A stretch of 64,000 bases of DNA from Microbotryum silenes-acaulis (taxonomy: Eukaryota; Basidiomycota; Microbotryomycetes; Microbotryales; Microbotryaceae): positions 744,001 through 808,000 of the forward strand of contig QPFY01000011.1 of the NCBI GenBank assembly GCA_003665825.1. Reading direction: 5' to 3'. Within the stretch, counting starts at the first letter, position 1. Every line of letters begins with the position of its first letter. The translations under genes were made by a program, and so were the position numbers. The notes under the pieces were generated by a model. That model saw only the letters and a list, made by a program, of their open reading frames with translations. It was not told the DNA's origin and did not search any database. Of the stretch, positions 1 through 64,000 are shown piece after piece.

Positions 1-63
1 CTCTTGCTCCGCTCTGCTCCTCTCCCCTTCACCCGTACCATCGCTTCTCGACTCGCCATCACC

Positions 64-3000
64 ATGGCCGACGTAGAAAGATCGCCTCTTTTAGGGAACG
101 AGGCTGCTGGGACGAGTGAAGATCCGTCGTCCTTTCCGTCACTGCGGGGTCGCATCGAAGCGGCATTGTCGTCACCCAAACGATTGAACGGCCTCGAAAA
201 GCTTCTGGCGGCGTTGGCGGTCGTGTTGCTCTTGACGACGGCCACCTTTGCCGGCTTGTTCGCGGGTGAGGCTGTCGCGCTCAAAAAGGCCAAGGACCAC
301 CACCATCAAAAGCACAAGCACCATGGTCAGCGTCGTCCGACCGTCACCTCGACCGTCACCATTCCCGCACCGACCTCGACCGGCGTGCCTCCACCCAAAC
401 AACCCAAGAAGAACGTGAGTCCAAGGCCGACAGTGAGATCGGAGAATATGGGAAGCTTTTGATCGACAACCACCTGGTGACTGACGAGCACCACTTCATT
501 CCATCTCGTCTCTTCGCTCTTGCCGACGATCCGCCGCCCGCCGCCTACCGCCGCCCGCCCCCACCTCCGCATCGGCCTCCTGCGAATCGGCCTACTTACC
601 TTCCTGCGCTCGCTCTGCACCATCCACCACCTCTTCACCCGCTGGTACCGACCAACAGAAGGACGTTTGCTTCACCCCTACCTGTGTCACCGTAGCTGCA
701 TCGGTACTGACTGCACTTGACGAGAGCGTCGACCCGTGCGATGACTTCTACCGCTTCTCGAGTACGTTGGCGTCCCGAACCTCGTCGGTCTGAAATAATG
801 ATGGTACTCACCTCGACGGGTGGGCTCTCTCTACCACAGACGGCGGCTGGCTCGATACCCACCCTATCCCTGATGGCCAAGGATTTTTTGGCTCGGCCCA
901 GGACATCGGTGTGCGAAACAAGGTCAGTCCTCCGCCTTTGCTGGCACCACCCGAGGGCACGACAGATGTCACTACAAGACCCTGGAAGATTCGGCGCGAC
1001 GCTGATGCTCGCAAGACTTTTACGCGAAACATTACAGCGCGTCATCATGGACGTCTTGGCCACGTCGGAGTCATCGCTCAAGAAGATGGACGAAGCCGAT
1101 CAGCGCAATATCGCCCACCTGCAAGATTTTTGGGCCTCGTGCCTCGATGAGGATCTGCACGATCGTCAAGGCCTCGACCTGTTGATGGACCTCGTTGAAC
1201 AGGCCGTTAGTGCCTGGAGGGGGTCGTTAGCTTCGGCAGACAAAAATGTCCAGGATTCTATGTTCCAAGATGAGATGCTCAAGAAGCCCAAGTGGGACGA
1301 GAAGACCAAGAAGGAACGAATGACGGCCTCGTTGATGTATCTGCATTCTCGAGGTGAGCCTTGCACGGGGCCAAGCAGCAAAGAACCGGGGGGGGTCGGG
1401 ATCATAGATTGACTGACAATGCGATCCTTTGCGTCCGATAGGTGTCGAGACGCTGTTCCAGCTCTTCCTTCAAGGCGATGTCGCCGAGGACCCCAGCCAT
1501 CTCGTGGCGTGGGTCCAGCAAGCCGGGCTCGGACTACCCTCAAAGGACTACTACAAGGACGAGGACACGTTGCAAGTCTATGAAGAAATCATCCGGGCGA
1601 CGCTCAAGAGCATCTACGCCGTTCGGGGCGAGACTTCGGTCAACCCCAAGGAACTCGCGTCCGGAGTCGTGGCTTGGGAGAAAGAGATCGCCAAGATCTC
1701 CCTCAACGAGGAAGACCTCGAGGACCCAAGCAAGACGTACAATGCCTACAATTCAACCGCTCTGCAGGCTCTTTTCCCTTCGATCTCGTTCAAAGACTAC
1801 TTTGCCGGCTTCACCCCGCGGCCTAGCTATCCCGAGCCGGTCATCGTCACCAGTCCTATGTACCTCGAAAACCTTGCCAAGCTCATCAAGCACGTCGATT
1901 CCGAGGTCTACGAGGCGTACATCATCTTCAGGATCGCGCAGGTCTACGGCGATCTGGTCGGTCCCAAGCAAACCGTGCGCAAGGAGATCAACTGGCTGTC
2001 CAACTACCTCGGCGGTATTGCCGAGGGCACTTCGTCGCCTCGCGGAGACATTTGCCTGGCGTCGTTGTTGGAGAACTACGGCTTTTTGATCGGGCGCTAC
2101 TATGCTCAAAAGGCGTTCGCCGGCGACAGCAAGGAGTACGCTGAGGACATCATCGTGGCGACAATCCAAGCGTTCAAGGATCGCTTGCCCGAGCTCGACT
2201 GGCTCGACGAGACGACGAGGAAGCGGGCCGAGGAGAAGGCGGATGCGATCAAGCACAAGGTCGGTATTGACCCAAGGAGACTGTTCTACAGTCCAGTCCG
2301 GTCCCGTCGTGTGCGCTGAACCCTTAAATTCCTTCTCCTTTCAGATCGGCTTCCCTACAACTCCCGACACGATGGACCCCGCTTCGATCGAGCGCTACTA
2401 CACCTTGAATTTGCCCATCAATCGCACCGACTTTTTCGGCAACGTGCTTCGCTCGCGTCTCGCTGAAAAGCGTCGCTTGTGGGTCAAGCTCGGCAAGCAG
2501 GTCGATCACGGTGAATGGGAGATGATCCCCTCCGAGGTGAACGCCTACTACTCGCCTCCCGCCAACGAGATTGCTTTCCCAGCTGGTATCTTGCAGGCGC
2601 CGTACTTTAGCAAGGATTGGTACGTAGTCATCCTAAAAGCCGACGTCGATGACTCAAGACCCTGCCTTCTAACCGTCTCAATCTTGCTGATTTGGATTAC
2701 ACAGGCCGGAATACATGGCCTTTGGAGCTTTCGGATCCGTTGCCGGTCACGAATTGTCGCACGCCTTCGACCAAGCCGGTCGACTGTACAACAAGGAGGG
2801 CAAGCTGGTCCAATGGTGGACGAATGAGACCGTCGTGCGCTTCGAAGGGCTCCAAAAGTGCTTGCTCGACCAATACGCCCAGTACTACGTCCAGGACGAT
2901 AAGGGACGAAAAGCCTACGTCAACTCCAAGCTGACGAACGGTGAAGACATGGCGGACGCAGGTGGGATCAGTCAGAGCTTCCGAGCCTGGAGCGATCGAT

Positions 3001-3412
3001 TCGAGTCCAAGAAGGGCGAGGGGGTGAACTGGCTGTTGCCTGGTGTCAAGTACACGAGGCAACAGTTGTTCTTCATCGGTGAGTTCTGCGAGAGCTCCTT
3101 TTGAACGAGCTCGAGTGTGATGCTGAAACTTTGGGCCCTCCTTTCACAGCTTATGCTCAAGGTTGGGCCAGGAACATCTACCCTTCGGAGGCGGTCAAGA
3201 GGGTTCGCACCGATCCCCACTCGCCCACGAATTACCGAGGTACGTTTCCCAGACCGAGATTGATATTCCTGATCCTCAGCTGAGCCGCCGTTGGTACTAT
3301 GATGCCCATCACAGTCATCGGCCCGCTCTCGAACAACGAGCAATTCATCAAGGCTTTCCAGTGCAAGGCCGGAAGCAGGATGAACAACAAGCACAAGTGC
3401 CAGGTTTGGTGA
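64..3412 (+). CDS. M13 (neprilysin/ECE-like) zinc metalloendopeptidase, type II membrane protein
   Basis: Nine exons (64-414, 659-761, 840-922, 1038-1353, 1442-2259, 2345-2619, 2705-3078, 3150-3239, 3315-3412) splice in phase to 835 aa. The start ATG sits in ACCATGGCC. Residues about 45-67 form one hydrophobic segment after a short cytosolic tail, so the protein is a predicted type II membrane protein with an extracellular or lumenal enzyme domain. A His/Lys-rich and Ser/Thr/Pro linker follows. The M13 N-terminal signature is present: a Cys-rich stretch, then DPCDDFYRFS and NGGWLDTHPIP. The zinc site HELSH is at about 664-668, with the third ligand in GEDMAD (Glu about 729, Asp 733). The C-terminus ends CQVW, the conserved Cys-x-x-Trp end of neprilysins. 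All catalytic landmarks are intact. The family cleaves peptides on the amino side of hydrophobic residues; the substrate here is unknown. Confidence 0.93.
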
Positions 3413-3916
3413 AAAAAATGACATTTAAGTACGAGTACGATGTAGCCGATATTCGATCGTTCCACGATTTGTGCCCTTTGTTTATCCGTGTCGTTAGCTA
3501 GGGGTTACGAAATGAGCACGACAATATCCACAGATGCCGTTGTGGTGATAATTTGAACACGTGATTGGACAGTAGCTGGATTGACCCGACGGACACCACA
3601 ATAAAATTTCACAGTGGGTGTTGAGTAACAACCGCTTGACATGACCCTCGTTTTGCGTGAAGGCGGCCGTTTCCCGGTATCTGAGCCCTAGTGCACGGGC
3701 TGAGGGAGGCCCAAATATCTCAAATGCTTCGCAACGCGATAAAGGCGATATGCTACACACCAACATTTCGTCATCCATACATCCTCATCAGAATCACTGC
3801 CTATACCTTTTTTTTGTTGTGAAGGTGGCACCACTAGCCCCCGATACAAAGTGCTAGAGCGGCGGAGAGTTGGCGACCCACAGAAACCGCAAAGGATAGG
3901 GGTCGAAATTTCCAAT
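3413..3916. other. Intergenic, no gene seen
   Basis: This is the 3' flank of the M13 gene up to the first target-site copy of LINE-1. I see no coding exon, tRNA or repeat structure. The T-run at 3916-3924 leads into the 62-bp direct repeat. Confidence 0.5.
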
Positions 3917-3978
3917 TTTTTTTTGTATGAAACTCATCGCTAATTTGCAAGACGAGAAAACCCCCTACGGAACTAAAG
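3917..3978. repeat. Target-site duplication of LINE-1, left copy (62 bp)
   Basis: Identical over 62 bp to 8317-8378. It begins TTTTTTTTGTATGAAACTC and ends CTACGGAACTAAAG. It is followed by ATG and a 27-T run, which is the A-tail of the minus-strand LINE. This is the arrangement expected for target-primed reverse transcription. Confidence 0.92.
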
Positions 3979-3981
3979 ATG

Positions 3982-6900
3982 TTTTTTTTTTTTTTTTTTT
4001 TTTTTTTTGGACTGGGGCTCATAAATTGCAATCCTTCGGGTTGGCTGGGACCGCTACAAAAAGAGCTAAAAGAGGTTATAAAGCAACGACGGCAAGCAGT
4101 TGGGTGAAAGTCAAACCCCTGCGCGCAAAGAGCGCTGCGCAGATCAAAACCCGCCGAGCACCTAACGCGGACTCCAACGGGCGGTGAGTACTGCTGCCGC
4201 TTCACGTCCCAAGAGCGGGAGCGAAGATACTCGAAAACCAGGCAAGAGCGCCTAGAGAAAGAAGGGGGAGAGTATACAGAAAGTCACGACTGGGGATAGA
4301 GAGAACCAGGAATACTAAGACAGAGAGGAGGGGAACACACCCGAGGGGCCAAGGGAGGGGGTCGAAGCCGGAGGTAGAGGTCCCCAGGGACTAACAGGCC
4401 GCAGCCAAGCCCCAGCTACTCGTCACCCCGACAGCGCCTGATGCCCTCCCTTGGCTGAGTCTCGAGTGCTGGCTGTTGAGCCGTCGGGGCCGAGCGAACA
4501 ACGATCCAATACAACGAAACGGGCCTCGCCTTGACGCGAGGATATTGACCAAGAACGAGCGACCTTTCTTCCCGAGCCATGCCGTAGATCTTGACCAACG
4601 CGAACGAAAGAACCATTCGACGGAATCCAACACACGGCTTAGGAGTAAAAGGAGAAGTGGCTGAAGCGTAGTCAACAACTGAGCAACAGGAACGAGAAGA
4701 GGAAGGGAAGGGAAAAGGGGGGGAAAGGAGAGGGGAGAACTTCACAAAGCCTCCAACGCAAAGACGATCGACCGGGCTTGCCGATCCATCCAAGAACGAA
4801 GACCGCTACTGCGCAAAGTAGAGAGAGAAAGAGAGGTGCGCAGCCTTCCACTGCGCAACAAGTTTCAAGACAGTCAGGTTCTGAAAGAAAAGTCGACCTC
4901 CGAAAAAGAAGGGAGGAAAGGAGGGGAGGAAAATAGGAAGGAAGGACTTAACTCGGTCATCACACCTCCCAATCTCGAGCCCCAGGCACAAAGCCCGCTC
5001 GAGAGAGAAAATCTCGCTCGAACGCTCTGAGTGCACTGGGCAGCGAGGGAGGGGCCACGACCTTGTCCAGCTCGAACCGCTGATGAACGCGCCAGCGGAG
5101 CAGGTGCAGCCGCTGGAAGCCGATCGCGCAAGCCAGCCGAACCCACATCCATTTCGAGGTCGTTCTCCCACGACCCCGCAAAAGGGGGAGCCCCATAGTC
5201 AGCTGCTCCGGAGTGAACGTCGACGGATCGACGTCGGTATCCTCGATGCCGAGCTTGTCGAACAGAATGCGAAGCACCCCGCCCCAGAAGCTGGTCGAGT
5301 ACGCGCACTCGAAAAAGTAGTGCGACACCGTCTCGATGACCGCTGCATCGTTGCCGCAGAATAGACACGTCGGCGAAGAGGCATGACCCTGAGTGTGCTG
5401 CCTCTTGCGCGTCGGCGTCACGTCGTACATGAGCCGCCAGTGGGTGTCCTGCTCCACAGCAGACGCGAACCGGTCATGAAGCCATCTCCAGAAGCGCTTC
5501 CTATCGCTCTGAGAAGTCCCATCAGGGAAACGCTTGACACGATCCTCCCTCCCTGGGAACCGAACCACGTTCACAAGCCGACGAAGCTTGCGAATAATGA
5601 ACGGTCGGGGGAGCCCAAAGAAGTTGAAGCACCGGGGACGGGGAGCCTCCTTGAGAGGTATCCGAGCAGGTCGCAACGCGGTCTTGGGCAGCAAGGCTTT
5701 CGCCTTGAGCAACTGACCCACGCGCGACCACACGTGCTCGTGCTGTAGGGCGGGTTCCTTAGAGTGCTACCAGAACCCGCGTCGATGACCAACCAGAGCC
5801 CATCCCTTCCCTTCGTCCCTCCAGTACAGGTCCGCGATCTGCGCAAACTTCGCCACTGCGTCCGCATCGTCATATGCGTGCTTGGCACCTTCAGCATAGA
5901 GTGAAGGGAGGCGAGGCGGAAGCGAAAGCAATTCGGGAAGCGTAAGGAGTTCGGACTTGATGGTTGGAACTGTGACCCTGGCCGCTGCAACGACTGCCCC
6001 CCAACGCGTCGAGTCGCGATACAGCTTCTCGACCCGAGCCGTGCTGCTGAAGAACCCCCACGGACTGAAATCGCGGGTCGCAGCGACGAGGGACCTCCAG
6101 CTCTCGCGAGCTAGGGGCGCCCAGATCGCCTCGTCCGAGCCCGCCACAGCATCCCAAAATCGAAGCGCCACCGAATGAACGATGTCGCCGATCGAAATCA
6201 AGCCCAAGCCACCGTCCTCCCGAGCCTGGAACACGAAATCGCGAGCGACGGTATTTCGCCCTGCTCCTCCCCAGACAAAATCCGTAAGTGCCGTCTCCGC
6301 CGCCTTAATGAACCATTGAGGCGGTATGTCGAAGGACAGTACGTGGAGGACCGTCGAGATGATGTGAGCGTTGACATAGAAAACCTTCCCACTCGGCGAA
6401 AGTGTCCGGTCTCCAGCGGCGCGGGCCTTGGCCTTGATCCTGTCAAGAACATGGGTCCAAAACAGTTTCGAGTCACCGTGGCGAAAGAAGGCATAGCCGC
6501 ACCACTTGAAGCTCTCCCCCTCCTGCACCGTTGGCAGCGCCTGCGCAGTCTCGTCCCGAAGCCAGTTCGGTCCGAGTGGTAGCACCAGCGTCTTGTCCGT
6601 GTTGGTCTTCCCGTTGGTTGCCTCGTACCACGTCTGCGACAGCGTTTGCAGCTTCGACAATGCCGCCGGTGACTCCACCACCACCACAGCATCATCGGCA
6701 AACGCCAGATGCGTAAGCTGCGCAGGCGGCCCTCCTGGCCACACCTTCTGCAGGTCGAGCGCGATCCCGCGCCGCACGAGGGCGTCGAGGAAGGGTTGGA
6801 ACGTGATGTTCCAAACCGGGCACGAGAGGGGATCCCCCTGACCGAGACCACACAGCAACCGCACCAAGTCCGTGGGGAACCCATTGACAAGGTAGCGCAC

Positions 6901-8316
6901 CCCCAGAGTCTCGGGATCGTAGAGAGCGCGCAGCAGCGAGATGAAACGCTCGCCGAACCCAAACGCCTCAAAGACCTCGAAGATCCAGGCGTGATCGACC
7001 CGATCGTACGCGCTCTGCTGATCCAAAGACAAGAGGGCGCCCTCGGGGAAAGCTTCAGTGCCTAGCGACCTGAGTTTTTCGAGAAGGAGAGTGAGATGAC
7101 TTCCCGCGTCCGCTGAACGTCTTGATGGCATGAAACCGTGTTGCGCCGGCGGCAAAAGCTCGCCAAGCACCCCATTGAGTTGCGCCACCAAGACCTTGCT
7201 GAGGACCTTGTAGGTCGTCTCGCGCAATGTGATCGGTCGGTATGCCCCCAGTGATTTCAGATTGGCCCCCGGTTTATTCTTGGGCAAGAGCCGCACCAGC
7301 CCCTCTGCCAAGGACGCCGTCATTTTGCCGCCCTCCCAAATCGAGTTGAACAAGTCCAACAGCTTGGGAGCAAAGTAGGTTGGCAGCGCCTTGAAGAGCT
7401 CGTACGGAATGCCCGAGGGCCCCGGTGATCGTCCCGAATCCGTCTTCTTCAACGCCGCTTCAACCTCGAGGAGGGTGAAGGGCTCGTCAAGCGCCACTCT
7501 CGCTTGACGAGGCAGCCGACGACCGAACGTAGGGTCCGAGCGGTCGTCATCGTAGCATTTCGCTGCGCGAATAGGGTCGAGCAGGGACCGACGTGCGTTC
7601 GTCGGGTCGCCACGAGCTGGGTCCGGCGTGAAGAGCGACTGCGCGTGCCGTGAAGCAATACCCAGCGCCTCCTGCATGTCAACGGTCTCGGTGCCATCCA
7701 CATCCTCCAGCGAGACGATGCTCGTCTGGCGACTCCGGCGGTTGAGGCGCGTGCGAATGCTTGCCGATTGACCTTCCCTCGAGTCGACTGACGGCACATG
7801 CGCACGGATGCGCAGCCACTGAGCCTCCTTTACCGCCAACTGGTCCAACCGCGACTTGGCAAGAGTATACGCATCGCGCTCGGCCTCATTCATGTGCTCA
7901 CCGCGTGCCTCCAAAGCCTCCATGACGGATTGGCTCTCGGCCCGCAGTCGGCGCATGTCGGCACGAGTCGAGCGGTATCGTGCATGGCCAGCGACTGCAA
8001 CCGCCCGCAGAGCGGCGTCATAGACTTCGCCGAGCGGAGCGGTCCCCTCGAGCCTTTGATAGACCTCGTCGACGACCCCGGGAATCGATGCGACAAAGTC
8101 TTGATCGTCAAAGACCGTTGGGTTGAGCCTCGAAATGAAATCGCTCGTAGAGGGAAGAGAAAGGGGGGGTTCGGCATCAGCGTTCGATGTAGGCAAAGCG
8201 AAAGTTGCAACTACAGGTCTGTGGTCCGAACAGGGCGCGTCGAAGAGCGTAGAAGCGCTCAACAACCGGTTCGCCCAACTGGATTGGACAAGAATATAGT
8301 CGATCCGCGATGATTA
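3982..8316 (-). mobile_element. LINE-1: 5'-truncated non-LTR retrotransposon copy
   Basis: The element reads on the minus strand. Its 3' end is a 27-A tail (T-run 3982-4008 on the plus strand). A ~950-bp 3' UTR without coding potential precedes it (4009-4959), then the ORF2 remnant (4960-8313). The 5' end is cut inside the endonuclease domain at 8316 and abuts the right copy of the 62-bp target duplication. Truncation at the 5' end, an A-tail and flanking direct repeats together mark a typical dead-on-arrival LINE insertion. The copy is related to LINE-2 at 9712-15838 but belongs to a clearly different subfamily at protein level. Confidence 0.92.
4960..8313 (-). pseudogene. LINE-1 ORF2 remnant: end of endonuclease, reverse transcriptase, C-terminal zinc motif
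   Basis: The open frame starts at the truncation point with the last two motifs of an APE-type endonuclease (RIDYILV and SDHRPV). The reverse transcriptase follows, with RSPGPSGIPYELF, SLDQQSAYDRVDHAW, GLGQGDPLSCPVW and the catalytic box FADD. The frame is broken once by a TAG at 5767-5769. It then continues in the same frame to a TGA at 4960-4962. The part after the stop contains a C-x2-C-x11-H-x4-C zinc motif like the reverse-transcriptase zinc-binding domain of plant and fungal LINEs. I see no RNase H domain. The copy lacks ORF1 and most of the endonuclease, so it cannot move on its own. Confidence 0.93.
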
Positions 8317-8378
8317 TTTTTTTTGTATGAAACTCATCGCTAATTTGCAAGACGAGAAAACCCCCTACGGAACTAAAG
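8317..8378. repeat. Target-site duplication of LINE-1, right copy (62 bp)
   Basis: Perfect match to 3917-3978. It is also the beginning of the longer diverged repeat at 8317-8475. The original, unoccupied target was therefore this repeat, and the left copy was generated by insertion. Confidence 0.92.
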
Positions 8379-8475
8379 GAGATGCTGCCCAGTATGCACG
8401 ATGATGACCACAACCGCCGCTCGATGCGTTGCAACTAGCAGAACAGACCAACCCGATACATCCGAGTTCAAGTCC
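8317..8475. repeat. Diverged dispersed repeat, copy R1
   Basis: Similar, with gaps, to 15839-16010. Shared blocks include a T-run followed by GTA-GAAC, CCTACGGAA, ACGATGATA/GACACAA, CCGCC, GATGCG, ACCAAYCCGATAC and TTCAAGT-CCCC. The last block resembles a tRNA T-arm/B-box. Both copies touch the 5' end of a minus-strand LINE. Read on the minus strand the repeat ends in an A-run, so a tRNA-related SINE is possible. I cannot prove it. Confidence 0.5.
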
Positions 8476-9711
8476 CCCCCACCCACGGTTGCTCCCTCCC
8501 AGAGACGAATGAAAGGAAGATTGAAGATAATACACAAGGAATCGGGAAACGATGGAGGAATTGTTGGTGGTGGTACATGTGTTGTACAGGCGAATCCGAT
8601 TATAGTTGTACAGTTGAACCTTCTTCGATCTTTTGACTTCAGACCCCCCCTGAGACCGCCCTACTCCTTGAAGCCCCTTAATTCTTTGACACGCGTCGAA
8701 CAAGGCCTCCGATGGCACAAACATCCCGCTCAATCCGAATGATTCACGTGGTCCAAAGGGGGGATGTAACCCCCTGCGACCGCAGCAATCACCTACCCCT
8801 TGTACCCAACTGCGCTGGATCTGCACCGCGGATTCCAAACCCCTTTTCGGTTACCAAAGTCGGCCACCCCCTCGCGACCGCACGACCCCAGATCACCCCC
8901 ATTTCAATGACTGCAACTGCGAAACAGGCCTACTTCGCACAAAAACACACAATCCCGAGATTTCCGGGGAAAGTCACGGAGCATGTGACAGTCCATTGGA
9001 CACGCCTCGGTCTGCAGCGCGGGCGGGTGGCCGACAACACCGGCGCGCGGCTGGAGACCAGAGGCGGGGTATACCTTCCGCAGGGGCCTCGCTTCCCTGC
9101 GGCGTACTCCCAATCTCGGAACGCACACTCGAGTCCCGTTGTACGTGCAGGTGGTTCCCAATCACCGCAGATACTGGGGAAAGAAGGAGCATGAGGCCCA
9201 CGACGGTGATGTCATTGTGTGGGACCTCGCTCGAGTGTGGATGTGTATGGCGGTTCGGTACCCGAGTCACCCGCCGCGCGGCCGCGACTCCGAGCGAGCA
9301 GCAAAGCAAGGAGAGGCGAGCCACGCAGGCAGTTTGTGCCGGCCTTGAACAGGAGATCACGGAGTCGCTCGACCGAAAGAGAAGACAGACCCGGCCCTTG
9401 AGAGGAGTGGAAAACTCACGGCGTAGTCCAGGAGAGGGCCAAGGGGATCCGCTTTCGATGTGTGTCATCGTGATGTGGCAGAAGCTCGAACCAAGGGCGA
9501 CAATGCCCGCCGGCGCAAAGAACCCGAGGCTCCTGGGGAGTACGGAAGCCTATGAGGAGGAATGGCAAAAAGAGCGAGAGAAAACAGGTTCAGTATTCTG
9601 GCGTGTTTGGGAGACATTTTGGAGATTGAGAAAGAGGGAAAGGGGACTTGTGATTTTTATTTGGTTTTTGGTTTGTGGTTCTTGGCTGGGTAGGGAGGAG
9701 CGCCGTCTACT
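8476..9711. other. 3' region of LINE-2 and unassigned DNA
   Basis: Downstream (on the minus strand) of the LINE-2 ORF2 stop. An A-rich stretch in LINE-2 sense at about 9645-9690 could be near its 3' end, but there is no clean A-tail and no direct repeat matching the 5' flank. No protein-coding gene is recognisable in the rest. Confidence 0.4.
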
Positions 9712-12700
9712 TCATCGTGCCAATCTGAGCTCCAACCTCTCCTTCAGTCCCGCCATCTCCTTGTCCATGCTCGACATCGCTCTGGCGTGGCGATGGAGAT
9801 CCCAGCGTCGGTTGCTGAGAGTGTCGAGCGCCAGCGCAATGAAGGCGCGGATTGGGCGCTTTTTCGACGTCGGAAGGCGAGCGCGCAGTCGAGGGAGGCC
9901 GTGCTCGATCTGAAGTGCCGTGTAGTCGAGGTCGAGGATCGACACGACCCCCAGCGCGTCGCAGAGAATGGACCTAGCTGCTTGCAAAAATTGAGAAGAG
10001 TCAGGGCAATCATGCCAAAAGTGAGTAAAGTCATCCTCCACCCCTGCCAGGCTGCATGCCTGCACAAGGCAGCAGGCTGAGTCGCCATGCCGCTGCACAA
10101 ACTGGCGCTTCCGCGTTGACGTGAAGTGGTACGCCAGCTTGAAGTGCACCTCGCGCTCGCGGGCCGTGGCGGGCCCGGTGTGGAACCACACCCAGAAGAG
10201 TCGCCTTTCTTTGGGTGTGGCGAGTGATCCAGGGCGTTGTGTGTCGTCGAAACGTCGATGGTTGATGACGCGTCGAAGTCGCGCAATGGTGTAAGGTCTA
10301 TCCAAGTTCAACATTCTCCACTGATCAGCACACAAGGGGCCGGAGGGGAGGGGAAGTTTTTGATCAGGCATGCCGACCGGAGTCGCTCTGGGCAAGATGT
10401 GCTCGAGGGGACCGCCGGGCCGGACTCCAGGTGCTCCAACAACACGAATGACGGGTGGTCGACGTGCGAGGACGGGAACAGGAGGCGGAAGCGGCGGGAT
10501 GAGGCGATCGCCTGCGACCTGGATCCACGCCTGGACTTGATCGCGCTTCCATTGCCAAAGGTTGGACAGCTCCGAGCCGTCGCCTTGGGGATGCTTCTCA
10601 GGGGTCCAGGGCACCGTTGGAGCTGCGGGGTATTGGGCTCGCGCATAGATGTCAGCGATGGTGCGTTCGAAACTGAAAAGCTTCGCCAAACGCTTATCCT
10701 GCTCCGAGAACGCCCGCGAGTCATGCAGACCAGGTTGGAGGGGAGAAAGAGAAAGAAAATTGGAGACCGAAAGTTTGGCAGGATCGACGACGGCAGGGTA
10801 GCGTTCAGCGACCGAGAGCACCGCTCGCCAGCGGGGATGTAGCTCCCGGGGTGCGTCGGCGTTCCTCCACGTCCACAGATCCGTAGCAAAGTCAAAGGTC
10901 GGAAGCGCTCGCCGGATGGAACTCCGAGCCAGATCGCTCCAAATCGCAGTTGACCCGCCGGCCAGCACGTCCCAAATCCGTACCGAGACTGAATCCACCA
11001 CATCTTGGATGCTCACGACGCTGAGACCACCTCGCGCCCGTGCCGTGAAGACGACCGATTGCTTGTAGTCGCTGCGCCGCGGTCCTCCCTTCACAAAGTC
11101 GGCAAGCTTGCGCTCGATCGCCTTGATCACGTCGGATGGCGGTACGTCGGCGGAGAGAGAGTGCAGCACCTTGGAGATGCCGTAGCGGTTGAGATAGAAA
11201 GCCCGGGTATGATGCGTCATCCATCGGTCGCGCACCGAGAGAATCACTCGATCGACCCTTCGCTCAAGATCATGGAATCCCAGCCTGTTGTTGCCGTCAG
11301 GCGCAAACTGGAGACCGATCCAGGGAAGAGACTCGTCCGGTGCCACGAACGACAGTTTGGACAAGTCCGCGCGATCCCACAACGTCGCGCCCAATGGCAT
11401 CACCACGGTTTTGTCGGTGTTTAGACGGCCGTTCGTCGCGAGTCGCCAATCCCGAGCTAACGCCTCGAGCGAAGCAATAGCTTCCGGTCCAGCGACAGCG
11501 ACGACGGCGTCATCCGCGAACGCCAAATTGGTGATGCATCGAGTCTGCGGACGAGGAGCCAGCTCCGGAAGAGTGATAGTCAGCGCAATGTTGCGTCGAC
11601 TGAGAGAATCAAGGAAGGGTTGGAATACCACATCCCAGACAGAAGAAGAGAGAGGATCGCCCTGGCCAAGACCGCACAGGAGTCGCACCGTCTCGGTAAG
11701 GAAACCGTTGACAATGTACCGCGCTGTGGACGTCTCGCCGTTGTAGAGCATCCGCAAGACGCGCTGGAAAGATTCCGGCGCGCCGAGAGCCTCAAACACC
11801 GCAAAGACCCAATCGTGCTCGACCATGTCGTAAGCCGAGCTCTGATCCAGGGAGAGGAGCGCTGCTGTCGGGAACTCTGCCCCACGACCCCTAATCTCGT
11901 CGATCAGGAGCCTCAGATGCAAAGCCGCGTCCGCTGGTCTTCGCCCCTTGACGAACCCATGCTGTCCGGCCGGAAGAACATCGGGGAGGATCCGGTTCAG
12001 ACGAGCCACGTAGACCTTGGTGAAGATCTTGTAGTCGCATTCCCGCAAGGTGATCGGACGATACGATTTGAGGTCGCACCGCGCTGCACCAGGTTTGTTG
12101 TGTTTGAACAAGAGGCGCACATTCGCCTGGCTCTGTTGTGGAGTAAGGGAGCCTCGAGTAATCAGCTCGTTGTAGGCTCGAGTCAAGAGAGGGGCCCAAA
12201 GCAAGGGGCAGGCTCGATACATCTCATAGGGGACCCCTGAAGGACCCGGAGATCGACCTTCGTGCGTGGTTCGAATCGCTGCGAGCACCTCGGCCTCGCT
12301 GATGGGCTCGGCAAGAATGTCGACGTGCGAATTCGAGAAGCGCCGAAGGAAGCGAGCGTCGGAAAGGGGGTCGTCACAAGGTCTTGCTGATCTGATGGGT
12401 CCCAAGAGCTCATCCCGCATCGTCACGACCTGTTCCGGATCCTTCGCTTCGACAAGGTAGTGCTGCTGGAAATGAGAATGGGTGTGCTCGAGCGCGCGCT
12501 CAATGTCAGTGGTGAGCTCGCCATCAGCGAGCCGGATACTCTGAAACTTCACATCCCGGGACCGAGCAGCCAGTTTGGCATGAACCGGACGACTGAGACG
12601 TTCCTCGGATGCAATCTCGGGAACGTGCGCCCTGATCCGGGACTGCCTTGCTCGCTCGTTCACAAGTTTGGTGAGAGCGTCGTGGGTGTTCGTCCAGTCG

Positions 12701-13752
12701 ATGATGTCAAAGGGACTCAGCACCCGACGAGACTCAATGTCCTGCAGTCGAGATACCAGCATCATCTCGAGGGCGTTGCGCTCCCGAAACAGACGCCGAG
12801 ACAGCTCGAGAGCTTGGACCCGAGACTCCGAGAGTACGCGCTGAAGGTCCGCGACCGGATCCCCAGACGGTGCTTGCTCAAGGAGAGGAGTGACGAACTC
12901 CTTAAACTCGGCGTGTTTGAAGGTCGACGAGTTGATGCGGGTCAGAAAATGAGCCGCCTGGGGAAGGCAGAGCTCCGCTTCGACCTCGGCACCACTTGCG
13001 CGCAGCCTAAATGTGACCGTAACCGGTCGATGATCCGACATGGATCGAGAGATATTGTACAGAGTGGAAGCAGAAACGATCCGTCGCTCGTGTCGCCGCT
13101 GCACCAGAACAAAGTCGATGCGCGCGCGCGAAATGAGCCGGCCGTCCTTGCTGAGATGCGGGCGCGTGGTCGCCGGCGACAGTGGGTGCATGAGCCGAAT
13201 GGCATCCGTGTACGCCCCGTCGAGCCGAGACATAAGCGCGGGCCAGTGGTGGGTGTTCGGGCGGTCCACCTGTCGCACTCGATCCACCGCGGGGATAGGG
13301 CAGTCGTTGAGATCGCCCGCGATGACCCGAATGTGAGAGGAGACGGTCGCCCGAAAGTGAAGGGAGGTGAAGAAGAGGAGGCGCTCGGCGGGTTGAACCG
13401 GAGCGTAGATATTGTTGAGTTCGACGACGTCCGTCGAACCCCGCACATCGAAGGTGGTCACGAGTAAGCGCCCGCCAAGAGACTGACGCGTGCGACGATG
13501 ACCACCGAGAAGAGGAGAAGAGCTTGGAATCAAAGTGAGGCAGTGTTGAGAAAAGTAGGCCTCGCCCTGGTGGGACTGGGCGTACTCGTGGCGTATGTGA
13601 GATTGTCGTGATTTAGGAACATTGTGTTCCTGGAGAAGGATAGCAGAAGGGGGAGGTGTGAGCGAAGTGAAATACGAAAGAAGCAGACGACGTCGTTCAG
13701 GGGTATTGAAGCCCCTGTTGACGTTCCAGGTCATGATGATGAACTCAATCAT
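9712..13752 (-). CDS. LINE-2 ORF2: APE endonuclease / reverse transcriptase
   Basis: 1346 aa, uninterrupted. The endonuclease fills the first ~250 residues: MTWNVNRG, LQEHN (catalytic Glu), NIYAPV, IAGDLND (Asp/Asn), ARIDFVLV and SDHRPV (catalytic His). The reverse transcriptase follows, with RSPGPSGVPYEMY, SLDQSSAYDMVEHDW, GLGQGDPLSSSVW and catalytic FADD. Near the C-terminus is a C-x4-C-x10-H-x4-C zinc-like motif after a Trp- and Arg-rich stretch. I see no RNase H. The start ATG overlaps the ORF1 stop (TAATG). The enzyme nicks target DNA and primes cDNA synthesis on it. Compared with LINE-1 the motifs align well but the intervening sequence is strongly diverged. A fungal L1/Tad-like clade is likely; the exact clade is unassigned. 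Confidence 0.95.
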   Translation of the reverse strand: MIEFIIMTWNVNRGFNTPERRRLLLSYFTSLTPPPSAILLQEHNVPKSRQSHIRHEYAQSHQGEAYFSQHCLTLIPSSSPLLGGHRRTRQSLGGRLLVTTFDVRGSTDVVELNNIYAPVQPAERLLFFTSLHFRATVSSHIRVIAGDLNDCPIPAVDRVRQVDRPNTHHWPALMSRLDGAYTDAIRLMHPLSPATTRPHLSKDGRLISRARIDFVLVQRRHERRIVSASTLYNISRSMSDHRPVTVTFRLRASGAEVEAELCLPQAAHFLTRINSSTFKHAEFKEFVTPLLEQAPSGDPVADLQRVLSESRVQALELSRRLFRERNALEMMLVSRLQDIESRRVLSPFDIIDWTNTHDALTKLVNERARQSRIRAHVPEIASEERLSRPVHAKLAARSRDVKFQSIRLADGELTTDIERALEHTHSHFQQHYLVEAKDPEQVVTMRDELLGPIRSARPCDDPLSDARFLRRFSNSHVDILAEPISEAEVLAAIRTTHEGRSPGPSGVPYEMYRACPLLWAPLLTRAYNELITRGSLTPQQSQANVRLLFKHNKPGAARCDLKSYRPITLRECDYKIFTKVYVARLNRILPDVLPAGQHGFVKGRRPADAALHLRLLIDEIRGRGAEFPTAALLSLDQSSAYDMVEHDWVFAVFEALGAPESFQRVLRMLYNGETSTARYIVNGFLTETVRLLCGLGQGDPLSSSVWDVVFQPFLDSLSRRNIALTITLPELAPRPQTRCITNLAFADDAVVAVAGPEAIASLEALARDWRLATNGRLNTDKTVVMPLGATLWDRADLSKLSFVAPDESLPWIGLQFAPDGNNRLGFHDLERRVDRVILSVRDRWMTHHTRAFYLNRYGISKVLHSLSADVPPSDVIKAIERKLADFVKGGPRRSDYKQSVVFTARARGGLSVVSIQDVVDSVSVRIWDVLAGGSTAIWSDLARSSIRRALPTFDFATDLWTWRNADAPRELHPRWRAVLSVAERYPAVVDPAKLSVSNFLSLSPLQPGLHDSRAFSEQDKRLAKLFSFERTIADIYARAQYPAAPTVPWTPEKHPQGDGSELSNLWQWKRDQVQAWIQVAGDRLIPPLPPPVPVLARRPPVIRVVGAPGVRPGGPLEHILPRATPVGMPDQKLPLPSGPLCADQWRMLNLDRPYTIARLRRVINHRRFDDTQRPGSLATPKERRLFWVWFHTGPATAREREVHFKLAYHFTSTRKRQFVQRHGDSACCLVQACSLAGVEDDFTHFWHDCPDSSQFLQAARSILCDALGVVSILDLDYTALQIEHGLPRLRARLPTSKKRPIRAFIALALDTLSNRRWDLHRHARAMSSMDKEMAGLKERLELRLAR

Positions 13753-13754
13753 TA
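13750..13754 (-). promoter_or_regulatory. TAATG stop/start overlap between LINE-2 ORF1 and ORF2
   Basis: The minus strand reads TAATG: the TAA ends ORF1 and its last A starts the ORF2 ATG. Overlaps of this kind drive termination-reinitiation in some LINEs (silkworm SART1 uses UAAUG). By inference ORF2 is translated by coupled reinitiation. Confidence 0.75.
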
Positions 13755-15746
13755 CGATCGCGCCTTCGTTGCAGCAGCAGCTCCCTTGATGGACAACATA
13801 GGTCCGAATGTGGGTGAGGGGAGCGGGTCCGCAGCAGTCGATTCGTTCCAGTCCGATGTGCGCGCGACGCTGGTGAGACGCTGGATACGCTCGGACCGGC
13901 GAAGACCCTGGGAACTTCCTTCGTCCACCTCCTGCTTGGGCTCGGACTCGGGATCAAACACTGGACCTGGAGACGGCGAAGGCATCCAACCGGTCACAGA
14001 CGGGGTGCGGTCCAACTCGGTGATCTCATCGTACAGACCGGCATCCTGTTTGCGCTCGCGATCCGACACACGATTCATCCAGTCGTCGGGAAGGCCGTCC
14101 ATATCAAGCTGATGGTGACTGGCCGATCGGGACCGCGTCAGCTCAGGGGTATGCTCAGGAGTCGTCGAAACAATCTCAGGCACAGACCCCGTCTCGGCCG
14201 ACTGCGATTCCCCTTCTTCCGCGTCACTCGTCTCCGTGTGTTCCCCCTGGTTCCCCTCCGCTCCGCGGTCCTGCAGATCCGACAGATCCGAAAGCTCCAG
14301 CGGCGGCACTTCCTGCTGTTGTTCCAGCTGTGCCTCGACTACGCTCATCGCGTCCTCGTCGTCCTCGAGGGCCTGAGCGGGCTCCTCCTGCGCCTCCTCG
14401 GCTACGTCGCCGGCCAGACTTGCGAATGGGTTTGCGGCGACGATGAAACCGCGAGGGGCGGATGCTGTGGGTGTAGAGCTTTGTGAACGAGTAGGGTAGA
14501 CTCGTGGTGAGTTGTTAGTGTCCCTTGTGGGAGATGCGTTCTTCTTTGAACGCTTGGACGCGACAGGAGACATTGGGGGAGAGGGAGAGGCTACATCACC
14601 TCTGCGTTGTTTTTGGGGGGTCGAGGTTTGCTCGATGTTGCTTTGGGGCTCGGCCTGGGGCCTTTGGTTGTTGTTGTTTTTCTGGGAGGCCTGCTGACGC
14701 TGGACCGGCTTTTGAACGCAGTTGTCGGAGTGGCCTACAAAGCCGCATCGGCGGCACGAGGCTTCGGCCTCGTAGTCGTGGCGAAGGGGCGTGAGTGTTG
14801 CGAGTCGTCCCCGAAGGTCGATCCTCGTCGGTAGAACCTGCCGAAGTTGAGCACCGTTGTTCTTGAACAGGTCGTCGTCGTCGAACTGGACGATGGCCGC
14901 GTAGTTTCCTCGAGCGACGAGGTACGAGCCTTGAACGACCGTTAGAGGCTGCTGGAGTTGGAGCAAGTCGCACTTGTGGCCGTCCCCGGTAAGCTTGGCG
15001 ACGACGCCTTGCAGTTTGTTCCAGAGGTCGTCGTTCGTGTATTCGGCCTCAGGACTGATAATGAAACGCAGTTCGACGACGTTTTTGACGAACGCCAAGC
15101 GCTTGCGGACTTGGGCAAAGGAGCGTTTCCACTCGATCTTGGTCGCCGCGTCGTGGACTTGGTCGAGCGCCGCTGCGCTAGCGCAGCGCACCACGAACTT
15201 GAACCGGGTGTTACCGCTTTGGATGATCGATTCCGGTGCGACTCCATGGATGATTGGAGCGTATTTCTGGAGCTCGGGCGGGAGGACAACTCCTGCGGGC
15301 AGGTTAAAACACAACGACGTGTCGGGCGACAGGGTACGGAGCACCTTCGAGTACAAGTCGGACTTCTCGCGTTCGGTGGCCACGCCGGTGTGTTCGAACG
15401 TGACTTCCAGAACGGCACCAGACGTGTCGGTAATTGGTTTCGTTGCATTGAGTGCGCTGAAGCGCAGGGAGGTGGCCCGGTCCTTGCCGAAGCCGAGTGC
15501 GTCTTTGAGCACAAGGATGCGGGTGCCCTGGCGTGTGCCATCTTCGACACTGATCATCTTCAGGATTCTCGCGACATCCTCTTTCCTCTTCTTTTCTTCA
15601 TCACGCTTTTCCTGGTACAGCGCTAGGCCGGGGTTCGCTGGTCCCTCGGCGGCATCGGCTTCCGCCCCCGCGTCACCACGTGGTTGTCCCGTCGCTGCCG
15701 GCTCCGGAGGGCCGCGGCCCGGATCAGGCGGTGCCTGGTCGGACAT
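13752..15746 (-). CDS. LINE-2 ORF1: gag-like nucleic-acid-binding protein
   Basis: 664 aa. The N-terminus is Pro/Gly/Ala-rich, with a charged Lys/Glu stretch near residue 50-65. The middle third looks globular. A zinc-knuckle-like motif C-x2-C-x4-H-x3-C lies near residue 335 (the usual knuckle has x4 in the last gap). After it the chain is low-complexity: Gln/Asn/Ser/Pro-rich, then acidic. ORF1 proteins of two-ORF LINEs bind the element RNA and form the ribonucleoprotein. The stop TAA at 13754-13752 shares one base with the ORF2 ATG. The assignment comes from position, the knuckle and composition, because ORF1 proteins are poorly conserved. Confidence 0.85.
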   Translation of the reverse strand: MSDQAPPDPGRGPPEPAATGQPRGDAGAEADAAEGPANPGLALYQEKRDEEKKRKEDVARILKMISVEDGTRQGTRILVLKDALGFGKDRATSLRFSALNATKPITDTSGAVLEVTFEHTGVATEREKSDLYSKVLRTLSPDTSLCFNLPAGVVLPPELQKYAPIIHGVAPESIIQSGNTRFKFVVRCASAAALDQVHDAATKIEWKRSFAQVRKRLAFVKNVVELRFIISPEAEYTNDDLWNKLQGVVAKLTGDGHKCDLLQLQQPLTVVQGSYLVARGNYAAIVQFDDDDLFKNNGAQLRQVLPTRIDLRGRLATLTPLRHDYEAEASCRRCGFVGHSDNCVQKPVQRQQASQKNNNNQRPQAEPQSNIEQTSTPQKQRRGDVASPSPPMSPVASKRSKKNASPTRDTNNSPRVYPTRSQSSTPTASAPRGFIVAANPFASLAGDVAEEAQEEPAQALEDDEDAMSVVEAQLEQQQEVPPLELSDLSDLQDRGAEGNQGEHTETSDAEEGESQSAETGSVPEIVSTTPEHTPELTRSRSASHHQLDMDGLPDDWMNRVSDRERKQDAGLYDEITELDRTPSVTGWMPSPSPGPVFDPESEPKQEVDEGSSQGLRRSERIQRLTSVARTSDWNESTAADPLPSPTFGPMLSIKGAAAATKARS

Positions 15747-15838
15747 CGGGTCGATAGCTGGTGTAGCAGTTGATGTATTCGATGTATTGACGTTTGCAGA
15801 GGTAGGGTAGTGCGATTGGGATGAAAGATGAAAGATGT

Positions 15839-16010
15839 TTTTTTTTTTTGTAGAACTTGTTCATCATATTGCCCCCAGTTCATGTTCCCCCTATTTGGCC
15901 TACGGAAAAACTAGATGAAAGTCGACGATGATAACACAAACCGCCCGCAAGATGCGAGAAACGGGCCGGTGTCCACCAATCCGATACTTGGGATTCAAGT
16001 GCCCCAGATG
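15839..16010. repeat. Diverged dispersed repeat, copy R2
   Basis: Starts with a T-run at the 5' edge of LINE-2 and ends about 58 bp before the tRNA gene. It matches R1 (8317-8475) in a series of conserved blocks, including CCTACGGAA, ACGATGATAACACAAACC, CCGATAC and ATTCAAGTGCCCC. See R1 for interpretation. Confidence 0.5.
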
Positions 16011-16067
16011 TAAAAATTGTGTTTTGGACTTTATATTGATGTGAGACTACAACCGAGTCTCTGCGCA

Positions 16068-16157
16068 TCTCGTGTAGCTTAGTGGCAGAGCGTCATGCTT
16101 ATGCACTTTTTAAACCAAAGTGACTTGAAGGCCGCGAGTTCGACCCTCGCCACGAGA
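16068..16157 (+). tRNA. tRNA-Ile(UAU), 19-nt intron
   Basis: The 7-bp acceptor stem is perfect (TCTCGTG with CACGAGA). The A-box reads TAGCTTAGTGGCAGAGC and the D stem pairs. The T-arm GCGAG-TTCGACC-CTCGC is perfect. The anticodon TAT is at 16100-16102. The intron (16104-16122) sits one base after the anticodon and carries its own hairpin, CACTTT with AAAGTG. Removing it leaves a 7-nt anticodon loop and a 71-nt tRNA. The body closely resembles yeast tRNA-Ile(UAU), which also has an intron. Two oddities: a T-T mismatch in the anticodon stem, and G instead of A at position 37. Confidence 0.88.
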
Positions 16158-16171
16158 ATTAACAATCTCAA

Positions 16172-16176
16172 TTTTT
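16172..16176 (+). terminator. Pol III terminator of tRNA-Ile
   Basis: A run of five T begins 15 nt after the tRNA 3' end. A second run follows at about 16178-16182. This is the usual Pol III stop signal. Confidence 0.7.
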
Positions 16177-16182
16177 GTTTTT

Positions 16183-18635
16183 CAATTTCGTTCTGGTTTC
16201 AGTCGTTCACCTCCTTTCCCCGAAGGGATGACGCTTTTTTTTTTCACTTACTGTATCACTTGGTTTCGGATCGTGAGGCGCTTCTATTAGTGGGAAGGAG
16301 GCGGAGGAGGACCCCTGTCATTTTTGGTCTATCGGTTGAACACTTGGGGGGCATATCGGAATCCGTGCTTTTGAATGTGCGCAGTAGTGTCCTTTGTCCA
16401 CTTTCGTAGTTGCAAAGTCTTACACGGGCATCGAGTCCGGCTGCAGTCGTTCGTGGCTCGTATTGGCGTCTGGGCTCCCAAAAATGGTGGAACTGACAAA
16501 ACAAATTGTTACAAATTGTTACAGGCACTGAAGGTGGAACCAAGTGCACTTAGTCGTGACTGAAAAGAATACACAATTTTAACGAGTGAAACTGAATGAT
16601 ATACGACGCGAGCCGGCACGAGAGCGCTTCCGAGCGAGCTTGCATGAAGCGAAAGGCCTGAGCGCCGAGTCTTGTCTGGCGCCTGGCCTCCTATTCGACC
16701 CTTCCGCGCGACGCTTAGGATGACTTATACGACGAAGTGAGCGTCTTGCCTAAACTTTCGGCCAACATTAATTCCTTGTTGCTCCCGTATCGACTCGACG
16801 ACGACAACGACGAAGGGCGCTTGGGTGACGTCGCCTCGGGGAGCGATGTAGTCGCCGAGTGGGCGGATCTCCTCCCTGTCGCTACGTCGGCGGGACTTGC
16901 GACGGCGAGGCAACGATGGCTCGACGTGGCTTGGGTGTGGTGGTGAGCTGGGTAGTATTGGAGTCCGGACCTTGGACCAGCGGTATGATCGAAACTGTCC
17001 GGGTTCGACAGTAATAATGCCTATGAGATTCTCAAGGGTCGAAGGGTGGATGTGTCAGCTCGAGCTGAGCGCGTTTGTCGGCGTTCGCCATCTCGGCAAC
17101 GGGTCACGAGCTTTGAGCACGCCAGCTCAGGGCCGCGCCGCCTCCCGAGTCCCGACGCCTTCGGCGCGTCCGTCTACCCCTACCGTCAGAGCTGGGAATA
17201 TAAGACTTACGGCAGAGAGAGACAAGACAGCCACAGTCGCCAATCGCATGGTGTGGGGTAGCGGGCAAGCCCTTACTGACGTGGAGGCTTGCATGGCGAA
17301 CGGGCGGCTCGAGGTCATGCCTACTCGGCGAACCGCGGCGCGTAGATTCCGGGGTGAAGCGGCACAAGTTGTTGCTGCTGCCGAGAACGACGACAGTCTG
17401 GTGTGCCGGTGTTCGCGAGTCACGAAGGAGGTAGACATGGCAAGGTCAAGTGAGGTGCGATTTTCTTCCGGTGAGGTAGGAGATGAAAGGCCTAGGCCTT
17501 GTTGGTTGCGAAGGATGAGGAAGGAGCGAAATAGCGGACGACGGAACGGGTCACGGGACGCGGGAGGACGTGCCCGACCTTGCGGAGCCTTGCGGCCTCC
17601 CTCTGCGCCGTCCGCAACCCCAGCGCGGAGCGGGCGAGTTCCAAAGCTGGCGCATAGAGGCTCTTTCACTCCGCAAAACTTCGGAGTCAACGTGCACACA
17701 CTCGTTGTAAAAAGCGGCTGAATTCGACCTTAACGATGATTGGTTGTCATCATCATCAATTGAAGTAATGCTTGCCTCCGCCCTCCCCTGAACTGCCGGC
17801 AGCGATCCTGATCCTGAGTTGTAATTCTTCGACCTCCGGCCCGCGTCCAGCTGATGACTCGGGAGTCGGCAGGACCGGATCGATGATTGCCAAGGAGCCA
17901 ATTACGTACCTACCCTGTTGGCATCGGGCTTGACTTGAGATCTTTGATTGCTCCACTGGATCATCGACCATCGACCAACCTTGGCTCGAATTGGCATCAG
18001 TGCTGATTGCCTGGCTTTCTGACGTAAGCACCTTTCTCACTGGCAGAACTCTGACTCGGGGTGTAGCTTCCTAAGATTGTTGTTCTTGATTCAGTGTGAG
18101 GCGAAACTAGTCATGATAGTATTGCCTGCACTTCACTCCCTGCGAATACCAGCTTTGCTGAGTTGATAGCCCTTCACACATGAGAATACGGACTCCGAAC
18201 AGGGTGCGCGAAGTGGCTTTGGGGAGCCTAGGCTCAACGTGGTAAAATGATGCCACATATCGGGATTATTGAGCAAAGGCTCAGATATAATTTCGGAGTT
18301 AGATCCGCATGTATCCCGCCGTCCGTCGACAAAAGGCGAGGGACTCTGCCTACGACTGTCGACATGCGATTCGAAGCGTCCCGACTCCGACTCCCCTTGA
18401 ACGCGGAGGTCCGTGCGCGCGCAGCCCGTGAACGGGGCCGAGGCCAAATGTGAAACACATCAACATCGAACGCGCGCGCGGTAGTGGCGGCGCGTGGTGG
18501 AAAGCCGCTCGCCTAGCTCTTCTGCTTCCTCCCACTTTCCTGCCCACCACCACCTACCACCACTTTCACCACCTACCACCACTTCCACCACCGCCACCAC
18601 CTTCACCACCTTCCACAACACCAATCCTCACCAAG
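16183..18635. other. 2.4 kb without a recognisable gene
   Basis: Long open frames exist at 16897-17721 (plus) and 17127-17699 (minus), but they overlap antisense and are Arg/Ser/Pro-rich, as GC-rich non-coding DNA often is. A short direct repeat (ACAAATTGTT, twice) lies near 16500. The last ~120 bp before 18636 are a CCACCA/CCACTT-rich tract that probably forms the leader of the mtSSB gene. Confidence 0.4.
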
Positions 18636-19626
18636 ATGATTGGAGCCCTTCGTCCCTCTGCCACTCGTGTGAGTCGATCTGCCTTGACTCGTCTCGTCAG
18701 CACCCCACCTGGCAGGTGTTCCCCGTTTAGTCCACCACGCAGGCGACGCAGGGCGCCCCTTCCAGGGCGGGAGGTCCCACATGTCAAATGCGAAGCAGAC
18801 CCAGCACCGCGTGCGCGGGCTTCACATATCCTCTCTTCGCATTGACAGTGATTGTAGAACAGAGAACAGAGTAGTGCTGACCACTCCCTGGTGTGGCCCC
18901 GATGGTAGGCCTTCTCGCAATCCGCTGTCTCGGCGCGCGACCTGGCTCGAGTCACCCTCATCGGTCGCCTCGGCGGTGCCCCCGAGAGGAGGCAAACCAA
19001 GAACGGCAAGGACTTTTTGATCTACAAGGTCGCCACCAAAGACGCCATGTTGCCCGCCCCGGAAGGAGGTTAGTCCCGCGCTCGTCTGCTGCAGCCACGC
19101 GTCTTCCGCCTCCTTCGAGGACAATGGGAACCCTCGACGCGTCTCGTTTGCAAAATGCTTGTCGCTGACGACTGCTGTCTCGCCCCCCACCCCTCACCGA
19201 CATGCATCCCCCACAGCTGCTGCTCCTGCACCTACTACGTCGTGGCACACCATTTTTGCCTACGGCCCCGGCGTTGAGCGACTCGAGACGCTCGAGAAGG
19301 GGTCAGTCTTATACGCGTCGTCCGCTGACCAAAGCCGTTCCTCGGACTGACCCACGACTTCACCTACTACCCCTCTTGAATGTAGCGCTCTGGTCCACGT
19401 CGAGGCGCAACTGACGGTTAAGAACTCCACTACACCTGGCGGAGAGTACAAGACCGACTACTTTGCCAAGCACGGTGAGTCACCCCGTGGCCTCTCGTGG
19501 CATCTTGTCAGGAGCTTGTTGCATCTCGGACCACACACTGATGCTGTTTCATGTCCACCCATCGTGTGCTTGCTTACAACAGAGCGCCTGATGGTCATTA
19601 GGAAGCCTATTCAGACGGCCGCCTAA
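18636..19626 (+). CDS. Mitochondrial single-stranded DNA-binding protein (RIM1/mtSSB type)
   Basis: Five exons (18636-18668, 18909-19068, 19217-19301, 19386-19474, 19583-19626) splice in phase to 136 aa. Residues 1 to about 20 are basic and Ser/Ala-rich without acidic residues, fitting a mitochondrial presequence. The OB-fold follows, with the SSB signature RVTLIGRLGGAPERRQTKNG, then SWHTIFAYGP. The C-terminus is short, like RIM1 and unlike bacterial SSB, so there is no acidic tail. The protein should coat single-stranded mtDNA during replication. An Ala/Pro insertion (AAAPAP) between strands is unusual. There is a CCACC-rich leader just before the ATG. Confidence 0.92.
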
Positions 19627-20498
19627 ATGTGGCTTACTCGACCCACTCGCTCCGATCAGTCGTCCCCGTTTTTCCCGTAGTCGCCCGATCTAGAGAATAC
19701 CCCTCTGGCAGGACTGCGTCTCGCTCCCGTCCTACCAGACCTTCCCACCCCCCTTCTCCGTGTTGACCTTGTTTCGGCCATTGGTTCTTGTCTTATGGTC
19801 TCGTCGCCGTGTCACGTCTTGGTCGCGAGAGGTCGCTTGTCCGGGACGTTGGCGCGCTGCGGAGGTTCTTTCGTGTCGTTTCCAGATCTCCTCTTCGCAC
19901 TTCTCACCACTCCATCATTCTAGTTTACTCGTCCTTGGCTCGCGACAGTATCATCTTTGCCCAAATTGAATGTGTCAATACAAAACTACACTCCTCCACA
20001 TCCGTAGGCCTTTACGCCCGGACGATGACGTAGTCACGGTTTTAGCAGCCAGTATATTGTTGAAATGTCTGAGTGTGATGTGGAAAAATGGGCTTGCTGA
20101 GCGGACCGCGGATCCACCGAGCTTCAACCACCTTTCGGTGTTGCTGACACCATTTTTTTTCGTGCGAGCGACCTCGGACAAGGGGCGCGCCGAGGGCACG
20201 TGCCACTGAAAGCCATCGAGGCCATCACCTCGTCCGGGTGAGTCTTTGCACGGTCGCGTTCGACCTTCGCTCACTGATCGCCGTCGCCCCTTCGCCACGA
20301 GCAGCTCGGCGGAGCCTGCGAGTTGAGGCTAAGTTGCACACACCACGATGTTCACTTCGTTCCGGCAAGGAGCTGATGCGGTCGAACAGTGGGACGGTGA
20401 GTTACAACAATCTAGACTTTGCCTTTGGTGGACGAATGGATCGCGTCGATGCGCGCCGCTCGGTCCGCAGCTCGAGCCCTGTCCGTCACCAGTGACTG
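19627..20498. other. Intergenic, no gene seen
   Basis: Lies between the mtSSB stop and the membrane-protein start. It probably holds the 3' UTR of one and the promoter of the other. An in-frame TGA lies just upstream of the ATG at 20499, which fixes that start as the first in frame. No RNA gene or repeat is seen. Confidence 0.45.
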
Positions 20499-23390
20499 AT
20501 GTTCAGCCTCGGTCCATCCCCGTCAGATACGCCCTCCTATGTCCCAGGACGCTTTCATGCCCACGTCTTGCCCTCTCCGACGACGTCTCATGGATTCCCG
20601 AGCGGTCCTTTGGCCTCGACTTCGACGAGTAGATCACCCCTCTCGCGCGCGCGCTCACCCCCGCCAGCGCTATCGCCGATAGCTCAACGTTCCAAGCTGT
20701 CCAACTCGATCCGCGCAGAACCGAATCACTCGACGCGTAAAGGTCGACTAATTGCTGCTCTTGCTCCTCGGCCACCGGCTCGCTTCGCCTCACCCCCGCA
20801 TCCACCCAACTCTATCCCGCCGAAAAGATTTGCTTCGACGTCCCGGGCTCCACATCCAAGCTCGGCGCTCGAATCGGACCTGCTTTTGCCTTCTACATCG
20901 ACCACAACGGCCCGGAGCTCCGCCAGACGGCCCGATCTACCATCGTCCGAAATGAGTGATCCAAATTTCCTGGGCCGTCCGCGACCCTGTGCCAAGGTGC
21001 TATCACTGTCCGGAACGTCTCCCTCGCGAGGCCGTCTCTTTGATTCCTCAACACCGGAACACGACGAGACGTCCTGGCTCTTGCTGCGGCCTAGTCAACG
21101 TAGGGTCGAGGCATGGCTCGAGTACTGGTACAAAAGATGGGCCGTGCTCGTGCTGTTCCCGAGTCTGATCGTCTGGATCTGGTGCGCGATGCCGTTCCCT
21201 ATGAGCGACCCGTACAAGGAGACGCCGCCGTGGAATCTGCCCTGGCCGGAACAGCCTCCGATATCGAACGGTTCTGCGACCATTCACAAGCCGTTTGATT
21301 GGACGTTCGGCGGATGGATGGGGAGGGCAGCTGGGCAGAGCGTGGGCGTGGGCGGGATGATAGAGGCTCGGAGAGAGGAGAGAGCCTCGGTGCTATTGCA
21401 CTTTGTCGAGCAGGCTGGTATTCACAAACACGTGGCGACAGAAGAGGGAGTTAGGGTTGAGGGACGCAGCGCCGGATGGAAGAACCCATCTTTGAGTGAT
21501 GGAGACTCGCCGACGATTCCGATAGACCCGCCAGGAGGTGATCCCACCGAAGAGCTCCCCGTCGACGCCAATTTCTACTTTTTCCTCTTCGTCTGTGAGT
21601 GCGCCATCCATTCCACCTCAGATGGAACTTGATCGCTTATGCATAACTTTCGAGGATTTCAGACTATGGGATCTATCTCGCCGTTGCGTTGATATTTGTG
21701 ACCAAACTGTTTGACCTTTGTAAGACGCCTCGCCCCTATAGCCCCTCCGATCTCTCTGACTTCTTGCGGCCTCACCCTAGATCGATTGAATTGGTGGCCG
21801 TCGTCCCTTGGTGGATCCTTCTCCTACCTCTTCTTTTGGAGCCTGTCGCTCCTCATTGGCTTTCTCCTCCATCATTGGAATCTCGATGGCCTGGGTCGGC
21901 GCTCTCGTCAAGGTTCCGATCGGCCGCCGTCTGATCGAGACTCGTGGGACTGGGAGCGCAAGACGACTTGGGTCGCGCTTGCTTTCTTCTGCATGACCTT
22001 GCCGGCACTGGCATGCTTCTTCAAGCTTCGTGCGGACCGAAGACAGACTTGGCGGAGGAGTCTGACGGTCGCCCAAAAGACATTCTTGGAACGGCAGCTC
22101 ATCCCCAGGATGCCGAGGTCGTATAGGCGATTCCTGTGGTTCCTGACGACGCTGACGATCTCGCTTTTCGCGCTGATCATCGGTCAAGGTTTTGCGACGA
22201 TATACCTCTCGACGCTACCTCATAGCAACATCGACGGTCTCGTATACGGTGAGCGTGGGCTCAAACTTGACACAGGATCGAGACCGATGCTGAGGTTGAA
22301 TGCCCTCGACAGTCTGGACCTGGATCGTGACCGTGCAGATCCTCAATGCAACGAGCAACTTCATCCTGCAACGCAAAGTGCGATCTCGCGCCCTCGTCTT
22401 CGTCTTCCGCTACTACTACTACCTCGTCTACGGGGTCTTCTATCGTAGTCTGTTCGCTCGTCTTCGGTCGCCAAACCAAGCCGTCTACATACAACTTCTC
22501 TCGTCCTCCTTCGTCATCCTGTGGTACCCCCTGTCGATGTGCCGACCTTTTCACTGGCTGCTCAGAATCGTCACGGGTTTGACGCAAGAATACGAAGAGT
22601 ATGCCGAGGATGTGGGGACGAGTGAGTCGACCAATTTGATTCTTACCCTTGCTGTAGACAACACTCATGTTAACAAGTAGTGTCACTCGTCGAGCAGTGC
22701 TGTACCTGCGCAATCTGTCCGAGAACGTCACCAGTAAGTGAATCCTCGTGACCCTACTTCGCCCTCTTAGCTGACGAACAACCTTGTTCCGCTCTTAGTG
22801 GCAGCTTTCCTTGGTTGGGTAAGTGTTCACCTGCGTCTCAGTCGCAATTCGTCGAGCCCTGAGCTGAACGTAGCGAAATCTTGCCATTTTTTAGCTCACC
22901 ATCCTGCACTTCGGCCCGAACAAGCAAATTTACCCCTACTTCTCCTTCGAGTCCACGGACGACTCGTATACCTATGAACTCACCGCGACCGCATCGCTGA
23001 TTATCTGGGCGACCGAACTTGGATGTACGTGTTTTGCCGCGTTAACTCGGACCACACCTGGGAATTAACAGATCTGCATGCTTCTTTGTCTGCAGCAAGC
23101 TTCGTTGCTCGCCAAGTCATCTGGATCATCTACGGTTTGGATGTGACGAACGTGAGTAGGAGACGAGCAGGTGTACGCTCTGTTCGCTGGCTGACGTATC
23201 AATCCGTCGGATCGGAAACAGCTTGGCTTGGATGCTTTTCGAGAGCTGGTCAGTTGAAGCACACATGCTTGCGAGGATCAATCGTTAGACATTCCGTCGC
23301 TCACGCACATATGTTCTTCATTGATAGCCCGAACTGGTCGTTGCGTGCTTTTGGACCAGTATCCACGTCCTGATGGATATGCTCCTGTAG
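20499..23390 (+). CDS. Multi-pass membrane protein of unknown function
   Basis: Ten exons (20499-21594, 21663-21719, 21781-22248, 22313-22621, 22698-22733, 22799-22818, 22895-23024, 23096-23151, 23222-23248, 23328-23390) keep a consistent phase to a 753-aa product. The first ~200 residues are Ser/Pro/Arg-rich and disordered. A first membrane segment follows (VLVLFPSLIVWIWCAMPF), then a soluble loop and at least six more hydrophobic segments. The conserved-looking core includes NFILQRKVRS, RYYYYLVYGVFYRSLF and, at the very end, VIWIIYGLDVTN plus CFWTSIHVLMDMLL. I do not recognise a named family. The many internal ATGs leave the true N-terminus open: Met at 20951 is an alternative. Exon 6 is only 20 nt. 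Confidence 0.8.
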
Positions 23391-23815
23391 GTTATTTCGG
23401 CTTGCCACCCTTCCAAGAAGCATCCCCCTGATCAGGCTCGATACCACTTGCAGCTTTTTGGTCAAGCTCAATTTTCGATGAGCTGCCTCCAAGCCTTTCT
23501 CTTGGCTCTTGCGTGCAAAGCACCACGTTGTACCTATGTTGACCTTAGCTCCATCTCGCATCTTGCAACTTTATTAGTACGTAGAAAATTGTATACAGTT
23601 CCCCTTGAGACCTTGGCAAAGGCGATCTTGACCCGAGCCTGATCGAGGGCGACGTAGTGGGCCGCGGCCACGGCGACGGCGGAACAACGATCAAAGCGCC
23701 CCCGGGCCGGTCTCCGCATCTCTCGTGGCGGCCGTGAGCCCCACATGTTTCTTCCCCAAATACCTCTCAAGCGGCCAAACCCTATCTACAAGATACACCA
23801 CCTTAAGTGATACCA
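23391..23815. other. Intergenic, no gene seen
   Basis: A 425-bp spacer between two plus-strand genes. It presumably holds a terminator region and the oxidoreductase promoter. Nothing else is identified. Confidence 0.45.
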
Positions 23816-25221
23816 ATGACTACGGAACGAGTCTCAATTTGCGTCGTCGGAGCTGCAGGTCTGATCGGGTCGAGGCACACACAACACTGCTTGGATGAGG
23901 AGCAAGTCGACTTGAGCTGCATCGTTGACCCGACTCCGGCGGCGCTTGACTTGTCGACTAAACATGGCGTGAGCTTGCACCATTGACTGGAGGGGAGCAC
24001 AAGTCGGAACATAACATTCGAAAAGCCAAATGTGCCCGTCTGATTGCAGCTCAAACTGTTTACCTCTGTGACGGGCATGCTTGCAGCTCGTGCAAAAGGT
24101 CAAGTCAAAGTCCAAGGCGCTATCTTAGCGACCCCGAACGCGACCCATGTTCCGCTGGCCAAAGAGCTCGTCGCACAAGGGGTGCACACTTTGGTTGAGA
24201 AGCCGTTTTGCAACGATATCCAGAGTGGCGAGTGAGTACCAGAGCTAAAGACGGCCCAATTTGTCGGAGAGCTTATGCTACGAGGTACCCGGGCAAACTC
24301 ATGATGCCAGAGAACTTGTTGCCCTCGCGAAGGAGAAGAACACCACTGTGCTGTGCGGCCACCAGCGTCGATTTGTAAGGTCCCAGTCCAATGCTCTGGC
24401 CTACGAGTTGCTGCGATCTGACTTGCCCCGATGGTCATATAGAACCCCGATATCCTCAATCTCAAACGCATCATCGAAACTGGAAAACTCGGACAAGGTT
24501 GGTTCGGCATTCTGGGCACTGTTCTTAGCAAAAGGGTTGAGAACTTTTTAATTTGGTTACCTGATTCGCAGTCATTGCTATTCAGGGCACATGGGCAACC
24601 AAGAAGCCGGCCGAATACTTTCTCGGAGCTACCTCGTGGCGCGCTGCGCCGGGAACAGGGGGCATCATGATGATCAACCTCGTGCGTAGTAGTAGCAGCT
24701 TCTTCCGAGGTAGCTCGATCTGGGCTGACCTGATCCAAGTTTAATCGAGCTCATGCTAGGTTCATGATCTGGATCTCCTCATCTTCCTCCTCGGACCCAT
24801 CACTCAAGTCTACTGCCATTTGTCACCTATCCCCTTTGATCGCGAGAAGCACCGCGTCGAAGAATCCGGTCTCATCTCGGTCCAATTCTCTTCCGGGGCA
24901 TTAGGGTCCTTCAACTTTTCGGATCGAATCGTCTCGCCTTGGAACTTTGAATCGGCGACGGGAGAGAACCCATTGTTCCCCAAGTCGGGTCAAGGATGCT
25001 ACAAAGTCATGGGCATGAAGGGCAGTGCCGAGCTACCTCAGTTGAACGTTTGGCATTACGAGAAGGGGGACCAGGGGTGTTGGACCGATGAGGTGACAAA
25101 GGGGGAGAGGGCATCGGTGGAGGATGTACCGCCTTTTAGGAGCCAGTTGAAGAATTTTGTTGGGGTGTGCAGGGGCCAAGAGGCACCGGGATGTTCGGCG
25201 AGCGATGCGATGAGGACATAG
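23816..25221 (+). pseudogene. Gfo/Idh/MocA-type NAD(P)-dependent oxidoreductase, 5' part, interrupted by transposon
   Basis: Six exons (23816-23968, 24050-24231, 24311-24374, 24443-24497, 24572-24681, 24760-25221) give 341 aa as the gene stands. The Rossmann fold starts at residue 7 (ICVVGAAGLIGSRH). The family motif EKPF follows ATPNATHVPLAKEL, and GHQRRF and HDLDLLIFLLGPI are also conserved positions. The family oxidises or reduces sugars and related polyols; the substrate here is not evident. The last codons run into the inserted element, whose first bases supply the TAG at 25219-25221. The lost C-terminal helix is preserved at 34935-35010. The shortened protein may still fold but lacks about 25 native residues, so I label it disrupted. 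Confidence 0.9.
25214..25217. repeat. Target-site duplication of the 9.7-kb transposon, left (GGAC)
   Basis: GGAC immediately precedes the left terminal repeat and recurs at 34931-34934. A reading with element ends CATAG and a 2-bp GA duplication gives the same empty site, so the duplication length (2 or 4 bp) is ambiguous. Confidence 0.75.
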
Positions 25222-25266
25222 CAAGAAAGGCCAAAACGAGGCGACCGTTTAGACCGGTGCCGCACC
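25218..25266 (+). repeat. Terminal inverted repeat, left (49 bp)
   Basis: Begins ATAGCAAGAAAGGCC and ends GGTGCCGCACC. The reverse complement of 34882-34930 matches 47 of 49 bases, with differences at positions 12 and 42. Confidence 0.92.
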
Positions 25267-25429
25267 TGGCCGGGAGGTTCGCCACGGTTCGGCGCGCGCG
25301 CGCGAAGTTTTTCACGGTGTGGGACCTCGAGGAGCGTCCATGACGGTGTGGGCACTTGAGGTGAGGTTGGTCACCGTGCATTTACTCGGTCCAAAGGTGG
25401 CAATTTGGTGCTCAGGGTTTCAGATTGTG

Positions 25430-25556
25430 CCGAGGTTCTTCAACTTCAGTACGAGGTTCTCCAACTTCGGCGTCAGGTTCTAAAACCTCGGTGGTAGGTC
25501 CGGTAACTTCGGAGTCAAGTTCTCCGAGTCCTTGCCGAGGTTGCCAATGGTTCAAG
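25430..25556 (+). repeat. Subterminal repeat array, left arm
   Basis: Five to six degenerate units of about 21-22 bp with the core AGGTTC-(3 nt)-AACTTCGG, for example GAGGTTCTCCAACTTCGGCG. The right arm carries the reverse-complement core AAGTT-(2-3 nt)-GAACCTCG. Such arrays are where TnpA-type proteins bind in plant CACTA elements. Confidence 0.75.
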
Positions 25557-26107
25557 ACCAGGGCTCGGGTTGCGCACGGTTCGCTTCGTTTACCAAGGGT
25601 GGAAGACCGGTCGAAAGAATTTGCACTCCTGAAACCTCCTTGATGCGGTGGACACGATCATAGTACACTGTACTGTTGGATCTTTTTTAACTGGCCGTAG
25701 CATAGGATTTCTGGTATGCAAAACTGAGTAGTAAAATCTACTGAGATACAGTGGGCAGTATGGCACACGGCAGAAGCGACGTTCGTTCGTCTTTGACTGA
25801 TAAGCATCTGTGTACAGGATCGAGTGGCTCTAAGCTCTCCATAGGCACAGTACAGTGCTGGGGCGGCTGAGATGATGTTTCTTCTGTTGGCGATGGGCCA
25901 GGTCTCGGATATCAGAAATTGAGTTGTTTTGCTGCTAGTGAAGTATTGTGGCTGGAATTGCTGCGGTACACGTTTGGTTGTGTTGTCGTACACTCGTAAG
26001 GTAAGGTGGAAGAACGTGTTATTGTTTGTTGTTGTAGCAGTCATGCCCGAATATCGCCTTTGTCCCCAATCCTCTCGCTCAATCGCCGCTGTGTTCCACG
26101 AAGCCAT
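25557..26107. other. Left arm of the transposon, no gene seen
   Basis: Non-coding stretch between the subterminal array and the stop codon of the companion gene. It probably contains that gene's 3' UTR. Confidence 0.5.
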
Positions 26108-28218
26108 TCAACCGTCTTGGAGGATGTCGTCCTCAGCATCGATTGTGTTGAGCACCCCTTCCCAATTTTCTTCAGAGTCTTCGTCCTCATCATCCGTGTG
26201 TGATGTAGATGCTTTGTTCGGTGATGTAGACCATTCGGGATTGCGGGGCGCTAGGTCTGGAACCGCATCCACCCAGTCGTACTCGTCTGGAGCATCCGTC
26301 TTTGGCATCCAACACTTGGTCGTAGCATACTGGGCGATGACCTCCGGTGCAACCCCTTCCGGCAGCTTCAGGGCTTTGGCCGTCACCCTGTCGCCTATCT
26401 CGTGCACTCGCTCGACGGCGGCTTGACGATCCCGGTACTTCTTGTTTGCATCCTGAGAAATGACAAAGGCGGGAATCACAACACACTTTAAAAGCGTCAG
26501 CAAGGGCGACGTTGCCGTGACGATGCCTGAATGAGAAAAAGGACTAACCTTGACCAACACGCCCTCTGCCGTTCGGAGCCCAGCTTGAAAGATTACTTCC
26601 ATTTGGACCAGAGCCGCTACCGACGAGCGAAGACGATGGATGAATCTTGAATCCTGTCGCAACTTTTGTTCGCTTGGATGAATAACTCCTCGGGGACCGA
26701 AATGGGTCGGTCCATAAACGCGCTCCACAGCTTCGATACTCGCCGCAAATTTGAGCTCTTTTGCGGGAGGTCGAGGCGCGTTTTTGCCCTTGGCACGAGC
26801 TTTGTGGCTGGAACAACGCGCAGGGCGCAGCAGCAGCGAATTGTCAATTCATGATCTGCGAACGAGGCGCGCGGCCGACTTACAAGCGCTTCAGGTATTC
26901 TTTTCCCGTGTCAGAAGCTAAGTAGTCTTGGGCGAGAGGTGTCGAATTTTTTCGCAGAACGAGATGCTTCTTCACGTCCCTGATCTTTTTGCGAATCGCC
27001 ATCTGGGGTACAAGAGGGTAGCCACTTAATTCGATGCTCGGCCTCGTGACTCAATGTCCGGTCGATGGGTGCATACCTCGGTGGTATTTACAGCTGTGAT
27101 GGTCCTGAAGTGACCAAAGCTTTGCTCACAGCGAGTCGCCCAATCACGTATGTTTCGTCTTCGGTCGAGATGTGAAGTTTAAATAGAGAGTAGAGCAAGG
27201 TCTCACGGCGTATCTCGGCCTGTAAGCGATGGGAGTGAAGTTGCATGAGCACAATCCGGCCTTCTGGAAAACTGAAGACCTTGTCTGAGGTGGCAGGGAC
27301 GAGGATGAAGCTCTGAGTGGACTCACCGATTGAGACCTTGTCAAAATGGCCGCCACCACGGAGCCGCCGAGGGGTTCGTCTCGGATTGATTCCGACTCCT
27401 CTTGACTCGAGTCAGAGCTTTCAAATTGATTCTTGTGGTATTTCCGGTTGCCAGAGGTCTTTCTGCGCTTGATCTCGGACGTGTCAATCGCATCGTTCGA
27501 AGCTCGGCGGACGTTTGTGGTGACGGGAGGCGTGCGAAGCTTATCTTTGCGACCTGGGATGACCGCTGGTAGGCATTAGACCATCAGAGACTCCCTTCAT
27601 ATCCCTCACTTCTTCGTCTGTACATACAGTGCTTGTTTTTGCTGGGCTTTCCCTTCGACAAACCCGAGTGCGACCGTTCCGAACGGGACCCACCGCCAGG
27701 CTTGATGGCCTCGATCGACGATTCGGAGGCGTCGGAGTCGTCCGACGATGTCTCGTAGTGGTCGGAGTAGTCGACGGTCGGGTAGCAAGCATTTTTATAT
27801 GTTGATTCGAAAGAAAGCTTGGTGGTACCCTGCATTAAAATGAACACGTTCCCTTGGGAGTCAGCTGCAGTACGCAAGAGCCAAACCCAGCAGATGTCAA
27901 CTCGAAAATTGACATCGCGCCAGCGCTGCGCCCGCGACTGACCGGTTTCGGCAGCATCAAATCGTGGCAATCCTGGGGCGAAGGGAACAGATCTTCGTAA
28001 AGCATCTTCTTAGTCCACCTGTCCTCCGGTTTCAGAATCCATTCCTTCCACCAGAGCAGCTCGATGGCGTGCGGGAGAAGTATGGCTCGGTCATCCAGTC
28101 GCCCGTTAGGGCCGAACATCGCGGCCATCCTCTCCCAGTAAACCGCAGCCGATTCGCCATCCTCAAGGCGCCAGGCAGGTGGGACCCGCAATTTCTTCTG
28201 CTTGAGCTTGCTGGTCAT
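26108..28218 (-). CDS. Transposon companion protein of unknown family (candidate TnpA-like factor)
   Basis: Eight exons read on the minus strand (28218-27943, 27829-27628, 27553-27327, 27271-27207, 27158-27077, 27002-26884, 26807-26549, 26452-26108). Every phase fits, giving 524 aa. I do not recognise the protein. The N-terminus has a compact, Trp-rich domain (PPAWRLEDGESAAVYWERM, ELLWWKEW). A Ser/Asp-rich acidic linker and a basic, Ser-rich stretch (IKRRKTSGNRKYHKN) come next. A helical domain includes RCEQSFGHFRTITAV and KHLVLRKNSTPLAQDYL. The C-terminus is acidic (HTDDEDEDSEENWEG). Alternating basic and acidic low-complexity segments fit a nuclear DNA- or chromatin-binding role. By position, a TnpA-like binder of the subterminal repeats is the simplest idea. 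Confidence 0.8.
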
Positions 28219-28627
28219 CGTAGTTGGTGCAAGAAGACCGAAGAATGAGCCGAGCAGTGACCGAACACCGCGAGTTCGAGAGGAGCGAGTGCCAATGGTC
28301 ACGATCAAGTGCGCGGCTAGCGCTAGAAGCTGTAGTGGGCGCCTGTCGGGCGGTCGGCCGCGGCCGGGTTGCGCAGGATTGCGCAGCGGTCGAACACCTT
28401 GTGCTGCAGAGACCGGTCACGACGCCGCCGCGTTGCCGAACTCAGTTGAAATCAGCGCTCAGCTCTCAGCTGACTTCTGCATACTCGGGATCGGACTAGC
28501 AAGACCCTCGCAGGATTTGTTGCCCGATTTCCTACCAGCCTACTCGAGGCGGTGCAGCCAGCTTCCGCCGTTCTTTCGTCAGTTTCTGAGAAGGTCCACT
28601 GCTGCCCGCGCCGACGGCGGCGACATC
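28219..28627. promoter_or_regulatory. Divergent promoter region between the two transposon genes
   Basis: A 409-bp gap between head-to-head start codons must drive both genes. No clear TATA box is seen. It is GC-rich, with several GCGG/CCGC palindromic runs around 28350-28420. Confidence 0.6.
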
Positions 28628-31600
28628 ATGCCAGGTAGCTTTATCCCGCTCGGACCGCGCCTGCACCCAGTCTCCGAACAGCCTGCCCTAACTAATACGC
28701 TACTGTCGTTGCTTTCCCACAGAAAATCGCGTCAATCGTCTGTTTTCTGCACCAGTACGAGCCTCGGCACCGACCCCTCTCGAATTGATCTTATCGACGC
28801 TGCCTCGATCCGAACCAGTTCCCGATCCCGTCCCAAGGCCTCAACCGCAACGGGAACATCGGCTCCTCCGACGTGCCGGTGTCGCTGATTCCGACGATAT
28901 CCTAAACCACGACTTCGGCGGAGAAGGCGAGATGCACATGGAAGACAATCGAATGGAAGTAGAACACGATCCGGCTTCTGATTCCATTGAATCCGAGTGT
29001 CAAGTTGAGGACGTTGACCCCGGGGAATCGCTCCAGATCGACCAAGCTCCGACGCTGCTTCGAATGCTCTTCCACCATGAGCATAGCGATGCAGACTCCA
29101 ACTCTAGCGCAGATGAGTCGAATATTCAATCTGAAACCAATAGCGATGACGAGGAGGAGCGCACCTCAGATCATGCATCCCAAGATGTCATGAACGTAGA
29201 CGACCCACAACGAGGCCAGCACACCCATGAGTTGCCTGCCGACGATCCTCGCAGGCCGGTTGCAGAGACCGGAGCGCGTCGGCCGGGGCCCCACCCATTG
29301 ACCTTCACCAAGCTCGCGCTTTTCAACATTTGTAAACAGTTTCACGTATCGGAAGAAGCATATGCCGCCTTTGCTCAATTGCTCCACGCAAGCTCGTTCC
29401 GTTTATCCGATGTGCCCCTTTCGTTCAAGACCGTGGAAACTCACGTCCGATCTCATCTGCACGTTCCACCAATGCTGTACCACGAAGTTCCTATCGATTC
29501 CTCCAAGCTTCACATGAGCACGCTTCAAAGATCTCACGTGCGTGCGTACAGTGTTTCCGTCGTTGACGCGCTCATCAATCTTGTGCTCAACACTCAGCGC
29601 CTGTGGGACGGGATGCACGAGGGCTTAGCGATGTTGAAGTCATTGCGATCCGAATTCTGGAATGGCGCAGTATGGGCCGAATCTGTGTTAGCTGCGCGCG
29701 GAAGCTACCCAATCATACTGGAGAATTGTAAGTCGATCCATCGCAATGAGGCTCGATATCTGTTATGCAGCTCGTTGAACTCCGTTGGTGCGTGGCTGTC
29801 ACAGGTGTAGATCGAGTGCATCCCGGCGCATGGATTGAATACTCCCGCCCCAGATCGGCCTGTTTTGAACACCAAGAAGATGCTGTGGGGCGTATCGAGT
29901 CTATCTGGCAGTCAGAGACTGGCGAGGTTCGGCTTCGAGTGCAACAGCTGCTCGACACGTCTCAGTTGGTCGCATTCGGCCAACTGCGTAAACTCGAGGG
30001 GTTTTCTACTCGGTACTGGATCAAACGCCGCTGCAAGGAGCTGGGTACTCCACCCGACGCTGACAAGTTCTTACTCCTCGACGAGTGCGACGAAATTGGT
30101 CTGAGCGCAGCTCGTTCGCGTCGTTCTGATGTGCTGGTTTACGGCTCGAGGCCGCCAATAAAACCATGCGCAACCAATCACCCGCAACCTACGGTCGTTT
30201 ATGTGAGCGGATTGCACTGGAACTGAAGAAAACAAGAGCTAGCTAATGATACCTGGGATAACTGATCCGATAGTTACTGGCGAATGTTGGGAATCTGACA
30301 ACGTGCGCCGAGCGCCAAGGGGGAAGGTTGAGTTCGAGCCGTCACCTGAGACCTACGATCGCCGAGCTCGAGATACACAACGGTGACATCGATCCCGACA
30401 CACTCCCTTTGAAACACGAAAGATCCCCAGAAGTAAGTCGTGTCGCAGACTGCTACTTCGTTCTTGTACTGCCCTGCCGATGATGGATCCTGTCTGCTCG
30501 TTTTCTAGCGAACCGTCTCCCTATCGCTCTACCATGACAACTTTTCTGTGTACCACACTACTTCTCATTCTGTCGGGGGGTTTTATGCGATGATAGCCAG
30601 TCTAGGCAAATCTGAGCGAGATGAGATGCGTAATCGCTTGATTCTGTCTTTCACGCCCCACGGTACGTCCATGGAGATGGCAACGATGCATTGCAGACGC
30701 ACGCCTTTTCCTTATGTGCATCATCAAAGGCTAACATTGGAACATTGGCTCTCAACTCCTCTGTCAAAGGGACCCAAGTGGCCGACGTTGCGATGCCACT
30801 ACTTAAGGAACTGGCCGATCTCGCCAAGAACGGCTTCCAGTACCAACGCGCAGATCACAGCTACGAGACCGTCTACGTCAAGGTCCTCTCCGGCCGCTTT
30901 GACATGCCCGAAGCTTCGAAGAATGCCGGTGTGTCCGGTCCAACAGCCGACTGCTCGTGCAAGACCTGTGATGTACCCCGTTCCGACTGGCCAGCTGTCT
31001 CCCGAGGCGATATCGACCTTTTCGAACACCAAAGGACTCCGGAAAAGCAAGCAGCGCTTCGGAAGGAACTCGCCACCTGCAGAACCGCAGCAGAGCGCCA
31101 GGCCAGGCGGCAGAAATTCGGTATCACCGGGACCGAGCCGCTTTTCGAGTCCGCCGGCCTCGCCTTTGACTGTCATCGTCAATTTCCCCTCGAGTTTTAT
31201 CACGTGCTTTCTGGTCTTTGCGGGCGAGTATACAGCACTATACTCAGTAGGTTATTGTCGACCAAGGGTCAAGAAGCGGCGAACTCGGCGGCGCAAGCGG
31301 AGCCTCCTCGCCGATTTCAAATCTCTTCATTCTTTGCCAGGGTAGGAAACGCTCGCGCGGTGGAGCAGTTCACCCATGCAGAGCAGATCCATTCAATACT
31401 GTTCGCATCGTCGTTCTTCTCGTTGGTACTGGGACCAAACAGCAAGGCTTTCATCTCCAAGACGGCTCATGAAAGCTTGCTAGCTGCCGGAGCAACTGTT
31501 GACGATGCACGAGGGCACGAGCGTCTAATCGAATCGCGGGACGACGTAGTGCGTGCCATCATTCAGACCTGCACTTTTATCGCCGAGCTTGTCGAGATTG

Positions 31601-32733
31601 TCTTTTCGCCCGCCGTTTCTGACGACGACATTCGCAGCCTCGGGTCTCTAATCTCGCGTTGCACTCGAAGAATGGTGAATCTGTTGGAACCCGTCATGGA
31701 CAAAACCAACTTGGCTCAACTCCCAAATCTTCACGCACTTCAACATGCTCAACCAGCCGCGTGGGACTTTGGCACTCCGTTGAACTCCAGTGCCGCCCTT
31801 GACGAAGCTGTTCATCGAACTGCCAAGCAGCTGGTCATCGTCACGAATCGTCGGGATATTACCAAGTCGTTCCTCGACAATGCCTTGGTGACACAAACGC
31901 TCAGCGCCGCCATCACAAGAACTGTCGATGATGAACTCTCCATCTTAACCAAGGGCATCTCTGTGCAAGCGCCCCGTGCGTTCCGAATGGAGAACATCGC
32001 GAACGACGACGCCGATGCCGATGCTGACGGCGATGCACGAAAAGTTCACGGAATGGTGACGACCTCGATCAAAGACGGGTCAGTATGCCCTATAACGATT
32101 AATTGCACAGGAGGGCCAGAACTTTATCATTGATTGGACCAACTTCCCTTTCCTCTCCGAAAAACAGCGTAGAAAGGGTTCGTCCGATGGGTCGTCTCGA
32201 CAGGAAGCAAATCCGTGCGCTCAGCCTAGAAGTCACACTCGCGGCGACCGATCTTGCCAAGCGACCCAACGGATTCGAGGTCGCCGCTGCTCTTCGAAAG
32301 TCTTTCGGCGTCGAATTTCCAGCGTGGTATTGGAGAACAACGGATCGCATCTTGTACCACCCGAAAGTACGGTATGATGATCGGATCCGAGCTCGACTGG
32401 TCACCGTGCGCGTCGGCGATTTTGTCGTTCTTGGTGCTCCACCGGATTCAAGAGACCGTGTCGTATTCGCCCAAGTCGAAGCAATTTTCAGCGTCGGACG
32501 AGACGAAAAAGTTCACCTTGCTCTTCGTCACGTGGATGGACGAGAGTCAGACGCGTAACTTAGGCTACCTTGGCCAGGTTAGAGTGCTCAAGCCTTTCCG
32601 CGCGGGGACTTCAGAGCGACCGAGAGTCATCGGGCTCGATGCCATCTCGAGCGAGCAAGGTGTGCCGATTCTGAGGGATTACACAGAGCTGGGACTGCAC
32701 ATCATAGTACCCTACCAAGTTTCGACAATCTGA
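28628..32733 (+). CDS. CACTA/Tnp2-like transposase
   Basis: Eight exons (28628-28634, 28723-29727, 29805-30202, 30274-30432, 30509-30662, 30770-32078, 32168-32545, 32583-32733) splice in phase to 1186 aa. The first exon codes for two residues; its intron has a classic CTAAC branch site. The N-terminal third is acidic and disordered. A BAH-like stretch (GRIESIWQSETGEVRLRV) is at about 350-420. The catalytic core follows, with SLYHDNFSVY (likely first Asp), SVGGFYAMIASLGKSERDEM, GRFDMPEA (likely second Asp) and a Cys motif (CSCKTCDVPRSDW). Later NLHALQHAQPA and EAVHRTAKQ match the pattern of fungal Tnp2-related transposases. A second VGDFVVL/FAQVEAIFS segment lies near the C-terminus. The last intron (37 nt) is the least certain join. 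Confidence 0.82.
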
Positions 32734-32995
32734 TGGGGTGTTCATGTGATCTAGGGTCACTTGCAATGACGTCGCATGAGAATTGCTCCAGTCTTCAAAG
32801 CGCTCTTCCTGCCGTCGGCCTTGTCGGAGGCACGGACACTTCGATGAAATCGATGCAGCAACCTTGCTCCAACCTCGTCAATGCATTTTTTTTCTCTCGA
32901 TGCCACCTGTTGATAAGAGAGAGACTTCGCTTGCGAGTGTGATTGTGAAGCTTTGGAGTAGTTGATCTGTCTGCGGAAATTCGACTGAGGGGAGT

Positions 32996-33002
32996 ATAAA
33001 TA
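32996..33002 (+). promoter_or_regulatory. TATA-like box in transposon right arm
   Basis: TATAAATAG follows GGGGAG, and a CT-rich stretch begins about 25 bp downstream. It may start a short or non-coding transcript toward the right end. No convincing ORF follows. Confidence 0.35.
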
Positions 33003-33293
33003 GGCACCCTGTCGTCGGTCCGCTCTTCTCCTTTGGCCAATCACTCGCCGCTCGCTCAAGTTGGACCTTTCACTCGGACTTGTATGCTACATGCAGACTT
33101 CGGTGACCTGGTGATCAACGAACGTATATCGCGCACAAGTCCCACTTTGAAGAACGTCGCGTCGTCGTCATCATCGTCATCTCGCTGCCTACTCCGTCGC
33201 ACCAACTTGTTCCAGCTCGGCTGTGCGCACGAGGTCATACCTACCGGAAGCCGCGTGACATACCATTCGCTAGGCTAAAGGTTCTAAGATTTG

Positions 33294-33330
33294 TCGTCGT
33301 CGTCGTCGTCGTCGTCGTCATCGTCATCTC
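33294..33330 (+). repeat. GTC trinucleotide microsatellite
   Basis: About eight GTC/CGT triplets in a row followed by CATCGTCATC. A shorter, related tract lies at about 33153-33182, and both are followed by a similar CGTCGCACCA-ACTTG or -CCTTG block. Confidence 0.7.
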
Positions 33331-34627
33331 GCCGACGATTACGTCGCACCACCTTGCTCTCTAGGTCGGCATTTCGATCCACGTTTTGCGTACATTCGTT
33401 TCAAGCCTACAATAGGGCCTTTGATCACCCGTTGCAAACCAGTCGTCGTCTTCTTCCAATTCTCACGCGCCATTCGAACACCTGTGGACGCTCGTTCAAG
33501 CCTGCTCGAGGCTATGACTCGATTCGCTCCCACCCATGTGCTGCGGTGCAAACGCCCACGTCCCCATGCCCACAAAAATATTTTCGCACGAACCATCACC
33601 TCCTTGTAAGTGCTTCACCGCTCTGGTTACTCCTCGTATGATCGTGGCGATACCAGCTTGTGCGACCACGTCGAGACTCGCTGTGGTGATGGCCCTGTGG
33701 GAGCTGCACTTGCGCTGACGCTTTCGCTCGTGTCTTAGTTCCTCAACAGCGATGTTACAGGTGAAGAACTTTTTGTTTCGAGCCCATCTACGACAGTCCC
33801 GGCGTCTATTCGTGCAGGGTGGGAGGGCCGAGCTATCAAGCTCCTAGCCAGAAGCATGACGTCATAGCCTGGCTCAAGCTTGATCAACAATCACCTTAGA
33901 TCTCATGTAGATCATAAGCCTTCTCGCCCATGCCATCGCCAACAAAGGTGAGTACATCCCATCAAAATACTGGTGCGCTTTCACGTTCCTTCCGAGCCCT
34001 GGGATCGTGCTTGATTGCGTCGCACCATCACCTGCTTACCGTGACGGTCTTCTCCAATCGATGACACCGTGTGAGTGAGCTTGTGGTGGCATACTGTACT
34101 GCTGATTTGGCTTGCTTCACAGCACTGGATTGGCTTGGGATGGTGGAACGTTCAAGTCCGATTCGTAGAATCGACCTCGCTGTCGGAGCTTCGCACCCCC
34201 TCTCGTCACGCTCGAGCTCCTTGTTTCGAAACACCCGAAGGACTGGCCCTCCTCGATCTCTGTCCTTGTTCAAAATAATATACTGACACACTATCATGAT
34301 CCAACCCATTCCTGTCCCAAACCCAGTCCAGACCTGGTCAAAGATTTGGCCTTGCACAGCTGTTTCTGATGATGATCAAAGTCGGTGAGTCCACTCAAGG
34401 TCATGGCACTATCGCTCGTGGTATAGTTGTGGGCTGGGTTTGCTAGTTCCTGTGCAAGGCGATCGATGCCTCTCTCGATTTGAAGAGGACCGTGCGAGTC
34501 CCACTGCTGTGGTTTAAAAACCTGAGCCGAAGTGAAACCTTTCGCCGCAAAGTCGTGAACTAGTAACTAAAGTTTAGCACTACGAGCTCAAATTCTAGAC
34601 CTTCGCTCAAAGTCCCTCGCCCAAGCC

Positions 34628-34820
34628 CCAAGTCCCAAACTTTATCTTTCAAGTCCTAAAACCCTGCCCCAAGTGTCAAACCTCGAGTCAAAGTTCCGAA
34701 CCTCGAGGCAGAGTTCTCAATCTCAGACCCAAGTTGAGAACCTCGCGCCCCAAGTTTGAAACTTCGCCACCCAAGTTCAGGACTACGAACACGGTTCCGG
34801 AACCTTGGGCTCAAATTATA
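34628..34820 (-). repeat. Subterminal repeat array, right arm
   Basis: Seven or more degenerate ~21-bp units, such as CAAGTTGAGAACCTCGCGCC and CAAAGTTCCGAACCTCGAGG. They are the reverse complement in type of the left-arm units, so the arms are inverted copies beyond the 49-bp TIRs. Confidence 0.75.
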
Positions 34821-34881
34821 CCCGGTTCCCAACTCTGGCACCTGGTGCCACATGGTGTAGGGGTTGCCAACTTCGGGCGGT

Positions 34882-34930
34882 GGTGCGGAACCGGTCTAAA
34901 CGGTCGCCTCGTTTTGGCTTTTCTTGCTAT
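34882..34930 (-). repeat. Terminal inverted repeat, right (49 bp)
   Basis: Reads GGTGCGGAACCGG ... TTTTCTTGCTAT on the plus strand. It is the inverted partner of 25218-25266 with two mismatches. Confidence 0.92.
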
Positions 34931-34934
34931 GGAC
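34931..34934. repeat. Target-site duplication of the 9.7-kb transposon, right (GGAC)
   Basis: GGAC follows the right TIR directly. See 25214-25217. Confidence 0.75.
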
Positions 34935-35010
34935 CATGAGAACGATGGAGGCACTTCTGCACAGTGCTCGAACTGGCCAGCCGGTAGTGATTGGAGATGG
35001 AACTCATTAG
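34935..35010 (+). pseudogene. Displaced 3' end of the Gfo/Idh/MocA oxidoreductase gene
   Basis: Joined to position 25217 this gives an open frame of 25 codons and a TAG at 35008-35010, encoding the C-terminal helix and tail (MEALLHSARTGQPV). That matches the SARTG-P-V ending typical of this family. The combined gene would encode 365 aa in perfect frame. The fragment has no stop or frameshift of its own. It is separated from the rest of the gene by the 9.7-kb element. Confidence 0.88.
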
Positions 35011-35304
35011 AGTAATCAGGCGATGCAAGATTGAGTAAAGATCGCCCTTAATCAGTGCTCGAAGAACACCCGGCCTAAGACTCTCGGCGAGTCACGAAAT
35101 TTCGCAACTAGGCTGGAGAGCTCGAGCCCCGGTGCCGGCACCGCGCGCAATTATACGCTTGTGAAAGCTCGCCGATACCCGGGCACCCGCTCGGGCGCTC
35201 GACCAGCGTTCCCCGACTCGCGCCTCTTTGCTTTCTTTTGCAGGCCTTCGTGGCGGCACATCTGCGCGACCGACAGCGACCGACACATTTACACGGCATA
35301 CACC

Positions 35305-37864
35305 ATGCCGCCAGACCGTGCGGCATCCAGCTCCACTCCGGACAAGTCGCTGCTGGCTCGGCCGCTCTCGATACATGGGCTGAAACACACCTCGCTCGAG
35401 AGGGGGCGCGCTTGTACGTCATGACGTCGAGCACACGACCAGTATTTTACACCTAGGCTGACATTTCTGTTATTGTTGTTGTGCTCCCTGCTTAGGTTTG
35501 GTATGTCGTGCGCGCAAGGTCAAGTGTGATGGGATTGCACCGACTTGTTCGCCGTGTAGAAAGTCGGCCGGGGCTAAGGGAGAGTGAGTTTCTGCTCTTT
35601 GGTGCTCCTGCGACCGGCCTCGATTCTTGACTGGGACTCGATGGCGGGCCCGGGATCGAACACGTCGCTGACGCAATTTGACTCTTTCAACATGGCCTGC
35701 TCACAGCGAGCCTTGTTCGATCGTTTGCGACTACGACGCCGAAGAGAAGCGGAAGCGGCCCGTCGGTGGGGGCAAGGTCCACGCGCTCGAGGCCAAGATC
35801 GCCGAGCTGGAGAAGCAGATCGTTGACCTCACCAGCAACCACACCAAACCGATATCTACCGCATCTGTCATTCCGTCGACATCGGAGACAGCAACCGCTT
35901 CCCTCTCGCCGGGCAGTCTTGATGGCGCCCCCGTCGCCTCCACTTCGCGAGCGTCAATTTCTTCGGCCAACACGATCTCGTTCGACCACGCGCCAGAGCA
36001 CCTCATCGACGTATCCATTCATGCGCTCGACAGCGAACTTCCACCACCGATCGACCCCAATGTCTACTTCCATCGTTCCCATTTTGTGCAGCGGCACGTT
36101 GTCCCAATGCCGATGCCGCTCATCACCCCGTCATCCCATCTCGTTCACCCGTCATGGCCCAAGACTCTTCCGTCCCCGATGCTCGTCTCGCGATTGGTCG
36201 ACGTCTACTTCAACAAGATCCACACAAGTACGGGCATGATCAACCGGGGCAAATTCCTCGCCTCGCTTCAGCTGCCGCCTTCACACGCTCGGTTCCCCAT
36301 CACCCCTCTCCTGCACGCCATCATTGCCACCGCGTCCATGATGGTCTCGGAGGACTACTGGGCTGGTGAGGAGCGGTACTGGTCACACTTCGAGACGCCT
36401 TCCGATTGGCATGCTCGCGTCGCCAAAAACACGCTAGAGGCATCATGGATCAGCGATGCGAATCCTCTACAGGTCGCTCAAACCGCCGTGCTGGTGTGTT
36501 TCCTGTCCTATTCGGCCGCTCGATTCGGCGAGGTATGGCTCGCGGTCTCTCAAGCCCTGCGTCTCTCCGTACCTCTCGGTCTCAACCATATACGAAGTGC
36601 GCCCAGCCTGCCCCCAGATAAGCAGCATCTCAAGACACATATGCTCGGCCCAACGGAAGATGAAGATGAACTCTATGAGCGAGCAGCGACGTTCTGGCTT
36701 GGATTCACATGCGATCGTTTCGGCAGTGCAAGTACGGGATGGGCCAACGTTATCGACGACAACGACATCACGACTTTGCTGCCGTCCCGTGGTGCGCGGT
36801 ACCTGGTGAACGCGCTCAACTCGTCGCCGCTCTCGATCCACAACGAGCGGTTTCTCATGGACAACCCGCCGCTGTTGGTCGACTCGATGGGTCTGTACCT
36901 CAAAGCGGTCTGGCTGCTAGGACGTGTCAGCACGTGGTTGCGACGTTCCTCGATCGGACTCGGACTCCGGAATGGGCCGCTCGCGAACGATCTGGCTTTT
37001 TTGCATGCGCCTGCGCGGGTGACCGACCCTCGCGACCTTCCCGCCTTTCAAGCACTGGAGCAAATGATCGTCGATTACCAAACCCACGTTCCCAGGGAGT
37101 ACCAGCAGCTGTATCAACACCCCAACCCGGATTCGAGGATGTACCTCGTGTTTGCGCTGCCGCACGCTGCGCTGATCCTCTTGCACGAGCCCTTTTGCAC
37201 CGTTCGGGATGACGACGTTTCGATGCAGAAATGCTCGCAATCCGCAAAGGCGATCTTGAACTCGATCTTCACCCTTTACAGTAAGTTGACTGTAACAGGA
37301 TTGGTGAGGAAGTACAGGAAAGTTTACTTTGAATGAGTTTTTGCAGGTTCGTCATTCGAGATTGGTCTTTTGGTGCCGTTCACCAACTTCGTATGGGCCG
37401 TTGCGGGCCGCACGCTCGTCCGAGAACTGGCGATCAAGATCGAGCGCAAGGTCGACGTGCCGGGGCAAACCCGACTGCGATCGGAAGTGACGATGATCCT
37501 CTCGGCGATGAGGGCGTACAAGTCCGGCCTCGGCGTCTCGACCTCGACTGCGCTTGAATACCTCCTCGCGAACCCGTCCCATTGCCTACCCGAGAACGAC
37601 CTCAAGCATCACGCGCTCGGGTTCCGACCCGTCGAAAAGATGCCGATTGGTGTCACAACCCCTTCAACCGCGACCTCGATCCCTGTCCCCGATGGGTCGT
37701 TGTCCGAGTTGGGGCCGGACCATGGGGCCACAACGTTGCCGGCGACGACGACTTTTGGTGGGGTCGTGAACCCTTTGGAGTTGGGGATCGAGGGGCAAAG
37801 GTTTCAGGAGATGTTGGACTCGGTCGACTTTGACTTGCTCGTCAACTTTGCGAATGGGGTGTAG
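35305..37864 (+). CDS. Zn(II)2Cys6 fungal transcription factor with middle homology region
   Basis: Four exons (35305-35413, 35496-35583, 35707-37280, 37347-37864) splice in phase to 762 aa. The binuclear zinc cluster spans about residues 37-57: C-x2-C-x6-C-x6-C-x2-C in CLVCRARKVKCDGIAPTCSP, split by intron 1 at its first Cys. A short basic linker and a heptad-like coiled coil (ALEAKIAELEKQIVDL) for dimerisation follow. The middle region (about 200-560) has the hydrophobic helices of the fungal-specific transcription factor domain. The C-terminus is Thr/Pro-rich and ends in an acidic-hydrophobic segment (LDSVDFDLLVNFA) that may activate transcription. The regulated pathway is unknown. The sequence between 35011 and 35304 is its promoter and leader. 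Confidence 0.92.
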
Positions 37865-38258
37865 ATGGATGTGAGGTGTGTAGGGTGTGGTCAGCGACCG
37901 GTGAAGTAGTCAAGCATGTTGTATCATGTGTATCATCATATAATATAGGTATCCTTTTGTGCAGTTTGGCTCGCGCCAGCTTGAACCCAGGAAAGATTGA
38001 ATGGTGCTTAGTTTTTTCTTCGGATGCGGTTACGAAATGCGCCACATCGCTCCCAAGAGATATCGGCGAAGAATAGGATGTCTATTTACGATCGCATCAG
38101 AGTCGGGTGAAGCCTGGTGAAGCCTCACTGCAGACGTTCAGACGGGTCAGGCGGCTGGCTCAACCTCCAAACCCCCACCCGATCATCGCGGCCCACCGTT
38201 GCACGAGTTTCCCCATCGCCTGGCCTACCCTTACCTGGTCCGACCAGAAGAGGACAAC

Positions 38259-41105
38259 ATGTCGGATCGGTATGGCTCCGACTCGTTGAGGACCCCATTG
38301 ATCTCGTCGCGGACACTGCTCTCTGCCGCTGCTGCCACCGCCGCGTCCACGTCCACGTCCAAAGCGGGTCGAATCCCTCTTCCTTCTTCTTCCAGGTCTT
38401 CCTTGACGAATGGTGAGGGAGGGGGTTACAGGATTTGGAAGAGACCGTATGATCAGAGGGGCTGATGATCTCTCTCGGCTGTGCGGTCGGTGCGTACATG
38501 CAGGCGATGGGACGAGTGGCGCTTCAGGGATCCCGATGAGCGTCGCACGCAGGGGGCCACAAGCTAGACTGGGCGATATACTGGGTCAGTAGCTGCATAC
38601 AAGATGGGGTCATAGTGTAAGAGACTAACGATAGCTGAAGTAACTCTGCCCCATCATCAGCAACCCCTTTGATGGGCTCCAGACTCGCTCGACCTTCCTC
38701 CGCGCTGGGCTCGGCAGGTACGCCATACCGCGTCCCCGTCCTGTTCCGTTCATATTCCGATCGAGAGAACACTAACATGATGCTTGATTTGTTGCAAACA
38801 GAACGGTATGGAGATGCGCCCCCTTCGACAGCGCGAAGACTCGCTTCTCTCAAGCGCAGCTCCTCCAGCGCAGGGCTCTCCCAAGGTGAGTTAGCCCGAC
38901 CTCGTTAGATATCAATTTCTTTCTTCATCGAACTAAACACTGGCTACGATCACCGTCCACCTTTCACCAGATCCGGACCAGATCGCCTCGCTCAAACGCC
39001 AACTGAATCGATCCCAGTCCGAACTCGAGGAACTGCGTCTGCTGCACGCCCGCCTCGAGGTGGACACCACCACCGCTCAACGCAAGCTCGAGGTCCAACT
39101 CGAAGAACAAGCCGCCAAACTCGACAAGGCGACACGGGAGAAGGCCGTTTTGTTGGGCTTGAAGAGGGAGCTTGAAGCGAAGACTTTCCAGATTAAGAAT
39201 GATCAGGATCGGGGGAGGAGGGACGCCGAGGGGTTGGAGAGGCTGGCGAGGAAAGAGTTGGTCGAGGTGCAGAACCAATTGAGCGAGGTCGAGGCGGATT
39301 TGAGGGAAAGGACCTTCGCCGAACGGCAGGCTAGGAGCAAGGTACAGGCCGCACTCGATCACGAACGCGCTTTGACGGCGGAGGTCGAACGGCTGCAGAG
39401 CGCTTTGGAAGAAAAGGAGGTTCGACTCGGAGAGGAGCGGAGAGCGAGAATCAAAGCCGAGCAAGACATCGAGACGATCAAAGCCACGCGATCGGGTACC
39501 GAAGAATCTTCGGCGTCCGCTGCCGTCATCAGAGATGAGCTGCATCGACAAGTCGCGCACATGCAAGCGGTGGAGAAGGAGAACCAGAGGCTCGCTCGAA
39601 GACTAGAGGTCTTTGAGAAGCAGCATGTCAACGTCGAGGTGGTGAAAGAAGCCAATAGAACGTTGGAGCGGAGAGTCAAGGCGGTCGATGAGTTGGTCAA
39701 GAGAGTTGCCGAGCAAGAAGTTGAGCTGGAAGGACTGAAGCGGGAAAAGTTGGACTGGTAAGCGTACTTTGTGCACATGCTCCAGACGTAGCCGATGGCT
39801 AATATCTCACGTTTTGCGTCCTCAAGGTCTGCGTTTTTGACCCCGTCAGACACGTCAGAGTTCTCTTCTCCTCGCAAGATCACACGGACCCTAGCAGCAA
39901 CCCGGATAGAAAATGCCGCTTTTCGTCGAAAGGTTGAGCAGCACGCCTACGGACTCCAATCGCGCGACTCGATCATCGGCGAACTCGAAAAGCGGGTCGC
40001 GGACTCGGAACAGCAAGTCGAAGAGGGCAAGAACGCCGTAATGAGAGCCGAGGCGGCGGTTAAACAAGAACAAGGTCGATCGCGGCTCCTACAGCGGGAA
40101 ATTGATCTACTCAAGCGCCATCTCGATAGTTGCAACACCGAGGAGGCAATCCAGCAAGCTGGCAACTTTGATGCCCAAAAGACCGCGCGAGTCCAAGAGC
40201 TCGAGCAGTTGTTGGAGGGTGTCAAAGCACAACTCGCCGATACGACCGAGCAACTCAACCACTGGCAAGAAGTGGCGCAAAGTAAGGCGGCCGACGTCAA
40301 GGTCGAAGGGTCCACTACAACTGTGACGTCTTCAGCTCTGTCTAGCAACACACCTCTGATGGAACAGCTCCGGGTGAACGAGGCTTTGCGCGAGGAGATG
40401 GGCGAGCTCAAGAACTCGCACGAATTGTTGGAGAAGGAGTTGGAAGCGCTCGAGATGCAACTCTTCTCGTTTGAGCGCGATCACGGGGTCAAAGGCGCTT
40501 TCAACCCCGAGACGACGCGCGTGCTCGAGTACAGCGACAGTCCGGATCGGATGGAACATGCGATTAGGACGTCGACGCTCGAGTTGCTGAGGAACGAAAA
40601 CAACGCATTGGTGCAACGGATATCCGAGCTCTCCTCTGGGTGTCAAAAAGATGGTGTTGACGCTCAAACGCTCGTTCCCGTCGAGTCCCTCAAATCGGCC
40701 GAAGCGACGATCGCCTCGCTCAAACTGAAGGTGCAGCAGAAGGAAACGATGCTGAAGCGCATTTCGTCGGCCATGGCGGAAAAGACGGAATCCCTTCGAC
40801 TCGCCGTGCAAGACCTACTTGGCTTCCAACTCGCCTTTTTAGAATCGGGGCGGATCAGGATCACGTCCCTGTACGCGCCGAGTAAGGATCGTTCGTTGGC
40901 TTTCGATCCCTGGCCAGGTGGGCCGATGCCTTACAAGCCCGTCAGTGCGACGGACGAGAAGATCATGAAGAATGAGGAGGTCAGGAGGAGCATCGCGTTT
41001 TGGCTCGATAATAGGAGATCGTTGCCGGGCTTCTTGGCGAGTTTGACGATGACGTTGTATGAAGAGTCGACGAGAGGGGCATCGGGTGGGGTCGTGTATG
41101 GCTGA
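38259..41105 (+). CDS. MAD1: Spindle assembly checkpoint protein Mad1
   Basis: Five exons (38259-38412, 38661-38717, 38802-38885, 38971-39757, 39827-41105) give 786 aa in consistent phase. After a Ser/Thr-rich N-terminus (about 100 residues) nearly the whole chain to residue ~640 is heptad-rich coiled coil. The C-terminal domain has the Mad1 features: LRLAVQDLLGFQLAFLESGR, then RITSLYAPSKD and a final RWD-like end, NRRSLPGFLASLTMTLYEES. The human counterpart ends in an alignable SIPAFLSSLTLELF. Mad1 recruits Mad2 to unattached kinetochores and delays anaphase. The Mad2-interaction segment should lie just before the C-terminal domain. The gene is convergent with DBF4, 151 bp apart. Confidence 0.88.
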
Positions 41106-41256
41106 TTGTTTTAGTGTAGATTCAGCTTAGTTTGGGCACAGTGGTTTAATTTACTCGAGATCTTGTTGACCTCTTAAGCTTTGCATACAGCGTATTGTTG
41201 AGGAGAAAGATGCTTTGCGTACTGACAAGAACAAATGACAAGGCCTCCTCTAGCTT

Positions 41257-44215
41257 CTAATCCTCTTGATCCGAAGCACAACTATCGCTCCCGACCCTTT
41301 CATGGAAGCCCGAATCATCCCCGACCCCGGCCAAGAAGTCCTCCGCAGACGAAGGTTGAGAGCTTTCCAACTGCGCATCCGCATCACTCTCATCCCACTC
41401 GTCCTCCTCCATCTCCTCATCCTCATCCTCACTCGATTGAACAGCCAAAGGTCGACTGATCAGACTGAGCAGGTTGTCCAACTCGTACCAGTTCTTGGGG
41501 TTTTGCGCGAACCGACGATGTTTGGACGCGACGACGTGGTCCTTGAAGTCTTCGAACTTCACACGACAGTTTTCGCAGTACCCTGGTTTTTTGGGTTCGT
41601 CGCGAGGTGGGGGGATGCGGGCGTTTAGACCGGCATCGACGGAGGCGGATCGCTTTAGCTTGCCTTGGAGGTTTCCGCTGAGAGCTGCGCCTGGGATAGC
41701 GAGATGGTGAGAAGATCCGGCCGCTGAGAATTCAGCGGGGGCAGGTCGAGCACCGGAGGCGGAATTTCCCCCGAGGGAGGTGACGGTACGTTGCGAGAGG
41801 ACTGCTAATCGCTTATCGACGACGCCATGGCCAAGTCGACCAACTGGAGCACCCGAACGCGTTGAGGTTGCAGTCGTGGACGTGATGATCTGACTGTTGC
41901 CCGAAGCGGCGAGGTACTCCGGTTCCTTCGATGTACCGCTCGCTCCTCGACTGTCGGCACCGACGAGTCCCGTCTTGCCTTCTCTCGTCATGGCCTGAAG
42001 CGACAGCGATCGCCTCAGGTTCGGGGCCGAGCCCGCGTTACCGCCAGTGACGCCAACTGCACGATTCGCGGCCACGGCGTGACCTCCTGTGGCGCCCATT
42101 GCCTGAATCGCCTTGAGCGACTTGCCATTCCTCGATGCCATCGAAGGATCAAGCTTGGGTGCCGGTGGCTTCCGTCGTTCGTACTTGATCTCCCCTTCAA
42201 AGTGGTAGAACCCTCCCTTGCCCTCAACGCCGCCCCACAATACAGGCCAAGCTGGATCCTCGTGCCGTCGAGGTCGCTCGTATTCTTTCGTCACGATCGG
42301 TCGATGCTCGCCCGTCGAATCCTCGACGAGCAGGTACACGCTCTTGGGACCAAAGTAGTACATATCGGCTCGAGGGACGAAAGGGTCGCGCTCTCGCGTC
42401 CCGTAAAGCTGTTCATCTCGCAACAACGAAGGGAGGGAAAGACCTTGGGTCCCCGCTGCTGGACGAGTCGTCTCGGCGGAGTTCTTCGAAGGCGAGTGCG
42501 AGTTGATGCGAGTGAGGATGAGGTGGATCTTGTCGAGGTGCCAGATCTTGAGCTTGAAATCAACAGCCTTGCAGAGGATATCTTGGGAATCGATGAAAGG
42601 GTTCTTGTCCAGCCCTTCGCCAAATCTGTCACGCAACGATGGATGAGTTACAGGTCAGACGAGTTGGTTTTCAGCAGCAGAATCCTCAGCCCGCGCAGGC
42701 AGCGAGGTAGCGACTCACGGTCTCAGTTTCTGGCCGTTCGGCAGCGCATACGTCGTAGGACTCTTGTTCGAGGCCGTCAACTTCTTCGTCCGTAATGGTC
42801 CAGCGGTAGATTCATGTTGCATCGATACGGGACCAGGATTGTAAGCGGCATGGGCTGCGGCCGATGCACTCTTTGAAGCGGCGGTAACGGAGGGCGAGTT
42901 CTCCTTGTTGTTCGTTGATGGCATAGGTCGCGACGTGACGACGTGGGTCACTTTTTTGGAGAAGAAGTTGTCGACGGACTGTGAAGGATCTCATAAGAGG
43001 CAAATTCAGCTCAAAACGTCTTCCAGCGCCGTCGCGCAGCCGACGATCAGAGTAACTCACGGCTCCGAGTCGCTCAACTTGTCGAATCAAGTGCAGCTCG
43101 GTCGACACGTCCAAAGCATCAAAGTAAAACACAAAGGACGGGAACGCCTTCTTGTACTTGCTCCTCCACGTCGCGGACTCCTGGACGAGCCTGTCGTGTT
43201 TCTCCGCTCTTTCCTGTCGCATCGACTTTTTGTGGTCCTTCGTCGCTCCGCCGCCGCCACCAGCTTGGGACGTCTTGGCGGCAAGTTTGCGCGCATCTTC
43301 GGCGGCTTTCATGGCGATCGGACCGGTCGGGTTGAACGCGATCTCATAATCGCGATTGATCTCCTCGATGGTCTGGCGACACGGGTCCCTCGATCGCTTG
43401 GACGAAGTGGACATCGTCGTCGCGGCGGTTGTGGTCGAGGTCGTGGTCGTAGTCGCGGTGCCCGTGGTTGTGGTCGTGGAGGCCGTGGTGGTGCCGGGCC
43501 TCGTCGAAGAACGACCTTTCAGACGACTGAGGACAAGATTGCCATTCTCATCCTCCGACACCAAGGGGTTATCATCCAGTCCAAAGATGGTACGGTACGC
43601 GGCATCTTCCTCGGCTTCCCATCGTGCCTTTGCGCTCGCGAGGCTTTCGGCCGGCGTCGTCGAAGTGTGGGTCAGATCGACTACCCCATCCTGTTGTGTC
43701 GTGTCGACTAGAACGCGTCGTTTTCGTGGCGGTGGTGCTTGAGCATGAGTGGCCGATGCTGAACCGCCACGCGTCATTGTCGTCGCGGTCGTCATCGTGG
43801 TCATTGAACTTGTGCCCGTCGCCTCGCGCGTCGTTGGCGGTTCCACGACGAGCACCGCATCCTGATCGTCCTCATCGACCAATCTCCGTTCCCTCTTATT
43901 CTTTAATCGGTCCAGACCTTCCAAATTGAAACGCGGTGTATCCCCCCTGATCAATCCGCCGAAACTATGTAGGTGCGATCGACGCTTGGTGCCGATCGGC
44001 GCCGCCGTCATCGTCCCAGTCGTCGCGCCGCCCGCGCCAGCCGCACCACCGGCAGCAGCGGCGAGGGTCGTACTGGTGTTGGCCGTGTTGGTGATCGCGT
44101 TCGAGGTCGACGCCGTTCGAGAATGGGTCACGCGGGAAGTCAGTTTGGGAGGCGCATAGTTGATAAAACGAGAAGTCGGTGCATTGGGTGTACGGTTCGT
44201 GATGGAAGTCGACAT
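41257..44215 (-). CDS. DBF4: Dbf4/Dfp1-type regulatory subunit of the Cdc7 kinase
   Basis: Three exons (44215-43061, 42978-42719, 42625-41257) encode 927 aa. The N-terminus is Thr/Ser/Ala-rich with DPCRQTIEEINRDYEIAFN. Motif N (BRCT-like) spans the first intron: WRSKYKKAFPSFVFYFDALD, then VDNFFSKKVTHVV. Motif M reads YYFGPKSVYLLVEDSTGEHR followed by PAWPVLWGGVEGKGGFYHFE. Motif C is a zinc finger C-x2-C-x9-H-x5-H at about 820-845 (GYCENCRVKFEDFKDHVV). All three Dbf4 motifs are present. The protein activates Cdc7 to phosphorylate Mcm2-7 at origins. The acidic C-terminal tail after motif C is long. Poly-Thr stretches in exon 1 arise from ACG/ACC triplet runs. Confidence 0.93.
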
Positions 44216-44938
44216 CTTGTCGGTTCCTCAGCCAGCCAGTGTGCTAAGCAGCACGCTGACGCTCGCTCGCTCGTCGTGTGCGCCTCTCGCGCCCGACGCG
44301 TTCAATGACGAGAAGAGGCTGAGCGATCGACGACCTCGGAGAGGAAAGATGGGAGTAGACCTCTTTCCTGCCGAGGTTCGGAATCGACGATTGAGTAGGT
44401 GGAGAACCGTTCTGGAAGGTTTGTTCGGGTAAATCGAAGGGGTATGAGCAACAAGAGGAGGCGATCGGGCTTCGTTCAATCTCAAAAGCGCCTTCGGCCC
44501 GCTTGCTTGACTGGCCCTAGGTGTTTTGGCACCCGCGCTCGCGCTCTGTGGCATGCCTGAATCACGGCCGCCATCGACCCGAGAGACTCAAAACATGGGT
44601 GATTGTATGCGCTATCACAAAACACCAAAATAACAACGAAGCACTTGCTCAAAAATGAGCCGGATGTTTGTTGATGCGACTGTGAAGCATCGACCAGTGA
44701 GAGTTCTGGACGAGCAACTTGTCAGTCGCAATTTCAACTCCTGATCAAATCCCCCTTTTTCACAGTCCGAGCAAATTCGCCGAGGCGTACCGCCTTACCC
44801 ACCGACACAGCGTAGGAGCTTCCCAACAACGTGTAAATACCAGGTTCTACCATGTACCAAAAATTCCGCACTTGTATTAAAAAAGGCCCACGCACAGCAG
44901 CGTAAGCGTACACCGTCCAATCCTAACCCGCGGCTCCA
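44216..44938. other. Intergenic, no gene seen
   Basis: 723 bp between two minus-strand genes: the DBF4 promoter and leader, plus the 3' flank of the LysM gene. No repeat or RNA gene is seen. Confidence 0.45.
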
Positions 44939-46963
44939 TCATTTCGAAGCATACTCCTCCTGCCCGAAATACGTCAAATCCCACCCTTTACGCTGTCCCT
45001 TTTGCATACCCGCCGAAGATGACGACGACGACGATGCACTCTTCGCTCCAGTCATCGCTACAGCGGGAGTCGAGGAAGCACTACTTCTCCGAGCGTACTC
45101 CTCCCCACTTTCCAATGTCGTCAATCTGGCTAATGTGTTGACGAGCGGACCGAATATGGAGGATTTCCGTTTCAAGAGCGCGGGGGTGCGGTGGCCGTTT
45201 GACCAGGGGTCGAAGGAGGGTATGGAGTGGGATGCTTGGGGCGAGGAGAACGGTGATGAGAGATACTCCTTTCTATCGGGGGAGCTGGAGTTGGCGGAAG
45301 GTGGGAAGAATGAGAGCGCCGAGGAGGGTAGCCGCTCGATCGTTAGCGTTCGTTTCGAAAGACCATCCGGTGCGGTACTGTTCGAGCTTGTCGGCGGTGA
45401 AGCCACGGCAAAAGGATTGACCGATGAGGTTGAAGAACTCATCGTCGAGGACCGTGATCGAGCTATCGGTGGGTCAGGGGTGATGGAAATGAGCTTGTTT
45501 TGAAAAGTCGGCGAGGCGAAAGGATTGTTGGTCAAGGAGAGGTAGTCGGCGGGAGAAGCATCGATGGCTCGGCCTTTGCCTTTTCCAAAGTCATTCGCAA
45601 CGTCGTTCGAGTGAGTGTGTAGCGAGATGGTCTTGGCGTCGTCTTCGTCGAGATCGTCGAGCAGCGAGTGAGGAGGTTCGGGATTATTCCAGATGTTGAG
45701 CAGGTCCGCCGTCGAAGAACTGGCCGAATCGTTCACCTGGGGCAGATTTGACGTAACTCTTCTGGCTCGAGGGCTGACGATATCGTTCCTCGACGAAGCG
45801 ATGGTGTTGGAAGTCGACCACGGGGACGTCGATGTCGACGCTGAGGCAGAAGGCAACTCGGAAGTTCGGGTCGAGGTCGAGGCTGGTCGATCCCTCTCCC
45901 ATACGACCAAGTTGCCATCTTCTTCGCGTACGATACGCTCCATCCCGGCAGATGCGGAAGGCAAGTGGCATTGATCCAGAGGGATGTTGAGCGTCGCTCG
46001 TAGATGGATCGGATCCGAGGGCCATAGCCGATTCGAAGACCGAAGGGCTTGGGCCTGCACGAATATTGGGGCTTTACGATGAGCTTCACAGTCGCGTCTG
46101 AGCGTAGAACCCACTCAGATCTTTCCACTCACACTAATACCGTATTTGAGACATATCAATGCCAACGTGTCCGTCTTGACGAGCTGTGTGCAGTAATGGA
46201 AAATCCCGACGAGTTTAGCCGGCACGTCGAGGCGCGTGGTCGAGGGAAATCAGTGCGGTCAGAGGAAAGGGCTGACCTTGTGCACGACAACTTCTCTTTC
46301 AGCGGCAGGGTTCCTCAAGGAAGAAGAGGGTCTTGATAGGTTGTCCAAGCTTGCGCGAGTCGAGTTTGTTCCCGAACCAGGACCACCGTTGCCGCTCCAC
46401 GCGCCGACTCCTGCGGTCGTTGAAGGAGAAGCGACCCTCGAAGAGGTCTCGTTCGTCAGTCGGCGTAGACTCGGGCGCGTCACATCCGAGTCGATGCTGG
46501 TGGTGGCGAAGACCCCGGAAGAGTTGACGGATGGGTTCGGTGAATGAGCGCGTCGTATGCGTACGGTGGATTGACCAATGCCGCCATCGCTAAGCACGGT
46601 TGAGCTCGTGGCCACGGTGACCGCGTCGGACGATGGAGCGAGCCGAAAGCTCGAGGTCGAAGTCGAGCTCGTCATCGTCGAGCCCAACGTCGCAGTCGAG
46701 GTCGAAGCGAAGGGAAACTGGGCCGACTTGGGCGTCGGTGGGAGATGCAATGGATGATTCGGTCCTGCACTTGTAGCGGCCATGTTAGTCGTCGCGATCG
46801 GTGAGCCCGCGCGAGAGTTGAAGCGTGAGCCCGTGGCCGAAGAGGACGGGTACGTCGGCTTGACGGGGCTGTAGCTTCGTGGCGACAGGGTCTCGGGAGT
46901 ATTCCATCCCATCCCACCTCCACCTGAACCCTTGCCTGTACCTCCTCTCGAGTGCGCCGACAT
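44939..46963 (-). CDS. LysM-domain protein, probably intracellular
   Basis: Three exons (46963-46277, 46183-46133, 46054-44939) give 617 aa. The single LysM motif is built across all three exons: VVVHKLVKTDTLALICLKYG, then ISAQALRSSNRLWPSD and IHLRATLNIPLD. The flanks are long, Ser/Thr/Pro-rich and disordered. I see no signal peptide or membrane segment. This makes it resemble the cytosolic LysM proteins found across eukaryotes (LYSMD type) rather than secreted chitin-binding effectors. The C-terminal end (KGWDLTYFGQEEYA) looks conserved. Exon 2 is only 51 nt. The gene is divergent with NAP1. Confidence 0.85.
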
Positions 46964-47335
46964 GCGACAGGTATAGCTGAGCCGCTAGAGCCGAGCAGCA
47001 AGGCGGGTGCCGGGTGACGATGATTGACGGTGCCCGAGCCGTCGGGGTCCCACCCAACCTCACCCACCCCCACACGCTCCTACGCGACTCCCATTCTTGG
47101 ATCGGAAGGCAGACAATTGGGCCTTTCAATTGGTGATTACGATTAGTGGCGCGCCGCCTGAACAGCGGGTTGATTAGTAATGAGTGGCTAGTCGCTCGCC
47201 AGTCGCCCGCCTCTACAACAGCCTGCAACAGCCTGCAAGCTCACCCGAGGCGCGTCCAGAGCCACCGAGTGCAGTCTCCCCCCTTCCCACCCCTACATCC
47301 CACTGCATCAGACGAGGCACTGTCCCCAAGTCATC
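46964..47335. promoter_or_regulatory. Divergent promoter region, LysM gene / NAP1
   Basis: 372 bp between head-to-head start codons. It includes ATTGGTGATTACGATTAGTG near 47130, with an ATTGG (CCAAT-type) box. No clear TATA box is seen. Confidence 0.5.
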
Positions 47336-49826
47336 ATGTCGGCGACCAACATCCCCAACCGCAACGACGTCCCCGGTGGCATTGCCCCGTGAGTGATCTC
47401 GTCTACACTTTGCAGTCTGTTTCACGTTCATCCGCGCCGTGTACGCTCCGCTTGCTGGCGTGGCCCTCGGTGGCAGCAGCTGCTCAGCCTCGTGCGACCG
47501 ACCGACCGACCGACCGACCGACCGACCGACCGACCGACCGATTGATTGATTGACTGGACCGGACCAACCGAACGAGGTCGCGACCATTTCGGCCACCAGA
47601 CTGACTGACACGTGATTCCCACCTGCCCATCTTTTCTTCGATCTCGTTTTCTTCCCACAGTACACCTCAAAGTGCGTACATGACCCTTGCACCCTCGCCC
47701 CCGTCTTCGAGACCCAAGTGTCGGACCCAACGCCGCTCGTTGCGATCGCACGTGTGACGCTCTCGTAGTGCTGACTTTGTCGCCGTGTTCGCACCTCGCG
47801 CTCTACAGACACCCCTGCGGCGCATTTGTCCCACTCGGTCATGTCGTAAGTGTCGTTCTTGCGCGGTACATTCCCGGCCCTCGCTCAACCTCGAGCGGCG
47901 ATGGCCGACTCGCGCTCTCTGTCGTTCGAGGCGCGGCCCACTTGGGGCTCTCCTCAGCTCTGCGCTCGCCTTCCCCCGAAAGAGAAAAGTCGCGCGCCAG
48001 CCCAGCGAGCGAGCGGCCTCAGCGCAGCGGCCCAGGTTGCCAGCCAGGCAGACGCTTGCCTCCTTGGGGACGACTGACTGCTCAGCTGACCTCCGGACGA
48101 CGCGACTCGACTCGATCCGCATTCGAGCCCTGCCCTACCCACCTCGTTCGGCATCATCCCATCCATACATTCCCGTTGGTGGCATGAACCCACATCAAGA
48201 CTCTGTAGCTGACCTCGCCTTGTCTGCCCCCCCTTCATGATCTCCAGCCGCCCTCAAGTCCCTTCGACCTTGTCCGAGGAGCAAGAGGACGATGACCTTC
48301 CCACGATCCAGACCGATGGCGCATCCGGTGCTCTCGCCGCTCTTTCGGGCCACCCCGCCTTCAGTCAGTTCACGCCTCTTGATCCCTACTCTCGTCTGCC
48401 CATTCGCAGCATCCTGACCTCGACCGTCTGTCTGTTCTCTCTCTCCCGCATGTTCTCCCTTTGCGCCTCCCCACCTCTGCCCCACACTCATCATGATCTC
48501 TACGCCGCACCGCGCCCGCCTCCGTCTGGCTCGACTCCTGACCCTACATCACAGCCCAACTCATCCAGGGCAAGCTCGACCGTCTCGTCGGCCAGTCTTC
48601 GGGCTACATCGAGTCGCTCCCTCTGCCCGTCCGCCGCCGCATCACCGGCCTCAAGGGTGTCCAAGCCGAGCACTCCAAGATCGAGGCCGAGTTCCAGAGG
48701 GAGATCTTTGAGCTCGAGAAGAAGTACGCCGAAAAATACGCGCCCCTGTACGACCGACGCCGCGCCCTGATCGACGGTACCGCCGAGCCGACCGAGGAAG
48801 AGGTTGAGAAGGGGTACGCCGAAGAGGATGCCCTGGAGGATGAGGATGAGGATGAGGACGACGAGGACGATGAGGATGAAGAGAAGCCCGCAAAGGAGCG
48901 ACTCGCCAAGCCTACCGAGGAGGAACTCGCCGAGGCCCCCAAGGGTATTCCCGAATTCTGGCTCACCGCGCTCAAGAACCACCTCGGCTTGTCGGAGCTC
49001 ATCACCGAGCGCGACGAGGAGGCGCTCAAATTCTTGGCCGACATCCGAGTCGCCTACCCGGCCGACAAGCCCGGCTTCACGCTCGTGTTCGAGTTCTCCG
49101 CCGGCGCCAAGGCCTTCTTCTCCAACACCAAGCTCGAAAAGACCTACTACTACCAGGATGAGGTTGGATACGAGGGCGATTTTATTTACGACCACGCCGT
49201 CGGCACAACGATTGAGTGGGTCGACGGCAAGGACTTGACTACACGAGTCGAGACCAAGAAGCAGCGAAACAAGAGTGAGCAGTCCCTGCATTTGACTATT
49301 TCAGGTATCGTCATCGCGCAATGCTGAATTTAATGCGCTTTCTTGGCCCGAACAGACACCAACCAAACCCGTATCGTCAAGAAGGTGGTGCCCACGGACT
49401 CGTTCTTCAGCTTCTTCAGCCCCCCTTCGCCGCCGTCGGACGAGGACTCGGAGAACGATATTGACGAGGACATCGACGAGAAGCTCGAGCTCGACTACCA
49501 GATCGGCGAGGACATCAAGGAGCGCGTTGTGCCCCGAGCCGTGTCGTACTTTGACGGTTCGGCGTTGAGGCACGAGCAGATGGACGAGTTCGACAGTGAT
49601 GAGTTTGATGATGATGAGGAGGAGGAGGAGGAGGACTCGGATGAGGATGATGAGGGTCTTCCTGTTGGTCGAGGTGGTTCGAGGAAAGCACCCCTGCCGC
49701 CTTCGGGCGTCACCCCTGCTTCGGCACAGGACCCGCAAGAGTAAGATGTCGCCCTCGTCAATACATGGACGACTTGGTATACTGACCTCTCCCGCGTCCG
49801 ATTCTTTCAGGTGCAAGCAATCGTAA
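47336..49826 (+). CDS. NAP1: Nucleosome assembly protein 1 (H2A-H2B chaperone)
   Basis: Seven exons (47336-47388, 47661-47671, 47810-47846, 48248-48363, 48555-49274, 49356-49740, 49811-49826) splice in phase to 445 aa. Exon 2 is 11 nt and exon 3 is 37 nt; both are needed for the frame and give a Thr/Pro-rich N-terminus. The NAP core starts with [20 protein letters not shown], the dimerisation helix. It continues through [32 protein letters not shown] and [13 protein letters not shown]. Acidic tracts lie inside the core and at the C-terminus. The last four residues are CKQS, a CaaX-type farnesylation signal known from NAP1 proteins, carried by the 16-nt last exon. The protein acts in cytosol and nucleus as a histone chaperone. 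Confidence 0.95.
47495..47542 (+). repeat. GACC tetranucleotide microsatellite in NAP1 intron 1
   Basis: About eleven to twelve consecutive GACC/CGAC units followed by ATTG/GATT repeats to about 47555. It lies within the 272-nt first intron, close to the 3' splice site region. Confidence 0.9.
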
Positions 49827-50329
49827 AGATCCATTCCCTAGTTTCTAGGCGCCCTCAAACATGAAGCTCCTCGTCTTCCCCTTCCATTCTTCCACTCTTC
49901 TTCAGTTCAGTCCTCCCTGGTCCCCTCCTGCCAGTCCTGCCTCTTCTTTCATCTCCCTCCGAATATAGTCTTTTCTGCCCTCTTACTTGATAAGGACTTT
50001 TGGCCCGAAAGTGGTTGTTCGCTCGATCGATAGGGAGAGTTTAGCTGTCTTTTCTTTCTTCTGGTTCGGTGTTCTTTTTTACTCTGCTGCAAATTCAACG
50101 ACAAAACAGTCCTTCGCGACGAATCAAATCGAATCATTCTCTGTTTGCGATCTATGATCAGAGTACTCTGATTGCACGGACAGGAGTTGATTACACGAAG
50201 AACAAGAAAAAGGAAGGCACATTTTGATACAAGTTTAGGCAGAGCATGCGAAACAAAGACAAGAGTGTCAACAGAGGTGTGGACGGTGGTGATACAAATC
50301 GGTTAGGTACATGAAGCATGAAGAGCGAC
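49827..50329. other. Convergent 3' flanks of NAP1 and the SREBP gene
   Basis: About 500 bp, CT-rich on the NAP1 side. It holds the 3' UTRs of two convergent genes. No further feature is recognised. Confidence 0.45.
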
Positions 50330-53300
50330 TCAATCCAGTTCGACGCCCGAATCATCCCCAGCAGTCCAAGCCGACCGCTCCAAATCAAAAGCCTTCAAAC
50401 CGGCCGCTCTTCTCGTCACGCTCGTCAACGATTCCAAGCATGCATCTACGGCCGCATCGAGACTTAATCGACCGACCGAATTCGTGGTATCGTCTCCTTC
50501 GTCAAAGGATTCGCAAAATTTGCGAAGGGAGGTCGAGTTGAGGTAGGGCGCGTGAGCGAATTGACGACGCACGGCGAGCGCATCGCGATGTAAGGCTGGG
50601 TCGGCTTTAGGGGAAGTGGTCGGGGATTTATCGATCGGGAAGGAGAGCCGGCGACGAATGAGGAGCCAGTTTAGAACGATGGAAGCGAGGTGGTCGACGT
50701 CGTTTGAACCGAGGGAGGGGGTTGATTCGTCGTCTGAGCTCGAGTCAAAGTTGAGCTCGTCGGAAAGGGAGGACGAAGGGGTGGAGAGCGTGGGGGACGA
50801 AGGTGTCGACGACAAATCCTCTTGGGACGAAAGTGAAGACGAGGAGAGGGAAGATGAAGAAGGCAAAATCTTGAAGAGCAACTTGACGCTGGCCATGTCC
50901 CTCGCGGGACCGTGGGCATCGTACTCGAGCCTCAAAGGGTGCATGAGATAGTTGGCCAGGGTAAGGTCGCCGTTGTAGAAGGCGCAGACCGTCTTGGTGA
51001 CTTGAGCCATGGTGTGAACGGTCGAGCCAGCGACCGTGGAGTCAAGCACATGTGCGACGGTCTCCTCAAGGAAAGGCTGGTCAACCAAGTCGGCGAAACG
51101 CTCGACAGGAGCTCGCGACGCTGAAGGAGGAGGAGGGCAAGTCGTCGTCACTACGCCGACAAAAATCTTAGCCCAAGCTTCCAACAACGCGGCACTGCAC
51201 CTCGCTTCGGCTACTTGCAACAAAGGAGATGTGTCAGACGGCGTCGAACGACGAGCAGATCCATCCACGGTCTCGTTCGAGGCATCGCGAACGATCTGTC
51301 GGAATTGAGACCAGTCCGTGGCGAGCGCAATTTCGGCCCAGGGATGGAGGCGCGCATCCATCTTTTTGCGACTTCGTTCCATGTGGCGGACCGCTTTGTT
51401 GAAGAGTGCATGAGCCGAGAGGGGCTCGCCAAGTGACAGCAAATGGACCGATAGTATCGCGTTCACGGACGCTCGGTTCGTCGATGGCGTGGTCTCGGGC
51501 CAAGAAGCCGAATGGGACAGGTTGAACAGGCGAAGGAAGGTATAGCACCGGGCGAGGAAGTTGACATCATCGGCACCTGGAATCGATACAAAGAAGTGGT
51601 AAGCTGATGTCCGCAAGGGAGCCCTACTTTAGCAATGTACTCACCAACAGTGGCCTCAATCTCCGCGATCCTGACCCAAGCCACCGCCGCCTCAACTCGA
51701 TCCTTCTCATTCCACCTCGCGAACGAACCAACCCTGATGGTCGTCACCTTCCTCAACAGCGCAGCAAGCGTCTCCTTCGCCAAACTAGGGAGTAGCGCAT
51801 AAGTAGGAGCCCCGACCAACTTGAGCAGCTGCTTACGTGCGGCCAGAGCGGCTCGGCATTCGGCTTCGAACGAGAGCGGCATCGTCGAGGTTTGTTCAGT
51901 CAAGCTCGCGAGCGCAGCAAGCGCTTGTGCCCTTCGCCGTTGTCGGTAGACACTGCGAGATTGAGCGACTTCGGAAGATGAGATGGGAAACGACTTGGTC
52001 AAGCTGGATCGAGTGGCGTTGGGGTTCAAGACAAAGTACAAGACGACACAGATCGATGCGATGCCGAGGAAGACGAGACCCGACAAGATGCCAGGGTGGA
52101 GAACATCGCTTGAGATGATTGACGTTGATCGCACAGCACTTCCCGATGACGGCGTCGAAAGGGAACGACCAACCAGACGGCCGGCCCATGCCCGAGCCGT
52201 CTCCGAACCCTGCGCGACAGGAGCATCCGAGTAGGTCCAATCGTACCCGAGCCCACCCGCGAAGCTGAGACCTAAAAAGCTCGCAAGCAAGACGCGTGGC
52301 CGTCCAGAATGCGCCGAGTGAATACCACTCGGGGAGCTTTGCGCAGATTGACCCTGACGCATGACCGGGACTGTGAAGTCATCCGTCGACGAGATCGACG
52401 ACGGCGAGAACCCATCGGTCGTACCGGATGATGAGGCCGCGCGGGCCTTCGTTGATGTGCCTTGCTGCTGACGAAGTTGTGCAAAGTTGGACACGACCGA
52501 AGGTGGCAGTCCAGCGGCCGGAGCAGGCCTCGGCGTCATGTCGCTCGGTGCCTCGCGCTTGTTTACTCCTTTTTTGGACGCGGGTGACGTTTTCGCCGGT
52601 TTGGCCTTGATTTTCTTCGCCGCGGTTTCGTCGGCCTCGTCCTCGCCACTGCCCGTATCGTCCTCCTCATCGAGCGCTTCTTGCTCAACCCTCTCCTTCT
52701 CTCTCAATGCCACGCGCTCGGTATTCCTGACCGCTCGACGCGCCTCAAAGATATCGACCAAGGCTTGCCCATTGCCAACCATCTCCAGGATGATCTTCTT
52801 GAACATCTCGACGTCCTCTTGGCCGTCGGATCGCGCATGTTGCAAGTAATGGATGTACTCGATTGCCTTTCCCAAGACCGTTCCTTTCGACAACGTCTTG
52901 GCCGCAGGGATACCATCGATCAGGCCCTCGGGTGTGGGGAGCTGATGTCCTGTTGTCAGAGTGAATTGTGAGGCGCGGCGACGAGACACGGGCATCGAAG
53001 GTAAAGGCTTGAGGTGACGCAGGGCCGGGATCGCGTCCCTGAGAGCTGACAAATGATTGTTGATGTTGTTGCGGTACCTTCGCTCGACGGCATCTGATCC
53101 AAAAGGAGTGTGGATTGAGTATCGCGAGCACACCCTGGACAAGATCCCAAACACTCACTGTGCCCCTTATCGCTCTTCTTGGCCTTTCCGTCGGAGGTAG
53201 GGGATGACCCATTACCCTGTTCGGCCTTGATCTGTGCGTCCACCGTCGCCTCACCCATCTTGGCGTTCAGGCTAGTTCGCAGAGCTTCAGCTGAGAAGAG

Positions 53301-54743
53301 CGAGTTGAGTCAGTTATCGCATTTCTTGGCCCGCTTTCGGTCATTTGCGCTAGCGGACTCACAAGACGCTCGCGCCATCGACGTCCCTGCGTTCGCAATC
53401 AAATTCATCACATCATCGCTTCCAGCAGCCCACGTACCACTGCCAGTCGTGGGTTGGAACGAAAAGTTGAAGGACGCTGAGGTAGGAACGGCGACGGAAG
53501 CAGGTCGAGGCGCCTCTGACGATGGCTGTACCGCAGTGGGGCCGCTTCCTGCAGCTCGGCCAGTGGCACCTCCTTGAGCTACGGCCGCTTTCTTGGCCGG
53601 TGAGGACTTCTTCGTTGGTCGACCCGAGGTCGCATCCGTCTTGGTAGATATCGGAATCGAATTGACCGCCATGCGACTCTCGAGTGATGCCGTGGCCTGA
53701 AGCTGAGCCGCCTGTTGAGCCGCCGCGAACGATTGCGCAGGCTGATGATTCTGCGCGAGCGCGACGGCTTGCGCTTGAGCAATGGCCTGTGCTTGCGCTT
53801 GGCCTTGAGCCTGGGCCATCGAATAGAGCCTGTACTGATGAGCAGCCGAGGCGAATTGCTCTTGTGCATCCGGACTGAGGTAGGTATTCGCATTCGGATC
53901 CTGGGCCTGGCCTTGGCTCGGGAAAGATAACCCTGCCGGTTGGAAGGACGGGATCCCGCTCTGCATCTGCGTGTACGCCGCGGTACGTGCTCGGGCATCG
54001 TTGCTGTTGTTGAGTGCATTCAATGATAGACCTCCGTTTGAGTTCGACGAGTCGGCATGAGCGGCAGTGAGACCCTGAGCGTAGGCATCGAGTTGGCCAC
54101 CGGTCACTCCCCGAGCGGTGCCATACGCGTTCGCGTACTCCAAGGATTGTCCATACGGCAAAGATGGGTACCCTGGATCGCTTGCATGAGATGCAGAAGA
54201 GTCGGCCCCGAAAGGAGGGGCCGCACTGGCGTAGGAACTCGCGGCCGGGTTTTCGGCAACAAAGGTCGACTGTGCCGATCTCGGCGAAGGCGCCGTGGTG
54301 GTTCCGGCGGCGTTGCCATGCGATCCGAACGCGTGACTGCCATTCGAAGTGGTCGAAGAAGAAGCGGCAAAGTATTGCGGTGAACCCATGTTGGACAGAC
54401 TCGAGGTAGTCGACATGCCACTGCTACTGGTCGTGGTGCCGAACGACGAGTCATAGTTCGGATTCGATGAGCTCACGGCGCCACCACCGAGCGCCCCGTC
54501 CTCAGCTCGATGGTTCGATAAGAAGGTCATGACGTCGTCGTCGTGGCCATAGGTCATGGACTGGTAGTACTCCTGGTCCAAGAGGGTCTTGCCGTTGTGG
54601 TAGGTGTCGTTGTAGTCGGCGAGCATCGCATCGAGGTGGTCGTTCGCTGTCCCCGAGCCAAAGTCGCCGCTCGTCGTGGCGTGGCCCTGCCCATTGCTGT
54701 GCGTATGCGCGTGCTGCGATGGGGCGTACATCGACTCGAGCAT
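50330..54743 (-). CDS. SRE1: SREBP-family membrane-bound bHLH transcription factor (Sre1 type)
   Basis: Four exons (54743-53363, 53290-53159, 53093-51645, 51576-50330) give 1402 aa. I chose the ATG at 54743; the longer frame upstream has no ATG. The first ~480 residues are Ser/Gln/Ala-rich, likely an activation region. The bHLH starts at residue ~503 with HNAVERRYRNNINNHLSALR. The Tyr in ERRYR is the SREBP hallmark for binding sterol elements. Helix 2 (GKAIEYIHYLQ) comes after an unusually long loop of about 45 residues. Two membrane segments follow (about 770-790 and 835-858, RVLLASFLGLSFAGGLG and LSGLVFLGIASICVVLYFVL). The C-terminal regulatory domain of ~540 residues is helical. The factor should be an ER protein released by proteolysis under low sterol or oxygen. 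Confidence 0.93.
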
Positions 54744-55167
54744 CCTGGTCGGGAAGCAGCGTACCACGGAGGATTTTACGTGTATCTATTGAGGATATCG
54801 CTAAGTCGGTGATTGCGGAGCAGGAGGAGGGGATACAATACACGACGGGAATGACGCGCCTCGCGAGATTGGCTCTCCGGGGTTTTGGATCGTACGACTC
54901 TTGACCACCGCCGTCGGAGTTTTGGCCCGTGACAACTCAGTTCTCGCCCGGTGCACGGACCTCCCCACATTGCACTCCGTCACTCTGTCATGACTGAGGC
55001 CATGGAACATGAGAGGAGTTCAGTCTAGATCATTAGGAACTGTTTTCAAACTCTACAATGAAGGAATCGAGTCCCGGTCCTCCGCTTCAGTCTCTCGTCA
55101 GCTACGTGAGTCACCGATCAACCTTCACGAGAAAGAAGTCGGAAGTCACGTGACCCTCCCTCCCTCC
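54744..55167. other. Upstream region of the SREBP gene
   Basis: 424 bp between the SREBP start and the stop of the next minus-strand gene. It holds the promoter and leader. Nothing specific is identified. Confidence 0.4.
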
Positions 55168-56671
55168 TCACATCTTCCCAAAGTTGCCCCCAAAAATTTT
55201 CTGAATATCGACACTAACCGCCAACTGCGTGCCCGTAATCAGCAACATGCTCCTTTCCCTCCACCCTTCTTGCACTTCCCCCTGACCCAACCCGGAAGGC
55301 GCGGTCCACACCTCGGTCAATTGTTCGTGTCGACCGGCTTGAATATGGTAGCCTGTTGAATAGATGCCGACGGTTTTGGGGGAGAAGAGGTAGGGCGAGT
55401 TGGAAGGGAAGGGGAGTTTGGCGTGGAAGTGGATCGACATGGTCAAGGTTGGGTAGTAGCTGTGTGGAGGCAAATTCGATCAGCATTCCTCGGAAGAAAA
55501 TTCTGCCTTTCTCGTCGGACGGCTTGCAAGGTCACACGCACTGAGGCTCGACCCTTTCACCCGGTGGCAACAGTTCCGGAATGGAAGACATGATGTCTGA
55601 GAAAAACTGTGAACCGAACCAGTACCCCCAGGAACAACGTAGAAGTAAATAGTCAGCTCCCCAGCCGCCGATGATCTCCTCACGCCTGCCTCTCCACTAC
55701 CCCTTTACTCACAGACATCATATCCATGTTCAATGCCTCCCCTTCCATATCCTTGAACTCGACCCAGCTAGCCCACTCTAACTCTTTCCTCCCGCTTTCA
55801 TCCCCCTCCTCCCTCCTCTTCTTGATCTGTTCATCCTCAACCCATTCCATCTCCCCCTCAACGATCATGAACATGGCCGAATTCTCATTCTTGCCCCAAC
55901 GACGACCGAATTCGTCGTGTTTACGTGCGTGGGCGGCTTGGGGGTCGCAGAGGGAGGGGTGAGTGAGATGGGGTATACGTTTCGCGTAGGGGGAGGGGGT
56001 GAGAGGGAGGAGGTATTGGTTCGAGGTGGAGAAGGGTGGGTGGGGGCAGGAAGTGGGGAGCGAGGGGAAGGACGCGTAGAGCGCTTGTGAAACGACGGTC
56101 GTTTTGCCCTGCACACGATCGGGCATAAACGAATGGGGGGGGGGGGGGAGGGAACCCCGTCAGTACATCGTCTCTCACAAACTTTAGCCGCGAACACCCA
56201 ATCACCGTACTCACATCTTGAATGATCCTCGCTTCCAAATTCGTCCAACTCTTGCCCCTCCTAACGACCGTAACGACGACCTCCGCCGCACCATTATTAC
56301 AGCCCATCAAGAAACTCGTCATCAATTGCGCCGGATCGGGAGTGGTAGAATCTTTCATGACGAGCGAACAGGCGGATGTGATGAGGGCTAGGAGGTAGCC
56401 GCCGTGCGGTTTACTGAGATCGCCGATCGGCGGACGGGAGGATTTGCGATAGAGAGGGGGTGGGGGAGGGAATGGAGGCGAGCACGGGAAGATGGGACCA
56501 GGTTGGATCAGCTTAAAAATCTTTGCCTGTAAAATAAAACACCCTCGCAGGTCCCATCACTCACCCACCAACAGTCCAAACCACCGACAACTCAGCCTTG
56601 AACCTGAACGGCCCCTCATTGGCCGAGGATTCGACCCGTTCCAGCTTGAGCGCTTGCTTGAGATTAGGCAT
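55168..56671 (-). CDS. Thioesterase-like (double hotdog, 4HBT_3 type) protein
   Basis: Five exons (56671-56565, 56413-56215, 56108-55713, 55606-55542, 55459-55168) give 352 aa. The N-terminal hotdog has VVWTVGGKPHGGYLLALITS, formed across intron 1, matching the W-VG-PHGGYL motif of acyl-CoA thioesterase-like proteins. TVVRRGKSWTNLEARIIQD and the family-typical Phe/Asp block (FFSDIMSSIPE) follow. The C-terminal hotdog has MSIHFHAKLP, HEQLTEVWTAP and LLITGTQLA. The family hydrolyses or binds acyl-CoA thioesters. The substrate is unknown, and catalytic Asp/Gln positions cannot be confirmed by eye. No peroxisomal targeting signal is at the C-terminus (ends GKM). Confidence 0.85.
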
Positions 56672-57107
56672 ATCGTCACTCCTTTGTCGCGAGTTCCCAA
56701 GACGAACAGCGCGATGAGGTTCCTAGTTACGAGTTGAACGAAGGAGGAAGAGCCGCAGAGAGCTTCAAGTCTGGCTCGGCAGAGTGACGTCGCTTTCAAA
56801 CAGTTTGAAACCGCCCGATCGCCTTCTTCCCGCGGCCCTCGGCAAGCGGCAAGAAGTGGATGCCGAATGTCGGGTGCAGTCTGGGCTCGACGATTGATCG
56901 CGGAGGTTCACAAGCATCTGATCCAGGGCTCAGAACACCGAGAGATGAGATTGCTTATCTGTGCATTCGCGATCGCACGCTCGATAACTGTCTTTCCCGG
57001 ACTCTCCGTTCCAATGACACGTGCTCCGTGGACGATCCTTCGATGACCCAGCTATATTGCAAACACCGAAATAAACTTCTCCGGCCTTGTTCTATCTCCC
57101 ACACCAT
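56672..57107. other. Intergenic, no gene seen
   Basis: 436 bp between two minus-strand genes: promoter of the thioesterase-like gene and 3' flank of ARP3. Confidence 0.45.
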
Positions 57108-58879
57108 CTAACTCTGACCAAAGATCGCGAACCTCCTGACCAAACTAGGTCCATGTTCTTCGTAATCGGCCTTGGTATGGCAGTATCCATAAAATTCGGG
57201 CGTCGAAGCGAGCAAAGAACCGCCAAACCACACGGCGTACCTTTGCTTCTTGTGACTGACGACGTTGACGTTGACTCCGGTCGAACGCATGAGTCCACCG
57301 GATAAGGTTTCGGACGTCGCGATGCGCGTGTCGACGAGGTGCTTGAGGTCACGTTGCAGACGACGGCCGAAATGGTCGAACATGGTCGAACCACCGGAGA
57401 GGACGATGTTCTGTGGAGAAGTCCTCTCAGTTTCTTGGGTCGAACAAAGATCTCTCGAGAGGCTCCTTCGACTCACGTTGTACAATCCTCGACGAACATC
57501 GATTGGACTGGTTTGAATGACCGAATCAACGACTTCGGGCAGCGGCGTCAGGAAATCGGACGAGGCGATTTCGGGATTGAAAAAGATCTCGGGCGCGAGG
57601 AAACGTTCGTAACCGACGTCGACCGAATATTTCTGCAAGACCCATGGGACGCTCTGATATTAGTACTTCGGGGCATCAACCCTCCCACCTATCAGCCGTG
57701 AGTGAGTGCTTACCTTGCCCGTCCTCGCATCCAAACCTTCAAAGAGGCCAAAAAATTTGCTCGGGTCCTTGTCGTATTTGGAAAACTCCTTGACCATATC
57801 GCCACACACGTACGAATAATCCTCCTTGATCTTTTCGGCGACCCTCAACGAATCCTCGGGAGGGATCCCCGTTTCGCCACGGTCACGAAGCAACTGCTGC
57901 ACAAAGGACGAGATGTCGCGACCGGCGATGGGGATATGACGGATCGAGGACCCGATCACGTAACCTTCGGCGACGGGGATGACGTGGGTCACACCGTCTC
58001 CCGAGTCGATGACGGTACCGGTCAAGGTGCGGTCGGTGACTTTGGCGGAGGACCACGATGCGGCGAGGGCGAGCACGGCCTGCACGGCGATGTAGAGACC
58101 CTGGACGTTGAAGGATTCGAACATGATCTCGGCCGTCGCTTCACGGTTCTCGGGAGGGTTCAAAGGGGGCTCGGTCTAGAGTGGACAGGCCGTAGCGAGG
58201 GATTAGCATGGAATATATAAAGTCAGACTCATACTGTGCACGCCTTACAAGCAGAAAGTAGTGGTCCTCGGGTTCTGCGCGGAGGTACTTGAAGATGCAC
58301 TGCTCCCAGTAGCGCTCCATGTGGTCCCAGTTGTCGATCATGCCGTGCTTGATCGGGTAGTTGATGGCATAGGTCTTGTTGTTGGCCAAGGCCTCGTCGC
58401 CGATGAAGAAGTCGAGGTCTTCGATGCCTCGCTTGGAAGCGATGTTGGACGAGCCGGAGCCCAGAGAGCCGAGCGAGGACGGCTTAGAGGGGACCGCGGG
58501 CGCTCGTGAGGCCGATCCGGAGGGAGAGCCACGGGTTGCGATGCAGGTCGGGATCACGAAAGATGGGTCCGAATTACCGGCGAAACTGTTGAGAGGACGG
58601 ACGAGAGTATGGGGTCAGTTTGGGTGGTCGGGGCGTACGCAGCTCGTGGTGGACTGGACCGAGCGTCACGGAGGAGGTGGTGGTGGTGATGGTGATGACG
58701 ACGTGGGCTGCGGTGGTCGGGCTGGAGGATGGTGGGGCGGGTGCGCAACACTACTGCTCCCGTGTTCGATGTGATCCGGAGAGAGCTTCAGACACCACTG
58801 GTGGTGTTGTGACTGACCCCATCTTGGTGTAACCTGTTCCATTGTCGAGGACGACGGGGGCCAAGCGAGAGCCGGACAT
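57108..58879 (-). CDS. ARP3: Actin-related protein 3, Arp2/3 complex
   Basis: Five exons (58879-58818, 58585-58249, 58175-57714, 57632-57477, 57410-57108) encode 439 aa, close to the usual 418-450. The N-terminus is [20 protein letters not shown] then [13 protein letters not shown], the Arp3 form of the actin phosphate-1 loop. [50 protein letters not shown] (phosphate-2) and [21 protein letters not shown] (adenosine site) follow. The end has [18 protein letters not shown], typical of Arp3. It forms the nucleation core with Arp2 for branched actin at endocytic patches. A Ser/Pro/Gly insertion of ~25 residues after IATRGS is longer than in yeast. Confidence 0.96.
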
Positions 58880-59403
58880 GATGTCACACCCAAGGTCGAG
58901 GAGGAGCTACGGTGGCCGTTCAAAGGTTTCTGTGGGAGGAGCAGGTGCATAAGCAATGTGTCATGTACTCTGTAGTGAGCCGGCGATCGTGGCGTACCTA
59001 GGCTTGAGGTGGGAGGGAGACCGGACCGAGGGGCTGCGTGTGGGGAGCCGCAAGGATGCACGCACACGCGCAGAAGCAGCACCGAGTCGACGCGTGGGTG
59101 GGAGTGCGAGTGAGGATGAGTCTAGGCGAGGACGATGCGGTGCGATAACGTCGGGTCGTGAGTGAGGGGTGCGCCAAGTGCAGGAGGGAACGTAAGCTAA
59201 GCCAGAGCGGTGCATCACGCCGGCGCCCACGCGCCCACGCAATCGGCCCCCCTTTCCCCCTTTCCCCCTTTCAAGCGACTTTCAACCGCCGACGAGACGA
59301 GCGCCGACCAGCGCCGACCTCGAACCTCGCGCGGTTCATCTCGTCTCTCTCTCGCGCTCGTGGCTTCCCTTCACCTTATCGCTCGGACATTGCGCAACCG
59401 ATC
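58880..59403. promoter_or_regulatory. Divergent promoter region, ARP3 / THO subunit 3
   Basis: 524 bp between head-to-head starts. CT-rich tracts (CCCCTTTCC repeats near 59250-59270) precede the plus-strand gene. No clear TATA box is seen. Confidence 0.5.
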
Positions 59404-61199
59404 ATGTATCACCGAGCGCAACCCCAAAGCTCTCTTCCCAGTCGACCGGGGCATGCCACACCTTCGTATCGATCCTCAGCCCCCAATGTGAATGTGCTTA
59501 GTCGAGCGGCACCGACGACGACCACCACCACCTCGGGTACTCTGCCCTCAACAATTACAACTACCACCACCGCAGCTGCTGGACCTTCCACCTCCTCCGC
59601 ACACCCTCTTTCGAAACTGCCCACGGCTCGACTCTTGGGCCATCGAGCCGTCGTCCGATCATTAGCTTGTTCGTTTCGCCTCTCCCCCCCTGCCTGGTCT
59701 GGAGAATCTTCACAGCTGATTCTCCAAGTTTAGGGAACGCCGATGGGAGGAGGCTGGCTTCAGGATCAGTTGATAAATCACTCCGGGTATGGGTACCTGA
59801 AAAAGGTAAGATTTTCAGCAGGCCGAGAACACCTCGACCTCCAGTCCGAGCTCAAGTGTATTCGGCCACTCCACTTTGGGCGACAGACCTCAAAACCTCC
59901 GTCGATTATCGAGGTCATGTCGGAGAGGTATCGTGCGTCAAGTGGGAACCAACCCATTCCGAACGATTGGCGACATGTAGTGGATTGAGTGAGTCAGCTT
60001 ACACCCGCTCCGAGCACTCGGCGAGACTGAACATTTCTTCGCTGGTTCGCACCTTCGATCAGAGGACGATAAACAGTTGCATTTCTGGTCAGTCAACACC
60101 ATCCACGACTTGGGCCATACCTAAACTTACCTCTTTGAACGATTCGAACGCGCAGGGACATGAGACGTACGACATTGCTTCCTGCCCCAGTTCTTCCCAC
60201 TCTATAAACTTGCCCTCACCCATACCCCACTCGTTCACACAGAGGACAAACCCACCAACTCGGTCGATACCGACGGATCGACGATCCACCTCACTTGGTC
60301 ACCGGATGGGGAGACAATCATTCTCTCGAGTCGGTACGACGTCGTTACTTGGATCGACGTCAAAACCCATCAGATCGTCAAGAAGAAAGTAATGCCCACC
60401 GAGGTGAGCAAGGGGGGGAATTGTCTCAGTTCGCTCACGAAGAAAAAAGCGTTCTCTGAGCCATAAAGGTTCCGAACCTCACAGACCAACGAGCCCATTT
60501 TCACCCATAACGGCAAGATCCTCATGACCGCCATCGAAGGGAACCTCAACATCGCCGATTTTCCTTCCGAGGACGAGATCCATCAAGTCCGGATATCACC
60601 CGCCATGACGACCGTTTTGGATCTGGATCCGAGAGGGAGGTACGTTGTAGCGCTTGATATTTCCTGGGGGTGCTATAAAGGAGTAGAGGCTGACTTTGTC
60701 GAACGGGTGAGGTAGATACGTCGCTGCTGGCTCGAACGATAATCTGGTTACGTTGTGGGAGACCGACGAATTTTGTTGCGTTTCTTCAATGGGCGCACAT
60801 GAGTAATTTCTCAACTACAATTTCATCGGTTCAGAAGGATTTTCGTTGACCCTCTTCACTGTCCCACGTTTGTGTGATAGGGATCCCATCCGAGCATGTC
60901 GTTTCTCCCATGATGGACAATACCTCGCCACTTCAGCAGCCGCTTCAGGGTCCGATGACAAGATCATCATTGTGAGCCGCTTACCAAACTACACCACCAT
61001 TCCATTGCTCACACTGACCCACCCAACTACCCCACCCTCTACTCGCCTCCATTTCTCCCAGTCGGAGATCCCTTCCCTCTCCCGCGCACACCTCATCTCC
61101 ACACCTCAACCGGTGGAGGCCTTGGCTTGGCATCCAAGCAAGACAATCATGGCGTATGCGGCGGGGGAGAATGGTGCGATCAGGATCTTTGGGTTGTAA
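59404..61199 (+). CDS. TEX1: WD40 protein of the THO complex, Tex1/THOC3 type
   Basis: Eight exons (59404-59668, 59734-59988, 60063-60087, 60156-60166, 60243-60403, 60485-60639, 60716-60802, 60881-61199) give 425 aa in consistent phase. Exon 3 is 25 nt and exon 4 only 11 nt. Together they restore a WD repeat ending FWDMR, which supports both joins. The N-terminus is Thr/Ser-rich. Seven blades can be traced, with SGSVDKSLRVW, GHVGEVSCVKW, STIHLTWSPDG, DVVTWIDVKTHQIV, AAGSNDNLVTLWE, PIRACRFSHDGQYLATS and PVEALAWHPSKTIMAYA. The order DVVTWID then NLVTLW then AWHP matches THOC3. THO couples transcription to mRNA export. The gene ends 113 bp from a convergent neighbour. Confidence 0.85.
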
Positions 61200-61312
61200 G
61201 GACCAAAATAGGATTGAAATCGTAGAAGAAAAAAGAAGAAAAAAAGAACCACCTCCCCCCAGATTTTCAATTTCACCCCAAATTCTACTCCCCAATTGCT
61301 CCCGCATCCATT

Positions 61313-63298
61313 CTACAACCGACTCTCCCTCCTCTCCTCCTCCACCGTCTCATAAATCACTTTCCCCGGATTCAACAAACCCAACGGATCCAACAAGCTC
61401 TTAACTTTCCTCATCAATCCCAAAGTCCCTTCCCCCAATTCCTTCCTGAGGTATTTCCTCTTCGTCATCCCAATCCCATGTTCACCCGCGACCGTACCCC
61501 CAAGTTCCAAAGCGAGCGAACTCAAAGCCTCTGCTAATTCGCCCACTTCTTTGGGAGCGAGGCCCGTTTGAGGATGAGGGAGGTACAGTATAGCTCGATG
61601 AACGTTGCCATCGCCTGCGTGCGCGACGACGGGAGCGAGGATCCCTTTCGAAGCGAGAGGGTTCACTAAAGCCTCGGATTGGGTTATGAAGGAAGGTAGT
61701 TGGGATATGGGAACGCAGATGTCGGTTATCAAGGTACGGCAGGGGGTTGAGGTGGGTGAAGGGGAAAGGAGTAGTTGTTGGGACCAGTATTGTGCCTGCG
61801 AGTTGGAACGAGTTTGGGATCAATCTTCGTCCGAAAGACCGAGTCAGATCTTCATGCCATTTAGTACCTACCTTCCTCGCTTTCCAAAACACCTCATTCT
61901 CCCTATCATCCTTCGCGACCCTTAACTCCCTACATCCAAAACCCCTTACAAGCTCCCCGACCCTCTCCATAGCCCCTTTTACCGCTTCCGGGAAGGGTGA
62001 TCCGAACCTCATCATCACCGTCGGGATCTCTTCCAACGGTTTCGGCATCATTTCAGCTAGGTTCATCGCTTTGATGGAGAGACCGTCGAGTAGTTCGAGG
62101 GAGGTGGGGTTCAGACCGGCTTGAATAATGGAAACGACGGAGAGGACGGCTTGGGAGATGCTGGGGAAGGAAGCGATGGCGACTTTTAGGGGGACGAGTG
62201 GGGCCAACCGGACCGTTATGGAGGTGATGATCTGGGTAGGAGGGAGAAGTAATGATGATCAGAGGCTGTTTCTCTACAGAGGAGCCACACCTTGTATTGC
62301 ATTCACGCCTAATGTGCCTTCCGAGCCGAGGAAGAGACGACCAACGTCCCAACCCGTCGAGGATTTGCCTTGATGTGGAGGAGCGACGACGTCAAAGGTG
62401 GGATTAGTTCGAGTGTTCGCTGAACGGTTATGACAGCAGTTCAACTCACGAGCCCGATTCGAACCTTTGGTCTTGATCACTTCTCCACTCATCAGCACCA
62501 CCTGTACGATCAGGCATGCAAATAGCCTCACTCTTATCAGCTTGAGAAAATCTTCACCTCCTGACCCCACCCCTCGCGCACTTTGCTCTCAACCCCGAAA
62601 CTCACCTCCATCCCCCCGACCCACTCCCCTCGCATAGTCCCAAACCCCACCGCATTAGTACCACTACCTCCCACGCCTACCATCCCACCAAACTCGCTCC
62701 TCGGCGCCGGATCAATAGGGAAAAATTGCTTGACCCCCTCTTCTGCGAGACGTTCATTGAGCGATTGCCAACCTGCCCCCGGACCGACGATGGCGCTGAA
62801 ATCGGAGGGAAAGAGTTGGATGTTGTCCATTCGGGAAAGCGAGAGGTGGATCGTTGGACGGGAGGGGTTGGGGGTGGGGGTGGATGATGGTGATGGTGAT
62901 GGTGATGGTGCTGGTGGGGGTGATGTTTCTATCTTTTCCAATGGGGTGCCGGACGATTTTCCGGATTCGACGGTTCGGGGTAAGGTTCGATCTTCGAGCG
63001 GTGGATGACAACATGATGGAGCCTCGGGAAGGGAAGGGGGAAGGAACTGTCCTTCCAGAGAGGTCCTCCCTCCAACAGGGATGATCACTATACCGAACTT
63101 TGTCGCGATATTGACGCATGCGACGACGTCTTGAGTCGATTCGGCATGGACGATGATCAGAGGTGGGGTGGGGGGAGCGAACGAACCGAAGGTCGAGCCA
63201 AATTGGGTCAAGATCGGGGTGTCTTGGGAGAGTTGGGAGGAGGAGAAGGTCGAGTGGAGGGCATTGAGAGCTCCGGGGACGTCAGGAGTGGGTGACAT
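61313..63298 (-). CDS. DLD1: D-lactate dehydrogenase (cytochrome)-type FAD oxidoreductase
   Basis: Five exons (63298-62558, 62501-62450, 62368-62307, 62231-61872, 61795-61313) encode 565 aa. The FAD-binding PCMH domain has PVGGRTSLEGQ, FSAIVGPGAGWQSLNE, GVGGSGTNAVGFGTMRGEW and GWDVGRLFLGSEGTLG. The C-terminal FAD-oxidase domain has MRFGSPF, VVAHAGDGNVHRAIL and GTVAGEHGIGMTKRKYL, with LLDPLGLLNPGKVI at the end. The family oxidises D-lactate (or D-2-hydroxyglutarate) and passes electrons to cytochrome c. Two oddities: there is no clear mitochondrial presequence at the annotated Met, and a ~60-residue Pro/Ser/Thr-rich insertion separates SLEGQ from the next strand (IHLSLSRMDN), partly from GGTGAT repeats near 62890. 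Confidence 0.92.
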
Positions 63299-63612
63299 GT
63301 TTTGAGGCGACAGTACGAGGGAGGAAGTGAGGTTGCGAGTACCCGAAAGCGAGGGTCAAAGTGGGGCCCGGCGCTCGGCACGACGTTGATCCAAGCTTGG
63401 TCTTGGCCGGCATGCCGAGCAACCGAGCAAACTCTAAATGCGATTTCGGAGTCGTGCCGTGCGCTCAAAGTACTCAGGGGCTTACAGGAAGAAAACATAT
63501 TGCAATTAGACACAAACATGTGACACCCAGCAAAGTTATAAAAAGGGAAACGAATACGAAAACGAACAAAGACACACGTGCCGGCTGATGCAGAGCAACG
63601 AAAAGACCTCAC
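63299..63612. other. Intergenic, no gene seen
   Basis: 314 bp between the D-lactate dehydrogenase start and the stop of the last gene. It probably contains the dehydrogenase promoter. An upstream exon with a targeting presequence is possible but not seen. Confidence 0.4.
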
Positions 63613-64000
63613 TTACTCCTCATCAAAGCTGAACCTCCCCCCCGCCTCCTTCCTGACCACGTAAGCCGCCAAATCCTTGAACGCTTCAGCCGTCTCCTCC
63701 CCACTAGCCCTGACCTGACTCGGCGGCAAAAGGAACCCAAACACGCCCTGGTCCCTCAACTCGATCGCAAAAGACCACCTTATCCCCGCCGTCTGATACG
63801 TCCAATCCAACGATCCCCCTGGCGCAGTCAACGACACTTCACACACCGATCCCACGTCGAACGATCGACCGTGAACGGCACGAAGGGCTTTCTGCGCTCC
63901 GACGACGGCTTCAAAATGATTCTCTTGGTCCGGCGAGGCGTGGTCGCATGAATACGAGTAAGGGAAGAGAATGAATTGGCCGAAACTGTGCAGGTCGAGG
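63613..64000 (-). CDS. M14 zinc carboxypeptidase, C-terminal part (gene continues beyond the window)
   Basis: 129 codons are visible, with the 5' end outside the window. LDLHSFGQFILFPYSYSCDH includes the zinc-ligand His of carboxypeptidase A enzymes. DWTYQTAGIRWSFAIELRDQ includes the active-site Tyr region and the catalytic Glu (IELRD). GFLLPPSQVRASGEE is the conserved C-terminal motif. All catalytic positions in this half are intact. The protein would cleave C-terminal residues from peptides. Secretion cannot be judged without the N-terminus. Confidence 0.9.
   Translation of the reverse strand, partial: LDLHSFGQFILFPYSYSCDHASPDQENHFEAVVGAQKALRAVHGRSFDVGSVCEVSLTAPGGSLDWTYQTAGIRWSFAIELRDQGVFGFLLPPSQVRASGEETAEAFKDLAAYVVRKEAGGRFSFDEE

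Follow-up and report, generated by a model that had tools for sequence, protein, structure and literature searches.

The window, by which we mean the whole 64-kb stretch of DNA analysed here, comes from a fungus that is probably a Microbotryomycete related to the anther smuts, and it contains a transposable element, E1, which is probably one copy of a low-number family of cut-and-paste transposons of the CMC/CMCT clade and which carries, beside its transposase, a companion gene for a likely DNA-binding accessory protein. A preliminary description had proposed a DNA transposon with terminal inverted repeats (TIRs), mirrored subterminal arrays and two divergent genes, and the TIR pair, the copies and the gene models confirm this structure (Table 1). 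Other copies of the family are referred to by labels beginning with C.

Table 1. Features of E1 and of its insertion site, in positions of the window
Feature	Position	Strand	Remarks
E1, whole element	25217..34931	.	9,715 bp; CATAGC...GCTATG; TIR pair and family copies
Left target duplication	25215..25216	.	GA, 2 bp; TC/TC in C7 and C2 when read in this register
Right target duplication	34932..34933	.	GA, 2 bp
Left TIR	25217..25266	+	50 bp
Right TIR	34882..34931	-	50 bp; 48/50 identical to left
Left subterminal array	25396..25560	+	units of ~21 bp with a core like CGAGGTTCnnnAACTTCGG; autocorrelation at lag 21 exceeds 300 shuffles
Right subterminal array	34581..34820	-	~20-21-bp units, left-array core mirrored; autocorrelation; length varies among copies in multiples of 20 bp
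Companion gene	26108..28218	-	7 exons; 509 aa in the model
Companion exons 1-4	28218-27943, 27829-27628, 27565-27327, 27219-27130	-	
Companion exons 5-7	27002-26884, 26807-26549, 26452-26108	-	
Spacer between divergent start codons	28219..28627	.	presumed bidirectional promoter, from position only
Transposase gene	28628..32733	+	model compared with other copies
Transposase exons 1-4	28628-28634, 28723-29727, 29805-30202, 30274-30432	+	
Transposase exons 5-8	30509-30662, 30770-32078, 32168-32531, 32578-32733	+	
Transposase catalytic core	30509..32078	+	motifs picked by eye
Host Gfo/Idh/MocA oxidoreductase gene, 3' part	24760..25221	+	PF02894, 31.4 bits alone
Severed end of the same gene	34934..35010	+	to its own stop; joined flanks open to stop

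Ends, target duplication and subterminal arrays

The inverted repeat is slightly longer than the 49 bp with 2 mismatches first described, and a weaker similarity continues to 69 bp (84%). It is not a chance pairing, because a query with the 75 bases of the left end recovers further ends on other contigs; of its ten places two are the ends of E1 and one lies inside C7, and the other seven are further ends, spread over five other contigs. The termini had been left at ATAGC or CATAGC, and not CACTA. All three copies with two ends (E1, C7 and C2) read CATAGC...GCTATG, and with the end placed at CATAGC the target site duplication (TSD) is 2 bp, GA/TC, in 3/3 of them, in keeping with the short duplication reported earlier. 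A 4-bp duplication, GGAC, fits E1 by itself and fails in the two other two-ended copies. Terminal hexamers are altered at the single ends C13 and C18. Weak matches to the TIR core were also considered: 12 of 21 lay outside the family, and the four of these 12 that were checked over 50 bp agreed at 25-30 of 50 positions (a shuffled locus at 23) and were rejected as TIRs.

The two subterminal arrays were detected by autocorrelation. The left array has a self-identity of 0.472 at lag 21 against a maximum of 0.436 in 300 shuffles, each taken at the best of lags 5-69, and the right array 0.464 at lag 20 against 0.385, also in 300 shuffles. When the 64 kb were scanned at lags 20-22, ranks 1-3 fell on the right array, the fourth on a place at 48701 and the fifth on the left array. 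The core pattern, GAGGTT followed by 3-4 bases and AAC, has 7 matches in the 64 kb, with two on the plus and one on the minus strand in the left array, two on the minus strand in the right array and two elsewhere. The right array is covered by five other copies; in four of them (C7, C2, C4 and C18; not C13) it is longer than in E1 by 20 or 40 bp, and in C4 and C18 the extra length is split over two places. A scan with a consensus motif biased to the left array found few right-array units and had 30 of its 40 matches elsewhere; autocorrelation was used instead.

The two genes

The core residues of the transposase are D533, D619, the CKTC at 638-641 (C638/C641), the HALQH at 896-900 (H896/H900) and E920. 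The boundary of its last two exons is doubtful, since there is either a 46-nt intron or a length difference from the other copies. Both genes had been described as uninterrupted through eight exons each. The transposase has eight only with the 46-nt last intron, where four other copies suggest a length change in E1 instead, and the companion was modelled with seven; automatic models of the companion disagree, one having six exons and another seven that are partly different. Constraint on the transposase is weak (pN/pS 0.62 for E1 against C7, p 0.06), and ratios above 1, from few changes, were obtained for E1 against C13 (1.21) and for C7 against C13 (1.66).

The companion gives pN/pS values of 0.16, 0.35 and 0.37 against C7, C2 and C11b (binomial p 1.5e-6, 5.9e-5 and 2.3e-5), and judged from these ratios the gene is under purifying selection. 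Within the companion model there is a single in-frame stop in each of C7 and C11b. The protein had been called unfamiliar, and in agreement with this a Pfam profile search found no domain in it, and in a search of its own genome 34 of 34 among the matches listed lie inside family copies. In plant CACTA elements subterminal arrays are described together with a second protein that binds DNA, and TNPA and TNPD divide the labour (PMC2613891). By this analogy we infer that the companion may be a TNPA-like protein that binds the subterminal repeats. The spacer between the genes differs by 6.4% between E1 and C7.

In the mechanism that we propose, a DDE transposase bearing a C(2)C and an H(3)H pair would cut at the CATAGC ends, and integration with a 2-bp stagger would duplicate GA/TC. 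The companion, most likely a DNA-binding accessory protein, would recognise the mirrored units of ~21 bp and would help to bring the element ends together, as a counterpart of maize En/Spm TNPA.

Insertion site, family copies and state of E1

E1 has inserted into a Gfo/Idh/MocA oxidoreductase gene, splitting off its 3' end. The early stop of this gene comes from the TIR (25219-25221), and when the flanks are joined the Pfam match is recovered, the PF02894 score rising from 31.4 to 50.7 bits over positions 48-216 of the 218 in the profile. Beside E1 the same 29.85-Mb genome holds six further loci of the family, all of them broken. The preliminary description would have been refuted by TIR copies elsewhere that did not bracket such genes, and this check spoke in its favour: C7 encloses both genes, with one half inverted, and C2 encloses the companion with the transposase's 5' part. 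In the other loci the element has been truncated or rearranged. At TCG/CGA, where 9/165 differences to C7 and 18/240 to C2 lie, no RIP-like signature was evident.

The suggestion that E1 is possibly still active is weak, because its transposase gene has, close to the 3' end, a length unlike that in any of the four other copies that reach this point, and because none of the six other loci is intact. Rather than a copy proven to be active, E1 is probably a resident whose transposase end is damaged. We regard it as an even chance that it is a dead relic, that is an old recombined copy without function whose companion constraint would stem from past activity, which is compatible with membership in a CMC/CMCT family. 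In favour of a relic, beside the broken loci, E1 differs near the transposase 3' end by one base from C7, C13 and C4 (C11b differs from these by nine). Divergence from C7 is also patchy, as after gene conversion, with 8-10% in 26884-27219, 3.7-6.4% in parts of 28219-29727 and mostly less than 2% elsewhere, and among 6583 positions 98 changes are private to E1 and 33 to C7. Against it, the catalytic residues and the earlier exons are open, the TIRs of E1 are nearly perfect, and the severed end of the host gene has remained open, which speaks against an insertion of great age.

Affinity of the transposase

The CMC/CMCT clade, whose transposases are kin of RAG1 via Transib, is defined by C(2)C and H(3-4)H, mostly CA..TG ends and TSDs of 2-5 bp (PMC12730594). 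In E1 the C(2)C and H(3-4)H pairs lie between the second D and the E of the DDE triad, the residues being picked by eye; CA..TG termini are found in E1, C7 and C2, and the TSD lies within 2-5 bp in 3/3 two-ended copies. An hhalign comparison with the Tnp2 family of the host, which has CACTG ends, scored 33.7 (P 0.0017), above 60 of 60 shuffles (maximum 22.9). Motif spacings in E1 and in this family are 86 and 90 residues (D1-D2), 19 and 19 (D2-C) and 20 and 20 (H2-E), and the stretch SK..G..GPTA...C..C between D2 and C(2)C is common to both; the motif order, loosely defined, arises in 19 of 2000 shuffles. The placement in the clade rests on these eye-picked motifs and one weak single-sequence profile match, because no Pfam family passed its cut-off and two word-limited searches yielded no homologue. 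For transposase residues 190-1000 no homologue was obtained at E<=0.01 among the 7991 scored candidates that shared the most 5-residue words, and for residues 545-965 (query cut at 970 aa) none at E<=10 among 7995 such candidates, a selection by which distant relatives can be missed. The protein database includes fungi, as a host Plavaka query gave three matches, two from Microbotryum and one from Phenoliferia. There was no sequence match in PDB, and AlphaFold, run on one transposase exon of 436 aa from the single sequence, produced a model that could not be used, with a mean pLDDT of 34. No Pfam family exceeded its cut-off. The sole match, Plavaka PF18759, reached 13.3 and 11.4 bits against the 26.3 needed (E 0.049 and 0.18), and PF02992 (Transposase_21) has none in the window, the six places listed for the genome lying elsewhere.

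Of the CACTA/Tnp2 assignment made earlier, the relation to CMC stands by a catalytic signature and a spacing that match those of the host's CACTA family, and PF02992 and CACTA ends do not. The profile comparison then recommended gave sub-threshold results in Pfam, and by hhalign a lower score to Plavaka than to the host Tnp2 family. A new lineage, also suggested at that time, is plausible given the lack of a homologue in the two word-limited searches and the sub-threshold Pfam scores. The two-gene layout is already known from Sly1-1 (PMC4592977). A literature search returned no published CATAGC-ended transposon with an inverted repeat, which is of little weight. Our reading is that the family forms a new lineage of CMC-related elements, and perhaps a deep one. 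It is possible, though doubtful, that E1 founds its own CMC lineage, equal in rank to ESTA or CNEST, having CATAGC ends, a 2-bp GA/TC target and a companion protein that is obligate and binds the mirrored 21-bp units, so that fungi would have evolved independently a counterpart to TNPA/TNPD of plants. New CMC lineages with other ends and staggers help to show how cutting rules change within this class of enzymes. With mirrored arrays and a conserved second protein in a fungal element, a single versus a repeated origin of two-protein end recognition would become testable outside plants, and the family can be used for annotating related fungal genomes.

We think it unlikely that E1 is an EnSpm/CACTA element proper whose terminal hexamer has changed. 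The host Tnp2 family is the closest relative tested and plant elements share the arrays and the second DNA-binding protein (PMC2613891), but the CACTA family proper of this host has retained CACTG ends and TSDs of 3 bp (two copies, TGC and AAA), where E1 has CATAGC and 2 bp, and PF02992 is without a match in the window. Less probable still is that E1 belongs to Plavaka, a CMCT lineage of fungi present in this genome, as a divergent member with ends drifted to CATAGC: Plavaka has the only Pfam match and, in PlavakaB (CATCA..TGATG, TSDs of 2-3 bp; PMC12730594), the nearest ends among the published ones compared, but the Pfam score is below cut-off, the hhalign score of 23.3 to a two-sequence alignment (P 0.044, H(3)H-E part) is above the 95% point of the shuffles (20.4, n=60) and below their maximum (25.5), single Plavaka proteins are at shuffle level (15.7 and 14.9; host Tnp2 33.7), and the SK..G..GPTA...C..C stretch is shared with Tnp2.

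Comparison with known elements

As a probable CMC/CMCT member, E1 resembles several described systems in part. EnSpm/CACTA elements (maize En/Spm, Tam1, soybean Tgmt*) have in plants the subterminal repeats and the DNA-binding second protein, and the host Tnp2 family has the DDE core and nearly the same motif spacing; they differ by CACTA/CACTG ends and a 3-bp TSD, and the TIR of Tgmt* is 13 bp against 50 bp in E1 (PMC2613891). SmTRC1 is CACTA-related, with a 54-bp TIR, and 7 of 14 copies have direct repeats of 2 bp, but it is an animal element with CCC ends and a Transposase_21 domain (PMC1636069). KDZ elements have TSDs of 7-8 bp, against 2 bp in the E1 family (PMC12730594). PlavakaA and PlavakaB are like E1 in being fungal CMCT elements with TSDs of 2 or 2-3 bp, and the ends of PlavakaB start with CAT; their ends are TGT..ACA or CATCA..TGATG, unlike CATAGC (PMC12730594), and PF18759 is below cut-off on E1. 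ESTA and CNEST are fungal CMC/CMCT lineages with a 2-bp TSD, but they duplicate TA whereas GA/TC is found in 3/3 two-ended copies of the E1 family (PMC12730594, PMC12810828); CNEST is ~7.2 kb with 33-bp TIRs and CACGG ends, and one gene annotation is named for it (PMC12810828). Sly1-1 of Neurospora crassa is a fungal CMC element of 11.5 kb with C(2)C and H(3)H, and its TSD is at least 3 nt, the text mentioning a third nucleotide, against 2 bp in E1 (PMC4592977). It carries a transposase together with a gene of unknown function, and homologues of this pair are transcribed divergently, a layout that matches the one in E1 (PMC4592977).

Termini, insertion site and copies of the element

The genome searched comprises 29.85 Mb in 88 contigs, and the window lies on contig 11. 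The element copy studied here, E1, extends from 25217 to 34931 (9,715 bp), and its terminal inverted repeats (TIRs) are alike over 50 bp with two mismatches, weaker similarity continuing up to 69 bp. A 75-base query from the element end matched ten places in the genome: two ends each in E1 and in the loci C7 and C2, an internal piece in C7 that is part of an inverted segment, and one end without a partner in each of C4, C13 and C18, the terminal hexamer being altered in the last two. Matches to transposase DNA or protein added another locus, C11b, a relic with rearrangements that lies at a different place on contig 11. The family, with at least six further loci in the genome (a lower bound, as are all the genome search counts) and none of the six intact, consists of real transposons.

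With the end taken as CATAGC, each of the three two-ended copies is flanked by a matching pair of dinucleotides (GA/GA in E1, TC/TC in C7 and in C2); the chance of such agreement is about (1/16)^3 at a fixed register, the register having been picked after the flanks were seen. A 4-bp target site duplication (TSD), GGAC, works for E1 only among these copies. Once the element and one of the duplicates are taken out, the flanks of E1 together form an open frame that reaches a stop. Its score against the Gfo/Idh/MocA C-terminal domain is 50.7 bits, up from 31.4, and the aligned part of the profile now ends at position 216 of 218 instead of 196. The restored frame and the gain in the match thus show that the insertion is real and lies within a host gene, whose last 24 residues are swapped for a stop supplied by the TIR.

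Alignment showed that C7 is about 97% identical to E1, with its left half (E1 25258-30346) inverted so that the transposase gene is split; one exon also carries an 11-nt insertion. C2 is about 95% identical, and its central part is replaced by long frames, Gypsy-like and Copia-like on visual reading. As C2 is contiguous across position 30346, the segment order of E1 is older than the inverted order of C7. C13, C4 and C18 are truncated, and C11b is rearranged and 86-93% identical to E1.

Repeats of 20-21 bp exceed shuffles on both sides of E1; their cores resemble CGAGGTTCnnnAACTT and are mirrored between the two sides. The right array is longer than that of E1 by 20 bp or multiples in C7, C2, C4 and C18, not in C13. 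A place near 48701 in the window has a periodicity score about equal to that of the left array, which is therefore the weaker of the two.

Coordinates of features in the window and at other loci of the family
Feature	Position	Strand	Remark
Copy C7, with its left half inverted	C7:582237-592037		Inversion between TIR and equivalent of window 30346; few-base overlap at both junctions
Nested Gypsy-like and Copia-like frames	C2:1383505-1389761		By eye
Two long frames with reverse transcriptase domains (PF00078)	5767-8313 and 9712-13953, within window 5767-15860	-	Retrotransposons
Further stretch of 20-22-bp periodicity	Window 48651-48950		About as strong as left array

Divergence between E1 and C7 is patchy: it amounts to 8-10% in 26884-27219 and to 3.7-6.4% in parts of 28219-29727, and is mostly below 2% outside them. 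Within the first of these patches the sequence nearest to E1 is that of the relic C11b (127/127 in one intron). Gene conversion between copies is the probable source of this pattern. Private changes over the 6583 positions common to E1, C7 and C2 number 98, 33 and 138, respectively; E1 is not the youngest sequence.

The transposase gene

The gene model has eight exons coding for 1183 residues; automatic models match some exons and disagree on others. The core residues, chosen by eye, are D533, D619, C638-x2-C641, H896-x3-H900 and E920, the loose motif order alone being found in 19 of 2000 shuffles. Their order and spacing follow the Transposase_21 (Tnp2, PF02992) family of the same genome: 86 vs 90 for D1-D2, 19 vs 19 for D2-C, 255 vs 284 for C-H and 20 vs 20 for H2-E. 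As single sequences, the two cores align with a score of 33.7 (P 0.0017; maximum of 60 shuffles 22.9). The E1 core scored 23.3 against a two-sequence alignment of Plavaka, a lineage found in fungi, where the shuffle maximum was 25.5; the single Plavaka proteins gave 15.7 and 14.9. Pfam gave Plavaka alone, below threshold, and word-limited protein searches (E<=0.01; E<=10) found no homologues. The host Plavaka protein had three relatives in the protein search, two from Microbotryum and one from Phenoliferia, both genera of Microbotryomycetes, and on this evidence the host probably belongs to that class.

Towards the end of the gene there is a one-base difference in length between E1 and the copies C7, C13 and C4; C11b departs from these three by nine bases. 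Most simply, the common frame would have continued with no intron, and E1 would be frameshifted over about the last 75 residues or carry an assembly error in a single-base run; a 46-nt intron would likewise leave the E1 frame open. The catalytic residues lie upstream under either reading. Counted upstream of this place, pN/pS for E1 is 0.62 against C7, 0.46 against C2, 1.21 against C13, 0.51 against C4 and 0.59 against C11b (binomial p 0.06 for C7, 0.003 for C2, 0.005 for C11b). Selective constraint on the gene is modest. In-frame stops occur in C2 (one) and C11b (two).

The companion gene

The companion gene is transcribed oppositely to the transposase gene from a 409-bp spacer, and it is clearly under constraint. 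Its pN/pS is 0.16 against C7 (10 replacement, 19 silent), 0.35 against C2, 0.37 against C11b and 0.44 against C4 (85 codons), with binomial p of 1.5e-6 for C7, 5.9e-5 for C2 and 2.3e-5 for C11b. The patch 26884-27219 holds 20 of the 29 exon differences from C7. In the companion model a single in-frame stop occurs in C7 and another in C11b. Among the matches listed, 34/34 sit in copies of the E1 family, so neither the host nor another element was seen to have a companion paralogue. The protein has no Pfam match; lysine-rich stretches and an acidic tail are seen directly. By analogy with TNPA, the DNA-binding accessory protein of maize En/Spm, it may bind the subterminal arrays. Array binding in different elements is reportedly done by unrelated proteins (PMC2613891).

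Relation to other elements

The genome has a genuine CACTA family, with PF02992 at six places (contigs C21, C1, C19, C5, C46 and C35), CACTG ends and, in two copies, 3-bp TSDs (TGC and AAA). Plavaka gave 73 matches, many near-identical and some as inverted pairs, and apparently more than one family is represented.

E1 differs from CACTA in both ends and TSD. From Plavaka it differs in its ends, and it falls under the Pfam cut-off. Unlike ESTA and CNEST (PMC12810828), it does not have a TA target, and unlike KDZ it has no 7-8 bp TSD. The ends and transposase look new within the Pfam, word-limited protein and literature searches, and the companion looks new within Pfam. A large fungal CMC element, Sly1-1, has two divergent genes laid out as in E1 (PMC4592977), so this layout was already known. 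E1 has the features by which Kojima 2025 (PMC12730594) defines the CMC/CMCT clade, and its class assignment is fairly safe.
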